Shown here in pieces: positions 1 through 64,000 of a stretch of DNA of 64,000 bases (position 1 is the first letter of the stretch; the number at the start of each line of letters is the position of its first letter). Below the pieces are notes generated by a model. That model did no database searches, was not told the origin of the DNA, and was given only the letters and a program-made list of their open reading frames with translations. Origin of the DNA: Comamonadaceae bacterium (GTDB taxonomy: Bacteria; Pseudomonadota; Gammaproteobacteria; Burkholderiales; Burkholderiaceae_C). The DNA lies in contig CANJWZ010000021.1 of NCBI GenBank assembly GCA_947478725.1, forward strand, positions 1 through 64,000, given 5' to 3'. Both the position numbers and the translations under genes were made by a program.

Positions 1-2
1 AT

Positions 3-206
3 TACTGCTTCGCCAGGGCGATGCAGCTTGCAGATGCTACCGTTGTCGTACCGATGGACTTCCTGCGTGTGCCGTTGACCGCGCTCGTTGGATGGTTGGC
101 TTACTCGGAAAGATTGGATCTATTTACGTTGTTAGGCATCGGTCTGATTCTGGCTGGGAACGTGCTGAACCTGGCTCGCATGCCAACTGATGATGAGCGG
201 GTTTAG
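3..206 (+). CDS. EamA/DMT-family transporter, C-terminal end (partial)
   Basis: The reading frame is already open at the window edge and ends at a TAG near 206, so only the last 67 or so residues are present. They contain two hydrophobic stretches with the pattern of the last helices of a drug/metabolite transporter (a PMDFLRVPLTALVGWL segment and a GIGLILAGNVLNL segment, as in the EamA domain). EamA proteins export or import small metabolites across the inner membrane. The substrate cannot be told from this piece. The gene runs in the same direction as the GntR regulator downstream but is separated from it by about 235 bases. Confidence 0.75.
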   Translation, partial: YCFARAMQLADATVVVPMDFLRVPLTALVGWLAYSERLDLFTLLGIGLILAGNVLNLARMPTDDERV

Positions 207-351
207 CCCAAGGAGTGAGGTGCAGTTGTCTAATTAATCCAGCACAACGAGACTCCGATGCCCTAAGGCGGTTTGACGGCCGATTTAACTTGCCAGGCCA
301 GGCTGGCGAGAACGATGAAAATGCATGAGCAGACACTGACTTGAAAGGCTC

Positions 352-375
352 CTGTATCATTAAAAATCTATACAG
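352..375. promoter_or_regulatory. Inverted repeat upstream of the GntR gene
   Basis: CTGTAT (352-357) and ATACAG (370-375) are perfect inverted arms separated by an AT-rich 12-base spacer, about 65 bases before the GntR start codon. FCD-type GntR proteins are usually autoregulated and bind short dyads, so this is a candidate operator. This is inference from position and symmetry only. Confidence 0.3.
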
Positions 376-441
376 CAGTCTTTAGAACCTGGATAAGGTC
401 GTATGCTGTTGGCAATTGCCCACAAAGTGTAGACAAAGTAT

Positions 442-1224
442 ATGAAGCCCAAAGTCGCACCATCTCCCAAGGGGCCATTGCACTCTGCAACGCGGACCCG
501 ACCAAGGGCTGAAGCGACTGCCCAAGTGCAGTACCGCGCACCTATCGACGACGAGGCACAAGAGGGAAGTGAAGAGTCGTCATCTAATCTGACTGATCGC
601 GCGTATGCCATTGTCCGGCGCTTGATTCTCCAAAAGGAGCTGTCCGGCGGTGAAGTGTTGGTTGAGGGGCGGCTGGCCGAGCGACTCCAAATGTCCCGAA
701 CTCCTTTGCGCGAAGCCTTGCTCCGGCTCGAGGGGGAAGGTTTGCTGGTCCGCGCCAATACGCGCTCCTATGCCGTGCGCCGTATCACTGCATCCCATTA
801 TTTCCAGTGCCTCCAAGTGCGCGAACGCCTTGAGTCACAGGCCGTCTGTCTGGCAATGGGGCGTGTGCCACCGGCCGAAATTCGAGCGCTTCGTGAAAAC
901 ATTCTTGCTCTAGATTCCAGTCAGCAAGGCGCCAGTCATTGGCAGGCAGACGATGAAATTCACGGACTTTTCGCGCGCGCTTCTGGCAATGCGATGCTAG
1001 CCGAGACTATTGCGCATCTGCGCGTTTTGTGCCGACTTTTCGAGGTGGTCGATCCATTCAACCGCATTGACGACGATCGTAAAGAGCATTTGGCCATTCT
1101 CGACGCCTACATTGCAGGCGATGAAAAAAGTGCGGATGAAGCGGTACTCTCGCACTTGCGCAACCTGGCTCGTTACACGCTCTCGCGGTTGAGTAACGGT
1201 CTGGTCAGCGACTTCGGGGCCTGA
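442..1224 (+). CDS. GntR-family transcriptional regulator, FCD subfamily
   Basis: This is a 260-residue DNA-binding regulator. Residues about 50-105 form a winged helix-turn-helix with the typical core MSRTPLREALLRLEGEGLL. The C-terminal FCD effector domain shows the metal-site pattern: Asp170 and His174 (DDEIH), His216 (KEHLAIL) and His238 (LSHLRN). The first 45 or so residues are a polar, probably disordered extension, so a later start is possible. It lies tail to tail with a polar amino acid ABC importer and near an imino/amino acid dehydrogenase operon. Its likely role is to sense the imported substrate and control both operons. The family is certain; the target is inferred. Confidence 0.9.
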   Translation: MKPKVAPSPKGPLHSATRTRPRAEATAQVQYRAPIDDEAQEGSEESSSNLTDRAYAIVRRLILQKELSGGEVLVEGRLAERLQMSRTPLREALLRLEGEGLLVRANTRSYAVRRITASHYFQCLQVRERLESQAVCLAMGRVPPAEIRALRENILALDSSQQGASHWQADDEIHGLFARASGNAMLAETIAHLRVLCRLFEVVDPFNRIDDDRKEHLAILDAYIAGDEKSADEAVLSHLRNLARYTLSRLSNGLVSDFGA

Positions 1225-1240
1225 GTGACGGTCCGGCGCC

Positions 1241-1978
1241 TCAGTGGCGCAGGATCTTGCCAACGAATTCGCGCGTGCGCGCTTGTTGAGGCTGATCAAA
1301 GATCTGGCGCGGATCACCGGCTTCGATCACATGGCCGCCGTCCATGAAAACGACTTTGGTCGAGACCTCGCGGACAAAGCTCATTTCGTGGGATACGATG
1401 AACATCGTCATGCCATCGGCAGCCAGCAGCCTCACGGTGTCCAGTACCTCTGTGACCAGCTCCGGATCTAGGGCGGCAGTCACCTCGTCGAGCAGCAGGA
1501 TCTCGGGCTGCAATGCCAGAGCCCGTGCGATCGCCACGCGTTGCTGTTGCCCGCCTGACAACTCGTCAGGATAGGCCTTGAGTTTGGCGCCCATACCGAC
1601 CTTCTGGAGCAGGGCAATAGCGTATTCCTCTACTTCCTTGCGCGGCCGGCCTTTGACCTTGATCGGAGCGACCGTGACATTGTCAAGGACGCTCATATTC
1701 TGGAACAGGTTGTACTGCTGGAAAACGATAGCCATTTGCGAGCGGATGCGCCCGATTTGGGCCCGGTTCGTGTAATCGATGATCTCACCGTTAATGCGCA
1801 CCTGGCCGGCCAGCGGCGGCAGCAGGCCCATGAGAACCCGCAAAAGCGTGCTTTTGCCGGACCCGGACGCGCCTATCAGACTGACGATCTCACCTTTTTT
1901 CACGCTAAGGTTGATGCGCTCGAGCACGGTCTGTGTGCCATAGTTGGCCTTGAGGTCAACGATTTCGAGTTGTGGCAA
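1241..1978 (-). CDS. Polar amino acid ABC transporter, ATP-binding protein
   Basis: This is the cytoplasmic ATPase of an amino acid importer of the GlnQ/HisP type. It shows a Walker A motif (GASGSGKST), Q-loop (VFQQYNLF), signature motif (LSGGQQQRVAIARAL), Walker B (ILLLDEVTAALDP) and switch His (IVSHEM). I place the start at the TTG at 1978 because it is preceded by GGAGG at a 6-base spacing; a TTG at 2002 would give eight more residues and lacks this site. The gene overlaps the end of the permease gene, so the two are translationally coupled. It is the last gene of the operon that begins with the binding protein at 4230. Confidence 0.93.
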   Translation of the reverse strand: MPQLEIVDLKANYGTQTVLERINLSVKKGEIVSLIGASGSGKSTLLRVLMGLLPPLAGQVRINGEIIDYTNRAQIGRIRSQMAIVFQQYNLFQNMSVLDNVTVAPIKVKGRPRKEVEEYAIALLQKVGMGAKLKAYPDELSGGQQQRVAIARALALQPEILLLDEVTAALDPELVTEVLDTVRLLAADGMTMFIVSHEMSFVREVSTKVVFMDGGHVIEAGDPRQIFDQPQQARTREFVGKILRH

Positions 1979-2645
1979 GTTTGGCCTCCAAGTGTTTTCC
2001 AAAGCGCGAGAGAGGATACGACAGCATGAAATAAAGAACCAGAACCGTGCCGTAAACCAGCGTAGCGGAAAAGCCCTTGTTACTCATGGCCTTACCGGCA
2101 AATGCTAATTCGATGACGCCTATTTGGGAGGCCAGAGCTGTGTCTTTGATGAAAAGAACAAAGAATCCGAAGGCAGGGGGCAGGATGATTTTCCAGGCTT
2201 GCGGAATGATCACCATTTGCAGTGTTTGCCAGTAGCTGAAGTTCAGTGTTGCGGCGGCGTCCCACTGGTTCTGATGCACCGACTCGAGGCCGCTGCGCAC
2301 GATTTCGGCGATGAAGGCCGCGGCGATCAGGCAGACGCTGACGAGCGCTACAGTGAACATGCTGAGGTCTGCGTTAAGCCCTTGGAAAATGAAAAAAACC
2401 AACATCAGCGTGACCAGAAAGGGAATGCGCCGGAATAGTTCGATAAAAACCGTCGCCATAGCCCTTAGTGGCATGAGGCTAGCGCGCTTGCTCATGCGCA
2501 GTGTGGCCAATACAAAGCCGGCAGAAAAGCCCACAATGCAGCCAATTGCTGAAAGTGCGAAGGTCGTGCCCAGCGCCTTGGCAAAGAAAATAAGGTTGTA
2601 GTAGCCGAAAAAACGCGGCAACTCATCTGCGATTTGACTCCACAT
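1956..2645 (-). CDS. Polar amino acid ABC transporter, permease
   Basis: This is an inner-membrane permease of the HisMQ type with about five hydrophobic segments. It has the EAA loop that contacts the ATPase, visible as the SGLESVHQNQWDAAATLNFS region followed by a proline-rich turn. The ATG at 2645 is chosen because it overlaps the stop of the upstream permease as TGATG and follows a GAGG site; a GTG at 2654 is the alternative. It should pair with the permease at 2645-3313 to form the heterodimeric channel. Confidence 0.9.
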   Translation of the reverse strand: MWSQIADELPRFFGYYNLIFFAKALGTTFALSAIGCIVGFSAGFVLATLRMSKRASLMPLRAMATVFIELFRRIPFLVTLMLVFFIFQGLNADLSMFTVALVSVCLIAAAFIAEIVRSGLESVHQNQWDAAATLNFSYWQTLQMVIIPQAWKIILPPAFGFFVLFIKDTALASQIGVIELAFAGKAMSNKGFSATLVYGTVLVLYFMLSYPLSRFGKHLEAKLATTRNR

Positions 2646-3313
2646 CAAAACCACCTCATTTTTGCGCGAAAGAACCGCTTCCCTACAAATGCCAGTGACA
2701 AGGTGGCGGCCAGCGTGATGGCGATGTATAGCACTGCAGCCACTGAAAAGACCTCGATCGAGCGGAAGGTCTCTGAGTTGATGTTGTAGGTGCGGCCCGT
2801 CAGTTCTTCCACTCCAAACACCGCGGCCATTGAGGTGCCCAGCGTCATCAGGATATATTGGTTAGATAGCGGCGGGAACAGCACGCGAACGATGTGCGGA
2901 AGAATTACCAAGCGGATGGTTTGAAAGCGTGAAAAGCCCAGCGTCTCAGCTGCTTCGAGCTCGGGTTTGCGAACGGACTCAAATCCTGCACGCTGGATTT
3001 CTGTCAAGTACGCCCCTGCATTGAGCGTCATGCCGATCAGTACGGCTTGCAAAGGTGTGAGCAGGATTCCTGCATCTGGAAGTGCAAAAAACAGGAAAAA
3101 TATCTGTATGAGTTGCGGCGTATTGGTAAAAAAAACCACATAACCACTCACCAGGGCGTGTGCCCAGCGCGGACCGTACGCGCGAACCGAAGCGCCGCAC
3201 AAGCCGATCACCATGCCCATCGCGAACGCAAGAAAGGCGATTTGCAGGCTGAGCCAAGCTCCGCTGATGAGATAGGGCAAGCGATCGATAACCGGCGTGA
3301 AATCAATGTTCAT
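2645..3313 (-). CDS. Polar amino acid ABC transporter, permease
   Basis: This is the second HisMQ-type permease of the operon, 222 residues with about five membrane segments. The EAA-like loop is visible at the AGFESVRKPELEAAETLGFS region. It lies 80 or so bases after the binding-protein gene and overlaps the next permease gene by one base. Two permeases, one ATPase and one binding protein make a complete importer. Confidence 0.9.
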   Translation of the reverse strand: MNIDFTPVIDRLPYLISGAWLSLQIAFLAFAMGMVIGLCGASVRAYGPRWAHALVSGYVVFFTNTPQLIQIFFLFFALPDAGILLTPLQAVLIGMTLNAGAYLTEIQRAGFESVRKPELEAAETLGFSRFQTIRLVILPHIVRVLFPPLSNQYILMTLGTSMAAVFGVEELTGRTYNINSETFRSIEVFSVAAVLYIAITLAATLSLAFVGKRFFRAKMRWF

Positions 3314-3396
3314 GATGTCGGATGCAAGAGAGTGCGCCGCCTGTGCCTAAAGCGCAGCCGGCGCATTTCTGGCGTCATGTGCGAGATCGCTAGCCT

Positions 3397-4230
3397 TTAC
3401 TTATAGCTTGAATGGGTGCGTGGGTCCTGCAGCATGGGGCCGCCAAGCCACTTCTTCCAGCGGTCATCCACATAACCATTGCGGTGCAGTTCCTTGATCG
3501 CGCCGTTGAGTCTTTCACGCAGTGTGTCGTTGCCCTTTTGTACGCCGACACCGCAGTAATACACGTCAATGGGCGCGTCCACGATGCGCCAGTCCACCTT
3601 GTGCTTGGCCGTGTGCTCGGTCATGAAGTCCATCACGTCAATCATGGCATCAGCTCGGCCCTGTGCAATGGCGCGAACCGCGTCGGGGTAGTTGTCCAAA
3701 AGCAGCAGTTGCGCCTTGGGCAGTTTTTCTTGTGCCAGCTTGACTGGCGTGGAGCCACGCACTTGGACTAAGCGCACTGCCGCGTCATTGAGGTCCATCA
3801 TGTCCTTGTATGTCTTGGCCTTCGTGGTGAGTACGCCCAGAATTTCGGTATGCAGTGGGATTGTGAAATCAATGACTTTTTGCCGCTCGGCCGTGATGGT
3901 CATGGCCCCTAGCACAGCATCGATTTTGCCGCTACTGACAAACGGAATACGGTCAGGTGAGCCTACCTGCACGATTTCAGTCTTGACGCCCAGAAGTTCG
4001 CCAAACTTGCGCGCGATATCAACGTCGAAGCCGTCGATTTCGTTTTTGTCGTTGAAGATGCCCAGCGGCGGTAGCGTGGGATTCACACCGACAACGAGCT
4101 TCTTGCTGGCAAGGATCTCGGCGAGTGTGCGTGCCGAAGCTAGGTTGGTCCAGCCCGCCAAGCCCGACATAAGGGCGATTGAGCTGGCCATCATGAAGGA
4201 TCGGCGGTTGGCATTTTTGAACGACTTCAT
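3397..4230 (-). CDS. Amino acid ABC transporter, periplasmic binding protein (SBP family 3)
   Basis: This is a 277-residue periplasmic solute-binding protein. The first 34 or so residues form a signal peptide with a basic start, a hydrophobic core and an ASA-R type cleavage region. The mature part carries the family 3 pattern: the VGVNPTLPPLG segment, the GFDVDIARKFGELLG segment, and the AVLGAMTITAERQKVIDFT segment that lines the amino acid carboxylate site. It is the first gene of the importer operon and is transcribed away from the dehydrogenase operon that starts at 4437. The roughly 200-base AT-rich gap between them should hold both promoters. Confidence 0.92.
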   Translation of the reverse strand: MKSFKNANRRSFMMASSIALMSGLAGWTNLASARTLAEILASKKLVVGVNPTLPPLGIFNDKNEIDGFDVDIARKFGELLGVKTEIVQVGSPDRIPFVSSGKIDAVLGAMTITAERQKVIDFTIPLHTEILGVLTTKAKTYKDMMDLNDAAVRLVQVRGSTPVKLAQEKLPKAQLLLLDNYPDAVRAIAQGRADAMIDVMDFMTEHTAKHKVDWRIVDAPIDVYYCGVGVQKGNDTLRERLNGAIKELHRNGYVDDRWKKWLGGPMLQDPRTHSSYK

Positions 4231-4436
4231 CGAAAACTCCTTTAGGTTGAAAGTGCAAGGGAAAAGCTTAGTGAGTAGACCTGTAGTCCGGGCTCCTCAA
4301 GGATCGGTGGATGGTGCATATTTTTTGAGATATAAATTTCGTATATTTAATGTATGCAGTAACATCAAACGCGTCAACTTTAATTGATGCGTGAACCCAG
4401 GCGTAACAAAAGCCACTTTTTTCAGGGCAATTTTTC

Positions 4437-4763
4437 ATGGCGAACTCCTTTTCGGGTGCCGATATGTCCCTGCGGACCGATAAGGCCGTGCAGCGCGGCC
4501 CGGCGCTGCAATTCACGGTGGACGACCAACTGGTAGATGCTTTTTCCGGCGAGAGCGTTGCCGCGGCATTGTTTGCTGTAGGCCGTCGTGAATTGCGCCA
4601 GAGTCCGCGCGACAGTGCCCCACGGGGCATGTTTTGCATGATGGGCTCTTGCCAGGAGTGTTTGGTCTGGGTCGGGCAGCGTCAGGTGCCAGCCTGTCAG
4701 GTCCCAGTGGCAGCGGGCCTTGCTGTGCAAACCCTCTCTTTCAGGCGCCAGCATCTTGACTAA
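4437..4763 (+). CDS. 2Fe-2S subunit of a multi-subunit amino/imino acid dehydrogenase
   Basis: This 108-residue protein carries a ferredoxin-like Fer2 domain with a Cys67-x4-Cys72-x2-Cys75 cluster (FCMMGSCQEC) and a fourth Cys at about 87. This is the pattern of the small gamma subunit found in hydrogen-cyanide synthase (HcnA), opine oxidases and heterotrimeric D-hydroxyproline dehydrogenases (LhpE). It would pass electrons between the flavin subunits encoded by the next two genes, which overlap it head to tail. Which substrate is oxidised cannot be read from this subunit. Confidence 0.85.
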   Translation: MANSFSGADMSLRTDKAVQRGPALQFTVDDQLVDAFSGESVAAALFAVGRRELRQSPRDSAPRGMFCMMGSCQECLVWVGQRQVPACQVPVAAGLAVQTLSFRRQHLD

Positions 4764-6213
4764 TCCAGCAGACAGTTCAGCTTTGCGTACGATTGATTTA
4801 CTGGTAATGGGCGCAGGACCGGCGGGCGCTCGGGCAGCGCTGCGTGCGAAGGCTAGCGGGCTGAGTGTTGTACTTATTGATGAAAATAATGACGCGGGCG
4901 GCCAGGTTTGGCGGCCCTTGCCTGATGGCTTTGGCCGCTTGCCCGGAATCGTTGCGGCAGTTGAAGCGCGTGATGGAGATTCCTTGCGCCAAGAGCTGCG
5001 CCAGGCGGGTGTTCTTTGTCTCTTTGGACACAAAGTGTGGAATGTGGGCAGTAATCTGCGCACAGATGTGATCAGCCCAGAGGGGTCGGTCAGTTGGTTG
5101 CCTAGCGCCTTACTCGTAGCCACCGGTACTACCGAGCGGGTTATCCCTTTTGACGGTTGGACAGCGCCCGGAGTCATGGGCCTTGCGGCTGCAACCATTT
5201 TGCTGAAGTCACAGAACATGCTGCCCGGGCGTCGCACACTGGTGGTGGGCTGCGGGCCACTGCTTCTAGCGGTTGCCAATGGAATTTTGAAAGCGGGTGG
5301 TGAGGTTGCTGGCGTCATTGATTTGGCCAGCCGGATGGACTGGCTGCGCACCCTCTCAGCCCTCAAGGCGCGGCCCGACTTGCTGTGGCAGGGGCTGCGT
5401 TGGCAGGCCAAATTACGCCTGGCGGGCGTGCCTATGCTTTACCGCCACGGGATCGAATCGGTTGTCGCCACGCAGGCGGGTTTCGATGCGCGCGTCCAGC
5501 CTGTTGATGCCAGCGGTGCACCTTTGGGCGGGGCAGGGCGGGTGTTCAGCGTCGATGCCGTCACGGTGGGTCATGGCTTGGTGCCGGGCACCGATGTAAC
5601 TCGCCTTTTGCGTGCGCGGCACTACTACTCTGCTGATATGGGTGGATGGGTCGCCGAGTCTGATGAGATGGGCAGAACCTCGGTGCCGGGCTTATTCGTG
5701 GCCGGCGATGGTGCGGGCGTGGCCGGGGCTGCCGCTGCTGGTTCGCACGGCGAGTTGGCGGCTTTGGCTTGTGCGCACGACTTGGGGCGCGTGAGCCTGC
5801 AGCACTACGCCCTAGAGCGCACTGCTTTGCTTGCACAGCGGCGGCAACCGGCGCGCTTCGGTCGCGCTATGGCCGGCCTGATGGCCCTGCGCAAAGGCGC
5901 GGTCGCTGCGATCAAGCCTGAAACCGTCGTGTGTCGTTGTGAGGACGTTACTCGGGCCGAAATTGACGCTGCCGCGCAAGAGGGTGCCCGCGATATAAAT
6001 CAGCTCAAAGCATGGACGCGCTGTGGTATGGGCCCTTGCCAGGGGCGCACCTGCGGGGACGTGGTCGGTGCTTTGCTCGCTCTCAATGTGGGCAGCCGGG
6101 AGTCGGTAGGTTACTTTACCGGCAGGGCCCCTCTGCGGCCTGTCTCTCTGGCCGAAGTGGCGGGTCAATATACCTATGCTGACATTCCGATTCCAAAGGC
6201 GGCGCCGCTTTGA
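4756..6213 (+). CDS. FAD/NAD(P)-binding oxidoreductase subunit with C-terminal 2Fe-2S domain (HcnB/LhpF type)
   Basis: This is the alpha-type subunit of the dehydrogenase. A dinucleotide-binding motif (VMGAGPAGARAAL) lies near residue 15 and a second one (VVGCGPLLLAVANG) near 160. A third FAD-contact motif (GLFVAGDGAGVAGAAAA) lies near 320. The C-terminal part is a BFD-like iron-sulfur domain with the cysteines CRCEDVT and TRCGMGPCQGRTC. The start is taken as the TTG at 4756 because it overlaps the stop of the 2Fe-2S gene; a TTG at 4720 is the alternative. The protein has the usual family length of about 485 residues. Confidence 0.88.
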   Translation: MTNPADSSALRTIDLLVMGAGPAGARAALRAKASGLSVVLIDENNDAGGQVWRPLPDGFGRLPGIVAAVEARDGDSLRQELRQAGVLCLFGHKVWNVGSNLRTDVISPEGSVSWLPSALLVATGTTERVIPFDGWTAPGVMGLAAATILLKSQNMLPGRRTLVVGCGPLLLAVANGILKAGGEVAGVIDLASRMDWLRTLSALKARPDLLWQGLRWQAKLRLAGVPMLYRHGIESVVATQAGFDARVQPVDASGAPLGGAGRVFSVDAVTVGHGLVPGTDVTRLLRARHYYSADMGGWVAESDEMGRTSVPGLFVAGDGAGVAGAAAAGSHGELAALACAHDLGRVSLQHYALERTALLAQRRQPARFGRAMAGLMALRKGAVAAIKPETVVCRCEDVTRAEIDAAAQEGARDINQLKAWTRCGMGPCQGRTCGDVVGALLALNVGSRESVGYFTGRAPLRPVSLAEVAGQYTYADIPIPKAAPL

Positions 6214-7361
6214 CAGCTATCGCCACTGCCTTGGGTTCTACGCTGGCTTATGACGCGCTGGTCATTGGTGGCGGGGTTATGGGTTGCTCGACGGCTTTGC
6301 ATCTAGCGCGCGGCGGTATGCGGGTCGCGCTTGTTGACCGTGGCGCGCTTTGCCGAGAGGCTTCAGGCGTTAATGCGGGCACATTGACACTGCACATGAC
6401 CCGGGCTGCGCTTGTTCCCTATGCCATGCGCGCATGGCAGATGTGGATGGATGCTGACAAGTGGCTGGGCATGGGCGTTCTTGCAACGCAGGCCCCAGGT
6501 CTGACGCTGGCCTTCACGCAGGGGGAGTGTGAATTGTTGACGCTACGTGCCCAGGCGCGACGCGAACAAGGTGCGCCGATTGAAATCATCTCGCCCGAGC
6601 GCGCACGCCAGATTGAGCCAGGCCTTCATCCAGGCTTGCTCATGGCCGGTTATTGCGAGATTGACGGATACGCCAGTGCCTATCTGACAGGTCGTGCAAT
6701 GGCATATGCGCTCAAAAATGCCAGCGTGGATATTTTTGAAAACTGCCCGGCCGAGTCGATTGATTCAGGCGACAGCGGTCACGTTGTTCACTTCTCGGGC
6801 TCGCAGGCTCCGCTTCGCGCGCGCCGCATTGTGTTGGCGGGCGGTGTATGGATCGAGAACATGCTGGCCATGCTCGGCGTTCAGATTCCGATCAAGGTGC
6901 TGATAAACCAGTTGGTCATTACCGAGAGAATTCGCCCTGTGATGCGGTCCGTTCTCAGCGTGGCCAACGGCTTGTTATCGCTTAAGCAGTTTGCCAATGG
7001 TACGGTGCTCATCGGTGGCGGATGGCAGGGCGATGGCAACAGAGATGAAGGAGGCATTGAGGCGCGTCCGCAAAATCTGGTGGGAAATATGCGCCTGGCT
7101 GCCTACGCCGTTCCAGCTTTGGTTGAAGCGCGTGTTGCGCGAGTCTGGCTTGGCCTGGAAGCTGAGACTGCAGATGCTTTGCCCATCATCGGAGATGTAC
7201 CAGGCGTCCCTAATGCATATGTGGTCGGTAGTGCACATTCAGGCTACACAAGCGGCCCTTTCATGGGGCGGATCATGTCTCAATACATGCTAGGTCAGAC
7301 ACCTGACTTGCCCATTTTCAATCCCGCCCGTCTGATGGGCATGCCAATGCCTGTTGCCTGA
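6210..7361 (+). CDS. FAD-dependent DAO-family dehydrogenase subunit (HcnC/LhpB type)
   Basis: This is the catalytic flavin subunit of the three-part dehydrogenase, in the D-amino acid oxidase/glycine oxidase superfamily. The Rossmann motif VIGGGVMGCSTALHLARGG lies near residue 17-35 and the family C-terminal motif HSGYTSGPFMG is near 345. It would oxidise a C-N bond of an amino or imino acid at the inner membrane and hand electrons to the 2Fe-2S subunit. The TTG start overlaps the stop of the preceding gene. Known relatives act on opines, D-hydroxyproline or glycine (HCN formation). Confidence 0.88.
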   Translation: MTAIATALGSTLAYDALVIGGGVMGCSTALHLARGGMRVALVDRGALCREASGVNAGTLTLHMTRAALVPYAMRAWQMWMDADKWLGMGVLATQAPGLTLAFTQGECELLTLRAQARREQGAPIEIISPERARQIEPGLHPGLLMAGYCEIDGYASAYLTGRAMAYALKNASVDIFENCPAESIDSGDSGHVVHFSGSQAPLRARRIVLAGGVWIENMLAMLGVQIPIKVLINQLVITERIRPVMRSVLSVANGLLSLKQFANGTVLIGGGWQGDGNRDEGGIEARPQNLVGNMRLAAYAVPALVEARVARVWLGLEAETADALPIIGDVPGVPNAYVVGSAHSGYTSGPFMGRIMSQYMLGQTPDLPIFNPARLMGMPMPVA

Positions 7362-7374
7362 GGCTATCAAACCT

Positions 7375-8310
7375 ATGACTTCCGAACGACAAAACTCCTT
7401 TAACGGCATTTATGCCGCCACCCTCTGTCCGTTGCTTGAGGATGGTCGAATCGATGATGTAACCCTGGCCCGTCACTTGGAGTCATGTGCATTTGTGCCC
7501 GGTATGAAAGGTCTCCTGATCAATGGTCACGCCGGTGAAAACTTTATGCTGTCGCGTCAAGAAAAACGCCGCGTGAGCGATATTGCCCGTGAAGTCTGCG
7601 GTACCCAGGCCACTATCGTCTGTGGTGTCAACGCTGAGGACAGCCGCGAAGCGCAGAGCCATGTCGATGATGCCAAGGCCGCTGGTGCAGATGCTGTTCT
7701 GCTGTTCCCGCCGTTTTCCTGGGCCCTGTCGCAGGACGAGCGTATGGCTATGACCCACCATGAGATCGCCAACGCGAGAGCGCAGATGCCTTTGATGCTC
7801 TACCAGGCGGGGGTGAATGCTGGGACCATGGCCTATCGCCCGCAGGTGCTCGAAAAGCTCGCGCAACTGCCGCACGTTGTGGGGATCAAGGAAGGCAGCT
7901 GGGAGACAGCAGCCTATGAGGCGCACCGATTAATTGTGAGGCGCGTGGCCCCGCACGTTGCAATGATGGCCTCGGGTGACGAGCACCTGTTCACCTGCAT
8001 GGCGGTTGGCAGTGACGGCAGTCTGGTTAGCCTGGCTGCAATTGTTCCTGAACTGGTGATCGCCCTAGATGTAGCAGTCAAACGCAAAGACCTTGACGAG
8101 GCCAGGCGCCTTAACGTGAGGATTTATCCGTTGGCTAAGGCCATTTATGGCACTGCCCCGGGCGGCTACGCCAATGCCCGCCTGAAGGCCTGCCTCAAGC
8201 TGCTGGGGCGCTTTCCGAGTGATGCCATGCGCCCCCCCATGGGGCCCTTGCCCAAAGAAGAAATTGCCACGCTCGAGCGTGCCTTGTCTGAAGCTGGCGC
8301 TGGCGCCTGA
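7375..8310 (+). CDS. Dihydrodipicolinate synthase-family aldolase/deaminase
   Basis: This TIM-barrel class I lyase of the DHDPS/NAL family keeps the Schiff-base Lys (VGIKEG, about residue 172) and the Tyr of the active site (MLYQAG, about 143). The first-loop motif is changed: where DapA has GTTGE this protein has INGHAGE, so it is unlikely to make lysine precursors. In hydroxyproline operons a DHDPS-family member (LhpC) deaminates pyrroline-4-hydroxy-2-carboxylate, made by the same kind of dehydrogenase that precedes this gene. A similar step is a reasonable inference. ATG 7375 is preferred; an in-frame TTG at 7354 overlaps the previous gene. Confidence 0.85.
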   Translation: MTSERQNSFNGIYAATLCPLLEDGRIDDVTLARHLESCAFVPGMKGLLINGHAGENFMLSRQEKRRVSDIAREVCGTQATIVCGVNAEDSREAQSHVDDAKAAGADAVLLFPPFSWALSQDERMAMTHHEIANARAQMPLMLYQAGVNAGTMAYRPQVLEKLAQLPHVVGIKEGSWETAAYEAHRLIVRRVAPHVAMMASGDEHLFTCMAVGSDGSLVSLAAIVPELVIALDVAVKRKDLDEARRLNVRIYPLAKAIYGTAPGGYANARLKACLKLLGRFPSDAMRPPMGPLPKEEIATLERALSEAGAGA

Positions 8311-8334
8311 CCTGAAATCCTGGAGGAAATATTC

Positions 8335-9747
8335 ATGACGCGCAAGATCATCCGAAACGGCCACATTGTCACTGCTGTAGACGACTATTTCGCCGACATC
8401 CTTATCGTTGACGGTCAGATCGACGCCATCGGGCGCAACCTCGCAGCTGGCGCTGACACGACTGTCATCGACGCAGTAGGTCTGCTGGTACTACCGGGCG
8501 GCGTCGATTGCCATACCCATATGGACAACACCTTTGGAGACTCGACAACCTGCGACAGTTTTGAGACGGGTACGCGTTCAGCCGCTTTTGGCGGGACGAC
8601 AACCATCGTTGACTTCGCTTTTCAGCGCCAGGGTGTCGGTGTTTTAGAGGCCATTGAAAGGGCCCGCACCAAAGGCGCTGCGGGCGCCTGCATCGACTAT
8701 GGATTTCACGTTATCGTGACAGGTGTTGACGCACAGGTGCTTGCGGACATGCAGCATGCGATTCGGCATGAAGGCATTTCGAGTTTCAAGATGTTCATGG
8801 CCTACCCGGGTTCGGTGATGGTTGATGATGCGGCGATCTTTCAGGCGATGCGCATGGTGGGGCAGCACGGCGGCATGATTGCCTTGCATGCGGAGAACGG
8901 CACCATCATCGATCTACTCATCAAGGAAGCCTTGGCCCAAGGTCATACGGCGCCCAAATACCATGCGCTCACCCGACCGGCCATCATGGAGGGCGAAGCC
9001 ACCCACCGGGGCATCAAGCTCGCAGAACTCGCACAGGCACCGGTTTACTTTGTGCATCTCTCAGCGAAAGAAGCCTTGAAGCATGTGGTCGAAGCCCGCG
9101 ATCTGGGCGTGCCTGTTTTTGCTGAAACATGCCCCCACTATCTTTTCTTTGACGACAGCGTTTACGACAGTGATGACTTTGACCTGGCGCGTTATGTCAT
9201 GAGCCCTCCATTGCGCTCCAAGGATTCGCAGAATGCTTTGTGGACGGCTTTGCGTACAGATGATCTGCAGTTGGTTTCTACTGATCACTGCCCATTCTGT
9301 ATGAAAGAAGGGCATCTTGGGCGTGTGAACCAGAAGCCTTTGGGTCGCAATGACTTTTCGAAAATACCCAATGGCGTCCCTGGGGTTGAAACACGAATGG
9401 CAACTCTTTATGACGGGGGTGTGCGCAGTGGCCGGATTTCCTTGAATCGGTTCGTTGAGTTGACCAGCACGACCCCTGCCAAGCTTTTTGGGCTGTTTCC
9501 CCAAAAGGGCACCATCGCTGTGGGCAGTGATGCCGATATTGTTTTGTTCGATCCCGGCGAGGAGCATGTGATCACGGCCAAGAATCAACATGGCAATTGC
9601 GATTTCACGCTATTTGAAGGCAAGAGAGTTACTGGAAAGGTGAGGCAAGTGATGCTGCGCGGTGAACTTATTGTCGATTCCGACCGATGGCTGGGCGAGG
9701 TCGGCGGTGGGCGCTTCGTGTTCAGGGGTGAGTCTGGCGGTTGGTAA
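8335..9747 (+). CDS. hydA: Dihydropyrimidinase / D-hydantoinase
   Basis: This 470-residue cyclic amidohydrolase opens six- or five-membered cyclic imides such as dihydropyrimidines and hydantoins. All expected metal ligands are visible: His60 and His62 (DCHTHMD), the carboxylated Lys152 (SFKMFMAYPG), His185 (ALHAENG), His241 (YFVHLSAKEAL) and Asp317 (STDHCPF). A good AGGAGGA-like site (TGGAGGAAATATTC) precedes the ATG. It lies 24 bases after the DHDPS-family gene. Together with the dehydrogenase this suggests the operon handles an N-cyclic compound, or a hydantoin-derived D-amino acid. Confidence 0.92.
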   Translation: MTRKIIRNGHIVTAVDDYFADILIVDGQIDAIGRNLAAGADTTVIDAVGLLVLPGGVDCHTHMDNTFGDSTTCDSFETGTRSAAFGGTTTIVDFAFQRQGVGVLEAIERARTKGAAGACIDYGFHVIVTGVDAQVLADMQHAIRHEGISSFKMFMAYPGSVMVDDAAIFQAMRMVGQHGGMIALHAENGTIIDLLIKEALAQGHTAPKYHALTRPAIMEGEATHRGIKLAELAQAPVYFVHLSAKEALKHVVEARDLGVPVFAETCPHYLFFDDSVYDSDDFDLARYVMSPPLRSKDSQNALWTALRTDDLQLVSTDHCPFCMKEGHLGRVNQKPLGRNDFSKIPNGVPGVETRMATLYDGGVRSGRISLNRFVELTSTTPAKLFGLFPQKGTIAVGSDADIVLFDPGEEHVITAKNQHGNCDFTLFEGKRVTGKVRQVMLRGELIVDSDRWLGEVGGGRFVFRGESGGW

Positions 9748-9753
9748 GCGCAA

Positions 9754-10008
9754 GTGCCTACCTATGACTACGCCTGCCCGACTTGCGGAGCCTTTGCAGC
9801 TCGCCAGTCCATGGCCTTGTATGACCAACCTTTGCCATGCCCGAATTGCGCTACACCATCTCCGCGTGCACTGAGCATTCCTTTGTCGCTAAGCCTAGGT
9901 CGCCCGGCGACCGGATCACGCTTTAGTGCCGACGCAGAAAATTCGGTGGGTATTGATACGGGTTATCAGCGGCTCAAGCATTCAAGGGCTTGTGCGTGTT
10001 GTCACTAG
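9754..10008 (+). CDS. FmdB-type zinc ribbon protein
   Basis: This 84-residue protein starts at a GTG six bases after the hydantoinase stop. It begins with the FmdB pattern PTYDYACPTCG and has two CxxC pairs (CPTC and CPNC) that form a zinc ribbon. FmdB proteins often accompany amidohydrolases such as formamidase and are thought to regulate or assist them, although their exact role is not settled. It ends the operon. Confidence 0.8.
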   Translation: MPTYDYACPTCGAFAARQSMALYDQPLPCPNCATPSPRALSIPLSLSLGRPATGSRFSADAENSVGIDTGYQRLKHSRACACCH

Positions 10009-10159
10009 AGGATGGTTGTTCATAGCGCAGGTTGAAGCTTTAACCGCATGCTTGATGTAAGCGTGCTTGACCAGTGTGTCCTCAGGTGAAAAATCGAATC
10101 CACCGAACTCGGTTCAGATCTGCCCAACCGATGAAAGCCTTGCTGAACCAGCCACCCTT

Positions 10160-11041
10160 TTATTTGGTTGAAAACCCTATCCTTCCGTGGAGCTCATCCA
10201 AAATCTTCAAGAACATAGACGCGCGATGGGTAAATGCATGCTGAGGGTCGGTCACCGCGCAAATTGGGTGACTAAATGTCGGGCTATCTGGCTGAACTCG
10301 AAGACCCTTCATTTGATCGCCCAAGTGCGTTGGCAGCAGCCCCTGATAGTTTCCCGTCGCTATAAACACACCAATAGCGTCAAGCCCTCCTGCTGCAGGC
10401 CCTCGCTTGTAGCCATGCATCGCAAGCGCCTGCTTCACGTAGGGATGCTGACGGAAAACTAGCGGTAATTTCGTAGAGCCCTGCTTTTTAATCAGGCTTG
10501 AGACATAAACGCGATGGGTCTCTTTATAAATCGGAAGATAGTTGAACTCAGTGTCCTCGAAGTACTTTCCACGAATAGCAATATCCACGCGATTCTCTCG
10601 CAATGCCTGATCAAGCTCTGTGAAGGTCATCACTGCGATCTCAGGTTTAACCTTCGGCGCGCGCAACTGCAGGAGTGCCAGCGCTTGCGGTAATTTGAAA
10701 TCCAAATGGGAGACAGCGTGCTCGCCAATACCGATTGATAGCGCACCAGAAAGGACCCCATGCACAGCATCGATTTCTGGCCGTATTCTTTCTAGGGATC
10801 GCAGTGCACTATTTGCGAACTTCAAAGCAACTTCGCCTTCTGGAGTCAAGCTAAAACCGGAAGGGCCGCGTTCACAAAGCCGGACTCCTAGTCGTTCCTC
10901 AACCTCTCGAACGTGCCGGCTGATAGATGCCTTGGACATGAGCAACTCTTTCTCTGAAGCTGCAAAGCCACCCGCTCGCGCAACGCTACAAAAAACCCTT
11001 AGAGAGCGTAAATCTCTCTCATCGAAGTCTAGTTTGACCAT
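10160..11041 (-). CDS. LysR-family transcriptional regulator
   Basis: This 293-residue regulator has an N-terminal winged HTH (LRSLRVFCSVARAGGFAASE, then SKASISRHVREVEERLG) and a C-terminal periplasmic-binding-like effector domain. It is divergent from the ureohydrolase operon starting at 11192. The 150-base gap between them is AT-rich and contains a run of A and T tracts around 11120-11137. LysR proteins usually activate the divergent operon when a pathway compound binds, so the ureohydrolase-ABC operon is its probable target. Confidence 0.9.
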   Translation of the reverse strand: MVKLDFDERDLRSLRVFCSVARAGGFAASEKELLMSKASISRHVREVEERLGVRLCERGPSGFSLTPEGEVALKFANSALRSLERIRPEIDAVHGVLSGALSIGIGEHAVSHLDFKLPQALALLQLRAPKVKPEIAVMTFTELDQALRENRVDIAIRGKYFEDTEFNYLPIYKETHRVYVSSLIKKQGSTKLPLVFRQHPYVKQALAMHGYKRGPAAGGLDAIGVFIATGNYQGLLPTHLGDQMKGLRVQPDSPTFSHPICAVTDPQHAFTHRASMFLKILDELHGRIGFSTK

Positions 11042-11191
11042 GAATTTAAAAGCTTACATATGGTTAGCGAACGGACTAGTGTCACCGAAAAGGTCTTATT
11101 TTATGAAACCTCACTGACAAAAAAATCATTTTTTGATTGGCATGCATTTCTATAAAGTGCAAAAAAGCAAATAAGAAAGCATCGTTAAACC

Positions 11192-12187
11192 ATGGAAAAA
11201 CTTACGGCTCCGCCACGTTCTGGACACAAAACTTTGCTCTATTCGGAGTTGGTCACTGAACTGGAAGGTATCCAAGCGGATATCGCTATTCTTGGAATGC
11301 CCTTTGGCTCAGCATACAGCCCGCGTGGCTTTACTTGTGATCAGACTAATGCGCCACAAGCGATTCGTGACGTGACAGACCGAATCGTTCGTGCGCCAGA
11401 ACATTACGATTTCGACATTGATGGCCCTATGCTGCAGGGACGCAAAGATGTGCGGTTTGTAGACTGCGGAGATGTGATGCCCGACTTGACTAAACCGGGT
11501 GATCACTTTCGAAAAGCCGAACTGGCAATACGGCACATCCTTAAAGGCGGGGGATTGCCAATAGTGCTAGGCGGTGACCATGGAATTACAAACCCCATCC
11601 TTCGCGCCTTTGACACGGTCGGTCCGATCACGCTTGTGCATGTTGATGCGCACCTCGACTGGCGCGACGAGGTTAACGGCGTACGTGACGGCTTGTCAAG
11701 CCCAATACGCCGAGCTTCAGAGCTTCCCTTTGTTAAGGCAATCGTTCAAATCGGGCTACGTTCCCAAGGCAGTGGGCGTCCTGCCGATTACCAGGATGCT
11801 GTGAACTATGGAGCACAGCTGATAACCGCATATGAGTTGCACCAAGTTGGAATGCAAGCCGTACTGGACCGTATCCCAGCTGGGGGGAGCTACTACCTGA
11901 CTATCGATGCGGATGGGCTCGACCCAACCATCATGCCTGCCGTCGATGGCCCAGCCCCGGGCGGCGTAACTTTTGTTCAAGCGCGGGAATTGATACACGG
12001 GCTGGTGAAAAAAGGCCGCGTTGTTGGTATGGACATCGTTGAAATTCAGCCTTCAAAAGACACTGCAACAAAACTAACTTGCGTCACTGCTGGACGTCTG
12101 ATTGTCAACCTGATTGGCAGCGCAATAAAGGCTGGCTATTTCGACAAAAAACCGGACCGTCAGACTCAGGCCGCATCAACTCTTTGA
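11192..12187 (+). CDS. Ureohydrolase (arginase/agmatinase) family protein
   Basis: This is a 331-residue dinuclear-manganese hydrolase that cleaves guanidino compounds to urea plus an amine. The metal ligands are present: His130 (GGDHG), Asp152, His154 and Asp156 (DAHLD), Asp239 and Asp241 (DADGLDP). The usual agmatinase/arginase motif with a catalytic His after the second metal loop (HGT or HGQ) is altered to RDGLSSPIRRA near residue 165-175, which marks a divergent clade whose substrate I cannot name. It heads an operon with a Rid protein and a polar amino acid ABC importer. A guanidino acid taken up by that importer is the likely substrate. Confidence 0.85.
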   Translation: MEKLTAPPRSGHKTLLYSELVTELEGIQADIAILGMPFGSAYSPRGFTCDQTNAPQAIRDVTDRIVRAPEHYDFDIDGPMLQGRKDVRFVDCGDVMPDLTKPGDHFRKAELAIRHILKGGGLPIVLGGDHGITNPILRAFDTVGPITLVHVDAHLDWRDEVNGVRDGLSSPIRRASELPFVKAIVQIGLRSQGSGRPADYQDAVNYGAQLITAYELHQVGMQAVLDRIPAGGSYYLTIDADGLDPTIMPAVDGPAPGGVTFVQARELIHGLVKKGRVVGMDIVEIQPSKDTATKLTCVTAGRLIVNLIGSAIKAGYFDKKPDRQTQAASTL

Positions 12188-12218
12188 ACCCCAGCTCAAA
12201 TTAACAATCAAACACCCA

Positions 12219-12632
12219 ATGGAACACACTCGCATCCGCACATTCAACACCAAAGACACCTATCCGGAGCAGTCAATCAGCAACGATCTTTGCCAGGCCG
12301 TTGTTGCGCGCGGACAAATGGTTTTTTTGCGTGGTCAGATCGGCCAGGACCTTGATACATCCGAAAGCGTCTGCATCGGTGACGTAGGCGGTCAGACCGA
12401 ACAGGCAATGAAGAATATCGACATGCTAATGAAAGAAGCAGGTGGAAATCTCCAACATATCTGCAAGCTGACCATCTATATTTCGGACCCTCGGTATCGC
12501 GAAGATGTTTACCGCGTTGTCGGCAAATGGCTTAAAGGTGTTTACCCGGTTTCAACAGGCATTGTGGTTTCAGCGTTTGCGCGGCCCGAGTACCTTGTGG
12601 AAGTTGATGCAACTGCAGTCATACCGGATTGA
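12219..12632 (+). CDS. RidA/YjgF/Rid-family protein
   Basis: This is a 137-residue protein of the Rid fold, recognised from the MVFLRGQIG strand, the QTEQAMKNI helix, the ICKLTIYISD strand and the VEVDATAVI end. Archetypal RidA proteins deaminate reactive enamines/imines using an Arg in the sixth strand region. At that position this protein has STGIVV with no Arg, so it belongs to a non-archetypal Rid group without assured deaminase activity. It lies 31 bases after the ureohydrolase and likely acts in the same pathway. Confidence 0.85.
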   Translation: MEHTRIRTFNTKDTYPEQSISNDLCQAVVARGQMVFLRGQIGQDLDTSESVCIGDVGGQTEQAMKNIDMLMKEAGGNLQHICKLTIYISDPRYREDVYRVVGKWLKGVYPVSTGIVVSAFARPEYLVEVDATAVIPD

Positions 12633-12828
12633 TCAACTGTGTTGAAAACCCACCACTTTTAAAAATATAGACATCCCAAAAGCAATTCTGAACTTTGACT
12701 TTTTTGGCTACCGCATTCAGACAAAAAGTTAGGGGAGGGTGTTGCAAATAACGAGTTGTTTATGGCTTAGTAATAAAAGTTAAGACCACGTCATTTTCCT
12801 GCTACCTAAACCTTTAGAAAGAACCACT

Positions 12829-13617
12829 ATGAACCGCAGAACTTCCGTACTTTCAGCCTTTGCAATGCTGTGTACATTGCTGTCATCTAATGCTTTCGCT
12901 GCTGATGAAGCACTGGCCAATATTCTTGCACGCAAGACAATTCGTGTTGCAGTTCCGCAGGACTATCCTCCTTACGGTTTTGTTGGTACAGATATGGCTC
13001 CGAAGGGGTATGACATTGAAATGGCGGGGCTCATTGCTACAAAGCTGGGTGTCAAACTTGAACTTGTGCCGGTCACAGGACCAAACCGCGTGGCCTACTT
13101 GCAAACACAAAAGGCTGACTTGACGATTTCATCCCTAGGAAAAACACCTGAGCGAGAAAAGGTTATCGACTATAGCGTTGCTTACGCCCCTTTCTTTGAT
13201 GCAATTTTCGGCGGTAAGGCGGTACCAGCAAAAACTTTTGCCGAGCTCACTGGTAAGACCATCTCGGTTACTCGTGGTTCGATGCAGGACGAAGAACTGC
13301 AGCGCTTGGCGCCAGGCGCAGTTGTGAAGCGGTTTGAAGACAACAACGCTACGCTAGCTGCCTTCCTGTCGGGTCAGACCCAAATGTTTGCAACTGGAAC
13401 AGCTGTTGCCGCTGCTATCATGCAAAAAAATCCGAACCTGAGCCTTGAGCTCAAAGTTATCTTGGCAAATGCCCCTTGTTATGTCGGCGTTCCAAAAGGG
13501 GAGTCCAAGTTGCTCGCGAGAATCAACCAGATCATTCTTGAAGCTAAGAAGACTGGCGTGCTGGACGAAATTTCGCAGCGCTGGCTTGGTGCTCCTGCAG
13601 GCGTTTTACCAGAATAA
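12829..13617 (+). CDS. Amino acid ABC transporter, periplasmic binding protein (SBP family 3)
   Basis: This 262-residue protein has a clear signal peptide (first 24 residues, ending NAFAA) followed by a family 3 solute-binding domain: VAVPQDYPPYGF, GYDIEMAGLIATKLG and ISSLGKTPEREKVIDYS. The binding pocket motif GKTPER is a variant of the usual SALTITPER loop. It is separated from the Rid gene by about 195 bases, so it may have its own promoter. The matching permeases and ATPase follow after the MmgE/PrpD gene. Confidence 0.92.
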   Translation: MNRRTSVLSAFAMLCTLLSSNAFAADEALANILARKTIRVAVPQDYPPYGFVGTDMAPKGYDIEMAGLIATKLGVKLELVPVTGPNRVAYLQTQKADLTISSLGKTPEREKVIDYSVAYAPFFDAIFGGKAVPAKTFAELTGKTISVTRGSMQDEELQRLAPGAVVKRFEDNNATLAAFLSGQTQMFATGTAVAAAIMQKNPNLSLELKVILANAPCYVGVPKGESKLLARINQIILEAKKTGVLDEISQRWLGAPAGVLPE

Positions 13618-13687
13618 ATTCTTGCTCGCATTTGCGCCCTATTCGCAGACCTACGCCTTGTTTTTTTAAGCAACACATCTACTTTGG

Positions 13688-13741
13688 TTACCTCCTCATC
13701 GATTCCTTAAGTTGGGATTGTCGTTCGGTTGGGGGAGGTAA
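13688..13741 (+). promoter_or_regulatory. Possible Shine-Dalgarno-sequestering hairpin before mmgE/prpD-like gene
   Basis: TTACCTCC at 13688-13695 is exactly complementary to GGAGGTAA at 13734-13741, which is the ribosome binding site of the next gene (ATG at 13748). In mRNA the two could pair across a 38-base loop and hide the site. This is seen directly in the sequence; a regulatory function is inference. Confidence 0.35.
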
Positions 13742-13747
13742 TCCAGA

Positions 13748-15136
13748 ATGAAGTTTATGGACTATCAGCTTTCAGTAACACAGCATCTTGCTCAGTGGGC
13801 TTTGAGTTTAAAAGCAGCTCAAGTGCCCGAATTGATTCGACAACGCTCGCAGACAAGTTTTTTGGATACTGTTGGTGTGGCAATCGCAGGATCGAAAACG
13901 CGAGTTGGCGCATTAGCTAAAAAGATCGGGCTACAAGGAGATCCCAGCGGCTCCTCGACCGTATTTTGTGGTGCAGCACGCTCCACAGCTACAGCAGCAG
14001 CATTCATCAATGGCACATGTGCACATGCACTTGATTTTGACGACAACTGTTACGCAGGCGTAGTGCACGGTTCAGCGGTCATCGTACCGGCCTCTCTTGC
14101 AATTGCGCAATTAGTTAACGCCACTGGTCAGGAAATGCTCACAGCATTTATAGCTGGTTCTGAGTGTGAATATGCTTTAGGCGCTGCATCTCAAAACGTG
14201 CTCTATGCAAAAGGTTGGTGGACCACCGGCGTTTTGGGCCCGATCGGTGCGGCTGTAGCGGCATCGTGCTTGCTCAAGCTGGATGTCAATCAAATGACTT
14301 CAGCTCTTGGACTCGCAATTTCTGGGACGGGCGGTAGCAAAGCGTGTTTTGGCTCAGATGCAAAGCCGCTTCTGGCGGGTCGCGCATCTGAAGCCGGCGT
14401 TGTTTGTGCCTTGATGGCCATGCAAGGTGCAACCGGACCAATTCAGGCTGTTGAGTCTCCAAACGGATTGATCAATCTTTTCAACCAAGGCACCTTTGAC
14501 AACGCCTCAATTCACCGATTAGGAAAGTCATGGTTTGCACAATCGCCGGGAGTAGACATAAAACGCATCCCGGTCTGCTTGTCATCGCACGCAGCAATCG
14601 ACGCAGTGCTTGAACTTGTTCTCACAAATAAAATCAGCCTTGATCTTATTGACGCCATCACATGTGATGTTCCACCGATGGTGCGCCGTAATCTGGTGTA
14701 CGACCAACCGCAGACAGTGCAACAAAGTCAGTTCAGCATGCCCTTCGCAATGGCTGTCTCACTGCTCTATGGCACCCTGACATTGGCTCACCTCAACGAA
14801 ACCCTTCTTGAAGACAGAGCATTGACCGCGCTGATGTCCCGTGTGCACATGACCACCAGTTCACTTTGGGATGACAAGAGATTGTCTAAGGATGCGCCCG
14901 AAGGCGCTGGCGTAGAGGTGCTACTAACGAACGGTCAAGCCTTTCAAAGTTTTCGCGCACAACCCCGTGGATCAGTCGAATTTCCATTAACGTTAGACGA
15001 AATTAAAAAGAAGTTTTTTGGCTGCGTCGAGCCAGTATTAGGCTATGAAAAAACACAGGCTCTATTCACCACACTAGGGATTCTTGACGGGCAGGAAAAA
15101 GTCCGGAATCTATTTGACGGCCTTGGATGGACATGA
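13748..15136 (+). CDS. MmgE/PrpD-family protein
   Basis: This 462-residue cytoplasmic protein belongs to the family of 2-methylcitrate dehydratase and cis-aconitate decarboxylase. The family signature NGTCAHALDFDDN followed by GVVHGS is at residues about 88-110. The helical domain and the C-terminal lid region are of normal length. The start is fixed by GGAGG nine bases before the ATG. Its position between the binding protein and the permeases of an importer suggests that it dehydrates, decarboxylates or isomerises an imported acid or a product of it. The actual reaction cannot be read from the sequence. Confidence 0.85.
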   Translation: MKFMDYQLSVTQHLAQWALSLKAAQVPELIRQRSQTSFLDTVGVAIAGSKTRVGALAKKIGLQGDPSGSSTVFCGAARSTATAAAFINGTCAHALDFDDNCYAGVVHGSAVIVPASLAIAQLVNATGQEMLTAFIAGSECEYALGAASQNVLYAKGWWTTGVLGPIGAAVAASCLLKLDVNQMTSALGLAISGTGGSKACFGSDAKPLLAGRASEAGVVCALMAMQGATGPIQAVESPNGLINLFNQGTFDNASIHRLGKSWFAQSPGVDIKRIPVCLSSHAAIDAVLELVLTNKISLDLIDAITCDVPPMVRRNLVYDQPQTVQQSQFSMPFAMAVSLLYGTLTLAHLNETLLEDRALTALMSRVHMTTSSLWDDKRLSKDAPEGAGVEVLLTNGQAFQSFRAQPRGSVEFPLTLDEIKKKFFGCVEPVLGYEKTQALFTTLGILDGQEKVRNLFDGLGWT

Positions 15137-15223
15137 CGAACGTATCAACCCAATCAAGTCAGCCATACCCTCGCGAGCATTTATTTCTGTCATTTCACCT
15201 CATCAGCTGGCACACAAGGCATC

Positions 15224-15892
15224 ATGAAAGTATTAGATTTCTCTGACGTCATCATGGCTTGGCCGTTATTTGTAAGCGGGTTTTTTTTGACCTGCCTGCT
15301 CACCATTGCAAGTTGTTTTCTTGGAACATTACTTGGCACGGTCTGCGCATGGATTCGCCTCCAAGGCCCATTTTTGTTGAAGGTAATCGTGGGCGCTTAT
15401 GTCGAGCTCTTTCGGAACACCCCATTCATCATCCAGATTTTTTTCATTTTTTTTGGATTGGCCTCTGCAGGCTTCAAGATGGGCGCGATCGTAGCGAGCC
15501 TAGTCGCTTTAACTCTAAACCTAGGTGCTTATGCTTGTGAAATAGTACGTGCTGGTATTCAAGCGACACCCAAAGGGCAGTTAGAGGCGGCCCAATCACT
15601 GGCTCTTAATCGCTGGCAGATATTCACTCGTGTCATGGTCGCTCCTGGACTCGCGCGGGTCTGGCCGGCTCTGGTGAGCCAATTAGTCATCATGATGCTG
15701 GCAACTTCCGTGTGTAGCCAAATATCCGCCGAAGAGATTTCTTACTCTGCTAACTTTGTAGCCGGGAAAACCTTTCGAAGCTTTGAATCTTTCATGATTG
15801 TTACTGCTTGCTATCTCGTTATTGCAATATTTTTTCGAAAATTGCTATTCTGGGTTGGCCCACGCTTCATATTTGGTCGGATCAAATTCTGA
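15224..15892 (+). CDS. Polar amino acid ABC transporter, permease
   Basis: This 222-residue HisMQ-type permease has about five hydrophobic segments and an EAA loop (AGIQATPKGQLEAAQSLALN). An AAGGCATC site precedes the ATG. It lies 10 bases before the second permease gene and is part of the importer whose binding protein is at 12829. Confidence 0.9.
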   Translation: MKVLDFSDVIMAWPLFVSGFFLTCLLTIASCFLGTLLGTVCAWIRLQGPFLLKVIVGAYVELFRNTPFIIQIFFIFFGLASAGFKMGAIVASLVALTLNLGAYACEIVRAGIQATPKGQLEAAQSLALNRWQIFTRVMVAPGLARVWPALVSQLVIMMLATSVCSQISAEEISYSANFVAGKTFRSFESFMIVTACYLVIAIFFRKLLFWVGPRFIFGRIKF

Positions 15893-15902
15893 AAGAACAA
15901 GA

Positions 15903-16553
15903 ATGAGTAGCTTTTCAACCTGGGATGTCGTTCGTAATCTTTTGTTATCGCTACCTTGGACACTTTTCCTCTCAGCAATAGCTTTCTTTGGCGGCATTGT
16001 TCTCGGTTTTTTTCTACTGATAATGCGCATCATGCGCCCCGACAGCTTAGGTCGATTCATCACTTGGTACGTACAGCTATTTCAAGGTACACCACTATTG
16101 ATGCAACTCTTTTTGACCTACTTTGGTCTGGCATTATTTGGCTTCAATCCGTCCCCGCTTCTGGCTGCAACGCTCTGCCTATCCTTTTATGCGAGTGCAT
16201 TTCTGACAGAGGCATGGTACGGCTGTGTGATCTCAATCCCCAGAGGACAGTGGGAAGCATCCAGCAGTCTGGCGCTTAACTTGCGCGAGCAGTTGCGTTA
16301 TGTGATTTTCCCCCAAGCCTTACGCATATCAGTTCCCCCAACTGTTGGGTTGCTGGTACAAATCATAAAAAATACCTCCCTTGCATCTGTTATTGGTTTT
16401 GTTGAATTGACAAGGACAGGGCAGATTATTACCAATGTAACGTATGACCCTTTTTTCGTTTATGGCATGGTCGCATTGTTATATTTCGCACTTTGTTTTC
16501 CATTCTCATTGTGGGGCCGTACGCTGGAGCGAAAATTTAATGTCGTGCACTAA
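15903..16553 (+). CDS. Polar amino acid ABC transporter, permease
   Basis: This is the second permease of the importer. I start it at the ATG at 15903, ten bases after the stop of the preceding permease; the open frame extends further upstream but only inside the other gene. About five membrane segments follow the MSSFSTWDVVRNLL start, with an EAA loop in the CVISIPRGQWEASSSLALN region. The predicted length, 216 residues, is normal. Confidence 0.88.
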   Translation: MSSFSTWDVVRNLLLSLPWTLFLSAIAFFGGIVLGFFLLIMRIMRPDSLGRFITWYVQLFQGTPLLMQLFLTYFGLALFGFNPSPLLAATLCLSFYASAFLTEAWYGCVISIPRGQWEASSSLALNLREQLRYVIFPQALRISVPPTVGLLVQIIKNTSLASVIGFVELTRTGQIITNVTYDPFFVYGMVALLYFALCFPFSLWGRTLERKFNVVH

Positions 16554-16562
16554 AGACCTGTT

Positions 16563-17324
16563 ATGAAAAATCATTCATCCAGTTTTGTAGAGATCCGTGG
16601 GCTACAGAAAAGCTTCGGCTCTGTTCAGGTTCTTAAGGGCATTGATTTGTCAGTCGAGCGCAAAGAGGTCGTTTGCATCATTGGCAAGAGTGGGTCTGGC
16701 AAGAGCACATTGCTGAGGTGTATCAACGGACTGGAGGAGTTCCAGTCTGGCGAATTGCTTGTCGATGGAATGCCGGTCAAAAGCTCAGATGCCAACGCAA
16801 TGCGCGCTTTACGTCAAAAAGTCGGTATGGTGTTTCAGAGTTTCAACCTGTTTCCAGCAATGAGTGTTGGGAAAAACATAATGCTAGCTCCTCAGTTGGT
16901 GAAGAATATGCCGCCAGAGGATGCCAAAGTACTTGCAGAGAAGCTGCTTAAGCGTGTTGGCTTAGCTGAAAAATTCGACAGCTTTCCACATGAACTGTCG
17001 GGTGGCCAGCAGCAACGGGTGGCGATTGCGCGGGCTTTGGCCATGAACCCCGAGGTGATCCTCTGTGATGAAATAACCTCGGCCCTTGATCCTGAGTTGG
17101 TCGGTGAGGTTCTTCAAGTGATAGAAGCTTTGGCAAAGGATGGCGTGACGTTGATTATCGTCACACATGAGATGAATTTCGCCCGAAAAGTTTGTGACCG
17201 AGTTGTTTTCATGCACCAAGGTTTTGTTCACGAAGTTGGTACAGCAGAAGAAATTTTCACATCGCCTAAAACTCCCGAGTTGAGAAGTTTCATATCTGTC
17301 AATAACGCAAGCCTTTCGGAGTAA
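16563..17324 (+). CDS. Polar amino acid ABC transporter, ATP-binding protein
   Basis: This 253-residue ATPase has Walker A (GKSGSGKST), Q-loop (VFQSFNLF), signature (LSGGQQQRVAIARAL), Walker B (VILCDEITSALDP) and the switch His (IVTHEM). It completes the importer. It is the last gene of the operon and is convergent with the ferredoxin gene 43 bases downstream. The whole operon from 11192 to here is noticeably richer in A and T than the clusters on either side. Confidence 0.93.
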   Translation: MKNHSSSFVEIRGLQKSFGSVQVLKGIDLSVERKEVVCIIGKSGSGKSTLLRCINGLEEFQSGELLVDGMPVKSSDANAMRALRQKVGMVFQSFNLFPAMSVGKNIMLAPQLVKNMPPEDAKVLAEKLLKRVGLAEKFDSFPHELSGGQQQRVAIARALAMNPEVILCDEITSALDPELVGEVLQVIEALAKDGVTLIIVTHEMNFARKVCDRVVFMHQGFVHEVGTAEEIFTSPKTPELRSFISVNNASLSE

Positions 17325-17366
17325 AAATGTGCAAATCGGACCTAGCGGCGCTTCAAATACCGCTGG

Positions 17367-17681
17367 TCAGCTGACGTCTACCAGCACACGGCCGTTATCT
17401 TTTTTGACGAGGTAGATCCTGATATCTGCCGTCAGCGGCGCGCACATGGCCTGTCCACTGCGGACATCGAACCGGCCCTGGTGCAAGGGACATTCGATTT
17501 CGTGCCCTTCGAGATAGCCTTCGCATAGCTTGGCATTTCCATGGCTGCAAACGCCCTCAGTTGCAAACACCTCCCCGTTGATGTGGTAAAGCGCTATGTC
17601 ATGCCCTGCTGCTTGCACGCCTTTCACATCGTCGTCAGGTAGTTCATCTACTGCGCAGACGTCGATCCAGTTTTGATCCAT
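17367..17681 (-). CDS. Rieske-type ferredoxin of an aromatic ring-hydroxylating dioxygenase
   Basis: From the ATG at 17681 this is a 104-residue ferredoxin, the same length as NagAb/NahAb, with ligands Cys45, His47, Cys64 and His67 (CSH and CPLH). The start is chosen because GGAG precedes it at a 7-base spacing; upstream ATGs at 17702 and 17741 lack such a site. It carries electrons from a reductase to the oxygenase, whose alpha and beta subunits are encoded at 23255-25036. It is on the opposite strand and about 6 kb from its likely partner. No ferredoxin reductase gene is visible in the window. Confidence 0.9.
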   Translation of the reverse strand: MDQNWIDVCAVDELPDDDVKGVQAAGHDIALYHINGEVFATEGVCSHGNAKLCEGYLEGHEIECPLHQGRFDVRSGQAMCAPLTADIRIYLVKKDNGRVLVDVS

Positions 17682-17968
17682 ATAGTCTCCGTGTTTAATC
17701 ATGAGGGCATCCCAGTGCACCTTCCTTAGCCGATGTTGCATGCGAATCCGGCTGTCGGCAATGCATTGCGCAGAAAAGAAGTTGTTCCAGCAAAGTGTGC
17801 AAATGCGATCTTACGAGCGCCTAAGATTTTGTAGCGCCTATCAAGCTGGACCACCGCATGATAAGTAAAAAGTTGATCGAAATCGGTGCGTCGCCTGATC
17901 TTGCTGAGCTGTCGGACGCTTTACTAGCGCTGGGAAAACTAAGCTGGATAGATGATTTTCATACCCGC

Positions 17969-18958
17969 TCATTCGATGCCGGCAAAGCATCCTTTGAGGA
18001 ACTCTACTGCGGCAGCTAGCTTACGGGATGAATCGGTACGCTGGAGCAACACGGCGTAGATGGCGCGATGCTGAGGAACGAATTCAGACAGGATCTCCAC
18101 TAATTTGCCGTCGCGAAGGTCGTCTTCGACAAGCAGCCTGGATGTCATCGCGACACCCAGTCCGGCGATAGTGGCGATTCGCAGCACGCCCCCGCTGTCG
18201 CAAACAAGGCGTCCCTGGACGGCTACTTCGTCGATGAAATCGCCGCGCTTTATCGGCCAGTGGCTGTTGAGCGTGACGCCTCGCGAGATAAGACAGTTGT
18301 GGCTTGCGAGGTCTTCGGGCGACTGAGGTGTCCCGTGCCGAGCGAGGTACTCCGGCGATGCGCAGAACACGCGGCGATAAGGGGCAAGCTTGATGGCTAT
18401 CATGCCTGGATCCACTGTATCGGCTATGCGCACTGCTATGTCGATACGCTGCTGATAAAGATCGACCTTTTCGATGGACAGGTTCAGGTCCATTGACAGT
18501 TGTGGATGCTGCTTAAGAAAATCTGGCAGGCGCGGCGCGATACGTGCCGTCCCCAGCATCAGCGGCGCAGTGATGCGCAGGTAGCCCGTGGGCTCGTCAT
18601 GCAGGTTAGAGATGTCGGCCGCAGCCTGATCCAGCGAGAGGAGGGCTCTTGAGCAATGGTCATAGAGCAGTTGCCCGGCTTGAGTCACCATCAGTCGGCG
18701 GGTATTGCGGATGAGTAATTTTTGCCCGAGGCGCGCCTCGAGATTTGCCACACGCTTGCTGACCATGGCCGGCGTGACGTCCATCCTCCGCGAAACCTCT
18801 GAGAAGCTTCCTAATTCGACGGCCTGCGAAAAAATTCGCAAGGACGTCAGATCCTCGAAGGGGTTTTCCAGTTTGACGTTTGTAAACTGGGTGAGTTGGT
18901 TAGACATATGGGCACGCGTTACGGGAAGCGCAGCCACCGAGGATGCAGCGTCAAGCAT
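17969..18958 (-). CDS. LysR-family transcriptional regulator
   Basis: This 329-residue regulator has the LysR HTH at residues about 38-95 (LRIFSQAVELGSFSEVSRRM, TPAMVSKRVANLEARLG) and a type 2 periplasmic-binding effector domain. The ATG at 18958 lies four bases after the stop of the quinone oxidoreductase gene, so the two are probably cotranscribed and coupled. An internal ATG at 18907 would remove a 17-residue extension. It is the natural candidate to control the divergent aromatic operon beginning at 20171. Confidence 0.9.
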   Translation of the reverse strand: MLDAASSVAALPVTRAHMSNQLTQFTNVKLENPFEDLTSLRIFSQAVELGSFSEVSRRMDVTPAMVSKRVANLEARLGQKLLIRNTRRLMVTQAGQLLYDHCSRALLSLDQAAADISNLHDEPTGYLRITAPLMLGTARIAPRLPDFLKQHPQLSMDLNLSIEKVDLYQQRIDIAVRIADTVDPGMIAIKLAPYRRVFCASPEYLARHGTPQSPEDLASHNCLISRGVTLNSHWPIKRGDFIDEVAVQGRLVCDSGGVLRIATIAGLGVAMTSRLLVEDDLRDGKLVEILSEFVPQHRAIYAVLLQRTDSSRKLAAAVEFLKGCFAGIE

Positions 18959-18962
18959 TAGG

Positions 18963-19943
18963 TCATCTCGTTTTTATCACGACGTTACCAGCTCCCTTAC
19001 CCTGCTCAACCCATTCGTGGGCAGCTACTGTTTCATCAAGCACAAAAGTCGAATCGATATTGTGCTTAAGAAGGCCCTCGCTAAGCATTTTATTTAGCTC
19101 GCTAATGGCTGACTGTCGAGATGCATTGTCAAGGTTATAAACGATGAAAAACTTAATGCCCACATTCTTAAGCATGATTGGGTAGAAGGGCGCCTTAATT
19201 TCAGCCGCAGTACTGCCATAGGTAACGATCAGGCTATCCGGTTTCAGAACTTTAAGGCTGGTTTCGATGTTGGCTGCGAAGTCGACCTCCACGATCCGGT
19301 CCACCCCGCACCCTTCCGTTTCCTCCATGACACGTTTGACGACATCCTCGGTGCGGTAATTAATGACGACGTCTGCGCCTGCCTGTTGCGCGAGGACAGC
19401 CTTTTTTATTCCGCTGACAGTTGTGAGCACTTGGCGGGCGCCCAACAGCCGAGCCATCTGGATCGCGTAGTGCCCCACCGCTCCCGCTCCGCCCGGGACC
19501 AGCACGCGCTGCCCGGTAACCCCGCCGCAAACCTGTATGGCGTGTAACGCAGTCATCGCGGGAATACCAAGGCAGGCACCAGCTGGCATATCGACGCAAT
19601 CCGGCAACCGGACAGCTTGCGACGCCGGCAACACAACATACTCGGCCGCGGTGCCGTTCGGACGACTCCACGCTGCGTTCCAGGTCCAAACGCGTTGACC
19701 GAGTCGCTCACGGTCAACGTTCTCGCCAACCTGGTCGATCACGCCTGCGCCGTCGCTATGCGGGATAACCCTCGGAAAACTCATGGCTCGCACGCCCGAC
19801 CTGGATTTCACATCCGACGGATTAACACCGCTGCTGTGCAGCTGGACCCGGACCTGGCCCAGGCCTGCCTGCGGAGTCTCCATCTCTACGATAGATATGA
19901 CATCGCGAGCTGCTCCGGTTTTTTCGTAAATGGCCGCGCGCAT
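18963..19943 (-). CDS. NADPH:quinone oxidoreductase-like MDR-family protein
   Basis: This 326-residue medium-chain dehydrogenase/reductase lacks the zinc-ligand cysteines. It begins with the typical MRAAIYEKTG start. The nucleotide-binding motif PGGAGAVGHYAIQMARLLGA lies near residue 150-170. The HSDGAGVI segment near 65 is also typical of the quinone reductase/zeta-crystallin branch. It would reduce quinones or alpha,beta-unsaturated carbonyls with NADPH. It is divergent from the FAH-family gene with about 230 bases between. Confidence 0.88.
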   Translation of the reverse strand: MRAAIYEKTGAARDVISIVEMETPQAGLGQVRVQLHSSGVNPSDVKSRSGVRAMSFPRVIPHSDGAGVIDQVGENVDRERLGQRVWTWNAAWSRPNGTAAEYVVLPASQAVRLPDCVDMPAGACLGIPAMTALHAIQVCGGVTGQRVLVPGGAGAVGHYAIQMARLLGARQVLTTVSGIKKAVLAQQAGADVVINYRTEDVVKRVMEETEGCGVDRIVEVDFAANIETSLKVLKPDSLIVTYGSTAAEIKAPFYPIMLKNVGIKFFIVYNLDNASRQSAISELNKMLSEGLLKHNIDSTFVLDETVAAHEWVEQGKGAGNVVIKTR

Positions 19944-20170
19944 GTGTCCCCTTTTAAAGTCACCAGCTCTGCCGACGCTGTTTGGCGGATCATAGCTTTA
20001 ATGTCGCTTGATGCCAACGAGACGCGAAGATTTCGCAGCCTCAACTGTGCACAGGTGTTCACTGGAACAAGTGCTTTTCCTCAAACGGCATTGCGCAGTG
20101 CAGGCCAATAGCCGCAAACTTGGGTTCATGCCTTCGCCGTCGGCCGGATCAGGCATTTAAAGGACGTAAC

Positions 20171-21046
20171 ATGAAGCTGGTTAGTTTTATTGATCGGGTC
20201 ACAGGCGTGAACAAGGCCTCCTACGGAGCACTTGACGGAGACCGTTTAGTTGACCTTTCAACGCGTGAAGCACCAACATTACGCGGCGCACTTGCCACCG
20301 AAGGCGTGGAGGGTTTGCGGCAGAGGTTGGAGGCGCGCCGCAAAGATGCGGGTGTCCCGGCGAGCAGCGTTCAGTTGCTGCCGCCGATTCCGGATCCTGA
20401 AAAAATACTTTGTATCGGCCTGAATTACTTTCTGCACGCGCAGGAAGTCAATATGCCGGTGCCATCCAACCCGTCGGTATTCGTGCGTTACCCCAATTCT
20501 TTCGTTGGACAAGGCCAACCTGTTTTGCGTCCACCGGAGTCGGAGCAATTCGATTACGAGGCAGAACTGGCTGTCGTGATCGGACGCGGCGGGCGACGTA
20601 TCTCCGAAGCCCAGGCCATGCAACACGTGGCCGGCTATAGCTGCATGGCAGAGAACTCCGTGCGGGATTGGCAAAGGCATTCAGCACAGGCCACACCAGG
20701 AAAAAATTTCTTTCACAGCGGCGCCATAGGTCCCTGGCTCGTTACAGCTGATGAAATTGCCGACGTGAGCAGGCTGGAAATTATTGGTCGGCTCAACCAA
20801 GAGGTGGTGCAGCGCGATAAGCTCGATCAACTGATCTTCAGCATTCCGCGTCTGATCGCCTATCTGTCCACGTTCACCGAACTTGTGCCGGGTGACGTGA
20901 TCGCCACAGGCACTCCGGCGGGTGTGGGGTTATCGCGCAAACCTCAGCGCTGGCTGCGGCCGGGCGACATTTTTGAAGTAGAAATTACGGGGTTGGGCAC
21001 GCTGCGAAATCCTGTTAACGATGACCACATTTCACAGGAAAATTGA
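20171..21046 (+). CDS. Fumarylacetoacetate hydrolase-family protein
   Basis: This roughly 291-residue protein starts at the ATG at 20171, which follows AAAGGACG; the open frame upstream lacks such a site. It has the FAH core with ILCIGLNYFLHAQE and the metal-site segment FDYEAELAVVIGRGG, then the GDVIATGTPAGVG motif near the end. Family members hydrolyse C-C bonds in diketo acids such as fumarylpyruvate, the last ring-cleavage product of the gentisate pathway. Beside a Rieske oxygenase of salicylate 5-hydroxylase type and a gentisate-dioxygenase-like cupin, a fumarylpyruvate hydrolase role is plausible. Confidence 0.88.
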   Translation: MKLVSFIDRVTGVNKASYGALDGDRLVDLSTREAPTLRGALATEGVEGLRQRLEARRKDAGVPASSVQLLPPIPDPEKILCIGLNYFLHAQEVNMPVPSNPSVFVRYPNSFVGQGQPVLRPPESEQFDYEAELAVVIGRGGRRISEAQAMQHVAGYSCMAENSVRDWQRHSAQATPGKNFFHSGAIGPWLVTADEIADVSRLEIIGRLNQEVVQRDKLDQLIFSIPRLIAYLSTFTELVPGDVIATGTPAGVGLSRKPQRWLRPGDIFEVEITGLGTLRNPVNDDHISQEN

Positions 21047-22038
21047 TGACAAAAACAGCACTTTGGCTGAGCGAGCAAGACGTCACGTCCTTGGTCTCGC
21101 TGGACGACGCTATCACGGCGCTCGAGGCGGGACTGCGGTCGCAGGGTGAAGGTGAGGGACAAAATATCCCGAAGGCGCTGGCCGCTTATGGCGACGGTTC
21201 TTCCATGCATTCGTTGGGCTCTGCTCTGCCTGCCTTGGGCTACGGCGGCTATAAAAACTGGGTCCACACCAAGCGTGGCGCCAAAGCCGTGTTCGTCCTC
21301 TTCGACGCGGTCGAAGGCCGACTTCTCGCCATCATGGAGGCCAACTCGCTTGGCCAGATGCGAACCGCGGCGATGACCGGTCTGGGAACCAAATGGATGG
21401 CACGTGAAGGCGCCAATGACATGGCGCTCATTGGTTCGGGTCGACAGGCTATGGCGCAGGTGGCCGCCATCAATGCAGTTCGTAAACTTGCGAGAATTCG
21501 AGTTTGGAGCCCAACACCCGAAAAGCGGCAGGCATTCGCGGTACAACTACGCGACAAATTCAGCGCCGAAGTGGTGGTTGCCCCAAGCATTGAAGCTGCC
21601 ACCGAAGGGTCTACTCTTGTCACAGTCGTCACGCGAGCACAGGATGCGTTTCTGAAAAGCAGCATGCTTCCAGCAGGCGTGCACTTGAATGCGGTGGGCG
21701 CGATCCTACCTGCCAATGCAGAACTCCATCAGGACGTGGTCGCACGTGCTGGATTCATTGCGGTCGATGACGTAGCCGGCGTAAAAAAGGCGTCCCGTGA
21801 GTTCATCGAATTTTTTGAGAAAGGTGAAGGAATAGGCAATTGGAATCGTGTTCACTCTCTCGGAAAGATGATTGCCGATGACGAACGACCACCGTCCAAC
21901 ACGGACCTCACCATGTTCAAATCTGTTGGGATGGGTATCTCAGACCTTTCGGTTGCTATCTTGGCATATGAAAGGGCAAGCAAGGCTGAGATTGGGGCAA
22001 GCCTTCCCCTCATGGACGCATCGCCCCTGCGTTTTTGA
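21046..22038 (+). CDS. Ornithine cyclodeaminase / mu-crystallin-family protein
   Basis: This roughly 330-residue NAD(P)-binding protein starts with an ATGA overlap with the FAH gene. It shows the family motifs: the VHTKRGAKAVFVLFD strand region, the GQMRTAAMTGLGTKWMA segment and the Rossmann motif LIGSGRQAMAQV near residue 125. Members reduce or deaminate cyclic and linear amino or imino acids. Its presence inside an aromatic oxygenase operon is unusual and suggests that the substrate or a product carries nitrogen. The specific reaction is unknown. Confidence 0.88.
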   Translation: MTKTALWLSEQDVTSLVSLDDAITALEAGLRSQGEGEGQNIPKALAAYGDGSSMHSLGSALPALGYGGYKNWVHTKRGAKAVFVLFDAVEGRLLAIMEANSLGQMRTAAMTGLGTKWMAREGANDMALIGSGRQAMAQVAAINAVRKLARIRVWSPTPEKRQAFAVQLRDKFSAEVVVAPSIEAATEGSTLVTVVTRAQDAFLKSSMLPAGVHLNAVGAILPANAELHQDVVARAGFIAVDDVAGVKKASREFIEFFEKGEGIGNWNRVHSLGKMIADDERPPSNTDLTMFKSVGMGISDLSVAILAYERASKAEIGASLPLMDASPLRF

Positions 22039-22131
22039 CTGCGCTAGCAGAAAGTAGATACTCAACCCAGAACAATGTCGGACAAAACCGGTACCAAAAC
22101 CTTGATAAGACAACCCACAAGGAGACTTCAG

Positions 22132-23250
22132 ATGGACCCGCAAATTAAATTGATAGACGTGAGTGGCGCCTTAGCCCGCGAACAGGCTTTCTGGCCAACA
22201 GTTGTGCTACCCCGAGCCGCCATCGATGCAGAAATTGAGCGGCTGGCCAACCTGCCACGCCCTGCCAACGGACGCCGCGCAGCGTCAATCAACCATCCGA
22301 TGAACAACGGACCCGTTCCAGCTTTCGCGCCGGGTATCGACGTCCATATCGAAGTGCTGAAACCCGGTGAAAAAACCGACGCCGTGATGAGAAACTCTAG
22401 TCGGGTTGACATGTGCATTCGTGGTAACGGGCTGGTCACGATCGGGCAGTCGCAGTTCAAGGCGGAAAAGTTCGATGTTTGGAACACGCCTTCGATGGAG
22501 CCGTTCAGTTATCGCAATGATTCGACTGACCTCTTTGTTCGCTTGTCATACAGCAATTCGCCTCTCCTGGAAAAGCTGGAAGTGCACTACGCCGACTTGA
22601 GTCCTGCCGCTTCGATTAAGGAGGCGGTAGCGCCAGACACGACAGATGCGTCCACCAAAGATGGCGTTCGTGCGCGCGACATCGCAAAGCCCATCTATGT
22701 TGGTAGTGAAGGTGCTCAGATGCTAGGCTACGAATGGCTGGTTGATATCGATACGGTGAAATCCAAAGCTTTACATTGGCCATGGGAAGTTGTCGCGCCG
22801 CATCTGGAAAACGTTTACGGGCTAGATAAGGCGTATACCGGCCGCCACCTGTATGTGCTGTATAACCCGGCGACCGAACGTCGAATCGGCACCTCGCATA
22901 GTTTTTTTGCCACCATCGCGAAATATCCTCCCGGTAAGGTTGACAGGCCGCACCGACACAGCTCGGTCGCCATTAACTACATCATGTGGGGGCACGGCAA
23001 AAGCGTGGTCAATGGCCAAAAGATTGAATGGGAAGCCGGAGATCTGCACTTTTCAGCTCCAGGATGGTCGGTCCACAACCATGCATCTCGCGAAGAGGGT
23101 TTCGTCGCTCTGACCGTCCAGGATCATCCATTGCAAATCGCCATGGAATCACTGCTTTGGCAGGAAACACTGAAAGAACCGATCCACAAACTTGGCGCCG
23201 ATGACGGCGGTATCCAGACCAATCTTTCAAGCCAGTTGAAAGCTGCTTGA
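22132..23250 (+). CDS. Bicupin protein, gentisate 1,2-dioxygenase-like
   Basis: This 372-residue protein starts at the ATG at 22132, preceded by AAGGAG. It has two cupin domains. The second keeps metal-binding histidines: PHRHSS near residue 272-276 and HNH near 312. The first cupin (around 95-135, MCIRGNG) lacks an HxH motif. In classical gentisate dioxygenases the metal site is in the N-terminal cupin, so this is a related ring-cleavage or modifying enzyme with the active half at the other end, or an enzyme of different function. It lies directly upstream of the oxygenase beta subunit. Confidence 0.8.
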   Translation: MDPQIKLIDVSGALAREQAFWPTVVLPRAAIDAEIERLANLPRPANGRRAASINHPMNNGPVPAFAPGIDVHIEVLKPGEKTDAVMRNSSRVDMCIRGNGLVTIGQSQFKAEKFDVWNTPSMEPFSYRNDSTDLFVRLSYSNSPLLEKLEVHYADLSPAASIKEAVAPDTTDASTKDGVRARDIAKPIYVGSEGAQMLGYEWLVDIDTVKSKALHWPWEVVAPHLENVYGLDKAYTGRHLYVLYNPATERRIGTSHSFFATIAKYPPGKVDRPHRHSSVAINYIMWGHGKSVVNGQKIEWEAGDLHFSAPGWSVHNHASREEGFVALTVQDHPLQIAMESLLWQETLKEPIHKLGADDGGIQTNLSSQLKAA

Positions 23251-23254
23251 GGCC

Positions 23255-23776
23255 ATGATTGAAAGATTGGAAACCCTGACGTCGGGGGAGCTACCGGCGG
23301 CCAACGAACTGCGCAGTTTGACGGAAGATGTGCGTGCGCTGTACGAAGACGTCGCCTGGCACCTGGACGACGACCAGATCGAGAGATTCCCGGACTTCTT
23401 CATCGACGACTGTTCTTATCAGGTGGTTTCACGAGAGAACTTCGCCGAGGGCCTGCCGCAGGCAACGATCTATTGCGACGGTATTGGCATGGTACGTGAT
23501 CGGGTGATCGCGTTACGACAAACGCAGGTTTATGTTCCGCGATCCTGGCGTCACTTCATCAGCGGAGTACGGGTGATGGCGGTGGTAGGTGAACATTTTC
23601 ACGTCAGTGCCAACTTCCTGATCACCGAAGCCATGTCCGACCAGGATCCGACCCTGTTCTTGGTCGGCCAGTACTTGGGAATCCTGGTGCGCGTCGAAGG
23701 TCAGTTGAAGTTCCGGCAACACCTGGCGATCTACGACAACTACCACGTCCGGCGCTCTTTGATTGTGCCGGTTTAG
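23255..23776 (+). CDS. Aromatic ring-hydroxylating dioxygenase, beta (small) subunit
   Basis: This 173-residue protein has the NTF2-like fold of oxygenase small subunits, recognised from the DDQIERFPDFFIDDCSYQV, RDRVIALRQTQVY and the conserved RHFISGVRV segments. The small subunit stabilises the alpha3beta3 oxygenase. Its gene precedes the alpha gene, whereas in nagGH-type operons the large subunit comes first. It starts five bases after the cupin stop and ends 21 bases before the alpha subunit. Confidence 0.9.
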   Translation: MIERLETLTSGELPAANELRSLTEDVRALYEDVAWHLDDDQIERFPDFFIDDCSYQVVSRENFAEGLPQATIYCDGIGMVRDRVIALRQTQVYVPRSWRHFISGVRVMAVVGEHFHVSANFLITEAMSDQDPTLFLVGQYLGILVRVEGQLKFRQHLAIYDNYHVRRSLIVPV

Positions 23777-23797
23777 ACAAAGACAAGGGGAACATGT

Positions 23798-25036
23798 ATG
23801 GGAATAAGCCTGAATGCAGAGGTTGGCGCCAGGGCCTGGCCCAAAGAGGGATGGTCTCGGGTACCTTTTTGGGTCTATACCGATCCTGAGCTTTACAAAC
23901 GCGAACTCGATCTCTTTTTCTACGGCCCCAGCTGGAACTATGTGGCGCTTGAATGCGAGATACCGGAAAAAGGCTCTTTTAAGCGCAGCTGGATCGCAGA
24001 GCGGCAGGTAGTCGTGGTCCGCGGCGAGGACGACGAAATCCACATTTGGGAAAACCGCTGCGCCCATCGCGGTGCGCGCTTATGCTGGAAAAATAAGGGA
24101 AAGGAAGAGTCGTTTACTTGCCCATACCACCAGTGGAACTTTGCACTTGACGGCAAATTACAGGGTGTTCCGCTCAAGCGCGGCGTTTTGAAAAAGGGCG
24201 GAATGCCGCCAGACTTCGATAATGCCAACCACGGCCTGACGCGTTTGCAGGTGCATGTGGAAAACGGCACCATATGGGCGAGTTTCCATCCTGAGCCACC
24301 AGCCTTCGCCGAATACAGTGGCCCCCAAGTGATGGCCCACATCCATCGCCACTTCCCCGGCCGCAAGCTCAAGCTGCTGGGCTATAACCGGCAGCTGATC
24401 CCGAGCAACTGGAAGCTGTACTTCGAAAATCTGAAAGACCCTTACCACGCAACGCTACTGCACTCGTTCTTGATCACCTTCGGGCTCTGGCGCGCGGATA
24501 CCGAATCCCAATCCCTGCCCGCCGTGTCCGGTCACAGCTTGATGGTGTCGCGCAATGTCGGCAAGAAAATGACGGACGTTAATGCCGACATCACCCGTTT
24601 TAAGGACGCACTGGAACTGCACGATATCGACACGGTGACCCCTCTCAGAGAGTTTTCCGACGGCCAGGTGGTTGCCATCACGCACTTCCCGAGTGTCGTG
24701 ATTCACCAGCAGGCCAACACCTTCGGCATGCGGCACATTATCCCGAAAGGTGTCGATTCCTTTGAGCTGGCGTGGACCTTCTTCGGCTATGAAGACGACA
24801 GTGACGAGATGACCCGCCTGCGCGTGCGACATGCGAATCTTTACGGCCCAGCGGGTTACGTTGCGATGGAAGACGGGGAGGTGCTCTCCGAATCTCAAGC
24901 TGGAGCGCACCACGCCGATGCGTTCAGCGCGGTGCTCGAAATGGGCGGCCGCGATGTCCAACCGCAGGACCACATGGTCACTGAAGTGCTGATTCGCGCT
25001 TTCTACAAATATTACCGCGAAGCGATGGGAATATGA
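23798..25036 (+). CDS. Aromatic ring-hydroxylating dioxygenase, alpha (large) subunit (salicylate 5-hydroxylase/anthranilate dioxygenase type)
   Basis: This 412-residue oxygenase component has a Rieske centre with Cys88, His90, Cys108 and His111 (CAHRGA and CPYHQW) and a mononuclear iron site with Asp214, His217 and His222 (NLKDPYHATLLH). The DPYHATLLH spacing and the following TFG resemble NagG-type salicylate 5-hydroxylases and AndAc-type anthranilate dioxygenases more than naphthalene dioxygenases. It would hydroxylate a benzoate-type ring using electrons from the ferredoxin at 17367. An AAGGGGAAC site precedes the start. The exact substrate is not determined. Confidence 0.92.
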   Translation: MGISLNAEVGARAWPKEGWSRVPFWVYTDPELYKRELDLFFYGPSWNYVALECEIPEKGSFKRSWIAERQVVVVRGEDDEIHIWENRCAHRGARLCWKNKGKEESFTCPYHQWNFALDGKLQGVPLKRGVLKKGGMPPDFDNANHGLTRLQVHVENGTIWASFHPEPPAFAEYSGPQVMAHIHRHFPGRKLKLLGYNRQLIPSNWKLYFENLKDPYHATLLHSFLITFGLWRADTESQSLPAVSGHSLMVSRNVGKKMTDVNADITRFKDALELHDIDTVTPLREFSDGQVVAITHFPSVVIHQQANTFGMRHIIPKGVDSFELAWTFFGYEDDSDEMTRLRVRHANLYGPAGYVAMEDGEVLSESQAGAHHADAFSAVLEMGGRDVQPQDHMVTEVLIRAFYKYYREAMGI

Positions 25037-25578
25037 GCGCCGATGGCTTGAAGCGCCTTTCACTGGAAGAAGTTGAGCCCGTATTGCGCACCGAACTTGA
25101 GCCGACCGTCGCCAGGCTGGGCTACTTCGGCGAATTTTTCCAGGTGTTCGGCGCCGTTCCCGGCGCAGTTACCGCTTTTATGGCTTACACAAAAGCCGTC
25201 AAGGCGCCGCTGGCGGACAATGAGAACGAAGTTTTGGCCCTAACGGTCTGCACGGCGCTAGATGACAGCTATGAACGGATTCAACATGAGCGCCTGAGCA
25301 TACGACTTGGTTTTGATACCGACTGGATCGCAGCGGCCGAAGGACGCACCGGCGCAAACATGGCGATGCTGAGCGCCGAAGAGACTGCGTTGCGCGAGCT
25401 GGCGTTGGCCGTCATCGCAACGCACGGCAAGGGCTGCCAGGCTGCGGTCGCCGCTGCGACCAGCGTACTTGGCGCGCAGAAGACAACGGCGGCCTTACTG
25501 CAGATCACGCGCTTCATGAGCATCGCTACCTTGTGCAACGCACTGGAACTGTCTCTACCTGTGCCATCCGTTTTCTAG
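25033..25578 (+). CDS. AhpD/carboxymuconolactone-decarboxylase-like protein
   Basis: This 181-residue, mostly helical protein starts with an ATGA overlap with the alpha-subunit stop. The central helix LALTVCTALDDSYERIQHER resembles the active-site helix of AhpD-like proteins, but only one of the CxxC cysteines is present, so a peroxidase function is unlikely. The C-terminal helix pair (ITRFMSIATLCNALEL) is also typical. Its role in the pathway is unknown; a decarboxylase-like or accessory function is possible. Confidence 0.65.
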   Translation: MSADGLKRLSLEEVEPVLRTELEPTVARLGYFGEFFQVFGAVPGAVTAFMAYTKAVKAPLADNENEVLALTVCTALDDSYERIQHERLSIRLGFDTDWIAAAEGRTGANMAMLSAEETALRELALAVIATHGKGCQAAVAAATSVLGAQKTTAALLQITRFMSIATLCNALELSLPVPSVF

Positions 25579-25620
25579 ATACTAGATACTAATTTTTGAA
25601 TCCATCCCGAAAGTTTCGCA

Positions 25621-26520
25621 ATGATCAAGCTGAAGCCCGACTTCCTCGTCGGATCCTACCCGCCCATCACCACTCCTTTCCGCGAAGGCACAGTCGACCT
25701 GGACACCTATGCGAAGCTGCTGGAGTTCCAGGTGAAGAATGGAACCCACGGTATCGTTGTGAACGGCACCACCTCCGAGCCTTCGACACTCACCGTCGAT
25801 GAGCGCAACCAGCTTGTCAAGTGCGCAGTCGAAGTGGTGGGGAAACGTATTCCGGTAGTGGCACAAACCGGCTCTCAGTCGCACGCGGAAACGGTGGAAC
25901 TGACAGAATTTGCGACGAAAGCTGGCGCCGATGCTTTGCTGGTGGTCACGCCTTACTACATTCGTCCTTCGCAACGTGGACTGGTCGCCTACTACGAAGA
26001 CATCGGCAAGCGCACCGACCTGCCGATGTTGCTCTACCATATTCCGGGTCGCGCTGCAGTCTCGGTAGAGATCGACACACTGCGGCAGATCGCCGACAAA
26101 GTCGAGCACTTCGTTGGCATCAAGCACGCCGTGAACGACCATGGTTTTGTCACCAGCATGATCCAGAGCCTTGGCCCAGAGTTTCGCATCTTCGTGGGGC
26201 TCGAGGAGTTCACCTACCCGATGATGGCGCTGGGCGCGCACGGCACCATGAATGCCGTCGCCAACTTGGTGCCAGACCGCATTGCGGCGCTTTGCAATGC
26301 CACGCTCGCAGGCGATATGAAGGAATCGCGGAGGTTGCACTTTGAACTGTACGGTCTGAACCAATCCATCTTCTATGACACCAACCCGATTCCGCTGAAA
26401 TACATGATGAAGCGCCTTGGGATTGTCGATCGCAATGAACACCGCCTCCCCATGCTGGCGGCCACCCCCGAACTTGAAAATCGGTTGGACGAAGTTCTCA
26501 AGCGGGCGGGGTTGCTCTGA
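25621..26520 (+). CDS. Dihydrodipicolinate synthase-family protein (DapA-like)
   Basis: This 299-residue class I aldolase-fold enzyme has the GTTSEPSTL loop near residue 43-52, the active-site Tyr139 (LLYHIPGR) and the Schiff-base Lys168 (VGIKHA). The C-terminal TNPIPLKYMMKRLG motif is close to true DapA. It lies 42 bases after the AhpD-like gene and appears to be the last intact gene of the aromatic operon. It could be a second lysine-pathway enzyme, but in this setting a catabolic aldolase or hydratase-aldolase role (as in NahE, of the same family) should be considered. Confidence 0.85.
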   Translation: MIKLKPDFLVGSYPPITTPFREGTVDLDTYAKLLEFQVKNGTHGIVVNGTTSEPSTLTVDERNQLVKCAVEVVGKRIPVVAQTGSQSHAETVELTEFATKAGADALLVVTPYYIRPSQRGLVAYYEDIGKRTDLPMLLYHIPGRAAVSVEIDTLRQIADKVEHFVGIKHAVNDHGFVTSMIQSLGPEFRIFVGLEEFTYPMMALGAHGTMNAVANLVPDRIAALCNATLAGDMKESRRLHFELYGLNQSIFYDTNPIPLKYMMKRLGIVDRNEHRLPMLAATPELENRLDEVLKRAGLL

Positions 26521-26540
26521 CGGGCCAGGCTGAGGCCCCC

Positions 26541-26671
26541 GTGGGGCTGAAGGACGCTAGGCTGTTCCGCCAGCAGTTCAACCTCAATGGTGCTTCGCAT
26601 GCAGCCGATAACGGCAAAGTGCTGGAGGTTAAGGATCCTTCTGCCGGCTTTGTTCTGCCGTGCCGGATGGT
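26541..26671 (+). pseudogene. Remnant of the N-terminus of a succinate-semialdehyde dehydrogenase-like gene
   Basis: From a GTG at 26541 the frame reads GLKDARLFRQQFNLNGAS, then ADNGKVLEVKDPSAG. This is the characteristic start of GabD-type aldehyde dehydrogenases (LFRQQ, a NG strand, then a NPATG-like motif, here KDPSAG). Similarity stops after about 43 codons, where the convergent SDR gene begins. The rest of the gene is missing. It suggests the aromatic operon once ended with an aldehyde dehydrogenase. Confidence 0.7.
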
Positions 26672-26673
26672 AT

Positions 26674-27423
26674 CTACAGTCCGCCGCGCGCATCCAGCAG
26701 GCAGCCTGTGACGTACCCCGCCGCGGGCGTTGCCAGCCAAACGACGACCTCGGCAATTTCTTCAACGGTACCCATGCGACCAAGCGGAATGGCGCTGATC
26801 ATCTTCTGCAACTGCTCGGCGCTGCGGCCGCGCTGAATTTCGGTATCGACAAGTCCCGGGCGTACTGCGTTGACCCGTATGCCTTCGGCAGCAACTTCCT
26901 TCGAAAGCCCAATGGTCATGGTGTCGATCGCGCCCTTGGAGGCTGCGTAGTGCACCCAGTTGTTAGGTGAGCCGAGCACCGATGCGCCGGACGATATATT
27001 GACGATCGCTCCGCCCTGACCGCCATGTCGCGTCGACATGCGCCGAACAGCCTCTCGCGCAGCGAGAAACGACCCGATCACGTTGACCCTGTAAACCTCC
27101 TGTAATGCGGAGGCGCTCACCGTATCGACGCGGGAAACGCCGCCAGTAACGCCGGCATTGTTGACCAAAACTGCTAGCGGCCCGGCCTTGTCCAGAGCCT
27201 CGAACCCGCGCATCAGTGAGTCCTCGTCTCCGATATCGGCCTGTATGGCCAATGCCGTTCCACCAGCTCGTTCGATGGCGCGGACGACTTGAGTTGCCTC
27301 TTCCGTGCGCTGGCGGTAGAAGAAGGCAACTGGCCAGTCACGCGCTGCGCGTAGGGCGCAGGCGGCTCCGATGCCACGGCTGCCACCGGTGATCAAAAAA
27401 AAACCGAGTCGATCTTTTGTCAT
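26674..27423 (-). CDS. SDR-family NAD(P)-dependent oxidoreductase
   Basis: This 249-residue classical short-chain dehydrogenase has the cofactor motif ITGGSRGIG near residue 12-20, NNAG near 88 and the catalytic YxxxK (YAASKGA) near 155-160, with the conserved Ser in NISSGAS. It resembles the FabG branch. GAGGGAACT precedes the ATG. It lies 20 bases after the livF gene and is probably the last gene of the transporter operon. Confidence 0.9.
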   Translation of the reverse strand: MTKDRLGFFLITGGSRGIGAACALRAARDWPVAFFYRQRTEEATQVVRAIERAGGTALAIQADIGDEDSLMRGFEALDKAGPLAVLVNNAGVTGGVSRVDTVSASALQEVYRVNVIGSFLAAREAVRRMSTRHGGQGGAIVNISSGASVLGSPNNWVHYAASKGAIDTMTIGLSKEVAAEGIRVNAVRPGLVDTEIQRGRSAEQLQKMISAIPLGRMGTVEEIAEVVVWLATPAAGYVTGCLLDARGGL

Positions 27424-27442
27424 AGTTCCCTCAAAATTTTTG

Positions 27443-28138
27443 TTAAACGCTTAGATGAGCGCTCAGCACGTCCTCGTCATTTCGCAGGGTTTCACTATCC
27501 CCGACGAAACACACCTGGCCTTTCGACAGTACATAGTGCACGTCACCCAACTCCAGCGCTGCGCCCAAGTTCTGCTCGATCAGCAACACGCCCAGCCCTT
27601 CGTTGCGCAGGCGCTTGACGATCCCAATGATCTCTTGGACGATGAGCGGCGCTAGCCCCTCCGAAGGTTCGTCGAGCAGGATCACGTCGGGGTTGAGCAT
27701 CAGAGCGCGAGCAATGGAAACCATCTGCTGCTCGCCGCCGGAGAGCTGGAAGCCTAAGTTGCCGCGACGTTCCCTTAAGCGTGGAAACAGTTCGTAGATG
27801 CCCGATAACGTCCATCTGCCGTCCCTTCCGGCACGCGCAGCCACAGTCAAATTTTCCTCTACGGTCAGGCTCGGAAAAACGCCCCGCTCCTGCGGGACAA
27901 GACCCAAGCCCATGCGCGAAATGCGGTGGGCCGGGTGACCACTGATGTCCTGGCCCTTGTAGGTCACGCTGCCTTTGCGCGGAGTAAGGTAGCCCATCAT
28001 GGTCAGCAGAGTCGTTGTTTTCCCGGCACCGTTCCGTCCCAGCAGCGACGTGACTTGACCGGCCTTAACCTGCAACGACACGCCATGGAGGATGTGGCTG
28101 TCGCCGTAGTATGTGTGGATGTTGTCGACCTGTAGCAT
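27443..28138 (-). CDS. livF: Branched-chain amino acid-type ABC transporter, ATP-binding protein LivF
   Basis: This roughly 231-residue ATPase has Walker A (GRNGAGKTT), the LivF-type signature [15 protein letters not shown], Walker B ([13 protein letters not shown]) and the IEQNL segment that is diagnostic of LivF. The ATG at 28138 overlaps the LivG stop as TGATG. Such Liv-type systems next to aromatic operons often import aromatic acids or amides rather than leucine. The substrate here is unknown. Confidence 0.92.
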
Positions 28139-28881
28139 CAATGTTTACCCCCCAGATAAACTTCGCGTACACGTGCATTGCCTTGGATGTCTTGCGGCGT
28201 TCCGCTGGCTAAAACCTCACCGTAATACATGACCGTGATGGTGTCTGCAAGCGAAAAGACCACTTTCATGTCGTGTTCGATCATCAGGATTGCCAAAGAG
28301 GAGGGCAGTGAGCGTACAAGATCGATCATGCGATCTGTCTCAGCAGGCGACATGCCTGAAGTCGGCTCGTCGAGCAGCAGCAACTGCGGTTCAGCAGCAA
28401 GGGCGATCGCGATCTCCAACTGGCGCTGTTCGCCATATGAGAGGCTGGAGACTGGTCGGTGCAGGTCATGCGTCAGCTGGATCTGCTCCAGAATTTCATC
28501 TGCGCGTTCACGCTGCTGCGTACGATTACCCACTCCGCGCAGGCACTCGTACCAACCGCCCTTTTTGGCCTGCACTGCCAGCCGCACGTTTTCCTGCACG
28601 GTCAGGCTTCGAAAGAGGTTGTTCTTCTGAAAAGTGCGGCCAATGCCCATCTGGCAAATCTGTTCTGGATGGGCGTCTGTGATGTCCACGCCCTTGAACA
28701 GCACGCGTCCAGAGGTCGGTTGTAGTTGGCCAGTGATCTGGTGTACGAGGCTGGTCTTACCTGCGCCGTTCGGTCCAATGATGACGTGACGTTCACCTCC
28801 AGCGACGCTTATGTTGACGTCCCGCGTCACCACGAGGCTGCCGAACGCCTTGCAGAGGTTTTCCGTTTTCAGTAATGTCAT
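28138..28881 (-). CDS. livG: Branched-chain amino acid-type ABC transporter, ATP-binding protein LivG
   Basis: This is a roughly 247-residue ATPase with Walker A (GPNGAGKTS), the Q-loop region RTFQKNNLF, signature (LSYGEQRQLEIAIAL), Walker B (LLLLDEPTSGMSP) and IEHDM. The ATG at 28881 gives an ATGA overlap with the LivM stop, so it is preferred to the longer frame beginning at 28929. It works as a heterodimer with LivF. Confidence 0.92.
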   Translation of the reverse strand: MTLLKTENLCKAFGSLVVTRDVNISVAGGERHVIIGPNGAGKTSLVHQITGQLQPTSGRVLFKGVDITDAHPEQICQMGIGRTFQKNNLFRSLTVQENVRLAVQAKKGGWYECLRGVGNRTQQRERADEILEQIQLTHDLHRPVSSLSYGEQRQLEIAIALAAEPQLLLLDEPTSGMSPAETDRMIDLVRSLPSSLAILMIEHDMKVVFSLADTITVMYYGEVLASGTPQDIQGNARVREVYLGGKH

Positions 28882-29819
28882 TTGCGTTTTCCCAGTGCGG
28901 ACTGAGCGCAGCTGACCAGAAATCCCCACACACCCTGGCGCAGGAACATCACCGACAGGATGAACGTGGCGCCGATCCAGAGCATCCAGTATTCGTTGTG
29001 CGAACTGACGATGTTCTTGAGAAGCAGGAAGATCGCTGCTCCCACCGCAGGCCCGAACACTGTTGCGCTGCCACCGAGCACAACCATGATGATGGCGTCG
29101 CCCGATAGCGCCCAGTGGAGGATGTCGGTCGATACGAAGGCATTAAAAAATGCGTATAGCGCGCCGCCGACGCCGGCCAGCGTACCGGCAATCGTGAAGG
29201 CCAAAAACTTGAAGCGCTGTACCGGATAGCCGATCGCGCGCATGCGTTGCTCGTTGTCGCGTATGCCGATGAAGATAGATCCCAGCGGTGAGCGTACGAG
29301 CAGGCAAAGAAAACCCAGTACCAGCATAAAACCCAGGGCTACGACGGCATACCGCATGACCGCGTCATTCAGGCTCATGCCAAACAGTGTCGGTCTCACG
29401 AAACCGGTCAGGCCGTCCGTGCCGCCAGTCACGTTTCGCCATTTCAGCGCCAGCGAAAACAGAAGTTGCGAAAAGGCCATTGTCAGCATCAGAAAGGGGA
29501 TTCCGCTGACACGGATGCAGAAGAGGCCTACGAACGCGGCGGCTAGGGCCGACATGCCAATTCCGGCGGCCATACCCCACCAGCCAGAGATGCCTAGATG
29601 GACGCCTAGTGCAATCACGGTATAAGTTGAAATGCCGAAAAACGCGGCATGTCCGAAAGACATGAGTCCGGTGAAGCCTATCAGCAGGCCTAAACTCATT
29701 GCAAATATTCCGTAGATGAGGATTTCAGCAACAATACCCAGTGCGTAGTCGCCAGCCAAAGGAGCCAGCGCCAGCATCGCGATGAGCGCTAGAAAGACGG
29801 CTACTCGTGACCATTTCAT
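28878..29819 (-). CDS. livM: Branched-chain amino acid-type ABC transporter, permease LivM
   Basis: This roughly 313-residue inner-membrane permease has about eight hydrophobic segments. It carries the LivM motifs GLMSFGHAAFFGIS, the conserved RDNEQRMRAIGYPV segment and LAGVGGALYAFFN. The ATG at 29819 follows the LivH stop by one base; an upstream start at 29840 would overlap LivH. It pairs with LivH. Confidence 0.92.
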   Translation of the reverse strand: MKWSRVAVFLALIAMLALAPLAGDYALGIVAEILIYGIFAMSLGLLIGFTGLMSFGHAAFFGISTYTVIALGVHLGISGWWGMAAGIGMSALAAAFVGLFCIRVSGIPFLMLTMAFSQLLFSLALKWRNVTGGTDGLTGFVRPTLFGMSLNDAVMRYAVVALGFMLVLGFLCLLVRSPLGSIFIGIRDNEQRMRAIGYPVQRFKFLAFTIAGTLAGVGGALYAFFNAFVSTDILHWALSGDAIIMVVLGGSATVFGPAVGAAIFLLLKNIVSSHNEYWMLWIGATFILSVMFLRQGVWGFLVSCAQSALGKRK

Positions 29820-29820
29820 G

Positions 29821-30684
29821 TCATGTCCTCGCAATTCCAAACAATCCGTGTGGACGCGTCAGCAGGACGACAACCATGAGCAGGTAAATCATGAACAGGG
29901 CGTAATCAGGGAAGTAAGCCTTGCCGAATGTATCCACCACCGCGACCAAAATACTCGCCACCATCGCACCGCGCAGGCTGCCCATGCCACCCACCACCAC
30001 CACGATGAACGCGGGTATCAGGATCTCGATGTCCATGCCGAGATAGACCCCCAGGATAGGGCTGGCCACGACGCCACCCAAACCAGCCAGGCCCGCGCCC
30101 AGGGCAAAAATGCAGCCAAAAAGCAAAGGCACGTTGATGCCGATACCTGCTGCGGTTGCGGCGTCATCAACACCAGCGCGCACCATCGCGCCGATCCTGC
30201 TGCGCTCTAAAAACCACCACAGTAGCGCTGCTACGACGCCTCCGAAGGCAACCAGAAACAGGCGGTATTTGGGAATGAAGGCGCCGGCGATTGCGACCAC
30301 ACCGGAAAGGCTTTCAGGGGGGGAGATATTTCGAATGTTCGGCCCCCACAGGTAGTGGGAAATGTCGGCCAAAACGTAGATGAAGCCGAACGTCAGTAAC
30401 ACCTGGTCGAGGTGCCCTCGGCTGTACAAGGGTTTGATGAAAAAACGCTCGATGATCACTGCAGCGATGGCGGACGGTACCCAGCCCACGCCGAGCGCAA
30501 GCCAAAAATTGCCAGACAATTGAATGATGCTGTATGCGGTGAATGCGCCCAGCATAAAAAACGAGCCGTGCGCAACATTGACGACGTTCATCAGGCCGAA
30601 GATGAGCGACAGTCCGGCAGCCATCATGAAAAGAAGACTGCCGAACACCAAGCTGTTGATAAGTTGGGTAATGATGAAGTCCAT
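29821..30684 (-). CDS. livH: Branched-chain amino acid-type ABC transporter, permease LivH
   Basis: This 287-residue permease has about eight membrane helices. The LivH motif VVNVAHGSFFMLGAF is near residue 35-50 and the GLGGVVASP and VVVVGGMGSLRGA segments are typical. It is the second gene of the operon, 82 bases after the binding-protein gene. Confidence 0.92.
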   Translation of the reverse strand: MDFIITQLINSLVFGSLLFMMAAGLSLIFGLMNVVNVAHGSFFMLGAFTAYSIIQLSGNFWLALGVGWVPSAIAAVIIERFFIKPLYSRGHLDQVLLTFGFIYVLADISHYLWGPNIRNISPPESLSGVVAIAGAFIPKYRLFLVAFGGVVAALLWWFLERSRIGAMVRAGVDDAATAAGIGINVPLLFGCIFALGAGLAGLGGVVASPILGVYLGMDIEILIPAFIVVVVGGMGSLRGAMVASILVAVVDTFGKAYFPDYALFMIYLLMVVVLLTRPHGLFGIART

Positions 30685-30766
30685 AAAGCCTTCGTTTTTT
30701 ACAAAAACGGCCAGAACACCCCTGCGTGGAGTGTTCCAGCCGCAACGGTGGTTCTGGAGATTCGCT

Positions 30767-31984
30767 TCAGTAAGGCCTATTGGCCGGTTCGAGGACGTTA
30801 GGGATAGTGTGTATTACCTTGTTGGTGATACGACCGTCGACCTCCGCAACCTCTCGCAGATAGACGTTCTGAGTGGGGCTTTGAGTTGCCGCATTGAAAC
30901 GGAAAGGTCCCCGCGGTGCATTCAGGCGCACGGCAATCATCGCCGCGCGCAGCCTATCCTTGTCTTCGGTGTTGCCGTCGACGGCTTGCAGCGCTTCATG
31001 TATCACCTGTGCTGCGACGTAGCCGTATTCGCTGTACACGCTCGGGTATTCGTTGTATTTCTTGCGGTACGCAGCGACAAACTTTTTGTTGGCTGCGTTG
31101 TCTAGCGTATCTGCGTAGTGCAGAGCGTTGATCGCCCCGAGTGCGCTACGTCCTTGCGCCGGCAGGGTGTCGCTGTCAAGCATGAAGCCCGAACCGGTGA
31201 GCCGGGAGCGCTGCTTCAACCCGTATTCGTCGTACTGCTTGACGAAGCGTACCGCATCGGTGCCGGCGTAAAAAGAGAAAGTCGCCGGCGCATTCGCACT
31301 GCGTATTAACGCGAGGTACGAACTGAAGTCGTTGTTGCCCAATGGCGGATAGATTTCCTGAATGACTTTACCGCCCTTTGGTAGGAAGCCGGCTTTGAAC
31401 TCTGTCAGAGAGCCCCGTCCACCTGCGAAGTCGGATCCGGACAATAAGACCTCCTTGGAGACGTTGTCGTAGAACCACTCGCCCATGGTCCGGTGTACGG
31501 TATACGTGGACACCGAGCAGCGGAAAAAGTAGGGCAGCTGTGTGTAAGAAAGTGCTGCTACGCCAGCGCCTGAGCAAAGCATGAACGCCTTACTCTGCCG
31601 CAAGTACTCGACTGCTGCAAGCGCCACGTTACTGGCCTGGATCCCGGTGATCATGTCGCACTTGTCGCTCTCATGAAGCTTGCGCAGCTTCTGCAAGCCG
31701 ACCTGCGGGTTGATCTCATCGTCTTCGCGAACGATTTCGATCTTGCGGCCAGCGACAGTATTCCCGATCTGGTCGAAATACAGGTTCATGCCGTTCAAAT
31801 TGGCATTTGCTAGCGCTGCGAAAACTTTTGAAAAAGAATTTAAGACACCTATCTTCAGCGGGGCATTGGTTTTGGCAAGGACTGCTGGCGCTGCACCACC
31901 TAAGATCGTCGCGCCGACCGCTCCAGCGGCCGCGATGAAAGCGCGACGCGAACTGCTGCGATGAAGAGGAAAGTTGTTTGACAT
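30767..31984 (-). CDS. Branched-chain amino acid-type ABC transporter, periplasmic binding protein
   Basis: This 405-residue solute-binding protein of the Leu/Ile/Val type begins with a Tat-like signal (SSRRAFIAAAGAVGATILGG) that ends near AVLA. The mature part begins LKIGVLNSFSKVFA. It contains the type 1 periplasmic fold segments QASNVALAAVEYLRQSK and YGYVAAQVIHEALQAVDG. It is the first gene of the liv operon. The upstream 690 bases hold an inverted repeat and a decayed recombinase but no other intact gene. Confidence 0.9.
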   Translation of the reverse strand: MSNNFPLHRSSSRRAFIAAAGAVGATILGGAAPAVLAKTNAPLKIGVLNSFSKVFAALANANLNGMNLYFDQIGNTVAGRKIEIVREDDEINPQVGLQKLRKLHESDKCDMITGIQASNVALAAVEYLRQSKAFMLCSGAGVAALSYTQLPYFFRCSVSTYTVHRTMGEWFYDNVSKEVLLSGSDFAGGRGSLTEFKAGFLPKGGKVIQEIYPPLGNNDFSSYLALIRSANAPATFSFYAGTDAVRFVKQYDEYGLKQRSRLTGSGFMLDSDTLPAQGRSALGAINALHYADTLDNAANKKFVAAYRKKYNEYPSVYSEYGYVAAQVIHEALQAVDGNTEDKDRLRAAMIAVRLNAPRGPFRFNAATQSPTQNVYLREVAEVDGRITNKVIHTIPNVLEPANRPY

Positions 31985-32145
31985 GTTGTCTCCGTTTGTG
32001 GGGCCAAGGAAATGAAGCCTTCTTGTTCAACGCTGCGATTCGGCATCCCTCACAATTTTATCGAGGAGACGATGCGAAGGACAACTCGCGGCGTGGAACA
32101 ACAGTTATTCCAAGAGAATGAAGCGTTCGGGTTTTCCAGCACAAA

Positions 32146-32181
32146 AGCTATCGTTAGTGATAGAAGTCATAGACGATAGCT
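32146..32181. repeat. Inverted repeat upstream of the Liv-type operon
   Basis: AGCTATCGT (32146-32154) and ACGATAGCT (32173-32181) are perfect 9-base inverted arms with an 18-base spacer. They lie about 165 bases upstream of the binding-protein start at 31984. They could be an operator for the liv operon or a relic of the recombination that left the integrase fragment nearby. Function is not established. Confidence 0.35.
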
Positions 32182-32438
32182 CATTAGATAAAATCATAGG
32201 TTCGAGCTGCCTACTGCACCGTGGGAAGTCCAACCATGCGACAGCCAACCGTTGCGGTGTGCTTTTCCAATGTCATTGCGGAAGGTGCTTCGAGATAAAT
32301 TGGTCGAGATAAGTTCTTTGTAGTTTCCATCGAGCAAAGATTCGAAAAGCTGATTTTCTTCAGCTTGGTGCCATCGCTTTGAGCACTTTTCAAATCAGGG
32401 TGGTGATTTCTACCCGGTACCCGCCACCCTAAGCGATA

Positions 32439-32642
32439 TTTCCAAGGCCGTGGACGCCGCTTGCTCTGCAATTCGCCCACGTTCATCTCGACCTGTAAGG
32501 GAGCAGCGTAGAAGCGGTCAATCATCTCGGGGCTCGTCTGGGCATTGCGGGCCAGCGTCAGGATGTCTATGCCTCGGTCAAACAGCAGCCTGTACATGAT
32601 GCAGCTGTGGCGCAGGCTGCACAAAGTGCGCGTTTCGTTGGT
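32439..32642 (-). pseudogene. C-terminal remnant of a tyrosine recombinase (phage-type integrase)
   Basis: On the minus strand the frame reads RTLCSLRHSCIMYRLL, then GIDILTLARNAQTSPEMIDRFY. This matches the C-terminal catalytic part of tyrosine recombinases (the SLRHTYAT helix, the LARQMGTS motif, and the MIErHY segment that carries the nucleophile Tyr). Only about 65 codons remain. The upstream part is replaced by the high-GC racemase-like gene on the other strand, and the residues after the tyrosine run into unrelated sequence. It marks a recombination boundary. Confidence 0.7.
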
Positions 32643-32675
32643 GGTACTCAGGTTATATCTGAGTACAATGAAACA

Positions 32676-33491
32676 ATGAAAATCTGGTACCAGAGCATGA
32701 CCAAGGTCAGCGCTTGGCCGGCCTACAACGTGGCATTGTCGGAAGTGATCTCTAGCGTTTGCGACGCCGGGACCGAGTTTGAGGTGCACGGCATCGAGGG
32801 GCCTGGCGGCGTGGGTGACCAGTACCGCTACCTGGAGTTCATTGAGACGCAGGAGGTGCTGGCCAACGTTGAGCGAGCCACCCGGGAGGGTTTCGACGCT
32901 TTTCTTATCGGCAACATCGCCGATCCCGGGCTACGCGAGGCGCGCGAGATCACAGATATGCCTGTGCTCGGCCTGGGCGAGACTTCTGGCCACTTCGCCA
33001 GTTTGATGGCCGGCAACTTTGCGCTGGTCACCGGCTCGCCCAAGCACGTTCCACGCATAACCGAGAACTTTCGCCGGTACGGCCACACCCACATGCTGCA
33101 CAGTGCGCGCTCCATGCAGATGGTGCGACTGGTGGACCTGGACGAAGGCTTCTCCGATTCCGGCGCAGGCCTTACGCTCATCAACAACTTTTTCGCCCAG
33201 TGCGAAGCCGCGGCTGCGGAAGGCGCCGAGGCCATCGTTCCGGCCGTCGGCGTGCTGATGGTGCTGCTGGCCAGGGCCGGGATCCATGCCACGCCCTCCG
33301 GTCTGCCTGTGGTCAATGGCGTCAAGGCCCTGGTCAAGATGGGCGAAACCGCCGTGAGACTGCGCGCAGCCATGGGCGGCGTGTGGACCTCGCGCCGCTG
33401 TACCTATCAGCAGCCGCCTGCCAGCCTGCTGGCAGAAATTCGCCACCACTACGGACCGGTCTTCAGCACGCTGCCTGATCCGAAACCCTGA
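32676..33491 (+). CDS. Asp/Glu/hydantoin racemase-superfamily protein lacking both catalytic cysteines
   Basis: This roughly 271-residue protein starts at the ATG at 32676 (MKIWYQSMTK). The fold is that of hydantoin racemases: AFLIGNIADPGLREAREI followed by PVLGLGET, and EGAEAIVPAVGVLM in the second half. In active racemases the first motif has a Cys where this protein has Asn (IGN-IADPGL), and the second has a Cys where this one has Val. Both acid/base cysteines are therefore missing, so racemisation by the standard mechanism is unlikely. It heads a high-GC block with two Bug proteins and a second superfamily member. Confidence 0.8.
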   Translation: MKIWYQSMTKVSAWPAYNVALSEVISSVCDAGTEFEVHGIEGPGGVGDQYRYLEFIETQEVLANVERATREGFDAFLIGNIADPGLREAREITDMPVLGLGETSGHFASLMAGNFALVTGSPKHVPRITENFRRYGHTHMLHSARSMQMVRLVDLDEGFSDSGAGLTLINNFFAQCEAAAAEGAEAIVPAVGVLMVLLARAGIHATPSGLPVVNGVKALVKMGETAVRLRAAMGGVWTSRRCTYQQPPASLLAEIRHHYGPVFSTLPDPKP

Positions 33492-33524
33492 GCCCAAGAA
33501 CAATCGACCTACCGGAGCCCCGCC

Positions 33525-34514
33525 ATGACCTGCCCACTGCGCCGCCATGCCATCACCATCGTCACCGCCATCATCGCAGGGCTGTTGCCCATGACGGCAG
33601 CCGTTGCCCAGCAGGGCACTTGGCCCGAGCGCCCCATCCGGATCGTCGTGCCCTATGGTGCCGGCGGCAGCGTGGATGCCATAGGCCGCACGCTGGCGCA
33701 GGAACTGAGCACCCGTCTGGGCCAGCCGGTAGTGGTGGAAAACCGCGTGGGAGCCGGTAGTAATGTGGGTTCTGCCTTCGTGGCCAAGGCGCCGCCCGAC
33801 GGCTATACGCTGCTACTCACCTCGCCCGGTAACGCCGTCAACGTGACGCTGTTCAAGCGGATGCCCTACGACGTGAAGACCGAGCTGACGCAGGTGGCTG
33901 TGGTCGGCCGCGCGCCCGGCATCTTGCTGGTGCGTCCAGACTTCCCAGCCAACAGCGTCAGGGAATTGGTGGCGATGGCTAAGAAAGAGCCGGGCAAGCT
34001 GAACTTTGGCTCTGGCGGCCCCGGTAGTTCGGAGCACCTGGCCGGCGAGATGTTCAAGACCAATGCAGGCATCGACATGACCCACGTGCCCTATAAGGGT
34101 GGCGCGGCCGTGATCAACGACATCCTCGCCGGACAGATCCAGGTTTTCTTCACCAACCAAGCCAATGTCATTGGCCAAATCAAAGGCAACATGGTGAAGG
34201 TGCTGGGCGTGGCCTCCAACCAGCGGTCCGCGCTGGTGCCCAACGTGCCGACTTTTGCCGAGCAGGGCTACCCTGAGCAGCAGGTTTCAGTTTGGTGGGG
34301 CATCGCCGCACCGGCCAAGACACCCACCGCCACCCTAGACCGCCTGAACAGCGAAATTCTGGCTGCGGGTGCGTCCCCGACCATGCGTGCCCGCCTCTCC
34401 GAGATGGGCGCCGAGTCCATCACCACCACCCGTGCGCAGGCCAACGCCTTCCTGGACGAGGAGATCGTCCGCTGGGGCAAGGTGGTGAAGTCTTCCAATG
34501 CCCAGGCCGATTGA
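33525..34514 (+). CDS. Bug-family (TctC) tripartite tricarboxylate transporter binding protein
   Basis: This 329-residue periplasmic binding protein has a signal peptide of about 28 residues ending VAQQ. The mature protein starts with the Bug pattern WPERPIRIVVPYGAGGSVDAIGR. It also has the GAGSNVGSAFVAKAPPDGYTLL and HVPYKGGAAVINDILAGQIQVFF segments. Bug proteins bind carboxylates and similar small anions. No TctA or TctB membrane gene is in the window, so the membrane partner must be encoded elsewhere. It lies 33 bases after the racemase-like gene. Confidence 0.92.
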   Translation: MTCPLRRHAITIVTAIIAGLLPMTAAVAQQGTWPERPIRIVVPYGAGGSVDAIGRTLAQELSTRLGQPVVVENRVGAGSNVGSAFVAKAPPDGYTLLLTSPGNAVNVTLFKRMPYDVKTELTQVAVVGRAPGILLVRPDFPANSVRELVAMAKKEPGKLNFGSGGPGSSEHLAGEMFKTNAGIDMTHVPYKGGAAVINDILAGQIQVFFTNQANVIGQIKGNMVKVLGVASNQRSALVPNVPTFAEQGYPEQQVSVWWGIAAPAKTPTATLDRLNSEILAAGASPTMRARLSEMGAESITTTRAQANAFLDEEIVRWGKVVKSSNAQAD

Positions 34515-34530
34515 TCCAGGAGCCCTGCAA

Positions 34531-35532
34531 ATGAACCCCGTGAACCCTATTCAACTGCGCCGACGCACCGTGCTTAGCGCGCTGGCCGCCGGTGCGGCCG
34601 TCACCACACTGCCCCTGCATGCCCAAGCCGAGTGGCGGCCCAACCGGCCGATTCGGCTGCTCAACGGCTTTGCCGCCGGCGGCTCGGGCGACCTGGTCTC
34701 GCGCATCATCGCGGACGGTCTGAAGAACCTACTGGGCCAGCCCGTGGTGGTGGACACCCGCGCCGGCGCCAGCGGGTTCATCGCCGCCGAGGCGGTGGCG
34801 CGCTCGGCGCCCGATGGCTACACCATCGGTTTCGCAACCATGAGCATGTTCGCGGTGGCGCCGCAGATGCCTGGCATGAAGATCCCGATCGATGTTCAAA
34901 AGGAGCTGACGCCCATCGGCACCATCGCCAACATTTTTTCGCTGATGGTTTCGGCGCCAGACGCACCCTTCAAGACCGTGCCGGAGCTGGTGGCCTATGC
35001 CAGGGCCAACCCGGGCAAGGTGACCTACGCCTCCGCCGGCACCGGCTCCATCGGCCACCTGGCCGGCGAGTTGTTCCAGCGCCAGGCCGGCGTCGACATG
35101 GTCCATGTGCCGTACAAGGGCGGCTCGCAAGCCATGATCGACCTGCAGGCCGGCCGCGTGCACCTCCTGCTGGGCAATATGTCCGACTACCTGCAGCAGG
35201 TCAAGGCCGGCTCCCTGCGCGGCATCGCGTTCGGTGGAGAGCGTGGGTCGCCGCAGCTACCGGGTCTGCCGCTGATCAGTCGCACGCTGCCCGACTTCAG
35301 CATGAACAACTGGTTCGCGCTGGTCGGCCCGGTTGGCCTGCCGGAGAACGTCACCGGGTCTATCTCACGCGCGATGCAGATGGCGCTGGCCGATCCCGCC
35401 GTCATGCAACGGCTGTCGGACCTGGGTGCCGAGCCGCTGCCCAATACGCAGCCGCAGTTCGTGCGTCTGATCGAGTCGGAGCGCAAGCGCTGGGGCGATG
35501 TGATCCGGACTGCCAACATCAAGGTCGAGTGA
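34531..35532 (+). CDS. Bug-family (TctC) tripartite tricarboxylate transporter binding protein
   Basis: This roughly 333-residue protein starts at the ATG at 34531, after a CAGGAG site and 16 bases past the preceding Bug gene. Its N-terminus, RRRTVLSALAAGAAVTT, looks like a Tat-type signal ending LHAQA. The mature part has WRPNRPIRLLNGFAAGGSGD, the GASGFIAAEAVARSAPDGYT loop and HVPYKGGSQAMIDLQAG. Two tandem, non-identical Bug genes probably bind related substrates. Confidence 0.92.
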   Translation: MNPVNPIQLRRRTVLSALAAGAAVTTLPLHAQAEWRPNRPIRLLNGFAAGGSGDLVSRIIADGLKNLLGQPVVVDTRAGASGFIAAEAVARSAPDGYTIGFATMSMFAVAPQMPGMKIPIDVQKELTPIGTIANIFSLMVSAPDAPFKTVPELVAYARANPGKVTYASAGTGSIGHLAGELFQRQAGVDMVHVPYKGGSQAMIDLQAGRVHLLLGNMSDYLQQVKAGSLRGIAFGGERGSPQLPGLPLISRTLPDFSMNNWFALVGPVGLPENVTGSISRAMQMALADPAVMQRLSDLGAEPLPNTQPQFVRLIESERKRWGDVIRTANIKVE

Positions 35533-36278
35533 GCCAGCCGCCCCCCAAAGCACCGTCGGCCGCCGAGGTGAAGGAGCGCCTGGAAGCGTTCCGCGCGCGG
35601 CGCGGCTACGTGCTGCCGCACCAAGGTGCCATGGCCGCGGCGCTGCCGGCGCTGCAGGACGTCTATCCCCTGTTCTACAAGACCCTCACGCTCGATCTAC
35701 ATCACCTCAGTGAGTTTGAACGAGAGTTCGTCTGGCTCGCCCTCCTGACCGCCGCCGACGAGGCCATCGGCACGCACCACATCCACCTGTTTTTCCAGAC
35801 GGGCGGCACCGACCGCTTGGCCGAAGCTGCGTTCCGGCTGGTGGCGTGGTCGCGCGGCGTGGAGACCTACCAGTTCCTGGAGAAACATTGGCAACCGTAC
35901 TTTCCGGTGCCGGGGCCGCGGCCCGCCTACATCGCCGGCAAGAAAGCGCTGGTGGCACAGTTCCCCGAGCTGCCGCGCGAACTGGTGCACCTGGCTCTGC
36001 TGGCGGCCTACGCCTCGCGCGCCCAGCATTGGGCGCTGGAGTTGGAGCTGGAGGGCTGTTATGCCAACGGTGTGTCCGAATACAAGATCGCCGAAGCGCT
36101 GAGCCTGGTGCTGTGGCCGTGCGGCGTGAACCGTTTCCTGGAAGCCAGCGGCGCTTGGCTGAAGGTCCTGCGCTCCGGCAAGGTCACGCCCTCTGCGCCC
36201 TTCCAGGCTTGGGCCGACACGCCTGGACAGGACGGCTTCCAGCTGGCGCCGCGTACCCCAACCGCTTCTCAAGATTGA
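35529..36278 (+). CDS. Carboxymuconolactone decarboxylase/AhpD-like two-domain protein
   Basis: This 249-residue helical protein begins at a GTG that overlaps the stop of the Bug gene. Two AhpD-like repeats can be seen: one around residues 45-95 (LSEFEREFVWLALLTAADEAIGTHHIHL) and one around 145-200 (ELVHLALLAAYASRAQHWALELELEGCYANG then YKIAEALSLVLW). The CxxC redox pair of AhpD is absent. A much longer open frame reading in from the middle of the Bug gene exists here but is not coding upstream of this GTG. Its function is unknown. Confidence 0.7.
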   Translation: MSQPPPKAPSAAEVKERLEAFRARRGYVLPHQGAMAAALPALQDVYPLFYKTLTLDLHHLSEFEREFVWLALLTAADEAIGTHHIHLFFQTGGTDRLAEAAFRLVAWSRGVETYQFLEKHWQPYFPVPGPRPAYIAGKKALVAQFPELPRELVHLALLAAYASRAQHWALELELEGCYANGVSEYKIAEALSLVLWPCGVNRFLEASGAWLKVLRSGKVTPSAPFQAWADTPGQDGFQLAPRTPTASQD

Positions 36279-36285
36279 TCACACC

Positions 36286-37068
36286 ATGACCCAAACTCCC
36301 GCCCATCCCGAGCGCGAGTACAGCGCCAGCGCCCTTCTGGCCATCGCCGTGCCCCAGGCCAACCCGATCGTGGAGCCCGAGTTCTGCGCCTTGGCTCCCG
36401 ACGGCGTGGGCGTCATCGCAACCCGCCTGCAGGGCAGTCGCACCGATTCCGGCAACCGGCTGGTGCAGTACCTGGACAACCTGGGTACCAGCATCGAGGC
36501 CTTTGACACCGCTCGCCCTGATGTGCTGGGCTTCGCCTGCACTGGCACCAGCTACCTGATTGGGCAGGACGAGGAGCGCAAGCGCATCGATGCGTTCGAG
36601 CAGCGGTTCGGTTTTCCCATCGTCACCGCCTCCCAGGCTATCCTGTCGGCCTGCCAGTCGCTGGGCATCAGGCGCATCGCACTGCTGGCGCCATACCCAG
36701 CCTTCTTAGTAGATGCGAGCCTGCAGTACTGGACGGCATCCGGGCTGGAGGTGGTGAGCTTCGCGCGCAAGGAGATGGATCCCATCGATACGCGTGCGGT
36801 GTACCGGATACGGGCGCCGATGGTGCTGGAGGCTGCAGCGGCGCTGAATGTAACCAACGCGGATGCCATCCTGTTGTCTGGCACCGGCATGCCGACGCTG
36901 CGCGTGATGCCGCAGCTGGCCCAGCTCACGAGCCGCCCGGTACTGTCGTCGAACCTGTGTCTGGCATGGGCGATGCTGAGGGCGGCGGGGGTCGAGCCGC
37001 CGGCTGCGCGCAAGGAACTCGGTGAGACCTTGTTGGGAGGGTGGGTGGAGCGGGCTGCGCGGCTTTGA
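36286..37068 (+). CDS. Maleate isomerase/arylmalonate decarboxylase-like protein
   Basis: This 260-residue protein of the Asp/Glu racemase superfamily carries the first-half motif LGFACTGTSYLIG with a conserved Cys near residue 85. The second-half motif AILLSGTGMPTLRV lacks the second Cys (SGTG in place of SCT). Maleate isomerases need both cysteines, while arylmalonate decarboxylase keeps only the second, so the reaction here is open. It starts 7 bases after the AhpD-like gene and ends the high-GC block. Confidence 0.8.
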   Translation: MTQTPAHPEREYSASALLAIAVPQANPIVEPEFCALAPDGVGVIATRLQGSRTDSGNRLVQYLDNLGTSIEAFDTARPDVLGFACTGTSYLIGQDEERKRIDAFEQRFGFPIVTASQAILSACQSLGIRRIALLAPYPAFLVDASLQYWTASGLEVVSFARKEMDPIDTRAVYRIRAPMVLEAAAALNVTNADAILLSGTGMPTLRVMPQLAQLTSRPVLSSNLCLAWAMLRAAGVEPPAARKELGETLLGGWVERAARL

Positions 37069-37264
37069 ATGGGGCGAGGTCCCCATATCTGTGACCAAGG
37101 CCAGCGCTTGGCTTTCAGCAAAGCGGCTCGGTCGATTTGACCGATGCAATTGGGGTGAATTGGGGTGATCAAGATGGTGGCGGGTCTGAACGCTTCAGCC
37201 CCGACCTGGAAGTACTTTGATGATGCCAAACTCGTCAGTTCATACAACGCCACTTAGCCGCTGA

Positions 37265-37423
37265 ATCACAAGGCGTGGAGTGCTGCTGTGTGGTGCCGGG
37301 CACAACATGCGCAAGATCCTCAAGAGGCTGAGGCTTCTTTGCGCCCGATTCGGTATCTCCATACAGCGATTTGTGAGCGCTTGCCACGTCAGGCGTACCG
37401 CTTCCGAACCGCTGGCCGCTTGA
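37265..37423 (+). mobile_element. Remnant of an IS5-like transposase C-terminus
   Basis: The frame reads LLCGAGHNMRKILKRLRLLCAR and ends in a TGA at 37421-37423. It resembles the C-terminal end of IS5-type transposases (a V/L-LCGAGHN-L/M-R helix). The IS fragment at 44578 has a comparable LCAAGDNIVWLLR segment. No start, catalytic residues or terminal inverted repeat remain. It sits exactly between the high-GC block and the AT-rich operon and so marks the left border of the latter. Confidence 0.5.
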
Positions 37424-37445
37424 AAAGCGTGTTTCTCAGGGGTGG

Positions 37446-38720
37446 CTAACGATTTTTTATTTTATATATTCTAATGATAAAGATCGCAATTCCGGTCATT
37501 AAAAGAGGCCATTGTATAGGAACAAAATTAACCCAAAGTTCTAATGAAAACCCGATGATTGCTAAACTTAAAACTTGAATAATTCTTCGAAGAACGTTGA
37601 ATTTATTGGTTACAAAAGGCAAAGAAAAAATTAGTCCAAGAAAAAAAACAAGCGTCCCGATTGCTATAGAAAGAGTGTATGAAGTAACCTTAATTCGGTA
37701 CGCGACATAGAAGGCGTCAATCAGTGTAAAGCCTGACGCAATTATGTATATACTTAAAAAAAACTTTAATATAAATGAACTACGCTGGTTTTTTGGTTTG
37801 AGAAATCTGATTGCTTTATCGTCTGAGATATTTTTGGGTTGCGAAGGCTGTGAAGTCGGAATCACGACTTTTTTAGTAAGGTCATGAATAATAGGAACTT
37901 TGGAAAGTGTGGATTTAGCTATTGGCCGTGGAGTTGCCTGATTAAAATTAATCTCAATCCAACTGCTAGCCGTTTCGAGGTCGTACTTGGCTTGAGCATC
38001 AATATGTTGCGAAAGCATTCTATGCGCAAGATGAGTAAGTTCGTATTTTTTATTATCTTGTAAAAAAGACATTTGAGCGCACTGACTCAACATATTTCCC
38101 AGGCTATGGGAAATGACACACCATGGTTTTTCAATGTTATCAACAACCAAATTCGAACTCCAATCAGATTTGTAGACACCCATTGGAATTTCAATTTTAA
38201 AATCATATTTTTCAGGCTCTAAAAGTTGATTTCTTTTGAAAAATTGTTGCCAGTCTTTTTTGATGGCCTCATATAAAATTGGGTGTTGCTGTCTGTCATC
38301 TGGTAACATAAAAAGAGGTTTTTCCAGTGGAAATCGTTTTGAGACAGCCAAACTGAAGTCAATTAAACAAACTTCGATGTGAGCAGAATTTAATGCCTGC
38401 TTCACCACAAAATTGCGAAGCGCGAGATCAAGATGCCAAACATTTAATTTAGCTAAGTCCTCTACAATTTTTAAAGATTGCTTAAGCGCATCGAAAGCCT
38501 GTGACTGGCCTTGTGAAGAAGAAGGTAGTTCCTTCAACCATTCCATTAAATTGACGCCTGCATGCGCCATTTCAATATATCTCTCTTTTTTGTTGTTCGA
38601 ATGCACTTCTGGAACTGAAGCATTTAATTGATTCAGCAAATCAAGAAATTGATACTCCCTAGATTGGGCATATTCCCCACCTGCACTGTCGGGAAATTCT
38701 TTTCTGTAGGTATTAGTCAA
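37446..38720 (-). CDS. Serine/threonine kinase-like membrane protein
   Basis: This 424-residue protein has a protein-kinase C-lobe. The catalytic loop HLDLALRN (His96, Asp98, Asn103) matches the HRDxxxxN motif, and IDFS (Asp121) replaces DFG. The glycine-rich loop is missing, and the N-lobe is reduced to about 40 residues with a possible Lys7 and Glu22 pair. Residues about 315-420 form four membrane segments, so the kinase part faces the cytoplasm. The start is a TTG nine bases after the phosphatase stop, in the same frame, with GAGG ahead of it. It is the last gene of the AT-rich operon. It may be an active divergent kinase or a pseudokinase. Confidence 0.7.
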   Translation of the reverse strand: MTNTYRKEFPDSAGGEYAQSREYQFLDLLNQLNASVPEVHSNNKKERYIEMAHAGVNLMEWLKELPSSSQGQSQAFDALKQSLKIVEDLAKLNVWHLDLALRNFVVKQALNSAHIEVCLIDFSLAVSKRFPLEKPLFMLPDDRQQHPILYEAIKKDWQQFFKRNQLLEPEKYDFKIEIPMGVYKSDWSSNLVVDNIEKPWCVISHSLGNMLSQCAQMSFLQDNKKYELTHLAHRMLSQHIDAQAKYDLETASSWIEINFNQATPRPIAKSTLSKVPIIHDLTKKVVIPTSQPSQPKNISDDKAIRFLKPKNQRSSFILKFFLSIYIIASGFTLIDAFYVAYRIKVTSYTLSIAIGTLVFFLGLIFSLPFVTNKFNVLRRIIQVLSLAIIGFSLELWVNFVPIQWPLLMTGIAIFIIRIYKIKNR

Positions 38721-38729
38721 AATACAACC

Positions 38730-39401
38730 TCAGATGAATTTAAGCCAAATCATTGCGACGCTTGTGTCATCCAAGCAACCAGAGTTTTGAGCATCGATTG
38801 CAAGTGAATTGCATAAATAAGCCAGATCAGCTTGACTTGGCTCGTTTCTGCCAAGCATTGCGAGACGGCTTTTAAGATTTTCTTCAGATGTTTTGAGACC
38901 CGGCCCATCAGACATCAGAATGGCACAGTAAAGTCCTTTGGGGTCGTGGTTACGAACATGTAATGTTTGACAAACTTCAGAGCCAACAAGTTGTGTGGGG
39001 TGTCCGTTTTCATCAAGGTCGCGGGGCATTTTTTCAACGCATTTCCATGGTGCAAAACCACCCCATGATTTTTGAAATAGCCAAAGGAAACTGTCTCCAA
39101 TGGAGGCTAATTCCAGCTCCTGATTGCTTGCTTTAACTCGCAAAAGGGTGCTGCCAGTTTCAGGAAACTTTTTGCACATTTCATCATGCCGTGTCATGAG
39201 GTGATCGGACAAATGTCCAGGATCATCCGTGGCCATGACTTGACTTAACCAGTCTGCGGCCAGTCCGCTGCCAGAACAACTGTTGGCCCCATCGCATAGG
39301 GTGAAGATATTTGAATTCTCATTGGCACTGAAGGCATCAAATCCTTTGCCATCACTTGCGTTGACGTTAAGCGCGCAAGCATAAACACACCTCAAACTCA
39401 T
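38730..39401 (-). CDS. PP2C-type protein phosphatase
   Basis: This 223-residue cytoplasmic phosphatase has the PP2C metal motifs in order: FDAFS (Asp22), CDGAN (Asp37, Gly38), ETGSTLL near 81-87, IGDSFLWL near 101, MSDGPG (Asp166) and DDTSVAMIW (Asp211, Asp212). It is shorter than typical PP2C domains (about 240-250 residues) but all key acidic residues are there. It would remove phosphate from Ser/Thr placed by the adjacent kinase. It overlaps the FHA gene by four bases and is followed by the kinase-like gene after nine. Confidence 0.85.
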   Translation of the reverse strand: MSLRCVYACALNVNASDGKGFDAFSANENSNIFTLCDGANSCSGSGLAADWLSQVMATDDPGHLSDHLMTRHDEMCKKFPETGSTLLRVKASNQELELASIGDSFLWLFQKSWGGFAPWKCVEKMPRDLDENGHPTQLVGSEVCQTLHVRNHDPKGLYCAILMSDGPGLKTSEENLKSRLAMLGRNEPSQADLAYLCNSLAIDAQNSGCLDDTSVAMIWLKFI

Positions 39402-40444
39402 GCAACAGCTTTCGGTCTAGGTGTTCCTTCGTGATCTTGTGGACTTGCATCATCCAAAAATATTTGAATGCTTGCATATTCCGCATGAGTGCCTATAGGG
39501 TTAATTTGTGCCGCTACCTCTGAATTAATTCCTGTACGCAAAGTTACTGCTTCTTTGTGTTTTAACGGATAAAGTTTAAGTTTTTCCAAAATCAAGCCAT
39601 CTTCACGCATGCAGCTTAAGGAAGCACTATCTGGAAGGTAATAATAAACTTGATCCATAATTTCAAGGATAATGAGTTGGCTTCTAGAAACATAAGTCGA
39701 ATTTACTTTGAATGGACTAAAGCCATACTGGCTGCTTAAGGGTGTTGGCTCTCTTCCAATGAGTGCTGGTAATTTTAAAAATTCCTTTCGGTTGCCAAGT
39801 CCATCATTAACTTGAATTTCCACCAAAATTTCAGAATGTATATTTTTTGAGCTGGATCGACTTAATATTTCGGTTTGTGAAAATGTTTTATTGGCGGTAG
39901 TTGATGGCGTAGATAAAGCCTTACCAAAGCGACTTGAAGTCACTTCTCTTTTGAATGGTCCACTGAGACTCGCAACAACTTCGAAAGAAATCCGACGACC
40001 TTTTAAAGAAATTTGAAAGCCTTCTTCACTCGTTAAGCTTTCCAATGAATCTGTTCCCAGTTGAACTGTAGCTTCAAAGTCATTTGGCACACGAACAAAA
40101 CTACCGCGTGAAGATCGATACTCTCGTTGGATAATTTGTTGAAAGAATTTTTTCCTAAATTCAGTATCTACTGATTCATGTGTAGATAGAAATTCTTCAA
40201 ATTTTTTGGCTACTTCTCTGTCTTTAGGTGAAATTACCAAACTGTCTAGCAAGAAATAACTTTCTTCTAAGACAGATTTCATGTATCGTGTTTCACGGTC
40301 TTCGATAGCTTGTTTTACGGCTTGCGCAGAAACACTTTTTAACTCCAAAAGAATGGAGTCGACAAAATCATCAGTTTGTCTCGTTTTAAATTTCTCTATA
40401 TTAGAATTAGAAATATTGCCCTTGAAGAAGTCTATTAAATTCAT
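39398..40444 (-). CDS. FHA-domain-like protein
   Basis: This 348-residue protein has a probable C-terminal FHA domain at about residues 222-300. It shows LIGREP (Gly230, Arg231), YVSRSQ (Ser253, Arg254) where FHA domains have SRxH, and PDSAS (Asp272, Ser273) where they have D-x-S-x-N-G. FHA domains bind phosphothreonine peptides. The first 135 residues are charged and helical and not recognised. It carries no membrane segment. Lying next to a phosphatase and a kinase, it is a likely reader of their phosphorylation. The missing His weakens but does not exclude phospho-binding. Confidence 0.6.
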   Translation of the reverse strand: MNLIDFFKGNISNSNIEKFKTRQTDDFVDSILLELKSVSAQAVKQAIEDRETRYMKSVLEESYFLLDSLVISPKDREVAKKFEEFLSTHESVDTEFRKKFFQQIIQREYRSSRGSFVRVPNDFEATVQLGTDSLESLTSEEGFQISLKGRRISFEVVASLSGPFKREVTSSRFGKALSTPSTTANKTFSQTEILSRSSSKNIHSEILVEIQVNDGLGNRKEFLKLPALIGREPTPLSSQYGFSPFKVNSTYVSRSQLIILEIMDQVYYYLPDSASLSCMREDGLILEKLKLYPLKHKEAVTLRTGINSEVAAQINPIGTHAEYASIQIFLDDASPQDHEGTPRPKAVA

Positions 40445-40455
40445 GATGAAACCTT

Positions 40456-40731
40456 TTATCCTATTTTAATTTCAAAAATACTACTGTCATGAATCTTGAG
40501 AGTTAAAATATTTTCAAGATTAAAATAAAGCGGTGACAGGGTATCAAATACCAACTCTTGGAACGACGATGATGGCACTGCACTGAAAACTGAATCAGGA
40601 ATCATTCCGATTAATTTACTATGTGTTCGTAATAATTTTCTAAGTTCTAATGAAAATGCAAGTAGCTGAACCGCTGGCTGACTTTCCTGGTCAAATGAAA
40701 ATGATGAAATTATGTTTTCATCTCTCATCAT
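40456..40731 (-). CDS. Hypothetical small protein of the SEDS-PBP-FHA operon
   Basis: This 91-residue protein is not recognised. It has no membrane segment or signal peptide, and a mixed helix (AFSLELRKLLRTHSKLIGMI) followed by strand-like hydrophobic stretches (ELVFDTLSPLYFNLENILTLKI). It overlaps the transpeptidase stop by four bases and ends 11 bases before the FHA gene, so it is cotranscribed with them. The tight packing and matching base composition argue that it is real. It may be a partner of the FHA protein. Confidence 0.65.
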   Translation of the reverse strand: MMRDENIISSFSFDQESQPAVQLLAFSLELRKLLRTHSKLIGMIPDSVFSAVPSSSFQELVFDTLSPLYFNLENILTLKIHDSSIFEIKIG

Positions 40732-42629
40732 TTTTTATCTCCGTTGACTGACAGTTCTGAAGCCAAATGTATGGCCAGCTCACTTGCAACATGAACGCTG
40801 TTAATTGACGCTTTCGGGTACGCAACAATCCCAATGGATAATTTTCGACCATCTGAATCGAGTTCAGACTTCATTATCCATTTGTTAAGTTGCGCTACAT
40901 CAATGATGCCCGTGAATAAAGTTGCTCCGCTGAAACCACGATCTTTTTGACTGACTGTACCTGTCTTAGCCCATAAGCCGCAGTCGCCAGAGCACGGGCG
41001 TTTAAATTCCCTTTGAAAAGCACTGGAAACGGTACCAGGGCCGCTCCAGCCAGTCTCTGCTGGCTCGACTACTTTGTGCATCCCAATCAAAACCGTCTGA
41101 GCGGCTTGACGCAAAGCCGCAGTAGGCGCTGAGCCTTCTTTAGAGCCGTTCAATTGTTTAATTAAGCTTGGCCGAACAAGTTTTTGTCCTTGTGATGTGC
41201 GGTAAATTTGTCCTGATAAGTGCGCTAAACCAAGTGCACTTGTGCGCGAATCACCCGCACCTATTGAAGATTGGACAGCAAGTGCTGTATTGAAATATGT
41301 GGCAGATCCAGGTGACTTCCTTTTGCCTTGTCTTATTTCATCGTACTCTTTCCAGCTAAGCATGTTCCCAGTCTTTGAACTTGAGTCTGTTATCTTAATT
41401 TTCCCAATAAATCCGGGAAGAAACATTGATTCTGAATCGCTAAATAAGCTTAAGCGCCCACATTGAATATCATTGTTTGGACAGTCATGCTTCCAATTCA
41501 ATAACTTAGCAATGGACTTGATTTTTTTTGGATGTTGACACTCATCCAATTGGCCATCACAGATTGCTTGTTTCTCCCACCATTCGTTGCGCTTAGTGAC
41601 AACTGAGTCTATTTGTTGGCCAGATGTTTTGATTTGCCTCTGGAGCATGAGCTGATCTATATTTCCATTCTCAGCCAAAACCATCGCGTGCAAAAGTTTT
41701 GCAGTAGATGCTGGTGGTGTTTCAATCAGAAGTGCTCCTAAGTTGCCATAGGCTTTAAATTTTTCACAAGGCCCTGACCAGCAAAGCGTTGCCAGGATAT
41801 CTCCTGATTTTGTATCCATAATGACTACTGATACATGCTTAAGAGCCGGTAATTTTTGGAATTTATTACAGTTTTCAGGACGTATAAGGCATCGCTCTAA
41901 ATCATCTAGTTTACCTTGTAATATGGGCTCCAAAGTTAATATTAATTCATTTTGATTTATTTTTGTCAATGTCTCATTTGGCGCATTAGCTAAAGCAATT
42001 CTGCTGAATTCAATTGTTTTCTTCATGCCAGAATTAGCTAAGAATGATGGTGTGCTGAGATCTAAATTTTCACGACGGCATCGCACTGGGTTACCAACGG
42101 CTAAGCCAAAATTTTCAAGGTTTTGGTAATAAATACAGGGCAATCTTCTATTCCATGAAACTCTTTCTGTTAAAGCTTCCTCAAAGAAAGTACTATTAAT
42201 TTTAATTTTTTCGTTATCTCTATTAATAAAATTTATTTTAGATAAGGCCTGCATATTTTCTATCCATTCACTGCAAGACAGACTAAAATCGATTTTTTGT
42301 TGAATTTTATGAAGAAGATTATCAGCACTTTCTGAATTCAATGAGTAACCATCCATCACACGAATTTTCAGAATGGTACGGCCACGATCGTTACAGGGTA
42401 GCGATTCTAGACTCGGTTTTTTTGCGATTTCTATCGGATCTAATTCATGTTGAGTTGCTTCGCTCATCATTTTCAATTGATATATTTTTCGGGTGGGTTT
42501 AAATATAGAAGTCTCATTCGGTGATGATGAGGCTTGATCAAACCATAAAATAGTTGCAGCTAAAACGGCGAAAAGCCATAAAGCAAGCCAAATAAGTCGA
42601 ATTAATAGTTCGCGTGAATAGTGATTCAT
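40728..42629 (-). CDS. Penicillin-binding protein-like transpeptidase (class B type)
   Basis: This 633-residue protein has an N-terminal anchor at about residues 10-30 and a periplasmic part. The transpeptidase signature is clear at both ends: SxxK as Ser308-Thr-Ala-Lys311 (PPASTAKLLHAMVLAENG), and KTGT at 555-558 (LWAKTGTVSQ). The segment QSSIGAGDSRTSALGLAHL near 453 matches the conserved region before it. I cannot find an SxN motif with confidence. The region 350-395 is Cys-rich (CDGQLDEC, CPNNDIQC), unusual for this family. It overlaps the SEDS gene by four bases, so the two probably form a glycosyltransferase-transpeptidase pair in the cell envelope. Confidence 0.85.
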   Translation of the reverse strand: MNHYSRELLIRLIWLALWLFAVLAATILWFDQASSSPNETSIFKPTRKIYQLKMMSEATQHELDPIEIAKKPSLESLPCNDRGRTILKIRVMDGYSLNSESADNLLHKIQQKIDFSLSCSEWIENMQALSKINFINRDNEKIKINSTFFEEALTERVSWNRRLPCIYYQNLENFGLAVGNPVRCRRENLDLSTPSFLANSGMKKTIEFSRIALANAPNETLTKINQNELILTLEPILQGKLDDLERCLIRPENCNKFQKLPALKHVSVVIMDTKSGDILATLCWSGPCEKFKAYGNLGALLIETPPASTAKLLHAMVLAENGNIDQLMLQRQIKTSGQQIDSVVTKRNEWWEKQAICDGQLDECQHPKKIKSIAKLLNWKHDCPNNDIQCGRLSLFSDSESMFLPGFIGKIKITDSSSKTGNMLSWKEYDEIRQGKRKSPGSATYFNTALAVQSSIGAGDSRTSALGLAHLSGQIYRTSQGQKLVRPSLIKQLNGSKEGSAPTAALRQAAQTVLIGMHKVVEPAETGWSGPGTVSSAFQREFKRPCSGDCGLWAKTGTVSQKDRGFSGATLFTGIIDVAQLNKWIMKSELDSDGRKLSIGIVAYPKASINSVHVASELAIHLASELSVNGDKK

Positions 42630-44575
42630 GACAACTCTTTAACTCGTTCATTCCAGATTAAAACCAATGCAATTGCACATGTAGGAGCCAACATGGCAGA
42701 CAGTCCAATACTGAGCAGTGGTGTCCCCAGTCCTGTTAAAGGGATTAGTCGCCAATTTCCAAAAAATGTGACAACCGTTTGAAATAAGCTGGCAATAAAA
42801 AGAAAGAAGGCTATCGTTGATAAAAATCGATTACTACCACTCCCAGCTAGAAATCTCCAGCAAGCAAATGACGCCATCATTAAAAAGAAAAGAACGAGGA
42901 AGATGAAGAAAAACTTTGTTAAGTGAGGACCCCATAGGCCATTGATCAAGGTTGGGACATAGTCACTGAGGACCTGTGGAGGCAAACAAGTTCCTTCTTG
43001 ACTGCACCATTCAATTCGACCGACTCCAAACCCGGATGGTTTAGAGGCTTCTGTAAAGGCGATAAGTCGAGCAAAATCACTGACAGAAGCCGTCATCGGG
43101 TCAAGCATCAGTTGGATCCGACCTTGGACTTTTTCGGTTTGGCTCATCAAGGCACCCATCAACGCCATGGCAGATAATGAGAAAATTGCAGGTTTAGCAC
43201 CAAATACCAAGAAGAGGGTGGTTATCAGCACCAGAGCAGCAATCAAAGCCCCTCCAAGATCTTTAAATGCGATTGAAACAACTGTGAGTACGATAAATCC
43301 AAAGGCCGTAAAATTCAAAAGTGGTGTTGATATGTGGCCAAGAACCTGTCGATTAGCGCTTAATGAATTGTCAGTTTTGTCCGACTTTGCGAGGAAAAGT
43401 TTTAGCCCTCTTTGCAAAACTTCGGGTGCAAACTTTTTTACCAAATGTAATACGCGGCCTTGATCAGTCATTAAACTTGCAGCCAATACTGCCAATCCCA
43501 ACTTAAGTGTTTCAGCGCCTAATGCAGGACTTTGTAGCCCATATGCTGAAAAAACTAGAATCGCGACAAGCCATATGCTTGATATTTGATATTTTAAAAT
43601 GATGCTTGTTAATTTATGAAACCATGGCTTAAAGATCAGAATTGCTGCAAGAAGAAGGTGTCCTAACAATTGAATTTCTAATTGTCTGTTGAGCTGATTC
43701 CCCAGCGGATTGAGAGAGTAGTAAAGATTATTTTGACCAAATAACATTGCTGCATCTGCTGCAATGGTTAGCCCGAGGGTTGATAGACAGAGGTAGGTGG
43801 CAATACAAAATAAGCCAGTCCATCGTGCCCTCCAATAACCAATTACAAGCACACTTGCAGAGCACAATAGAACTAATATTGGTAAAAACTTGAGGATGCT
43901 TTCCTGCTGTTCACCGCGCTTCATTAGCTTTTCTGAACTCTCATTCAATCGCGCAATGTCCCATTTTTTTTGCTTAAATTGATCTTTTGCGCTGTCATAG
44001 TTTGAGCCATTGATTAACAATAATAACTGGAATGTTTCTTGATAAGAATTGAAATTTTCTTGATTTGAAATTTTGGTTTGAAGATTTTCTGAAGCTTCAA
44101 TTTTTGTATTCATTGATGAAATCAAGCTTGCCAGAATCGGACGATCTTTTGCCTTGATCTCAATTTCTGATCTGATTTTCTTATACCATTCCAAATTTTC
44201 ACTGGCTTGTATTTGTGCCAACACAAGCGTTTGGTCGGCACTATCTGACTTCATGACTTTCAGATTCGCAATAGCTAGTGCTGTCCGACAATCCACAAGT
44301 TGACTCGCTTGCCCAGTCCATTTCTCGCAAAAATCCTTTGCGTTTATTGTTGGCTGCGGGCGAGATTTAAAAGTTTCACTGTCGATGATATATTTTATTC
44401 CAATCACATTGCTTTGGATAGCGGTTGGAATTTGTTGAATCAGATAAAGCTGAAATACCAGTATAAATAAAGAAAATAAAAAAGGCCATAGAAGACCTTT
44501 TCCCCTATGCTTTTTATTTAATTCTTCTGAAATATGAGAATTCATAAAATACCAAATTCGTCCCTGAAAATTCAC
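42626..44575 (-). CDS. SEDS-family (FtsW/RodA-like) peptidoglycan glycosyltransferase
   Basis: This 649-residue protein has one membrane helix near residue 30-50, then about 190 mostly polar residues, then about ten membrane helices. The SEDS core is recognised from FKDLGGALIAALVLITTLF (like the QPDLGTA motif of FtsW, Asp kept) and from the C-terminal LIPLTGLGTPLLSIGLSAM (like PLTGVPLPFISYGGSS). SEDS proteins polymerise lipid II together with a class B PBP, here the next gene. FtsW and RodA are about 370-420 residues, so the large N-terminal periplasmic-type insertion is unusual. Start is a GTG at 44575 or an ATG at 44545. Only a transposase fragment lies upstream. Confidence 0.8.
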   Translation of the reverse strand: MNFQGRIWYFMNSHISEELNKKHRGKGLLWPFLFSLFILVFQLYLIQQIPTAIQSNVIGIKYIIDSETFKSRPQPTINAKDFCEKWTGQASQLVDCRTALAIANLKVMKSDSADQTLVLAQIQASENLEWYKKIRSEIEIKAKDRPILASLISSMNTKIEASENLQTKISNQENFNSYQETFQLLLLINGSNYDSAKDQFKQKKWDIARLNESSEKLMKRGEQQESILKFLPILVLLCSASVLVIGYWRARWTGLFCIATYLCLSTLGLTIAADAAMLFGQNNLYYSLNPLGNQLNRQLEIQLLGHLLLAAILIFKPWFHKLTSIILKYQISSIWLVAILVFSAYGLQSPALGAETLKLGLAVLAASLMTDQGRVLHLVKKFAPEVLQRGLKLFLAKSDKTDNSLSANRQVLGHISTPLLNFTAFGFIVLTVVSIAFKDLGGALIAALVLITTLFLVFGAKPAIFSLSAMALMGALMSQTEKVQGRIQLMLDPMTASVSDFARLIAFTEASKPSGFGVGRIEWCSQEGTCLPPQVLSDYVPTLINGLWGPHLTKFFFIFLVLFFLMMASFACWRFLAGSGSNRFLSTIAFFLFIASLFQTVVTFFGNWRLIPLTGLGTPLLSIGLSAMLAPTCAIALVLIWNERVKELS

Positions 44576-44577
44576 TT

Positions 44578-45570
44578 TCAGCGCATCACCCAGTTCATCG
44601 AACTGGAGTTAGTCCGTTTGACAGTCAAGTTTTGCTGTAACTTTCGCAGCAAATTGGTTAAATGGGTCAAACCCGCTGCCTGAAACAGCCGCAAGAAAAG
44701 GCCCACCTCTTTCTTGATGGTCATTCGCAGCAACCAGACGATGTTGTCGCCCGCAGCGCACAGCACCGCGTGCAGACTGTCGCCTTCTGCGCCCCTTGAG
44801 GTGGCAGCGATTCATTCGGTGGTTAGCTTTCAAGTGGCCCATGATCGGCTCAAGGGCTTGCCTGGGTTTGAGCATCGTCTTTTCTTGCTCTGTCATTGAT
44901 TTGAATGTGCCGCGGTGCTTGATGTCGATGACCCGGTAGGCTAGGTCGACGTAGACCGTCTCGGGCGTCAATCCGGCGGCCTGCACCAAGATGCTGGCTT
45001 GCTCGACTTGTTTGTTCAGTGTGTGGCCGTCATATGGGTTACCTGTGAAGGCTCTGGCTCCCACGATCAAGGTTCCTTTGAGGGTGGTTGCAATGCCCAC
45101 CTTCACGCCGAACTCATAGGGACGGCGGCTCTTGACTTTGGAGAGGCACTCAACTTTTGGTGCGCACCAGCTGTACAGCTCGGGTTGCTTGTCTTTGGCA
45201 TTTACTTTGGCTTTGTGGCTTCGCGTTTGGGCGATCAGCCGCACCGCTTTCGCAACGCTGTGCCCCAAGGCTTCTTGCACCGCTTGGATTAAGGCGGTCA
45301 TCTTGCGCGAGACATCACTGTGTAAGCGGCCCACGATGGTGGTTTGGCGCTTGATGACGCTACGCATGCGTTTGAGCTGGCGGACATGGGCGTAACGACC
45401 GGCTTTGTAGCCCAGCAACTGGCCGTCTTTGGCATAGGCTTGTTTGAGCTCAATGCCTTCGCCCTTGGCTGCCTCAACGAGTTTGCCTCTAGCCGTCTCC
45501 AGCAGTTGGCTGTCGGTGGGGTGGGTAATGGCGTTTCTTGAGCCGTGGAGTCGAAGATGATTTGGCTGAG
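44578..45570 (-). mobile_element. IS5-like transposase, truncated and frameshifted
   Basis: The catalytic part of an IS5-type transposase is spread over three frames. The first piece (IIFDSTAQET, near 45545) holds the first Asp. After a frameshift it continues THPTDSQLLETARGKLVEAA and then the long frame ending near 44780 (SRRPYEFGVKVG, VYVDLAYR with the second Asp, EPIMGHLKANHRM with the Glu). A second frameshift leads to LHAVLCAAGDNIVWLLR, ending at 44578. The N-terminal part is missing. The element is therefore inactive. It lies 3 bases upstream of the SEDS start and has no clear terminal inverted repeats. Confidence 0.8.
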
Positions 45571-45768
45571 CTCATTCCTGGCAACATCGGCGCTCAGTCC
45601 CAACACCAGCACCGCGGCGCGCTCTTGCGCCAGCTCGGCTTGCAGCTCATCCATTGTGCGAACCACACCAACCAACAGGCCCGCCTGCGCCAGCTGCGCC
45701 TGCTCAGTCGGCGCGAGCGGGTCAAAGGGGTCCGACCACACCAGGTGGATAGGGACTGTCTTAGGCAT
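45565..45768 (-). other. Unidentified coding-like fragment joined to the transposase remnant
   Basis: Upstream of the transposase similarity the same frame reads PIHLVWSDPFDPLAPTEQ and VVRTMDELQAELAQERAA, and it stays open without a Met to beyond 45900. The composition is that of real high-GC coding sequence, but it is not part of any transposase I know. It may be the start of a host gene cut by the insertion. I cannot name it. Confidence 0.35.
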
Positions 45769-46109
45769 GTTGAAGTAATCGGTAGGTGTCGGTAAAGCGT
45801 CAGATGCACCATCATTTGCAAAGACCGTGCCACAGGTCGCTCGCTTTGCTGCAGACGGTGCGACTTCCTCTGACGGGTCCTGGGGTTCGCGTACGGTGTT
45901 AGAGTGCCGCCGTCGTCGCTGACCGAAAACCGACAGTCTTATATATGGCTACTCGGAAAAACGACATGCCAGCTGTTATGCAGAAATTTGTCGAATTTTC
46001 TCGAGAGTAATGCTTAAAAATCAGCAGCATCTGATTTTTAGGTCTGTCCAGGAAACAGGACGATAATCTTGTTACGGCAAGCACACCAGCCGGTTCCAGA
46101 TATTCACCA
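45769..46109. other. Intergenic region between IS remnant and MFS gene
   Basis: This 341-base stretch holds the 5' continuation of the unidentified minus-strand frame (to about 45925), then AT-rich sequence with a hairpin at 46016-46039 and the presumed promoter of the MFS gene. No other gene is visible. Confidence 0.5.
46016..46039. terminator. Possible hairpin terminator
   Basis: AAAAATCAG and CTGATTTTT are perfect 9-base arms around a 6-base loop, with an A run on one side and a T run on the other, so the structure could terminate transcription on either strand. The stem is poor in G and C, which makes it weak. It could instead be a relic of a mobile element end. Confidence 0.35.
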
Positions 46110-47363
46110 TTGTCTTTTCTGACACACTCAATTCCGCCGCCAACCGATCCGCCGCCGATCTACCGCGACCAGCAACTACAGCGCCTATGGGCCGTTGGCA
46201 TGTTGATGTCGTTGATCCGTTGGCTCGAGATCCTGGCGTTTGCGGTGTTTACCTACGATCAAACCAAATCTGCGCTGTGGGTAGCCAGTCTGATGATGCT
46301 TCGCCTGATGCCGCTGTCGCTGTTTGGCTTGACGCTCGGCGCACTGGCCTCGCACATGTCGCGTCGCTGGCTATTAATCGTGACGCAGGCCGGGCTTTTC
46401 GCGACCTGCTTTGTTTTACTAAGCGTATCCGCATTGGGCGTCATCGAGGTCTGGCATTTGGCCGTAGCCAGCTTCATCAACGGTATCGTCTGGGCGGGCG
46501 ATATGCCCCTGCGTCGTGCTCTGATGGGTGATCTTGCGGGTGAAGGACGTATGGTGCAGGCTATGTCCCTGGATGCCGTAGCCTCAAACGCCTGCCGCTT
46601 TATCGGGCCGATGCTGGGTGGTCTGCTGCTGGCGCAAGGTGGCCTTCAGGCCGTGTTGTTATGTGCAACGCTGCTTTACCTGCCAGTGCTGGTGGCGCTC
46701 AACGGTCTGACCGACTCGCCGCCAGCGCATACTGCAGCCACCAAGCCCACGACCCGCAAACTTTTGCAGCGCGGCCTGCACGCAGCGCGCGAATCCCGGC
46801 CTCTTCAGTCCATCCTGTGGATCACGATACTTTTCAACCTGTTCGCCTGGCCGGCGCTCAGCATGATTCCCGTGATTGGCCGTGACCAGCTTCAGTTGGA
46901 CGCGCAAGGTGTCGGCTTGCTGGCCAGTCTGGACGGTATCGGCTCGCTCCTGGGTGCATTGATGCTGAGCTGCCTTGCAAGGCGGCTGCGCCATGGGCCG
47001 GTTTACCTTGGGGCAGTGCTGCTATTTCTTTTGCTGCAGGTGGCTTTCGCCTGGAGCTCTCACGTGCTGCTGACCGGCACCATTTTATTCGTCATCGGCG
47101 TAGTTCAGGCTGGCTTTACGGTGATGCAACCAACGCTTGTGTACAGCAGCGTTCAGGCAGATCAACGTTTGGACGCGATGGGCCTGATGACCATGTGTAT
47201 CGGCGTCGCGCCGCTGGGGTTTCTGGCGATTGGCTGGCTGGCCGTGCACCTCGGGGCCCCAATGGCCGCGCTGGCCAGTGCGGTGACTGGCCTCGTCGTC
47301 ATGGCCTTGACTTGGCCCTTGTGCCGTGCGTGTTTCAAGCATTCAGGGACGCACGTGTCCTAG
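46110..47363 (+). CDS. MFS transporter
   Basis: This 417-residue protein has about twelve hydrophobic segments. The MFS loop between helices 2 and 3 is visible near residue 70-80 (LTLGALASHMSRRWLL, a GxLaDrxGRR-like motif), and a second related loop lies near 290 (LARRLRHGPVYLG). It belongs to the branch of drug or metabolite exporters resembling enterobactin exporters. The start is a TTG; an internal Met at about residue 31 is an alternative. The substrate is unknown. Confidence 0.85.
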   Translation: MSFLTHSIPPPTDPPPIYRDQQLQRLWAVGMLMSLIRWLEILAFAVFTYDQTKSALWVASLMMLRLMPLSLFGLTLGALASHMSRRWLLIVTQAGLFATCFVLLSVSALGVIEVWHLAVASFINGIVWAGDMPLRRALMGDLAGEGRMVQAMSLDAVASNACRFIGPMLGGLLLAQGGLQAVLLCATLLYLPVLVALNGLTDSPPAHTAATKPTTRKLLQRGLHAARESRPLQSILWITILFNLFAWPALSMIPVIGRDQLQLDAQGVGLLASLDGIGSLLGALMLSCLARRLRHGPVYLGAVLLFLLLQVAFAWSSHVLLTGTILFVIGVVQAGFTVMQPTLVYSSVQADQRLDAMGLMTMCIGVAPLGFLAIGWLAVHLGAPMAALASAVTGLVVMALTWPLCRACFKHSGTHVS

Positions 47364-47747
47364 CTTTTGTATAAAAGTTTCGACGCTGGCGCTGATTTGA
47401 CCAGGCGCACCGATTTCGGTTTGACCGGTCTGATTTGCCAAATCGATAAACGCATCAGAACTTATAGAGAAAACGCCATATACCTTTGGCGCAAACGGTG
47501 ATTTGTTGACGGCTTTGGTGAGAGTTCAAAACGCACAAGCCTAAGAACTCTTGATGCTCATGCTCTATAACGTCTAAATTAATAGTTGGACGTCAGACAG
47601 CGACGTGGCAGTATGCTTGGAAACTGCCTACGCCTTCCAGGCCAGCGCGGCACTCATGTCGATCAGGTATTGGCATGCAACAGGGCCGAAGATCGTCAAG
47701 GAGATTTCAGGAAAGCGGATGCTCTCAAGGGGACGTTGAGACTTCAT
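47343..47747 (-). pseudogene. Decayed CaiB/BaiF CoA-transferase-like gene
   Basis: From an ATG at 47747, 28 bases after the cyclase-family stop, the minus strand reads RPLESIRFPEISLTIFGPVA, then CQYLIDM. This is the start of a CaiB/BaiF CoA-transferase (LEGIRVVEIS-xx-FGP-xA-QYLGDMGADV). The frame breaks at a TAG at 47628. Further down, an open frame without start (47343-47525) reads KVYGVFSISSDAFIDLANQ and looks like coding sequence, but I cannot assign it with confidence to the same gene. Together they fill the gap between the MFS and cyclase genes. Confidence 0.6.
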
Positions 47748-47774
47748 GGCGGTGTGCAGTTTCAAAGCAACGCT

Positions 47775-48674
47775 TCAAAGTACCGCCAACGGCGTTAGTG
47801 GGCTGCCGGTCGCTCCGACAATCGGCAGGGCTGCCGCAACGAAAAGAAATTCAACGCGGCCCGTGCGAACCAGTGGTTCCAGCATCAAGCCTTCCAGTAA
47901 GGGAATGCCGAAGTCTCGGATCACGCACTGGTGAACCGGAAACACGGTTCCTGGCGCGAAAGGCAGCACTTCAACCGCAAAGTTGTCAGCGCCAATCAGC
48001 GCCACATCCTGCTGCGCCAGCCATAGGCCTGCCTCATAGTCGATACCCGGTTCGCTGTTGAAGTCGATGTCCGGGTTATTGATCTGCGCTGCCAGCCACC
48101 CGGTGTGCAGCAGCACCGCGTCGCCTGGCTCAATACACAGACCCGACTGAGCCAGACAGACCTCGATGTCTTGCCGTGAAACCACTTCGCCAGCCTGAAG
48201 CGTGCGCCCGCGCAGCTTAACTGAATCAATCAGCAGGCCCCGGGTGAACGCCGGGGGCATTTTTTCCACACCAAGTCGGGTTGCGCCTGACGTGCTGCGC
48301 ATGGTGGTTTCGCGATAACCGTTGAACATTTTCTCGTCGCACCAAGCGTGGCACAGTGCGTCAATATGTGTGCCGATGTGCAGCGGCATCACCACTGTGT
48401 CCTCGGCGAACTGAAATCCACCAGGGCGCTTCGCGCCGGCAGCGTAATCCCCACCATCGCGGCCCATGAAATGCTGGAGTCCGGAGCGGTGGCGTGGCAC
48501 CGGCGTCTTGTGCGATAGCGGTTGCGCCAGACGAATGACCTCACCAGTGCGTACCAGCGCAGCTGCGCGCTTGACCTGCTCTGCGCCAATCAGGTTGAGC
48601 GAGCCCGCCTCGTCTTCAGGCCCCCAGCGACCCCAGGCATTGGGCCGCAGGTTGGTCGTTTCGTTGCTGTCCAT
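47775..48674 (-). CDS. Cyclase-family metal-dependent hydrolase (kynurenine formamidase-like fold)
   Basis: This 299-residue protein has the cyclase signature HIGTHIDALCHAW near residue 100-112, with the His and Asp metal ligands, and later the AVLLHTGW segment. Family members hydrolyse amides, lactones or cyclic substrates (for example N-formylkynurenine, or isatin). It starts 54 bases after the stop of the acyl-CoA ligase gene and is probably cotranscribed with it. Confidence 0.87.
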   Translation of the reverse strand: MDSNETTNLRPNAWGRWGPEDEAGSLNLIGAEQVKRAAALVRTGEVIRLAQPLSHKTPVPRHRSGLQHFMGRDGGDYAAGAKRPGGFQFAEDTVVMPLHIGTHIDALCHAWCDEKMFNGYRETTMRSTSGATRLGVEKMPPAFTRGLLIDSVKLRGRTLQAGEVVSRQDIEVCLAQSGLCIEPGDAVLLHTGWLAAQINNPDIDFNSEPGIDYEAGLWLAQQDVALIGADNFAVEVLPFAPGTVFPVHQCVIRDFGIPLLEGLMLEPLVRTGRVEFLFVAAALPIVGATGSPLTPLAVL

Positions 48675-48728
48675 GTCCGTTCCTTGGTTCGTGCTGCTTG
48701 GTTCGTCTGCGTGTTGCCTACGTGGGGA

Positions 48729-50339
48729 TTACAGCAGAGATTTCAGTTTCATTTTTTGCAGCTTACCCGTCGTGGTGAGAGGTAGTTCATCGTCGGTCGC
48801 GAAACGAAAGCGCGCTGGCACCTTGTAGGCGGCGAGTTCTTTTTTGCAGAACAGCGAGAGTTCTTCTGTGGTGACTGAGCTTGCTGGGTTGAGGATGACG
48901 ATTGCTACCAAAATCTCGTCGAGTGACGGATCGGGCAGGCCAATGACGTAAGCGCTGCGAACGGCCGGGTGACGCATCAGCGTTTCCTCCACTTCGATAG
49001 GCGCGATGTTGATTCCTCCACTCTTGACCATTTCTTTCAGGCGGCCGCGGTAGTAAAGCCGCCCCTGCATGTCCAGCGTTCCGAGGTCGCCAGTGCAGAA
49101 GAAGCCCTGGGCATCAAATGCTTCTCGCGTTTTTTCCTCGTCCTTGTAGTAAGCGCTGAACAGCGGGCCCTGCACCCGGATTTCACCGACTTCGCCAACC
49201 GGGATCTGTACACCGGTTTCGATATGGCAAATGCGCAGGTTCACACCAGGCAGCGGGGTGCCTACCGACTGCAAACGTACGCTCAGGGGCTCGCCCGCAT
49301 CGACAACCGTACAGTTACCGTAGGTCTCGCTCAACCCATAGACGTTACAGATCTGCGAGGCGCCGAGTTTCACGGCACCCATGAGCTGTTCAGGTGAGCC
49401 TATCATTGCGCCGCTGCGAAGTGTGGTCAGGTCGTGCTTCGCCCGGTCCGCATGCTCAACCAGCGCTTGAACCATGTTGGGTGTGCCGTACAGGAGGGTA
49501 CAGCGCTCGTGTTCGATCAGTGACAACGCCTCGCCCGCATTGAAGTGCTCTTGCAGCACCACGCAGCCACCGTGCGTCAGCAAATTAGGCAGTGCGTTGA
49601 CGCAGCCGAAACTCCAGAACAAAGACACTGCCAACCAGAGTCTGTCCGCGGCCGTCACCTGTTGACGCTCACCGATCTCGAAGGCATTCTGAATCCACTT
49701 GCCTTGCTGCAGCAAGATACCCTTGGGTGATGCGGTGGAGCCCGAGGTATAGAGCAGCATCGCAACATCATCGGCATGAACCGCAGAGCCAGCGGCGTCA
49801 ATGCGTGCGTCCACGATATCCTGGCCCAGGGCGACCATTGTGTCCCACGACATTCCTTCGTGCCCTGCAGGCGCTGTGCTTTCGGCATTCGCTGATGTGG
49901 CGTCGGCAGCCACCCAGATGGTATGGCGTAGGCGCGGCAGCACGGCGTTGCGCGCCTGCATGCCCGCGATCATGGCGCGGTAATCGTTGCGCCTAAATTG
50001 GTCAACCGCGATCAGGCAGGTCACCTCGGCGTGCGCCAGGACGTGCTCCATCTCGCGCGGCGTTGCCCAGGTGTTCAAGCCGACTGTGGTCGCACCGAGT
50101 TGCTGTAGCGCCAGGAAGGCCAACACCCACTCCACGCGGTTTCCCATCAGGATGGCGACGTGGTCACCGCTTTGGATGCCCAAAGCCATCAGCCCCTTGG
50201 CCGCGCGACGTACCTCAGTTCGCAAGGCCATGTAGCTCAGGCGTTGCGCTCCGGCAACAATGGCTTCACGATGAGCAAAATTTTTAGCCTGCTCGTCAAG
50301 CAGTGCAGGAATAGTCCGGCTGACTGGCATCCTCGTCAT
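48729..50339 (-). CDS. AMP-dependent acyl-CoA synthetase/ligase
   Basis: This 536-residue adenylate-forming enzyme activates a carboxylic acid with ATP and CoA. It has the P-loop LLYTSGSTASPKGI near residue 195-210, the Y-x-E-T-like motif YGLSETYGNC near 345, the hinge YRGRLKEMVKSGG near 430 and the C-terminal catalytic Lys in TTGKLQKMKLK. GGAGG lies ten bases before the ATG. The AT-rich upstream region carries a dyad shared with other promoters near the IclR gene. The acid substrate is unknown; the CoA-transferase and cyclase neighbours suggest an aromatic or cyclic acid. Confidence 0.92.
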   Translation of the reverse strand: MTRMPVSRTIPALLDEQAKNFAHREAIVAGAQRLSYMALRTEVRRAAKGLMALGIQSGDHVAILMGNRVEWVLAFLALQQLGATTVGLNTWATPREMEHVLAHAEVTCLIAVDQFRRNDYRAMIAGMQARNAVLPRLRHTIWVAADATSANAESTAPAGHEGMSWDTMVALGQDIVDARIDAAGSAVHADDVAMLLYTSGSTASPKGILLQQGKWIQNAFEIGERQQVTAADRLWLAVSLFWSFGCVNALPNLLTHGGCVVLQEHFNAGEALSLIEHERCTLLYGTPNMVQALVEHADRAKHDLTTLRSGAMIGSPEQLMGAVKLGASQICNVYGLSETYGNCTVVDAGEPLSVRLQSVGTPLPGVNLRICHIETGVQIPVGEVGEIRVQGPLFSAYYKDEEKTREAFDAQGFFCTGDLGTLDMQGRLYYRGRLKEMVKSGGINIAPIEVEETLMRHPAVRSAYVIGLPDPSLDEILVAIVILNPASSVTTEELSLFCKKELAAYKVPARFRFATDDELPLTTTGKLQKMKLKSLL

Positions 50340-50369
50340 GGTCTTGTTGCCTCCTAATTCAAGCAGTTA

Positions 50370-50531
50370 TCAGCGGGAGCACTTTCCCGCCATCAAGGTC
50401 ATCGAATCGCGCTCCAGCGTTCGGTCTGTCCAGTCAACTCCGGCATACAGTGGCGTGCCAAATGCGCCCATCTCTTACCACCAATCTTTGCCGATCGGGT
50501 TCACGCGCATACTGAAAAAGCCGAGCCTCAT
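50370..50531 (-). pseudogene. Internally deleted luciferase-like (LLM) flavin monooxygenase remnant
   Basis: An ATG at 50531 preceded by AGAAGGAAAATTC opens a frame MRLGFFSMRVNPIGKDWW, the typical N-terminus of LLM-class flavin monooxygenases. It meets a TAA, and the same frame then continues EMGAFGTPLYAGVDWTDR and LERDSMTLMAGK, which resembles the C-terminal end of the same family (GGFGTLLY-x-GxDW-x-D). About 300 residues between the two ends are gone. It lies between the ligase gene and the IclR-side promoter region. Confidence 0.65.
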
Positions 50532-51032
50532 GAATTTTCCTTCTGGAGAACCCACTTGACGCTCTCATTCGCAGAGGGTATATTTTGAAATATCGAAACC
50601 AGTTTCGCTTTTTCGAAACTAAAGTATAGCGAAAATGAGTTGATAAAAGAACTTATTTTGATCGTGCAGAAAACTCTTGAACATGCCCGCCTCACCCGCC
50701 GCGATGTTGCGAAGCCGCAGTTTGTCGGCTTAGTTACGGATCTGATGTAGCACTGCACCTGCCCGAAGTGAAGCCGGAGGTGGCTGTTTTATGTTGTAAC
50801 CCAAGGTAGCCTGTTAAGCGCAGGCGAAGAAATCCTCAGATTGGCGATGGTCTTCGCTTCAAGCGAAAAATCCATGGAACTGCGAATAGGCCAAGACGGC
50901 TTGGAGGTCTGGTCCTGCAGTTTCCAGCCGAGGCTGCAAAATACTTATTGAGGCGAAGCTAACCCCGCACACCATGACTACGACCCATCTACGCGAATGT
51001 TTTACGAACATGCCGCGAATACAATTTGACAT
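50532..51032. other. Intergenic region between LLM remnant and IclR gene
   Basis: The first 90 bases are AT-rich and contain the dyad CGAAACCAGTTTCG (50594-50607). The rest (about 50650-51032) shows no gene that I recognise; short open frames there have no start site or familiar motif. The promoter of the IclR gene should lie just before 51033. Confidence 0.5.
50577..50620. promoter_or_regulatory. Candidate operator, copy A (ligase-side promoter)
   Basis: GGTATATTTTGAAATATCG is followed by the perfect dyad CGAAAC-CA-GTTTCG and then TTTCGAAAC. A closely related sequence occurs before the Bug gene at 53234-53270, and a more distant one before the CoA-transferase gene at 51928-51957. The three sites surround the IclR gene, so it is the candidate binder. 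Sequence similarity is seen directly; binding is inference. Confidence 0.5.
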
Positions 51033-51842
51033 ATGAGCCCAGACCGTTATCTACGAACTTTTGATGTCCTTGACCTGCTGGTGCGCAACAAGGATGGTCT
51101 GCGACTGACCGAAATCAAGGAGGCGCTCGGTCTGCCGGTGAGCAGTGTCCACAATATGCTGCAGACCATGGTGAGTGCAGATGTGGCCAGTGTGGACGAG
51201 GACTTGCGCTATTTTGTTGGCCCGCGTGCCGTGGCCTTGGCGTTGCGCACTGTGCAGTTACTCGACATCCGCAGCTTGGCGCGACGTCCACTGTTGGAAC
51301 TGGCCAAGACAATAGGCGATGATGTGTACCTAGGTCTAAGGCTTGGCAAGCGAGTTATCTATGCGGACCGCAGCCCGGGCACCCAGCGCATCTCACTTGA
51401 TATCCGGCTTGGCGAATCCTTGTTCCTGCACAGCACAGCGACCGGAAAGCTGTTCGCAGCCTTCGACGAAAAGCTGGCTGCGCAGGCCATGCTTGACCGG
51501 CTGCCACGACTGACAAGAAACACCATCACAGATCCTAAGGAGCTGGAACTCGAATATGCGCGTATCCGGCTCGCAGGGTTTGCTAAAAGTACAGAAGAGT
51601 CTATTGAAGGCATCGTGGGCTACGCGATCCCGATTTTCGATGCCGCAGGCAAGATCGTGGCTGCCGTCCATGCATCGGTACTGACCACCCGCGCCACAAA
51701 GGCGCACGAGCGCAAATTGCTTGCCTCAACGCGTGAATGCACGTTGCAGATCGAGAAACTGCTGGGCAACACTCACGGCCAACCTAATGCTACCGCCAAG
51801 GTAGCTAATTCGGACAAATCGATTCGACGACGCGCGGCCTGA
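51033..51842 (+). CDS. IclR-family transcriptional regulator
   Basis: This 269-residue regulator has an N-terminal winged HTH (LRTFDVLDLLVRNKDGLRLTE, then LPVSSVHNMLQTMVS) and a C-terminal GAF-like effector domain with LHSTATGKLFAAF and GFAKSTEESIEGIVGYAIPI, typical of IclR. It probably controls the catabolic genes on both sides (ligase on the minus strand, CoA-transferase and Bug on the plus strand), which share a dyad in their promoters. Confidence 0.9.
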   Translation: MSPDRYLRTFDVLDLLVRNKDGLRLTEIKEALGLPVSSVHNMLQTMVSADVASVDEDLRYFVGPRAVALALRTVQLLDIRSLARRPLLELAKTIGDDVYLGLRLGKRVIYADRSPGTQRISLDIRLGESLFLHSTATGKLFAAFDEKLAAQAMLDRLPRLTRNTITDPKELELEYARIRLAGFAKSTEESIEGIVGYAIPIFDAAGKIVAAVHASVLTTRATKAHERKLLASTRECTLQIEKLLGNTHGQPNATAKVANSDKSIRRRAA

Positions 51843-51927
51843 TTCAACTGCACGCCAGGCTACTTCAGCCTCCTGCCGGCCAACAGCAACTTGGACCTGG
51901 GGCGACATGGGGCATGGTCATTTAAAA

Positions 51928-51957
51928 ATTTCCGATATTAGAATTTAGTTTCGTAAA
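51928..51957. promoter_or_regulatory. Candidate operator, copy B (CoA-transferase promoter)
   Basis: ATTTCCGATATTAGAATTTAGTTTCGTAAAC-like sequence lies 15-45 bases before the CoA-transferase start. It shares the TTTC-x-GATA and AGTTTCG elements with copies A and C but is the least well conserved. Confidence 0.35.
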
Positions 51958-51971
51958 CAGGAAATTTATAC

Positions 51972-53192
51972 ATGACCACTGTCACCCCCGCTTCCACTGA
52001 ATCTGTCAAACATACGCCCGGTGCACTGGCCGGTTTGAAGGTGCTTGATGCCAGCCGCTTGCTACCGGCTGCCTTGTGTACCCAGATGCTGGCAGACCTG
52101 GGGGCAGAGGTGCTAAAGGTGGAGGAGCCGGGCCGGGGTGACTACCAGCGTGGCTTTCCTCCAATGGGTAAGGTCGACTCAGGTACTTTCCTGCTGTGCA
52201 ACCGCAATAAGCAGAGCATGACGCTCAACCTCAAAAGCGCAGAGGGAAAGGAGATTTTTAAGCGCTTGGCTGCACAGGTGGATGTGGTTGTCGAGGGATT
52301 TCGACCTGGTGTGATGAAGCGCCTGGGCCTGGACTACGAAATGCTCAAGGCCATCAATCCTCGACTCATCTATTGCGCTGTGTCCGGTTTTGGCCAAGAC
52401 GGCCCTTATAAGCTTTTGGCTGGGCATGACCTCAACTATATGGGCATCATCGGCGCGTTACCCCTGTTTGGTAAAGCCGGTGAAGGGCCGCTGGTGCCGG
52501 GGTTGCTCACCGCCGACATTGGTGGCGGTTCGCTCATGGCTGCTTACGGCATCATGGCGGCAGTGATTGCGCGGCAAGCTAGCGGCGTAGGCCAGATGGT
52601 GGATGTATCGATGATGGATGGTGCGATGTCTTTCCTGGCATACCATGCCGCCGAACCGCTGTTCGGGAATTGCGATCCCAAGGGCGGCGAGTACCGCAAT
52701 ACAGGCGGGGCGCCGTGCTACAGCATTTTCCGGTGCAAGGACCGGCATTTCGTGACGCTAGGTGCGCTTGAAGATCACTTCTGGGCGCGTTTTTGTGACG
52801 TGGCGGGCGTGCCCGAACTCAAGACAGACCCATTCCCTGAAGGTGAGGCGCGAGACCGGCAATTCGCTCAACTCGATAAGGTGTTCGCGCAGCGTACGCG
52901 CAGCGAATGGGTGGCGCTGTTTTTTGAACACGACATTCCAGGTGGGCCGGTCAACACCATGCGCGAGGCTTTTGATGATCCGCAGGTGCGCGCCCGAGAA
53001 ATGATGCTGTACGTCGATCATCCGGTGGAAGGCCGCATTCCACAGTTGGGTTTCCCTGTGAAGTTCTCGGCTACACCGGGTCGCATCACCTCGCCGCCGC
53101 CTTCGCTTGGGGAGCATACGGCGCAAGTTTTGGGTCGCCTAGGGTTTAGTGACGAACAAATTCAATCCATGGCCGCGGATGGGGTCACCTGA
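51972..53192 (+). CDS. CaiB/BaiF-family (class III) CoA-transferase
   Basis: This 406-residue enzyme moves CoA between carboxylic acids. It has the N-terminal LAGLKVLDASRLLPAALCTQMLADLGAEVLKVEEPGRGD block, the KQSMTLNLKSAEGKE segment, the catalytic Asp in the HDLNYMGIIG region (near residue 157) and the DVSMMDGAMSFLAYH segment near 212. The C-terminal GEHTAQVLGRLGFS is also typical. Its length is normal. It is the first gene of a plus-strand set that includes a Bug protein. Confidence 0.93.
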   Translation: MTTVTPASTESVKHTPGALAGLKVLDASRLLPAALCTQMLADLGAEVLKVEEPGRGDYQRGFPPMGKVDSGTFLLCNRNKQSMTLNLKSAEGKEIFKRLAAQVDVVVEGFRPGVMKRLGLDYEMLKAINPRLIYCAVSGFGQDGPYKLLAGHDLNYMGIIGALPLFGKAGEGPLVPGLLTADIGGGSLMAAYGIMAAVIARQASGVGQMVDVSMMDGAMSFLAYHAAEPLFGNCDPKGGEYRNTGGAPCYSIFRCKDRHFVTLGALEDHFWARFCDVAGVPELKTDPFPEGEARDRQFAQLDKVFAQRTRSEWVALFFEHDIPGGPVNTMREAFDDPQVRAREMMLYVDHPVEGRIPQLGFPVKFSATPGRITSPPPSLGEHTAQVLGRLGFSDEQIQSMAADGVT

Positions 53193-53233
53193 AAAAAGTT
53201 GAGTGCGCGGGGTTGACTAAAATTGCCTACCTA

Positions 53234-53270
53234 GGTATATTTTCGAAATACGGAAATATGTTTCGGATTT
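53234..53270. promoter_or_regulatory. Candidate operator, copy C (Bug-gene promoter)
   Basis: GGTATATTTTCGAAATACGG followed by AAATATGTTTCGGATTT matches copy A over most of its length, with the same GGTATATTTT start and the GTTTCG end at nearly the same distance. It lies about 65-100 bases before the Bug gene start at 53335. Confidence 0.5.
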
Positions 53271-53334
53271 AGAGAAAATATCCCGCATCAGAGCATCTTT
53301 CCTATTTCAAGTATTTCTTCCAATTGGAGTCGTC

Positions 53335-54294
53335 ATGGCAGATCGAATGAAAACTGTGTTCATGATCGCAGCGGGCCTGCTTCTGGCGGCTACCGCGCAA
53401 GCCTTCCCCGAACGCCCGGTCCGCATGGTTGTGGGGTTCGCCCCGGGAGGCTCCGATATTTCTGGACGGCTGATTGGGCAAAAGTTGTCTGATTTGTGGG
53501 GACAGCCGGTGGTGGTGGACAACAAGCCTGGCGCGGCTGGCAACATTGGCGCTGATTTAGTGGCCAAAGCAGTGCCGGATGGCCACACCATCTTGCTGCT
53601 TGTCAACTCTTACACGATCAACACCTCAATCTACCGGAATCTCTCTTGGGATTTGCTGCGCGATTTCGCACCCATCGGCAGGTATGCCACCTCGCCTATG
53701 GTGGTAGTCGTCAACGACAAAATTCCAGTAAAGAACTTTTCCGAGTTCGTTGCCTATTCCAAAGCCAACCGAGGCAAGATCAACTACGGTTCAGCGGGTA
53801 CTGGTACCGCGCCGCACTTGGCTGGGGAACTGTTCGCCATGCGCTCTGGGATCGAGATGACGCACATTCCCTACAAAGGCTCCGCGCCCTCGGTCACAGC
53901 CTTGGTGGCGGATGAAGTTCAGGTGTCGTTTGGGGCAATGTCGGCATTTGACGGCATGGTCAAACAAGGGCGTCTGCGCGCCCTGGCTGTCACCACTGCC
54001 GCCCGCTTTCCCCAGTTGCCTGACGTGCCCACTGTCTCAGAAAGTGGCCTGCCTGGCTTTGACGTTGACATTTGGTATGGCTTTCTGGCCCCCGCCAAGA
54101 CCCCACCCGCCATCTTAAAAAAACTCAGTGACGACCTCGCCCGCGTGATGGCTGACCCTGACCTGCAAAGCAAACTGCGCGAGCGCGGGATGGAACCCGC
54201 TTACCTTGACAGCGAGAAAACAAGCGAGCTGATGAAGCGCGACGTGGCACGCTGGCGCGAGGTGGCCAACAAGCTGAAGTTGGTTCTGGAATGA
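53335..54294 (+). CDS. Bug-family (TctC) tripartite tricarboxylate transporter binding protein
   Basis: This 319-residue periplasmic protein has a signal peptide (MKTVFMIAAGLLLAATAQA) preceded by four residues, with GGAGTCGTC before the ATG. The mature part has FPERPVRMVVGFAPGGSDISG, then GAAGNIGADLVAKAVPDGHT and HIPYKGSAPSVTALVADEV. It overlaps the following lactonase gene by four bases. No TctA/TctB genes are nearby. Confidence 0.92.
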   Translation: MADRMKTVFMIAAGLLLAATAQAFPERPVRMVVGFAPGGSDISGRLIGQKLSDLWGQPVVVDNKPGAAGNIGADLVAKAVPDGHTILLLVNSYTINTSIYRNLSWDLLRDFAPIGRYATSPMVVVVNDKIPVKNFSEFVAYSKANRGKINYGSAGTGTAPHLAGELFAMRSGIEMTHIPYKGSAPSVTALVADEVQVSFGAMSAFDGMVKQGRLRALAVTTAARFPQLPDVPTVSESGLPGFDVDIWYGFLAPAKTPPAILKKLSDDLARVMADPDLQSKLRERGMEPAYLDSEKTSELMKRDVARWREVANKLKLVLE

Positions 54295-55319
54295 CTCCAG
54301 ACGCACAGACCGATCCAGCAACTTGGCAGCGGCTGATCGAGTCACTACGCGCTGACGCGCCCGTCAAGAATGGCGAAGGACTCGGTTCGTTGTCTTCAGG
54401 CCTACAGCGGCCTGAATGCGTGTTGACCCACTCGTCGGGCCATGTGTTCGTATCCGACCTGCGCGGTGGTGTGTCGAAGATCCAGCCGAACGGGGCCACA
54501 AGCCTCATTGGCGGCCAGACCCTGCCTGACAGCGTGCGTCTTTTACCCAATGGCTTCGCCATGCGAAGTGATGGTTCTTTTTTGGTAGCCAACCTTGGCG
54601 AGCAAGGCGGCGTGTGGTCCATAGCACCTGATGGCGATGCCTCACCCTGGCTCACCGAGGTCGACGGGCAGACAATTCACCGCGTCAATTTTGTCGTTAA
54701 CGATCAACAAGGTCGGGTATGGGCCTGCATCAGCGCCACCGATGGCAGCGATGCCTATCCCCTGCGCACTGCGACTGGCTACATCGTCTTGTGCGATGCC
54801 GCAGGCGCCCGTGTGGTGGCCGACGGCCTGCATTACACCAATGAATGCCGGGTCAGCGCTGACGGTGAATTCTTATACGTCAACGAAACCTTTGGGCGGC
54901 GACTTTCAAGGTTTCGCATGGGGCCGCATGGCGAATTGACCGCAAAGGAAACCGTGGCGACCTTCTGCAATGGCGATTTTCCCGATGGACTAGCGCTGGA
55001 CGAAGAAGGTGGTGCCTGGGTCGTCTGCGTGGGCAGTAACCGTGTTTACCGCGTTGCGCCAGACGGTACGAAATTGACTGTGATCGACGATTCTGTCACT
55101 GCCACCGCGCAAGTACTGGAGGCCGCGTTTGTGGCCGGTACGTTGAACCGACCCCAGCTGTCTGCCGCGCGCGGGCACAGGTTGCATAACGTTACCAGCA
55201 TCGCATTTGGCGGTGCGGACCTGCGCACCGCCTACATGGGTTGTTTGGCCGGTGACACGCTGGCCACCTTTCGTTCACCTGTGGCGGGGGTTAAACCCGT
55301 GCACTGGAGCTGGCCGTGA
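54291..55319 (+). CDS. SMP-30/gluconolactonase-family protein
   Basis: This 342-residue protein has a six-bladed propeller of the SMP-30/gluconolaconase/LRE-like family. Motifs include LQRPECVLTHSSGHVFVSDLRGG, VRLLPNGFAMRSDGSFLVANLG, the metal-site Asn in HYTNECRVSADGEFLYVNET and GDFPDGLALDEEGGAWV. Such enzymes hydrolyse lactones. The ATGA overlap with the Bug gene and the GTGA overlap with the next frame show tight coupling. Confidence 0.88.
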   Translation: MTPDAQTDPATWQRLIESLRADAPVKNGEGLGSLSSGLQRPECVLTHSSGHVFVSDLRGGVSKIQPNGATSLIGGQTLPDSVRLLPNGFAMRSDGSFLVANLGEQGGVWSIAPDGDASPWLTEVDGQTIHRVNFVVNDQQGRVWACISATDGSDAYPLRTATGYIVLCDAAGARVVADGLHYTNECRVSADGEFLYVNETFGRRLSRFRMGPHGELTAKETVATFCNGDFPDGLALDEEGGAWVVCVGSNRVYRVAPDGTKLTVIDDSVTATAQVLEAAFVAGTLNRPQLSAARGHRLHNVTSIAFGGADLRTAYMGCLAGDTLATFRSPVAGVKPVHWSWP

Positions 55320-55843
55320 GCAGTAACATGATTCTGGTGGAGAGCGTTTTGCAAGCTCTTCTGACCAGCTTGCTCGTCGGCGGCATTTACGGCCTGCTGT
55401 GCGTGGGCCTTGGGCTGATTTTCAGCGTCATGCGGGTGATCAACTTCGCTCAAGGCGAGTTCATGATGATCAGCATGTACGCAGCGCTGATTTTTTTTGA
55501 TACCTTGGGTTTTGGGCGCTTGCTGGGCGATTGGGGCGGGTTGGCTGCAAGCGCCTTGGCTGCCGGTGCTGCGCTGTACCTGTTTGCATCGCTGCTGCAT
55601 CCGGCCCTGTTGGCCAGCGTGACGGGGTTTCGAGTGACCGGAACGGAGGGCGATGGACACTACCCGCAGTTGACCCTCACCGAAGGTGCGGCTAAATACT
55701 TCTCCGGCGGACGCTTGAAGTTTGACAACAAGGGCCGACGTGTCGGCGCAGAAACCGTCATCTTGCAGTGGCGCGACGGAACACCTATCCCTGTGTACCC
55801 GCCAAGCCTTGCTGTTACGCCACCACTGTGGGCCAAGCGCTGA
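55316..55843 (+). pseudogene. Chimeric frame: LivH-type permease N-terminus fused to the C-terminus of a LivK-type binding protein
   Basis: Residues 1-122 are the start of a Liv-type permease (GGIYGLLCVGLGLIFSVMRV, INFAQGEFMMISMY), ending in GEGDGHYPQLTLT-like sequence just before the second half of the permease should begin. Residues 123-175 (AAKYFSGGRLKFDNKGRRVG, ILQWRDGTPIPVYPP) are the last 50 or so residues of a branched-chain binding protein. The junction is near 55682. One in-frame deletion removed the rest of livH, probably livM, livG and livF, and most of livK. The product cannot work as a transporter. Confidence 0.8.
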
Positions 55844-55850
55844 CTTGACG

Positions 55851-56903
55851 ATGGACGGACAAGTTTTCACCCGGCAGGCCGATACGGTTAAAGGTGGCAC
55901 GTCCACCGCGTCGGAGCGGGTCGTCGCGGGCCTTCAGGCCATGATCATGGATGCAATTCCGACGGCGCACCAATTCGCCTTCACCGGCGTAGAGCGCTAT
56001 GCGGGCGGCCTGTCGCGTGAAAACTGGTCGATCGATGCGACCTGGGTTGACACAGCAGGCGCACAGTCGCGCCACCTCATGTTGATGCGTGATGCTTCTG
56101 GCACCCTGCTGGACACCGACCGTAAGCGCGAGTTCGCCGTGCTCAAGGCCCTTGAAGCGACGTCCGTTCCTGCGCCCAAGGCTTACTGGATGGACGACGA
56201 CGGCCACTGGCTCGGCACGCCCTCGCTGGTCATGGATCGAATGCCGGGGCGCTGCGAATACCTGGTGCTCAACGGGGCGCTCCCGTTGGACGCGCGCCTG
56301 AAGCTGGGGCGTGGTTTCACCGAGCTCATGGCGAATATTCACGCTGTCGACTGGCGTGCGCGCGGTCTGGACACGGTGCTCGACGTACCGACCGATTCAC
56401 CTTCGCGGGTAGAACTTGCCCATTGGGACGCCGAATATCGCCGGGTCCAGCTAGAACCCCACCCCGAACTGGACTACGTACTGGCTTGGTTAGGTCTGAA
56501 TGCACCCAAAGCCCAAGCCATTGTTCTCGTGCATGGTGACTTCAAGCCCGGCAACGCGCTGATCGAGGGCGAGCATATCAGCGCCAAGCTCGACTGGGAA
56601 ACGGCCCATTTGGGTGACCCGCTCGAAGACCTCGGCTGGGTGACCAACTCGGTACGCAAACGCGAGCACCAGATTGCCGGGGTATGGGAACGCGAACAGA
56701 TCGTCGCAACCTACACTGCGTTGACTGGGCGCAGCGTCAACGAAGCGGCGTTGCGCTGGTGGAATGTTTTTTCCTGCTGGAAATTAGCCATCATTCAACT
56801 GACGGCGGTGAGCGAGTTCGTAGCCGGGCGCTATGACCGCGTGTTCCAGACTCCTTCATGGTTGTACCGCCCGATGTTTCAGATGATGGAGAGCCCTGCA
56901 TGA
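55851..56903 (+). CDS. Aminoglycoside phosphotransferase (APH)-family kinase-like protein
   Basis: This 350-residue protein starts at the ATG at 55851, eight bases after the chimeric frame. It has the APH catalytic loop HGDFKPGN near residue 228 and the metal-binding LDWETAHLGDP near 245. The N-lobe segment GGLSRENWSIDATWVD resembles that of phosphotransferases found with acyl-CoA metabolism genes. It is unlikely to be an antibiotic resistance enzyme; a small-molecule kinase in the local catabolic pathway is more likely. The substrate is unknown. Confidence 0.85.
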   Translation: MDGQVFTRQADTVKGGTSTASERVVAGLQAMIMDAIPTAHQFAFTGVERYAGGLSRENWSIDATWVDTAGAQSRHLMLMRDASGTLLDTDRKREFAVLKALEATSVPAPKAYWMDDDGHWLGTPSLVMDRMPGRCEYLVLNGALPLDARLKLGRGFTELMANIHAVDWRARGLDTVLDVPTDSPSRVELAHWDAEYRRVQLEPHPELDYVLAWLGLNAPKAQAIVLVHGDFKPGNALIEGEHISAKLDWETAHLGDPLEDLGWVTNSVRKREHQIAGVWEREQIVATYTALTGRSVNEAALRWWNVFSCWKLAIIQLTAVSEFVAGRYDRVFQTPSWLYRPMFQMMESPA

Positions 56904-57367
56904 GGCCTACCGTAGAAGAACAATTGCTCGGCACGTGTCGTATCCTTGATACGCTGGTCTCACCCTGCGTTACCGATCCCTACGCGCGCACCCTCCTCGA
57001 AGGCCTGATCGGTAACCTGCGCATGTTGACCTCAGCGCTACCCGCTGTTCCGGGTTTCCTCCGTAGCGACAACCGCGCCACGGTCGAACTGCTCGGGAAG
57101 CTTCGAGCCGACGTCGCGCCCGAGTTGGCCGCCTCTATCGCGCTGGCCCTGGAACAGCCCGAGCCGGACACTGCCGACATGCGTGCGCTTGACCAACGCA
57201 ACGTCGAACTGCGCGGCCTCTTTTCCCAGGCCCTTTGCGACAGCGGCCTGACTGCCGCCATGCGCGCGGCGGCCCTTGTACATATGGGTGCGCGAGCTGC
57301 AGCTGCGCCGATGCGATATGTTTCCACCACCACGCGACCCACGACCGCACCCGCAAAGGCAAGCTGA
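56900..57367 (+). CDS. Hypothetical protein of the phosphotransferase operon
   Basis: This 155-residue protein begins with an ATGA overlap with the phosphotransferase gene and ends in a TGATG overlap with the next. It is largely helical, with no membrane segment or signal. I do not recognise a family. Its placement between a phosphotransferase and a lipocalin-like protein is seen in operons for acyl-CoA or steroid-type metabolism, so it may be an accessory subunit of the phosphotransferase. Confidence 0.75.
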   Translation: MRPTVEEQLLGTCRILDTLVSPCVTDPYARTLLEGLIGNLRMLTSALPAVPGFLRSDNRATVELLGKLRADVAPELAASIALALEQPEPDTADMRALDQRNVELRGLFSQALCDSGLTAAMRAAALVHMGARAAAAPMRYVSTTTRPTTAPAKAS

Positions 57368-58497
57368 TGCTGACCCCACTTGACGACACCCTCTGGCACC
57401 AGTTGCCCACCACCTTCGACCACGTCTGGACCAGCGACCCGCGCTTCTTTGACCGCTACTGGTTTGCGATCTATTCTCCCGACGGTCGCATGGCAATCCA
57501 GATCACCATGGGGGCTTACCGCAACATGAATGTGCTGGATGGCGGCGTGGTCATGATTGTGGACGGCAGGCAGTACAACCTGAGGGTGTCGCGCTCGCTT
57601 GACCGCAATGCGCAGACAGAATGCGGTCCGATTCGCATCACCCCTGTGAAACCGCTCGAAGAATTCGAGATCGCTATCGCGCCTGGGGCGCATGGGACGT
57701 CAGGGTTGATCAGTTGGCGCTGCATTGAGCCCGCACGCGAGGAGCATCCGCATTACGAGCGGCTGCATGGTCGCACCGTGCAGGACTACCGCCGCTTCGA
57801 CCAGATCGGGCTGGCCAGCGGTTGGATGGAGGTGGGCGGCCAACACATCGATTTGTCAGACTGGTGGTCTTGCCGCGACCACTCCTGGGGCGTGCGCCGC
57901 GGTATGGGCGTTCCCGAGCCGGTTACCGGACCGAAGGTGACGCTCGCACAAAAGGGACACGTGATGTCCTTCCTGTTTTTCTCCACTGACACAATGAGTG
58001 GCCACTTGCTCTTCGAAGCACGCGGCGACGACGCGCCATACACCACCGGCGTGGTGACCGAGCGCCTGACCGAAACAGTTCATGTGGCGCATCAGATCGA
58101 GCTTTCTGCTGACCTGCACCCGGGCACGCGTCGGTTTCGCACGGCCCGGGTGAGTGCAACGTTCAGCAACGGCAAGCGCCTTTTGTTGAACCTCACTGCA
58201 CAAGGAGCCTCAATTGCGATGCAAGGCCTAGGCTACAGCGGTGGCTACGACGATGGGCGCGGTTTGGGCGCCTGGCGTGGTCAGACTCATTTGGAATCTG
58301 ACGTGTGGGACGTCTCGCACCCGTCCAAAGTGGTCTATCCGGACGGATCGGAAAAGGAACACTGGCACCGCATTCAGCCGGTCAGCATGGAGGCCAATTT
58401 TGAAGGTCTGACCAGTCGCGGAACCGGCAGTCAGACGTTCACCATCGCCGGTCGCCCTCCTTCTTGGCTTGAAGCTGGATCGGCCCAGCCGAGGTGA
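57367..58497 (+). CDS. Hypothetical protein, beta-rich, phosphotransferase-associated
   Basis: This 376-residue cytoplasmic protein is beta-rich and contains the notable segments DRYWFAIYSPDGRMAIQITMG, a DWWSCRDHSWGVRRGMG motif with His and Trp near residue 165-180, and HWHRIQPV near the end. The repeated DHSWG/W pattern recalls hydroxyneurosporene-synthase/AttH-like lipocalin folds, but I cannot assign a reaction. The ATG overlaps the previous stop by one base. A frame open upstream of this ATG is not coding. Confidence 0.75.
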   Translation: MLTPLDDTLWHQLPTTFDHVWTSDPRFFDRYWFAIYSPDGRMAIQITMGAYRNMNVLDGGVVMIVDGRQYNLRVSRSLDRNAQTECGPIRITPVKPLEEFEIAIAPGAHGTSGLISWRCIEPAREEHPHYERLHGRTVQDYRRFDQIGLASGWMEVGGQHIDLSDWWSCRDHSWGVRRGMGVPEPVTGPKVTLAQKGHVMSFLFFSTDTMSGHLLFEARGDDAPYTTGVVTERLTETVHVAHQIELSADLHPGTRRFRTARVSATFSNGKRLLLNLTAQGASIAMQGLGYSGGYDDGRGLGAWRGQTHLESDVWDVSHPSKVVYPDGSEKEHWHRIQPVSMEANFEGLTSRGTGSQTFTIAGRPPSWLEAGSAQPR

Positions 58498-58536
58498 GGC
58501 CGCCTGAGCCCATCGACTGCGCACGTCACCCATCTT

Positions 58537-59799
58537 ATGAGCCGATCTATCCTCGCTGAACACCTGCACCCCGGCGACCATGTGGTGGTGGGCCAAGTGA
58601 CGGCGGAGCCTGCTGGCTTGGTGGGAGAGTTGTTTTCGCTGGCGGCGGGGCTCGCACAGGTAAATGTGTTTTGCGGCTTTTCGCTCAACCCGGCCTGGGG
58701 CGCGCCGATAGACCCAGCGCTAAGCGTGACGACCTACTGCGGACTGGGGACGATCCGTCACCTCGTTGGGCGCGGCGCGGCGCGCGTGATTCCGGCACAG
58801 TTATCCCAACTAGCGTCGTATTTCGACTCTGGCGTGCTCAAAGCCGACGTGGTGCTGTTGCAGGTGTCCCCGGCTGATGCAGACGGTTACCACAGCCTTG
58901 GGTGCGCCCTGGATTATGTATGGAACGCCGCGCAGGCTGCCCGCGTGGTGCTGGTCGAAATCAACCCTAACGTGCCGCGCACCCAATCGACCTGCCGATT
59001 GCATGGCAGTCAAGTCGTTGTTGCGGGGGAGAGCGCGCTTCAGCTGCCCGAACTCCCAAGCGAAGAACCAGATGGGCGGCAGATAAGCATCGGTCGCAAC
59101 GTTGCGCGGCTGGTGCCGGACGGCGCAATGATCCAGTTGGGCATTGGAAGCATGGCCGCAGCGGTGGCGCGGGCGCTGGCTAAGCACCGCGGTCTGCGGG
59201 TGCGATCCGGCATGGTGGGTGACTGGTTGCCCGAATTGCTGGCCAACGGCGCGATAGACAGCTCGGCGCAGGAGTCGTGCATGGCCTCGCTCGCGGTCGG
59301 CACGCGCAGTCTTTACGATTTCGCCGGTTCGCGCGGCATACTGAGCTTCGCCACGTTGGCGCAACTCGTTTCGCCGAGCGGCCAAGCTGCTGGTGCGCCT
59401 TTCATGGCGATCAATTCCGCTCTGGAGGTGGATTTGTACGGGCAGGCGAATGCCGAGTTTCTAGGCTCGCGCTATGTCGGTGCGATTGGTGGGCAATCGG
59501 ACTACTTCCGCGCTGCGCGTCGATCTTACGGCGGGCTCGCCATCCTTGCCCTGGCTTCCAGCGCAGGTATGCCTGCAAAAAGCCGTGTTGTGGCACGCAT
59601 CGCAAATGACTACGTGACGACGGCGCAAAGTGACATCGATATTGTTGTCACGGAGCACGGTGTGGCTGATATCCGCGCCACGACGCTCGCCGAGCGACGC
59701 AAACTCATCACGTCCCTGGCCGACCCACAGTTTGTAGCCAGATTAGACGAGCAAGAATGTGAAGATATGCCTTTAGCCCACCGTGAAATCCGAGTCTAA
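58537..59799 (+). CDS. Acetyl-CoA hydrolase/4-hydroxybutyrate CoA-transferase-family protein
   Basis: This 420-residue enzyme of the acetyl-CoA hydrolase/transferase family has VEINPNVPRT near residue 147, the IQLGIGSMAAAVARAL segment near 203, GGQSDYFRAARRSYGGLAILAL near 320 and the C-terminal TEHGVADIRATTLAERRKLI. It moves CoA between short acids. It starts 39 bases after the beta-rich protein. A second CoA-transferase of another class (CaiB type) lies upstream at 51972. Confidence 0.9.
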   Translation: MSRSILAEHLHPGDHVVVGQVTAEPAGLVGELFSLAAGLAQVNVFCGFSLNPAWGAPIDPALSVTTYCGLGTIRHLVGRGAARVIPAQLSQLASYFDSGVLKADVVLLQVSPADADGYHSLGCALDYVWNAAQAARVVLVEINPNVPRTQSTCRLHGSQVVVAGESALQLPELPSEEPDGRQISIGRNVARLVPDGAMIQLGIGSMAAAVARALAKHRGLRVRSGMVGDWLPELLANGAIDSSAQESCMASLAVGTRSLYDFAGSRGILSFATLAQLVSPSGQAAGAPFMAINSALEVDLYGQANAEFLGSRYVGAIGGQSDYFRAARRSYGGLAILALASSAGMPAKSRVVARIANDYVTTAQSDIDIVVTEHGVADIRATTLAERRKLITSLADPQFVARLDEQECEDMPLAHREIRV

Positions 59800-59802
59800 A
59801 AA

Positions 59803-60030
59803 CTAAAAATATGTCGTATCAGTCAGCTTCAAGGTGTACCCATCAGGTGCGGCCCGGACCCCAGCTTCGTAGCCAAGGCGCCTTGCAACGAAGGCCTGGG
59901 ATTCGATGATGAATTTTTTGTCAGTATTTTCTAAGATCTTATGGGTGATCATTCGAGTAAGAATGTGCTCAGTTCTTCCCGATGCGAACGAGGTGATGAT
60001 TCGAATTTGTCGAAGGGATAATCGGCCCAT
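59803..60030 (-). pseudogene. Remnant of a Bug-family binding protein gene
   Basis: The minus-strand frame reads RQIRIITSFASGRTEHILTR, then ITHKILENTDKKFIIES and RRLGYEAGVRAAPDGYTL, ending TDTTYF at a stop. This aligns over its whole length with the first 90 or so mature residues of the Bug protein at 62491 (RPVKILVPFASGGVADLLAR, RIGYEAGAKAQADGYTF, TDVTYT). Key glycines are lost and the C-terminal two thirds are missing. It lies three bases after the CoA-transferase stop, in the opposite direction. Confidence 0.7.
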
Positions 60031-60323
60031 ATATTGATCTAAATGACGTAAGCAGCAAGCAAAATTAGAAAATTTCTGATTTTTGGCTATGATCTGGTGA
60101 ATGGTTTCAATTAATTTTTCATGAGTTCTGGTCGGGAAATAATTTGGCTAATAGTCTATGGAGTCTTTGATACATAGGTTACTTAGATCATGAGCTATAT
60201 GCTAGTCATATTTTAATAAATTTCCATCAATAATTAATATTTTATGATTTATAAAACGCGACTTCAATTTAATTAAGATACCATTTAAATGCATTGTTAA
60301 AACTAAAATCTCGAAAGACTAAA

Positions 60324-61313
60324 ATGTTTCAAAAATTCAAAACTATTTCAATTTTAATTTCTATATTTTTTGTTCAACTATTCGCAATTGACTACGCGTC
60401 GGCGCAAGCTTTTCCTTCGCGGCCAATACGCATTGTTATTCCCTATGCACCTGGTGGTGGAAGTGATATCCTTGCAAGACCTGTGGCGCCACTCATGGCT
60501 GAGTCACTTAAACAATCAGTGGTGATTGACAACAAAGGTGGCGCTGCAGGCAATATTGGCACACAACAAGTTGCCACCAGCACGGCTGATGGCTACACCT
60601 TGCTACTTGCCAACAACTCGCAAGTGATTAATCCTCTTATTTATAAACAGGTAGGGTATGACATCGCAACTGATTTTGCACCAATTACCTTGTTGGGTAC
60701 GTCTCCTGTGATGGTGGTGGTTCACCAATCAATGGGTATATCTAGTCTTAAAGAATTAGTTGCTATTGCAGCTAAAAATCCAGGCAAATTAAATTTTGGA
60801 AGTCCTGGGGCAGGCACTCCTGGTCATATGGCTAATTTACTGTTTAATCAACAAGCGCGGTTGAACATGACTCACATTCCTTACAAAGGATCTGGCCCCA
60901 CCACCATGGCTTTGTTGCAAAAAGAAATCGATGTTTTTTTTGGTACTCCAGCTGCAGTTGAGCCCTATATTAAGTCTGGTGACTTCAAAGCATTGGCGGT
61001 AACGTCAAAAAATCGGTTTGCTTCTTTTCCAACGGTGCCAACAGTTGCCGAGTCAGGTATTGCAGAGCTACAAGATTTTTCTGTTGAAATTTGGTGGGGC
61101 TTACTCGCTCCTTCCAAAACGGATCCAGAAGTACTAGACAAGATCCATGCGGCCGCCATCAAGGCTGTCAACGACCCTAAAAACCGTGAACGATGGCTGA
61201 CCCAAGGCATGGTACCGACCACCACAACGCGAGCTGAATTTCAAACACTGATTCGCAACGATATCAAACGTTGGGGACAAATCGTCAAAGATAACCAAGT
61301 GAAAGCCGACTGA
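60324..61313 (+). CDS. Bug-family (TctC) tripartite tricarboxylate transporter binding protein
   Basis: This 329-residue protein starts at the ATG at 60324. A signal peptide of about 28 residues ends ASAQA. The mature part has FPSRPIRIVIPYAPGGGSDILAR, then GAAGNIGTQQVATSTADGYT and HIPYKGSGPTTMALLQKEI. The gene and its neighbour are clearly richer in A and T than the rest of the right half of the window, suggesting separate acquisition. It is followed after seven bases by an esterase gene. Confidence 0.92.
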   Translation: MFQKFKTISILISIFFVQLFAIDYASAQAFPSRPIRIVIPYAPGGGSDILARPVAPLMAESLKQSVVIDNKGGAAGNIGTQQVATSTADGYTLLLANNSQVINPLIYKQVGYDIATDFAPITLLGTSPVMVVVHQSMGISSLKELVAIAAKNPGKLNFGSPGAGTPGHMANLLFNQQARLNMTHIPYKGSGPTTMALLQKEIDVFFGTPAAVEPYIKSGDFKALAVTSKNRFASFPTVPTVAESGIAELQDFSVEIWWGLLAPSKTDPEVLDKIHAAAIKAVNDPKNRERWLTQGMVPTTTTRAEFQTLIRNDIKRWGQIVKDNQVKAD

Positions 61314-61320
61314 GTCAATC

Positions 61321-62247
61321 ATGGCTATTGCACCAGAAATTTTGTCCGTGCTGTCGGAGATCAATCAGCAACCCGCTATGCACCAAACACCCATTGCGAC
61401 ATTGCGCAAAAGAAGACCTCGCATCGGTTTGGAAAATATTCATCCAATTAAAGGTACACAAGACATCACCATTGCATCTGATGGTTATGACATGCCAGCA
61501 CGCATTTATCATCCACTAGAAACTAGCATTCAACCCTCGTTAATGATTTTTTTTCATGGTGGTGGTTTTGTATTTGGTGGACTTGAGGGCTACTACGATC
61601 ACGTATGCCGAATGCTCTGTGATCATTCAAATAGCGTTGTCGTTTCTGTTGATTACCGTTTAGCGCCTGAAAATAAATTTCCTGTCGCCACAAACGATGC
61701 GTGGAATGCCTTGCTTTGGAGTCGCAACAACATCACACTAATTGGCGCCAAGAAAGATCAAGTATTTGTTGCAGGAGGTAGCGCTGGTGCTAACTTGGCG
61801 GCGGTTACTGCCATGCGTGTGCGCGACCAAGCAGATTTTCAAATACAAGGGCAAGTCTTATTTTATCCGATCACCGATTTCCCCCAATCACCCACTCAGT
61901 CATTTCAAACCTACAACAATGGTTTTTATTTAACAGGTAATGACATTTTGTGGTTTTGGGATCAATATCTACAAAGCCCTGCCGACAGGCTTAACCCCTA
62001 CGCTGCTCCATTACAGGCGAAGGATTTCAGCCAATTGGCTCCCGCTTTTGTATTAACTGCAGAGGCTGATCCGTTGCGTGACGAAGCTGAAAGCTATGCA
62101 AGAAAAATGGAAGAAGCTGGTGTCAAAGTAAAACTCACACGATATGACGGCATGATCCATGGCTTTATGGCGTTTCCTACTCCACGTTCCGACGAAGCAT
62201 TGTTAGAAGCCTCAGAATGGATCAAGAGTCAAAAACACGAGTCATGA
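61321..62247 (+). CDS. Alpha/beta hydrolase, hormone-sensitive lipase (HSL) family
   Basis: This 308-residue esterase has the HSL oxyanion motif FHGGGFVFGG near residue 76-85 and the nucleophile motif GGSAGANLAA with Ser near 153. An Asp in TAEADPLRDEAE (near 248) and a His in DGMIHGFMAF (near 278) complete the triad. It hydrolyses carboxylic esters in the cytoplasm. The gene pairs with the preceding Bug gene in an AT-rich two-gene unit, which may take up and cleave a small ester. Confidence 0.92.
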   Translation: MAIAPEILSVLSEINQQPAMHQTPIATLRKRRPRIGLENIHPIKGTQDITIASDGYDMPARIYHPLETSIQPSLMIFFHGGGFVFGGLEGYYDHVCRMLCDHSNSVVVSVDYRLAPENKFPVATNDAWNALLWSRNNITLIGAKKDQVFVAGGSAGANLAAVTAMRVRDQADFQIQGQVLFYPITDFPQSPTQSFQTYNNGFYLTGNDILWFWDQYLQSPADRLNPYAAPLQAKDFSQLAPAFVLTAEADPLRDEAESYARKMEEAGVKVKLTRYDGMIHGFMAFPTPRSDEALLEASEWIKSQKHES

Positions 62248-62490
62248 GCGCTTAGATTTTTTAAAATGTGACCTCACCATCGAAAAATGCACTCCATAGC
62301 TGAGAGGTAAAAATCAGTTTTAACTGGGAGAAATTGACCCACCCCAATTTCCGTGCCAATCTAAAGTCCAGAAGTCCAATAATTTTAAAATAACATCGAA
62401 ATCGTGAATATTTTACGAATTCAAATAAGTTTTTTATGAAGGACCGGCTTGGATGAAAGTTACCTGTAAATGATCACCCTGGAGACAGAC

Positions 62491-63456
62491 ATGAAATTAC
62501 GCTTCAAACTCACTACAGCGCTTTGCAGCATCGTTTTTTCTGCCGCGTCATTCGCGGACTACCCTGACCGACCCGTCAAGATCCTCGTGCCGTTCGCATC
62601 TGGCGGTGTCGCTGACCTGCTCGCGCGCGTGGTCGCCCAAAAGATCACCGAGCAGACCGGCAAGTCGGTGATCGTTGATAACAAGACTGGCGCGGGCGGT
62701 CGTATTGGATACGAAGCTGGCGCAAAGGCACAAGCTGACGGCTATACGTTCACAGCCACCGATGTGACGTATACGATGATGCCGGCGCTTTATAGCTCGT
62801 TGCCATGGAACGCGGCCACGGATCTGGTGCCAGTAGCGCTTGTTGGACAGATGCCTTTCGTCGTCGCGGTACGGACGAACGCCGGCGTGGGAACACTGCC
62901 CCAATTGGTTGCAAAAGCCAGAGCAACGGGAACCAAACTGAACTACGGTTCTGCGGGTGTGGGAAGCGTCAATCACGTGGTGACAGAGCTTTTCTCAAAG
63001 ACGGCAGGCATTCAGATGGTGAACGTGCCTTATCGCGGTATGGGTGAAGCGATTTTAGGGTTGCTCGGCGGTTCGGTTGACCTGTTGATCACTGCCATGC
63101 CGACCGCGATGGGTCAGGTGAAAGCCGGAAAGATTCATGCGCTGGCCGTGACGGCATCGGCGCGCTCAGCAGCGCTGCCTGACGTGCCGACCACTTCGGA
63201 AGCAGGCGTGAAATTTGAGGCGTCGAACTGGATCGGTCTTACCGCGCCGAACAACACGCCAACGGAGGCGATGAGCTGGATGCAAACAGCTGTTGCCAAT
63301 GCCTTGGCCACGCCCGAAGTCAAACAGAACTTCCTTCGGCAGGGCGCCGAAGCTGCGGCAGGAAGCACACGGCAGGATTTTGAGCGCCTGATACGCTCGG
63401 AAACGGTCCGCTGGGCAGAGGTGATCCGCGCAGCAAAGATTACCCCAGAACAGTAA
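62491..63456 (+). CDS. Bug-family (TctC) tripartite tricarboxylate transporter binding protein
   Basis: This 321-residue protein starts at the ATG at 62491, after CTGGAGACAGAC; a start at 62470 would add seven residues. The signal peptide ends SFADY after about 22 residues. The mature part begins PDRPVKILVPFASGGVADLLAR and has GAGGRIGYEAGAKAQADGYT and NVPYRGMGEAILGLLGGSV. It is the closest match in the window to the inverted remnant at 59803. It is followed after seven bases by a hydroxyacid dehydrogenase gene. Confidence 0.92.
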   Translation: MKLRFKLTTALCSIVFSAASFADYPDRPVKILVPFASGGVADLLARVVAQKITEQTGKSVIVDNKTGAGGRIGYEAGAKAQADGYTFTATDVTYTMMPALYSSLPWNAATDLVPVALVGQMPFVVAVRTNAGVGTLPQLVAKARATGTKLNYGSAGVGSVNHVVTELFSKTAGIQMVNVPYRGMGEAILGLLGGSVDLLITAMPTAMGQVKAGKIHALAVTASARSAALPDVPTTSEAGVKFEASNWIGLTAPNNTPTEAMSWMQTAVANALATPEVKQNFLRQGAEAAAGSTRQDFERLIRSETVRWAEVIRAAKITPEQ

Positions 63457-63463
63457 CCCATAA

Positions 63464-64000
63464 ATGGCTGCCCCACCCCGTATCCTCTTCCTGGACGATG
63501 ATCAGGTGCTAAGGCTGCTGCGCATGCTGCTGCGCAACGAGGAGGCACAAGACTCCTTCGCCGCATGGTTTGCTCCAGAGCAAGTGGACTTGTCCGACGT
63601 GCTTGCACAACTGAACGGTCTGCGCCACAGCGAGGGTGCGCTGGCGGGACTCGCTTCGCAAGAGCCGCAGTTGCAAACTGATGCGGATGCGATCGTTCTG
63701 CGTCGCGGCGTCGTCGATGAAGCCCTGCTGTCCAAGCATCCCCGCCTTCGCGTTGTGGTGCGCCTTGGCGAACGGCCTGAGGGAATCGATCTCGAGGCCA
63801 CCCAACGCCATGGTGCTCGCGTTATCTGTGTTCCGCGTGCCACGCTGCACTACACAGCCGAGCACGCTCTGCTGCTGATGCTTGCAAGCGGAAAGCGGCT
63901 ACTGCAAGCTGATAGCGCTGTTCGTGCCGGCGCGGTTGACGCCCAAGGAAACGCTGCCAGCGCCGGCACCATTGCTTACAACTGGGCGGGACTGAGCGAC
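63464..64000 (+). CDS. D-isomer-specific 2-hydroxyacid dehydrogenase, N-terminal part (partial)
   Basis: The frame opens at an ATG at 63464 and stays open to the window end, giving 179 residues. It begins PRILFLDDDQVLRLLRMLLR. In the substrate-binding domain it shows LRVVVRLGERPEGIDLEATQ, then ARVICVPRATLHYTAEHALLLML, the pattern of phosphoglycerate/2-hydroxyacid dehydrogenases (GxGVDNIDxxAA, AEHAL). The NAD-binding domain lies beyond the window. It probably oxidises or reduces a 2-hydroxy/2-oxo acid related to the Bug ligand upstream. Confidence 0.85.
   Translation, partial: MAAPPRILFLDDDQVLRLLRMLLRNEEAQDSFAAWFAPEQVDLSDVLAQLNGLRHSEGALAGLASQEPQLQTDADAIVLRRGVVDEALLSKHPRLRVVVRLGERPEGIDLEATQRHGARVICVPRATLHYTAEHALLLMLASGKRLLQADSAVRAGAVDAQGNAASAGTIAYNWAGLSD

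Follow-up and report, generated by a model that had tools for sequence, protein, structure and literature searches.

The six-gene operon on the minus strand at positions 37446-44575 of the window (the whole stretch of 64,000 nucleotides from a Comamonadaceae bacterium that was analysed) appears to encode an additional, dedicated peptidoglycan synthase, which a phospho-threonine circuit probably turns on and off. From the sequence evidence, we place the probability of this reading at about 60%. The combination of a SEDS/PBP pair with a kinase, a phosphatase and a phospho-reader is most familiar from mycobacteria and related bacteria, and Gram-negative wall growth is taught as the work of two SEDS/PBP machines steered by cytoskeletons. 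If the reading is true, there is a third SEDS/PBP set, conserved yet nearly missed by Pfam, that is under the control of Ser/Thr phosphorylation; this would represent a new mode of wall placement, and would tie Gram-negative phospho-signalling to wall making, as in mycobacteria. A sequence-only reading of this DNA had proposed a phospho-regulated, dedicated peptidoglycan machine on an AT-rich island, possibly serving defence or a mobile element. The analysis did find a distinct module that recurs and has the look of a phospho-regulated, wall-directed system, while the AT-rich island, mobile-element and defence parts of the proposal gained no support.

Layout of the operon

The ORF check confirmed six tightly packed genes in the order SEDS, PBP, 91-aa protein, FHA, PP2C and kinase-like protein, with the overlaps and gaps described earlier. 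SEDS/PBP (42626-42629), PBP/91-aa protein (40728-40731) and FHA/PP2C (39398-39401) overlap by 4 bp, and gaps of 11 bp and 9 bp separate the 91-aa gene from FHA and PP2C from the kinase-like gene, respectively. The features are as follows.

42626..44545, minus strand: SEDS-like polytopic protein, 639 aa (NCBIfam ftsW, PF01098, alignment, TM scan)
40728..42629, minus strand: PBP-like transpeptidase (Pfam Transpeptidase, PbpB profile, alignment)
40456..40731, minus strand: 91-aa protein (alignments, structure model)
39398..40444, minus strand: FHA protein, 348 aa, with an N-terminal alpha/beta region, a C-terminal FHA domain and a TPRPKAVA tail
39455..39826, minus strand: FHA domain, residues 207-330, with the G230-R and S253-R254 motif
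39413..39424, minus strand: TPRP in the C-terminal tail of the FHA protein, residues 341-344 (homologue conservation)
38730..39401, minus strand: PP2C-type phosphatase, 223 aa (PDB profile, alignment)
37446..38720, minus strand: kinase-like protein, 424 aa (PDB profile, Pkinase, alignment, TM scan)
37923..37934, minus strand: TPRP in the linker of the kinase-like protein, ahead of its TM-like segments, residues 263-266 (alignment)

For the SEDS gene, the ATG at 44545, which gives 639 aa as in the near homologues, is a likelier start than the GTG at 44575 of the mechanical 649-aa ORF.

Recurrence and evolution of the six genes

A locus scan using one genome per species detected 23 other loci, all of them beta-proteobacterial; the SEDS and FHA protein searches each covered about 8000 scored candidates. 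Genomes equated with L016, L018, L020, L022, L023 and L026, and G264, equated with L027, were counted once. All six genes were present in 18 loci, and the remaining five are cut by contig ends. The complete loci have a collinear (n=13) or a divergent (n=5) layout, with one arrangement of each. The gene order is not unique to one locus, but the recurrence found lies within the beta-proteobacteria and not in unrelated proteobacteria. The distribution is sporadic, with two carriers among the 299 genomes of the family sample. The system is also present in another family whose genomes are small (1.5-2.3 Mb), and there the loci have gene neighbours in common.

Pairwise protein distances between the genes were correlated with r of 0.94-0.99 in a mirror-tree analysis of 17 loci, from which L017 (PBP gene in two frames) and L025 and L026 (contig-end cuts) were left out, and dN/dS was 0.10-0.28 across all six genes. 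All six have co-evolved under purifying selection.

The GC content of the operon is 0.39 versus 0.56 in the remaining sequence of the window. In the 21 other loci with measurable flanks, operon GC ranges from 0.29 to 0.71 and lies within 0.10 of the flanks; only the window (0.17 below its flanks) and L009 (0.13 below) are outliers. This match to the flanks rules out AT-richness as a property of the system, and the strong AT-richness is local to the window lineage, where a recent transfer is probable. Compared with L009, the window copy lacks about 268 bp upstream of its first gene, and no promoter stood out upstream of the operon there; the window copy may therefore be poorly expressed.

A plasmid- or phage-borne system was unsupported, since a search of 72,556 plasmid records gave no relative of the SEDS protein and none of the four stretches from the IMG/VR pattern scan was confirmed; the suggested use by a mobile element is unsupported as well. 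Nor did the suggested role in defence gain support, as PADLOC system proteins gave weak matches only, to the kinase (3.2e-5) and the PP2C (5e-4).

SEDS-like, PBP-like and 91-aa proteins

The SEDS, PBP, PP2C and kinase folds were assigned from sequence profiles, and structure prediction covered the FHA and 91-aa proteins. The SEDS-like protein matched family models significantly over the conserved core: NCBIfam ftsW at 2.9e-10 (residues 408-640; 39.8 bits, cut-off 337.5) and Pfam FTSW_RODA_SPOVE (PF01098) at 1e-5 (25.2 bits, cut-off 26.4), the latter score rising to 27.4 bits when neighbouring stretches were included. PF01098 was detected at E<=1e-3 in 14 of 26 SEDS homologues (best 6e-9). The TM scan placed a TM-like segment at the N-terminus, followed by about 180 extra residues before the next one, and within this extra region Cys83 and Cys96 (649-aa ORF numbering) are invariant. 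The invariant D538 (LSDY) lies about where canonical SEDS proteins have TDF, with an offset of about two residues in the profile alignment, and it may be equivalent to the SEDS catalytic Asp.

The PBP-like protein has one TM-like segment, at the N-terminus. In the alignment of 20 sequences, S308-x-x-K311 and K555-T-G-T are invariant in all, as are nine Cys residues, and the invariance of SxxK and KTG extends to proteins with as little as 26% identity to the window protein. No conserved S-x-N was found between these two motifs in the same alignment; the invariant N348 (K-R-N-E-W-W-E) would be the best candidate for this position. The protein matched Pfam Transpeptidase (PF00905) at 7.8e-4, where its 19.2 bits fall under the curated cut-off of 22.1, and the PbpB profile at 5.9e-4; PF00905 reached E<=1e-3 in one of 20 members. 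When profiles of canonical proteins (20 SEDS or PBPs) were searched, they hardly picked up the operon's two families. The Pfam and NCBIfam matches are weak, but point to SEDS and PBP as previously named.

For the 91-aa protein, a small alpha/beta fold was predicted (model pLDDT 77), with no TM-like segments and no confident fold match for the model. Neither this protein nor the FHA protein has a meaningful Pfam or NCBIfam match.

The unrecognisable SxN, the weak family scores and the invariant Cys residues that both proteins carry in what are presumably periplasmic regions would suit SEDS/PBP-like proteins that have ceased to make wall and instead sense lipid-II or wall damage, feeding a kinase-FHA-PP2C switch. 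We consider such a sensor very unlikely, as SxxK and KTG persist among the most distant relatives aligned and D538 is kept near the expected catalytic position, if the equivalence is right.

FHA, PP2C and kinase-like proteins

Structure prediction confirmed the FHA fold with confidence, though Pfam is blind to it, and both the beta-sandwich and the GR / SRxH motif were found, in agreement with the earlier FHA-like assignment. A T-P-x-P motif is present in the C-terminal tail of 66 of 69 homologues. Among the 21 sequences from the window and the loci, 20 have the motif in this tail; a contig end truncates the 21st.

The PP2C and kinase assignments survived the profile tests. The phosphatase matched PPM1B in a PDB profile search at 1e-8 and Pfam PP2C_2 at 9.2e-4, and its D22, D37-G38, D165-G166 and D211-D212, including the metal-binding Asp residues, are invariant (20 aligned). 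The kinase-like protein matched PDB protein kinases at 2.4e-6; Pkinase was found in six of 18 members, and the window protein matched Kdo kinase at 3.2e-3. K7, E22, D98, N103 and D121 are invariant in 18/18 aligned sequences, and the beta3 Lys, alphaC Glu, HxDxxxxN and DFG-like Asp of Hanks-type kinases were all found. The motifs picked out by the sequence-only reading (SxxK, KTGT, the PP2C Asp residues, HxDxxxxN and DF) fall in invariant or nearly invariant columns. No Gly-rich loop (beta1-beta2) was found, K7 being only six residues from the start, and the window protein cannot start earlier because the PP2C stop codon lies in-frame three codons upstream. Since this loop is missing, the protein could be a pseudokinase.

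Beyond the kinase-like domain, the TM scan gave a linker and then three TM-like segments at the C-terminus. In the linker, the T, P and P columns of TPRP are invariant in 18/18 aligned sequences, and TPxP is present in 20/20. The motif is usually TPRP, in the kinase linker and the FHA tail alike. TPxP is a strong candidate for a phospho-threonine site shared by the two proteins, although it could be a docking motif instead. The idea is testable, as the two TPRP motifs lead to predictions at the level of single residues and there is a named carrier, the environmental strain Limnohabitans sp. T6-20.

Host wall genes and candidate partners

MreB, PF01098 and PF00905 matches were obtained in 12/12 genomes tested, which rules out the replacement of a lost elongasome. 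The window genome has MreB and two canonical SEDS genes in addition to the module. The idea that this genome lacks PBP2 was dropped, with an 886-aa transpeptidase-matching frame near mreB on contig C13. The operon's SEDS/PBP system is therefore additional to the canonical wall-growth genes.

Two candidate accessories are a lipoprotein gene adjoining many copies of the module and, in Comamonadaceae, a secreted three-gene cassette, which lies on another contig in the window genome. In 5/23 loci, all from marine or single-cell genomes (L019, L020, L022, L023 and L024), genes of the TssM and TssA clusters of a type VI secretion system (T6SS) end right before the lipoprotein gene and the module. 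A first count of eight such loci included three repeats of counted genomes, leaving these five, and the Pfam run on the adjacent genes covered L022. In L102/L044, taken as the same genome as L020, the rest of the T6SS set lies upstream, and a pattern search showed no second FHA or kinase gene.

These neighbours, together with the known PpkA-Fha-PppA control of T6SS (PMC12607579), would fit a T6SS regulatory or assembly module, whose kinase-FHA-PP2C branch controls the apparatus while the wall synthase makes room for it or seals it. TssK and VipB were found neither in the window genome (98.98% complete) nor in G264 (100%), G1013 (86%) or G1037 (84%). They are absent from 4/8 genomes with the module, and a T6SS is present in 1/4 genomes without it. 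As a general function this already fails in the window genome, and we regard the explanation as quite improbable. A candidate partner, c10, is absent from six module-bearing genomes of another family. Because of this absence and that of type VI genes in 4/8 genomes, no partner apparatus is common to all.

A back-up or drug-tolerant wall synthase, phospho-induced by envelope damage and stepping in once the normal enzymes are inhibited, like an acquired insensitive PBP, would agree with the very divergent PBP active-site region and its unrecognisable SxN, the many invariant Cys residues of the PBP, the sporadic spread and the fact that the window/L009 lineage seems to have gained the operon recently. 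It seems unlikely, as it leaves the link to the secreted cassette or the type VI cluster unexplained, small genomes of another family keep the system in shared neighbourhoods, and inspection of the flanks by eye revealed no resistance gene. The best open reading is that the operon serves a specialised envelope structure, with the lipoprotein, the secreted cassette and the type VI cluster as candidate partners.

Proposed mechanism

In the dedicated synthase, the SEDS protein (predicted glycan polymerase) would pair with the PBP (predicted transpeptidase), and the predicted kinase, FHA reader and PP2C phosphatase likely switch the activity or location of the pair. The membrane kinase would phosphorylate TPxP both in its own chain and in the tail of the FHA protein. 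This mark would be read by the FHA domain, which would then gather or gate the SEDS/PBP pair by way of either the N-terminal part of the FHA protein or the 91-aa protein, and the PP2C would reset the mark. The lipoprotein would work on the periplasmic side. The resulting wall patch may serve an envelope apparatus, namely the secreted three-protein cassette in Comamonadaceae and perhaps the type VI secretion system in the marine group. Against this reading stand the weak SEDS and PBP matches, the unplaced SxN, the kinase's lack of a Gly-rich loop, the possible docking role of TPxP, the poor expression that the window copy may have and the absence of a partner apparatus common to all carriers.

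More tentatively, and with odds nearer one in three, these proteins may form a third peptidoglycan synthase complex of Gram-negatives beside the elongasome and divisome. SEDS/PBP would be gated by a closed TPxP phospho-threonine loop: the linker of the kinase and the tail of the FHA protein would bear one and the same mark, to be read at both sites by a single FHA domain and removed from both by PP2C. Wall made locally by the pair would seat envelope-spanning machines, namely a type VI system in marine lineages and, in Comamonadaceae, a secreted three-protein apparatus not yet described.

Comparison with known systems

The full actinobacterial order is fhaA-fhaB-pstP-rodA-pbpA-pknA-pknB, including pstP. 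According to PMC3989709, pknA/pknB cluster with RodA, PbpA and two FHA proteins, and the kinase and FHA proteins control wall growth. The operon likewise brings SEDS, PBP, FHA and membrane kinase genes together. It differs in its gene order and in its proteins, whose best named matches are generic families far under the cut-offs. It has one kinase, with neither a PASTA-type match nor a Gly-rich loop, a single FHA protein with an N-terminal region of no recognised type, an extra 91-aa protein and, in many copies, a lipoprotein as well. Its host is Gram-negative, with MreB and two canonical SEDS genes besides.

In the T6SS PpkA-Fha-PppA threonine phosphorylation pathway (PMC12607579), a membrane kinase, an FHA protein and a PP2C act in the assembly of an envelope machine, and T640 of A. 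citrulli Fha is needed. The operon pairs the same three kinds of protein, but is tied to a SEDS/PBP pair, and T6SS markers are missing from half of the eight module genomes. Bdellovibrio DgcB reportedly has an FHA domain together with its own phosphorylated N-terminal tail (PDB 6hc0/6hc1); it is a GGDEF enzyme, whereas the operon's FHA protein has a C-terminal motif shared with the kinase. A specialised SEDS/PBP pair is also said to act in C. difficile sporulation. That pair is dcw-encoded and belongs to an endospore former, unlike the operon's, but in both cases the pair would be reserved for a particular task.

Recurrence of the six-gene operon

The minus strand of the window carries one tightly packed operon.

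37446–44575, minus strand: genes for a SEDS protein, a PBP, a 91-aa protein, an FHA protein, a PP2C phosphatase and a kinase

The genes fill this interval with 4-bp overlaps or gaps of 9–11 bp, which bears out the packing described in the sequence-only reading, and the ATG at 44545 is most likely the start of the SEDS gene. Searches of about 5.8 billion proteins, with about 8000 candidates scored for each of SEDS and FHA, gave at least 42 SEDS and at least 69 FHA relatives. The 91-aa protein had 195 relatives, two of them with Tara ocean labels among the 120 matches listed. A SEDS alignment was scanned against 84,980 genomes, one per species, and yielded 23 loci, including those of Limnohabitans sp. 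T6-20, 'Comamonas sp. lk', Comamonadaceae MAGs and the MAGs TMED82, TMED100 and MED-G174. The complete set was present in 18 loci. It was collinear in 13 (L005–L009, L011–L013, L020, L022–L024, L027), while kinase-PP2C-FHA diverged from SEDS-PBP-91-aa in five (L014, L016, L017, L018, L026; L026 is counted here though a contig end cuts its kinase). Contig ends cut L010, L015, L019, L021 and L025. In L017 (11746–13844; Burkholderiaceae MAG), the PBP gene lies in two frames by either sequencing error or decay, and the other five genes are open. The order is therefore not unique to one locus, and the module is real and recurrent; the sequence-only reading had looked to unrelated proteobacteria, but every locus bears a beta-proteobacterial title. 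No description of the module was found in the literature searched.

In genome samples that include the window genome, a SEDS relative occurred in 2/299 genomes of its family, 7/399 of its order and 1/369 of its class, so the module is sporadic in the family. Six of the seven order-sample carriers belong to two genera of a single other family, have genomes of 1.5–2.3 Mb and were taken as the genomes of L016, L018, L020, L022, L023 and L026; G264 was taken as that of L027 (Limnohabitans sp. T6-20), which points to Comamonadaceae as the family of the window genome.

Between the window and L009, dN/dS was 0.24 for SEDS, 0.17 for PBP, 0.28 for the 91-aa protein, 0.12 for FHA, 0.11 for PP2C and 0.16 for the kinase. 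Pairwise distances of the six proteins were correlated at 0.942–0.991 over 17 loci, which shows that the parts were not exchanged and no more, because vertical descent alone also gives correlation. Judged from these sequence comparisons, the six genes are under selection and move as one unit.

Divergent proteins beside the canonical wall machinery

The six proteins are, at the sequence level, highly divergent. Curated models recognised the SEDS protein (NCBIfam ftsW, 2.9e-10; PF01098 in 14/26 homologues), partly the kinase (Pkinase 6/18, Kdo 4/18 members) and barely the PBP (1/20). They matched none of 52 FHA homologues, and only single members of the 91-aa family at E 0.006 or weaker. S308xxK311 and K555TGT of the PBP were invariant in 20 aligned sequences. 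The SxN motif could not be placed in the alignment, the best candidate being the invariant N of K-R-N-E-W-W-E. Four Cys in SEDS and nine in PBP are invariant, in presumed periplasmic parts.

MreB, PF01098 and PF00905 matched in 12/12 genomes (eight with the module, four without), and 7/8 module genomes had two strong canonical SEDS matches; G987 (85% complete) had one, and G931 (87% complete) had only two transpeptidase matches. Since this canonical machinery is also present, the module is an addition to it.

Neighbouring genes

A small lipoprotein gene adjoins the module, with lipobox C-D-Q in 12/23 loci and C-G-Q in L014, L017 and L025. In E. coli, Asp at +2 acts as a signal for the inner membrane. 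Three proteins whose starts resemble signal peptides (c9, c10, c11) form a cassette near the module in 7/23 loci; relatives of the three had no Pfam or NCBIfam match, and those of two of them no PDB match. The window genome carries the lipoprotein and c11-c10-c9 on a separate contig (C12, L059 7229–12519; GC 0.51–0.57). No second module copy was found near them, and the whole genome has one SEDS relative. The three cassette ORFs there are of 562, 736 and 243 aa, and one is rich in Ser, Ala and Gln over a long middle region. A search for c10 found it in both module-bearing genomes of the window's family, in 0/14 genomes without the module and in 0/6 module-bearing genomes of the other family. 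The cassette and the SEDS operon occur together, even though the two are not linked in the window genome.

Type VI secretion (T6SS) was considered as a general partner. In L019, L020, L022, L023 and L024, the lipoprotein and module directly follow the end of a T6SS cluster, with TssK, TssL, TssM and TssA identified by Pfam in L022. The remaining genes were read by eye in L102 (L044; G959, taken as the genome of L020), where a divergent, complete-looking cluster runs into the module and pattern search found no FHA or kinase genes of its own. As a general partner, T6SS was rejected because the window genome, G264, G1013 and G1037 gave no TssK/VipB match.

Probable recent arrival of the window copy

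Operon GC (0.29–0.71) was within 0.10 of flank GC in 21 loci. Among loci with measured flanks, only the operons of the window (0.39 versus 0.56) and L009 (0.39 versus 0.52) fell far below them, so the AT-rich island noted earlier holds for these two and not for the others. The surroundings of the operon contain the following.

44609–45418: decayed DDE transposase, immediately upstream of the SEDS gene (DDE_Tnp_1, 4e-4)
45298–45768: truncated gene copy
36286–37068: Asp/Glu-racemase-like gene
33525–35532 and 53335–54294: several tripartite-tricarboxylate-type periplasmic binding protein genes, by eye
59000–63000: second AT-rich stretch, GC to 0.42 (2-kb windows)
11000–18000: also AT-rich, GC to 0.46 (2-kb windows)

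The window and L009 share a 7.1-kb block at 89% identity in differing surroundings, together with a decayed transposase end common to both. The truncated copy also travels with the operon, and the intact version in L009 adjoins fliE-fliF-fliG-like genes, named by eye. From these features, this lineage probably acquired the AT-rich block recently. The L009 copies (9067–9651 and 17465–18994) flank the operon as imperfect direct repeats (81%). About 268 bp standing 5' of the first gene in L009 are missing from the window; because this SEDS/transposase spacer is absent, the window copy may now be without a promoter of its own.

Proposed control and comparison with known systems

A plausible phospho-control can be proposed. 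The membrane kinase would sense an envelope signal and phosphorylate TPxP motifs both in its own linker and in the tail of the FHA protein. FHA binding would gather both proteins at the membrane, the SEDS/PBP pair would be recruited or released, possibly via the 91-aa protein, and PP2C would reset the switch. By membership tests, the module belongs to neither the actinobacterial cluster nor the T6SS PpkA-Fha pathway. These are its two nearest working analogies: the actinobacterial rodA-pbpA-pkn-fha cluster (PMC3989709), and PpkA-Fha of the Acidovorax citrulli T6SS, in which kinase and FHA foci recruit an envelope machine (PMC12607579).
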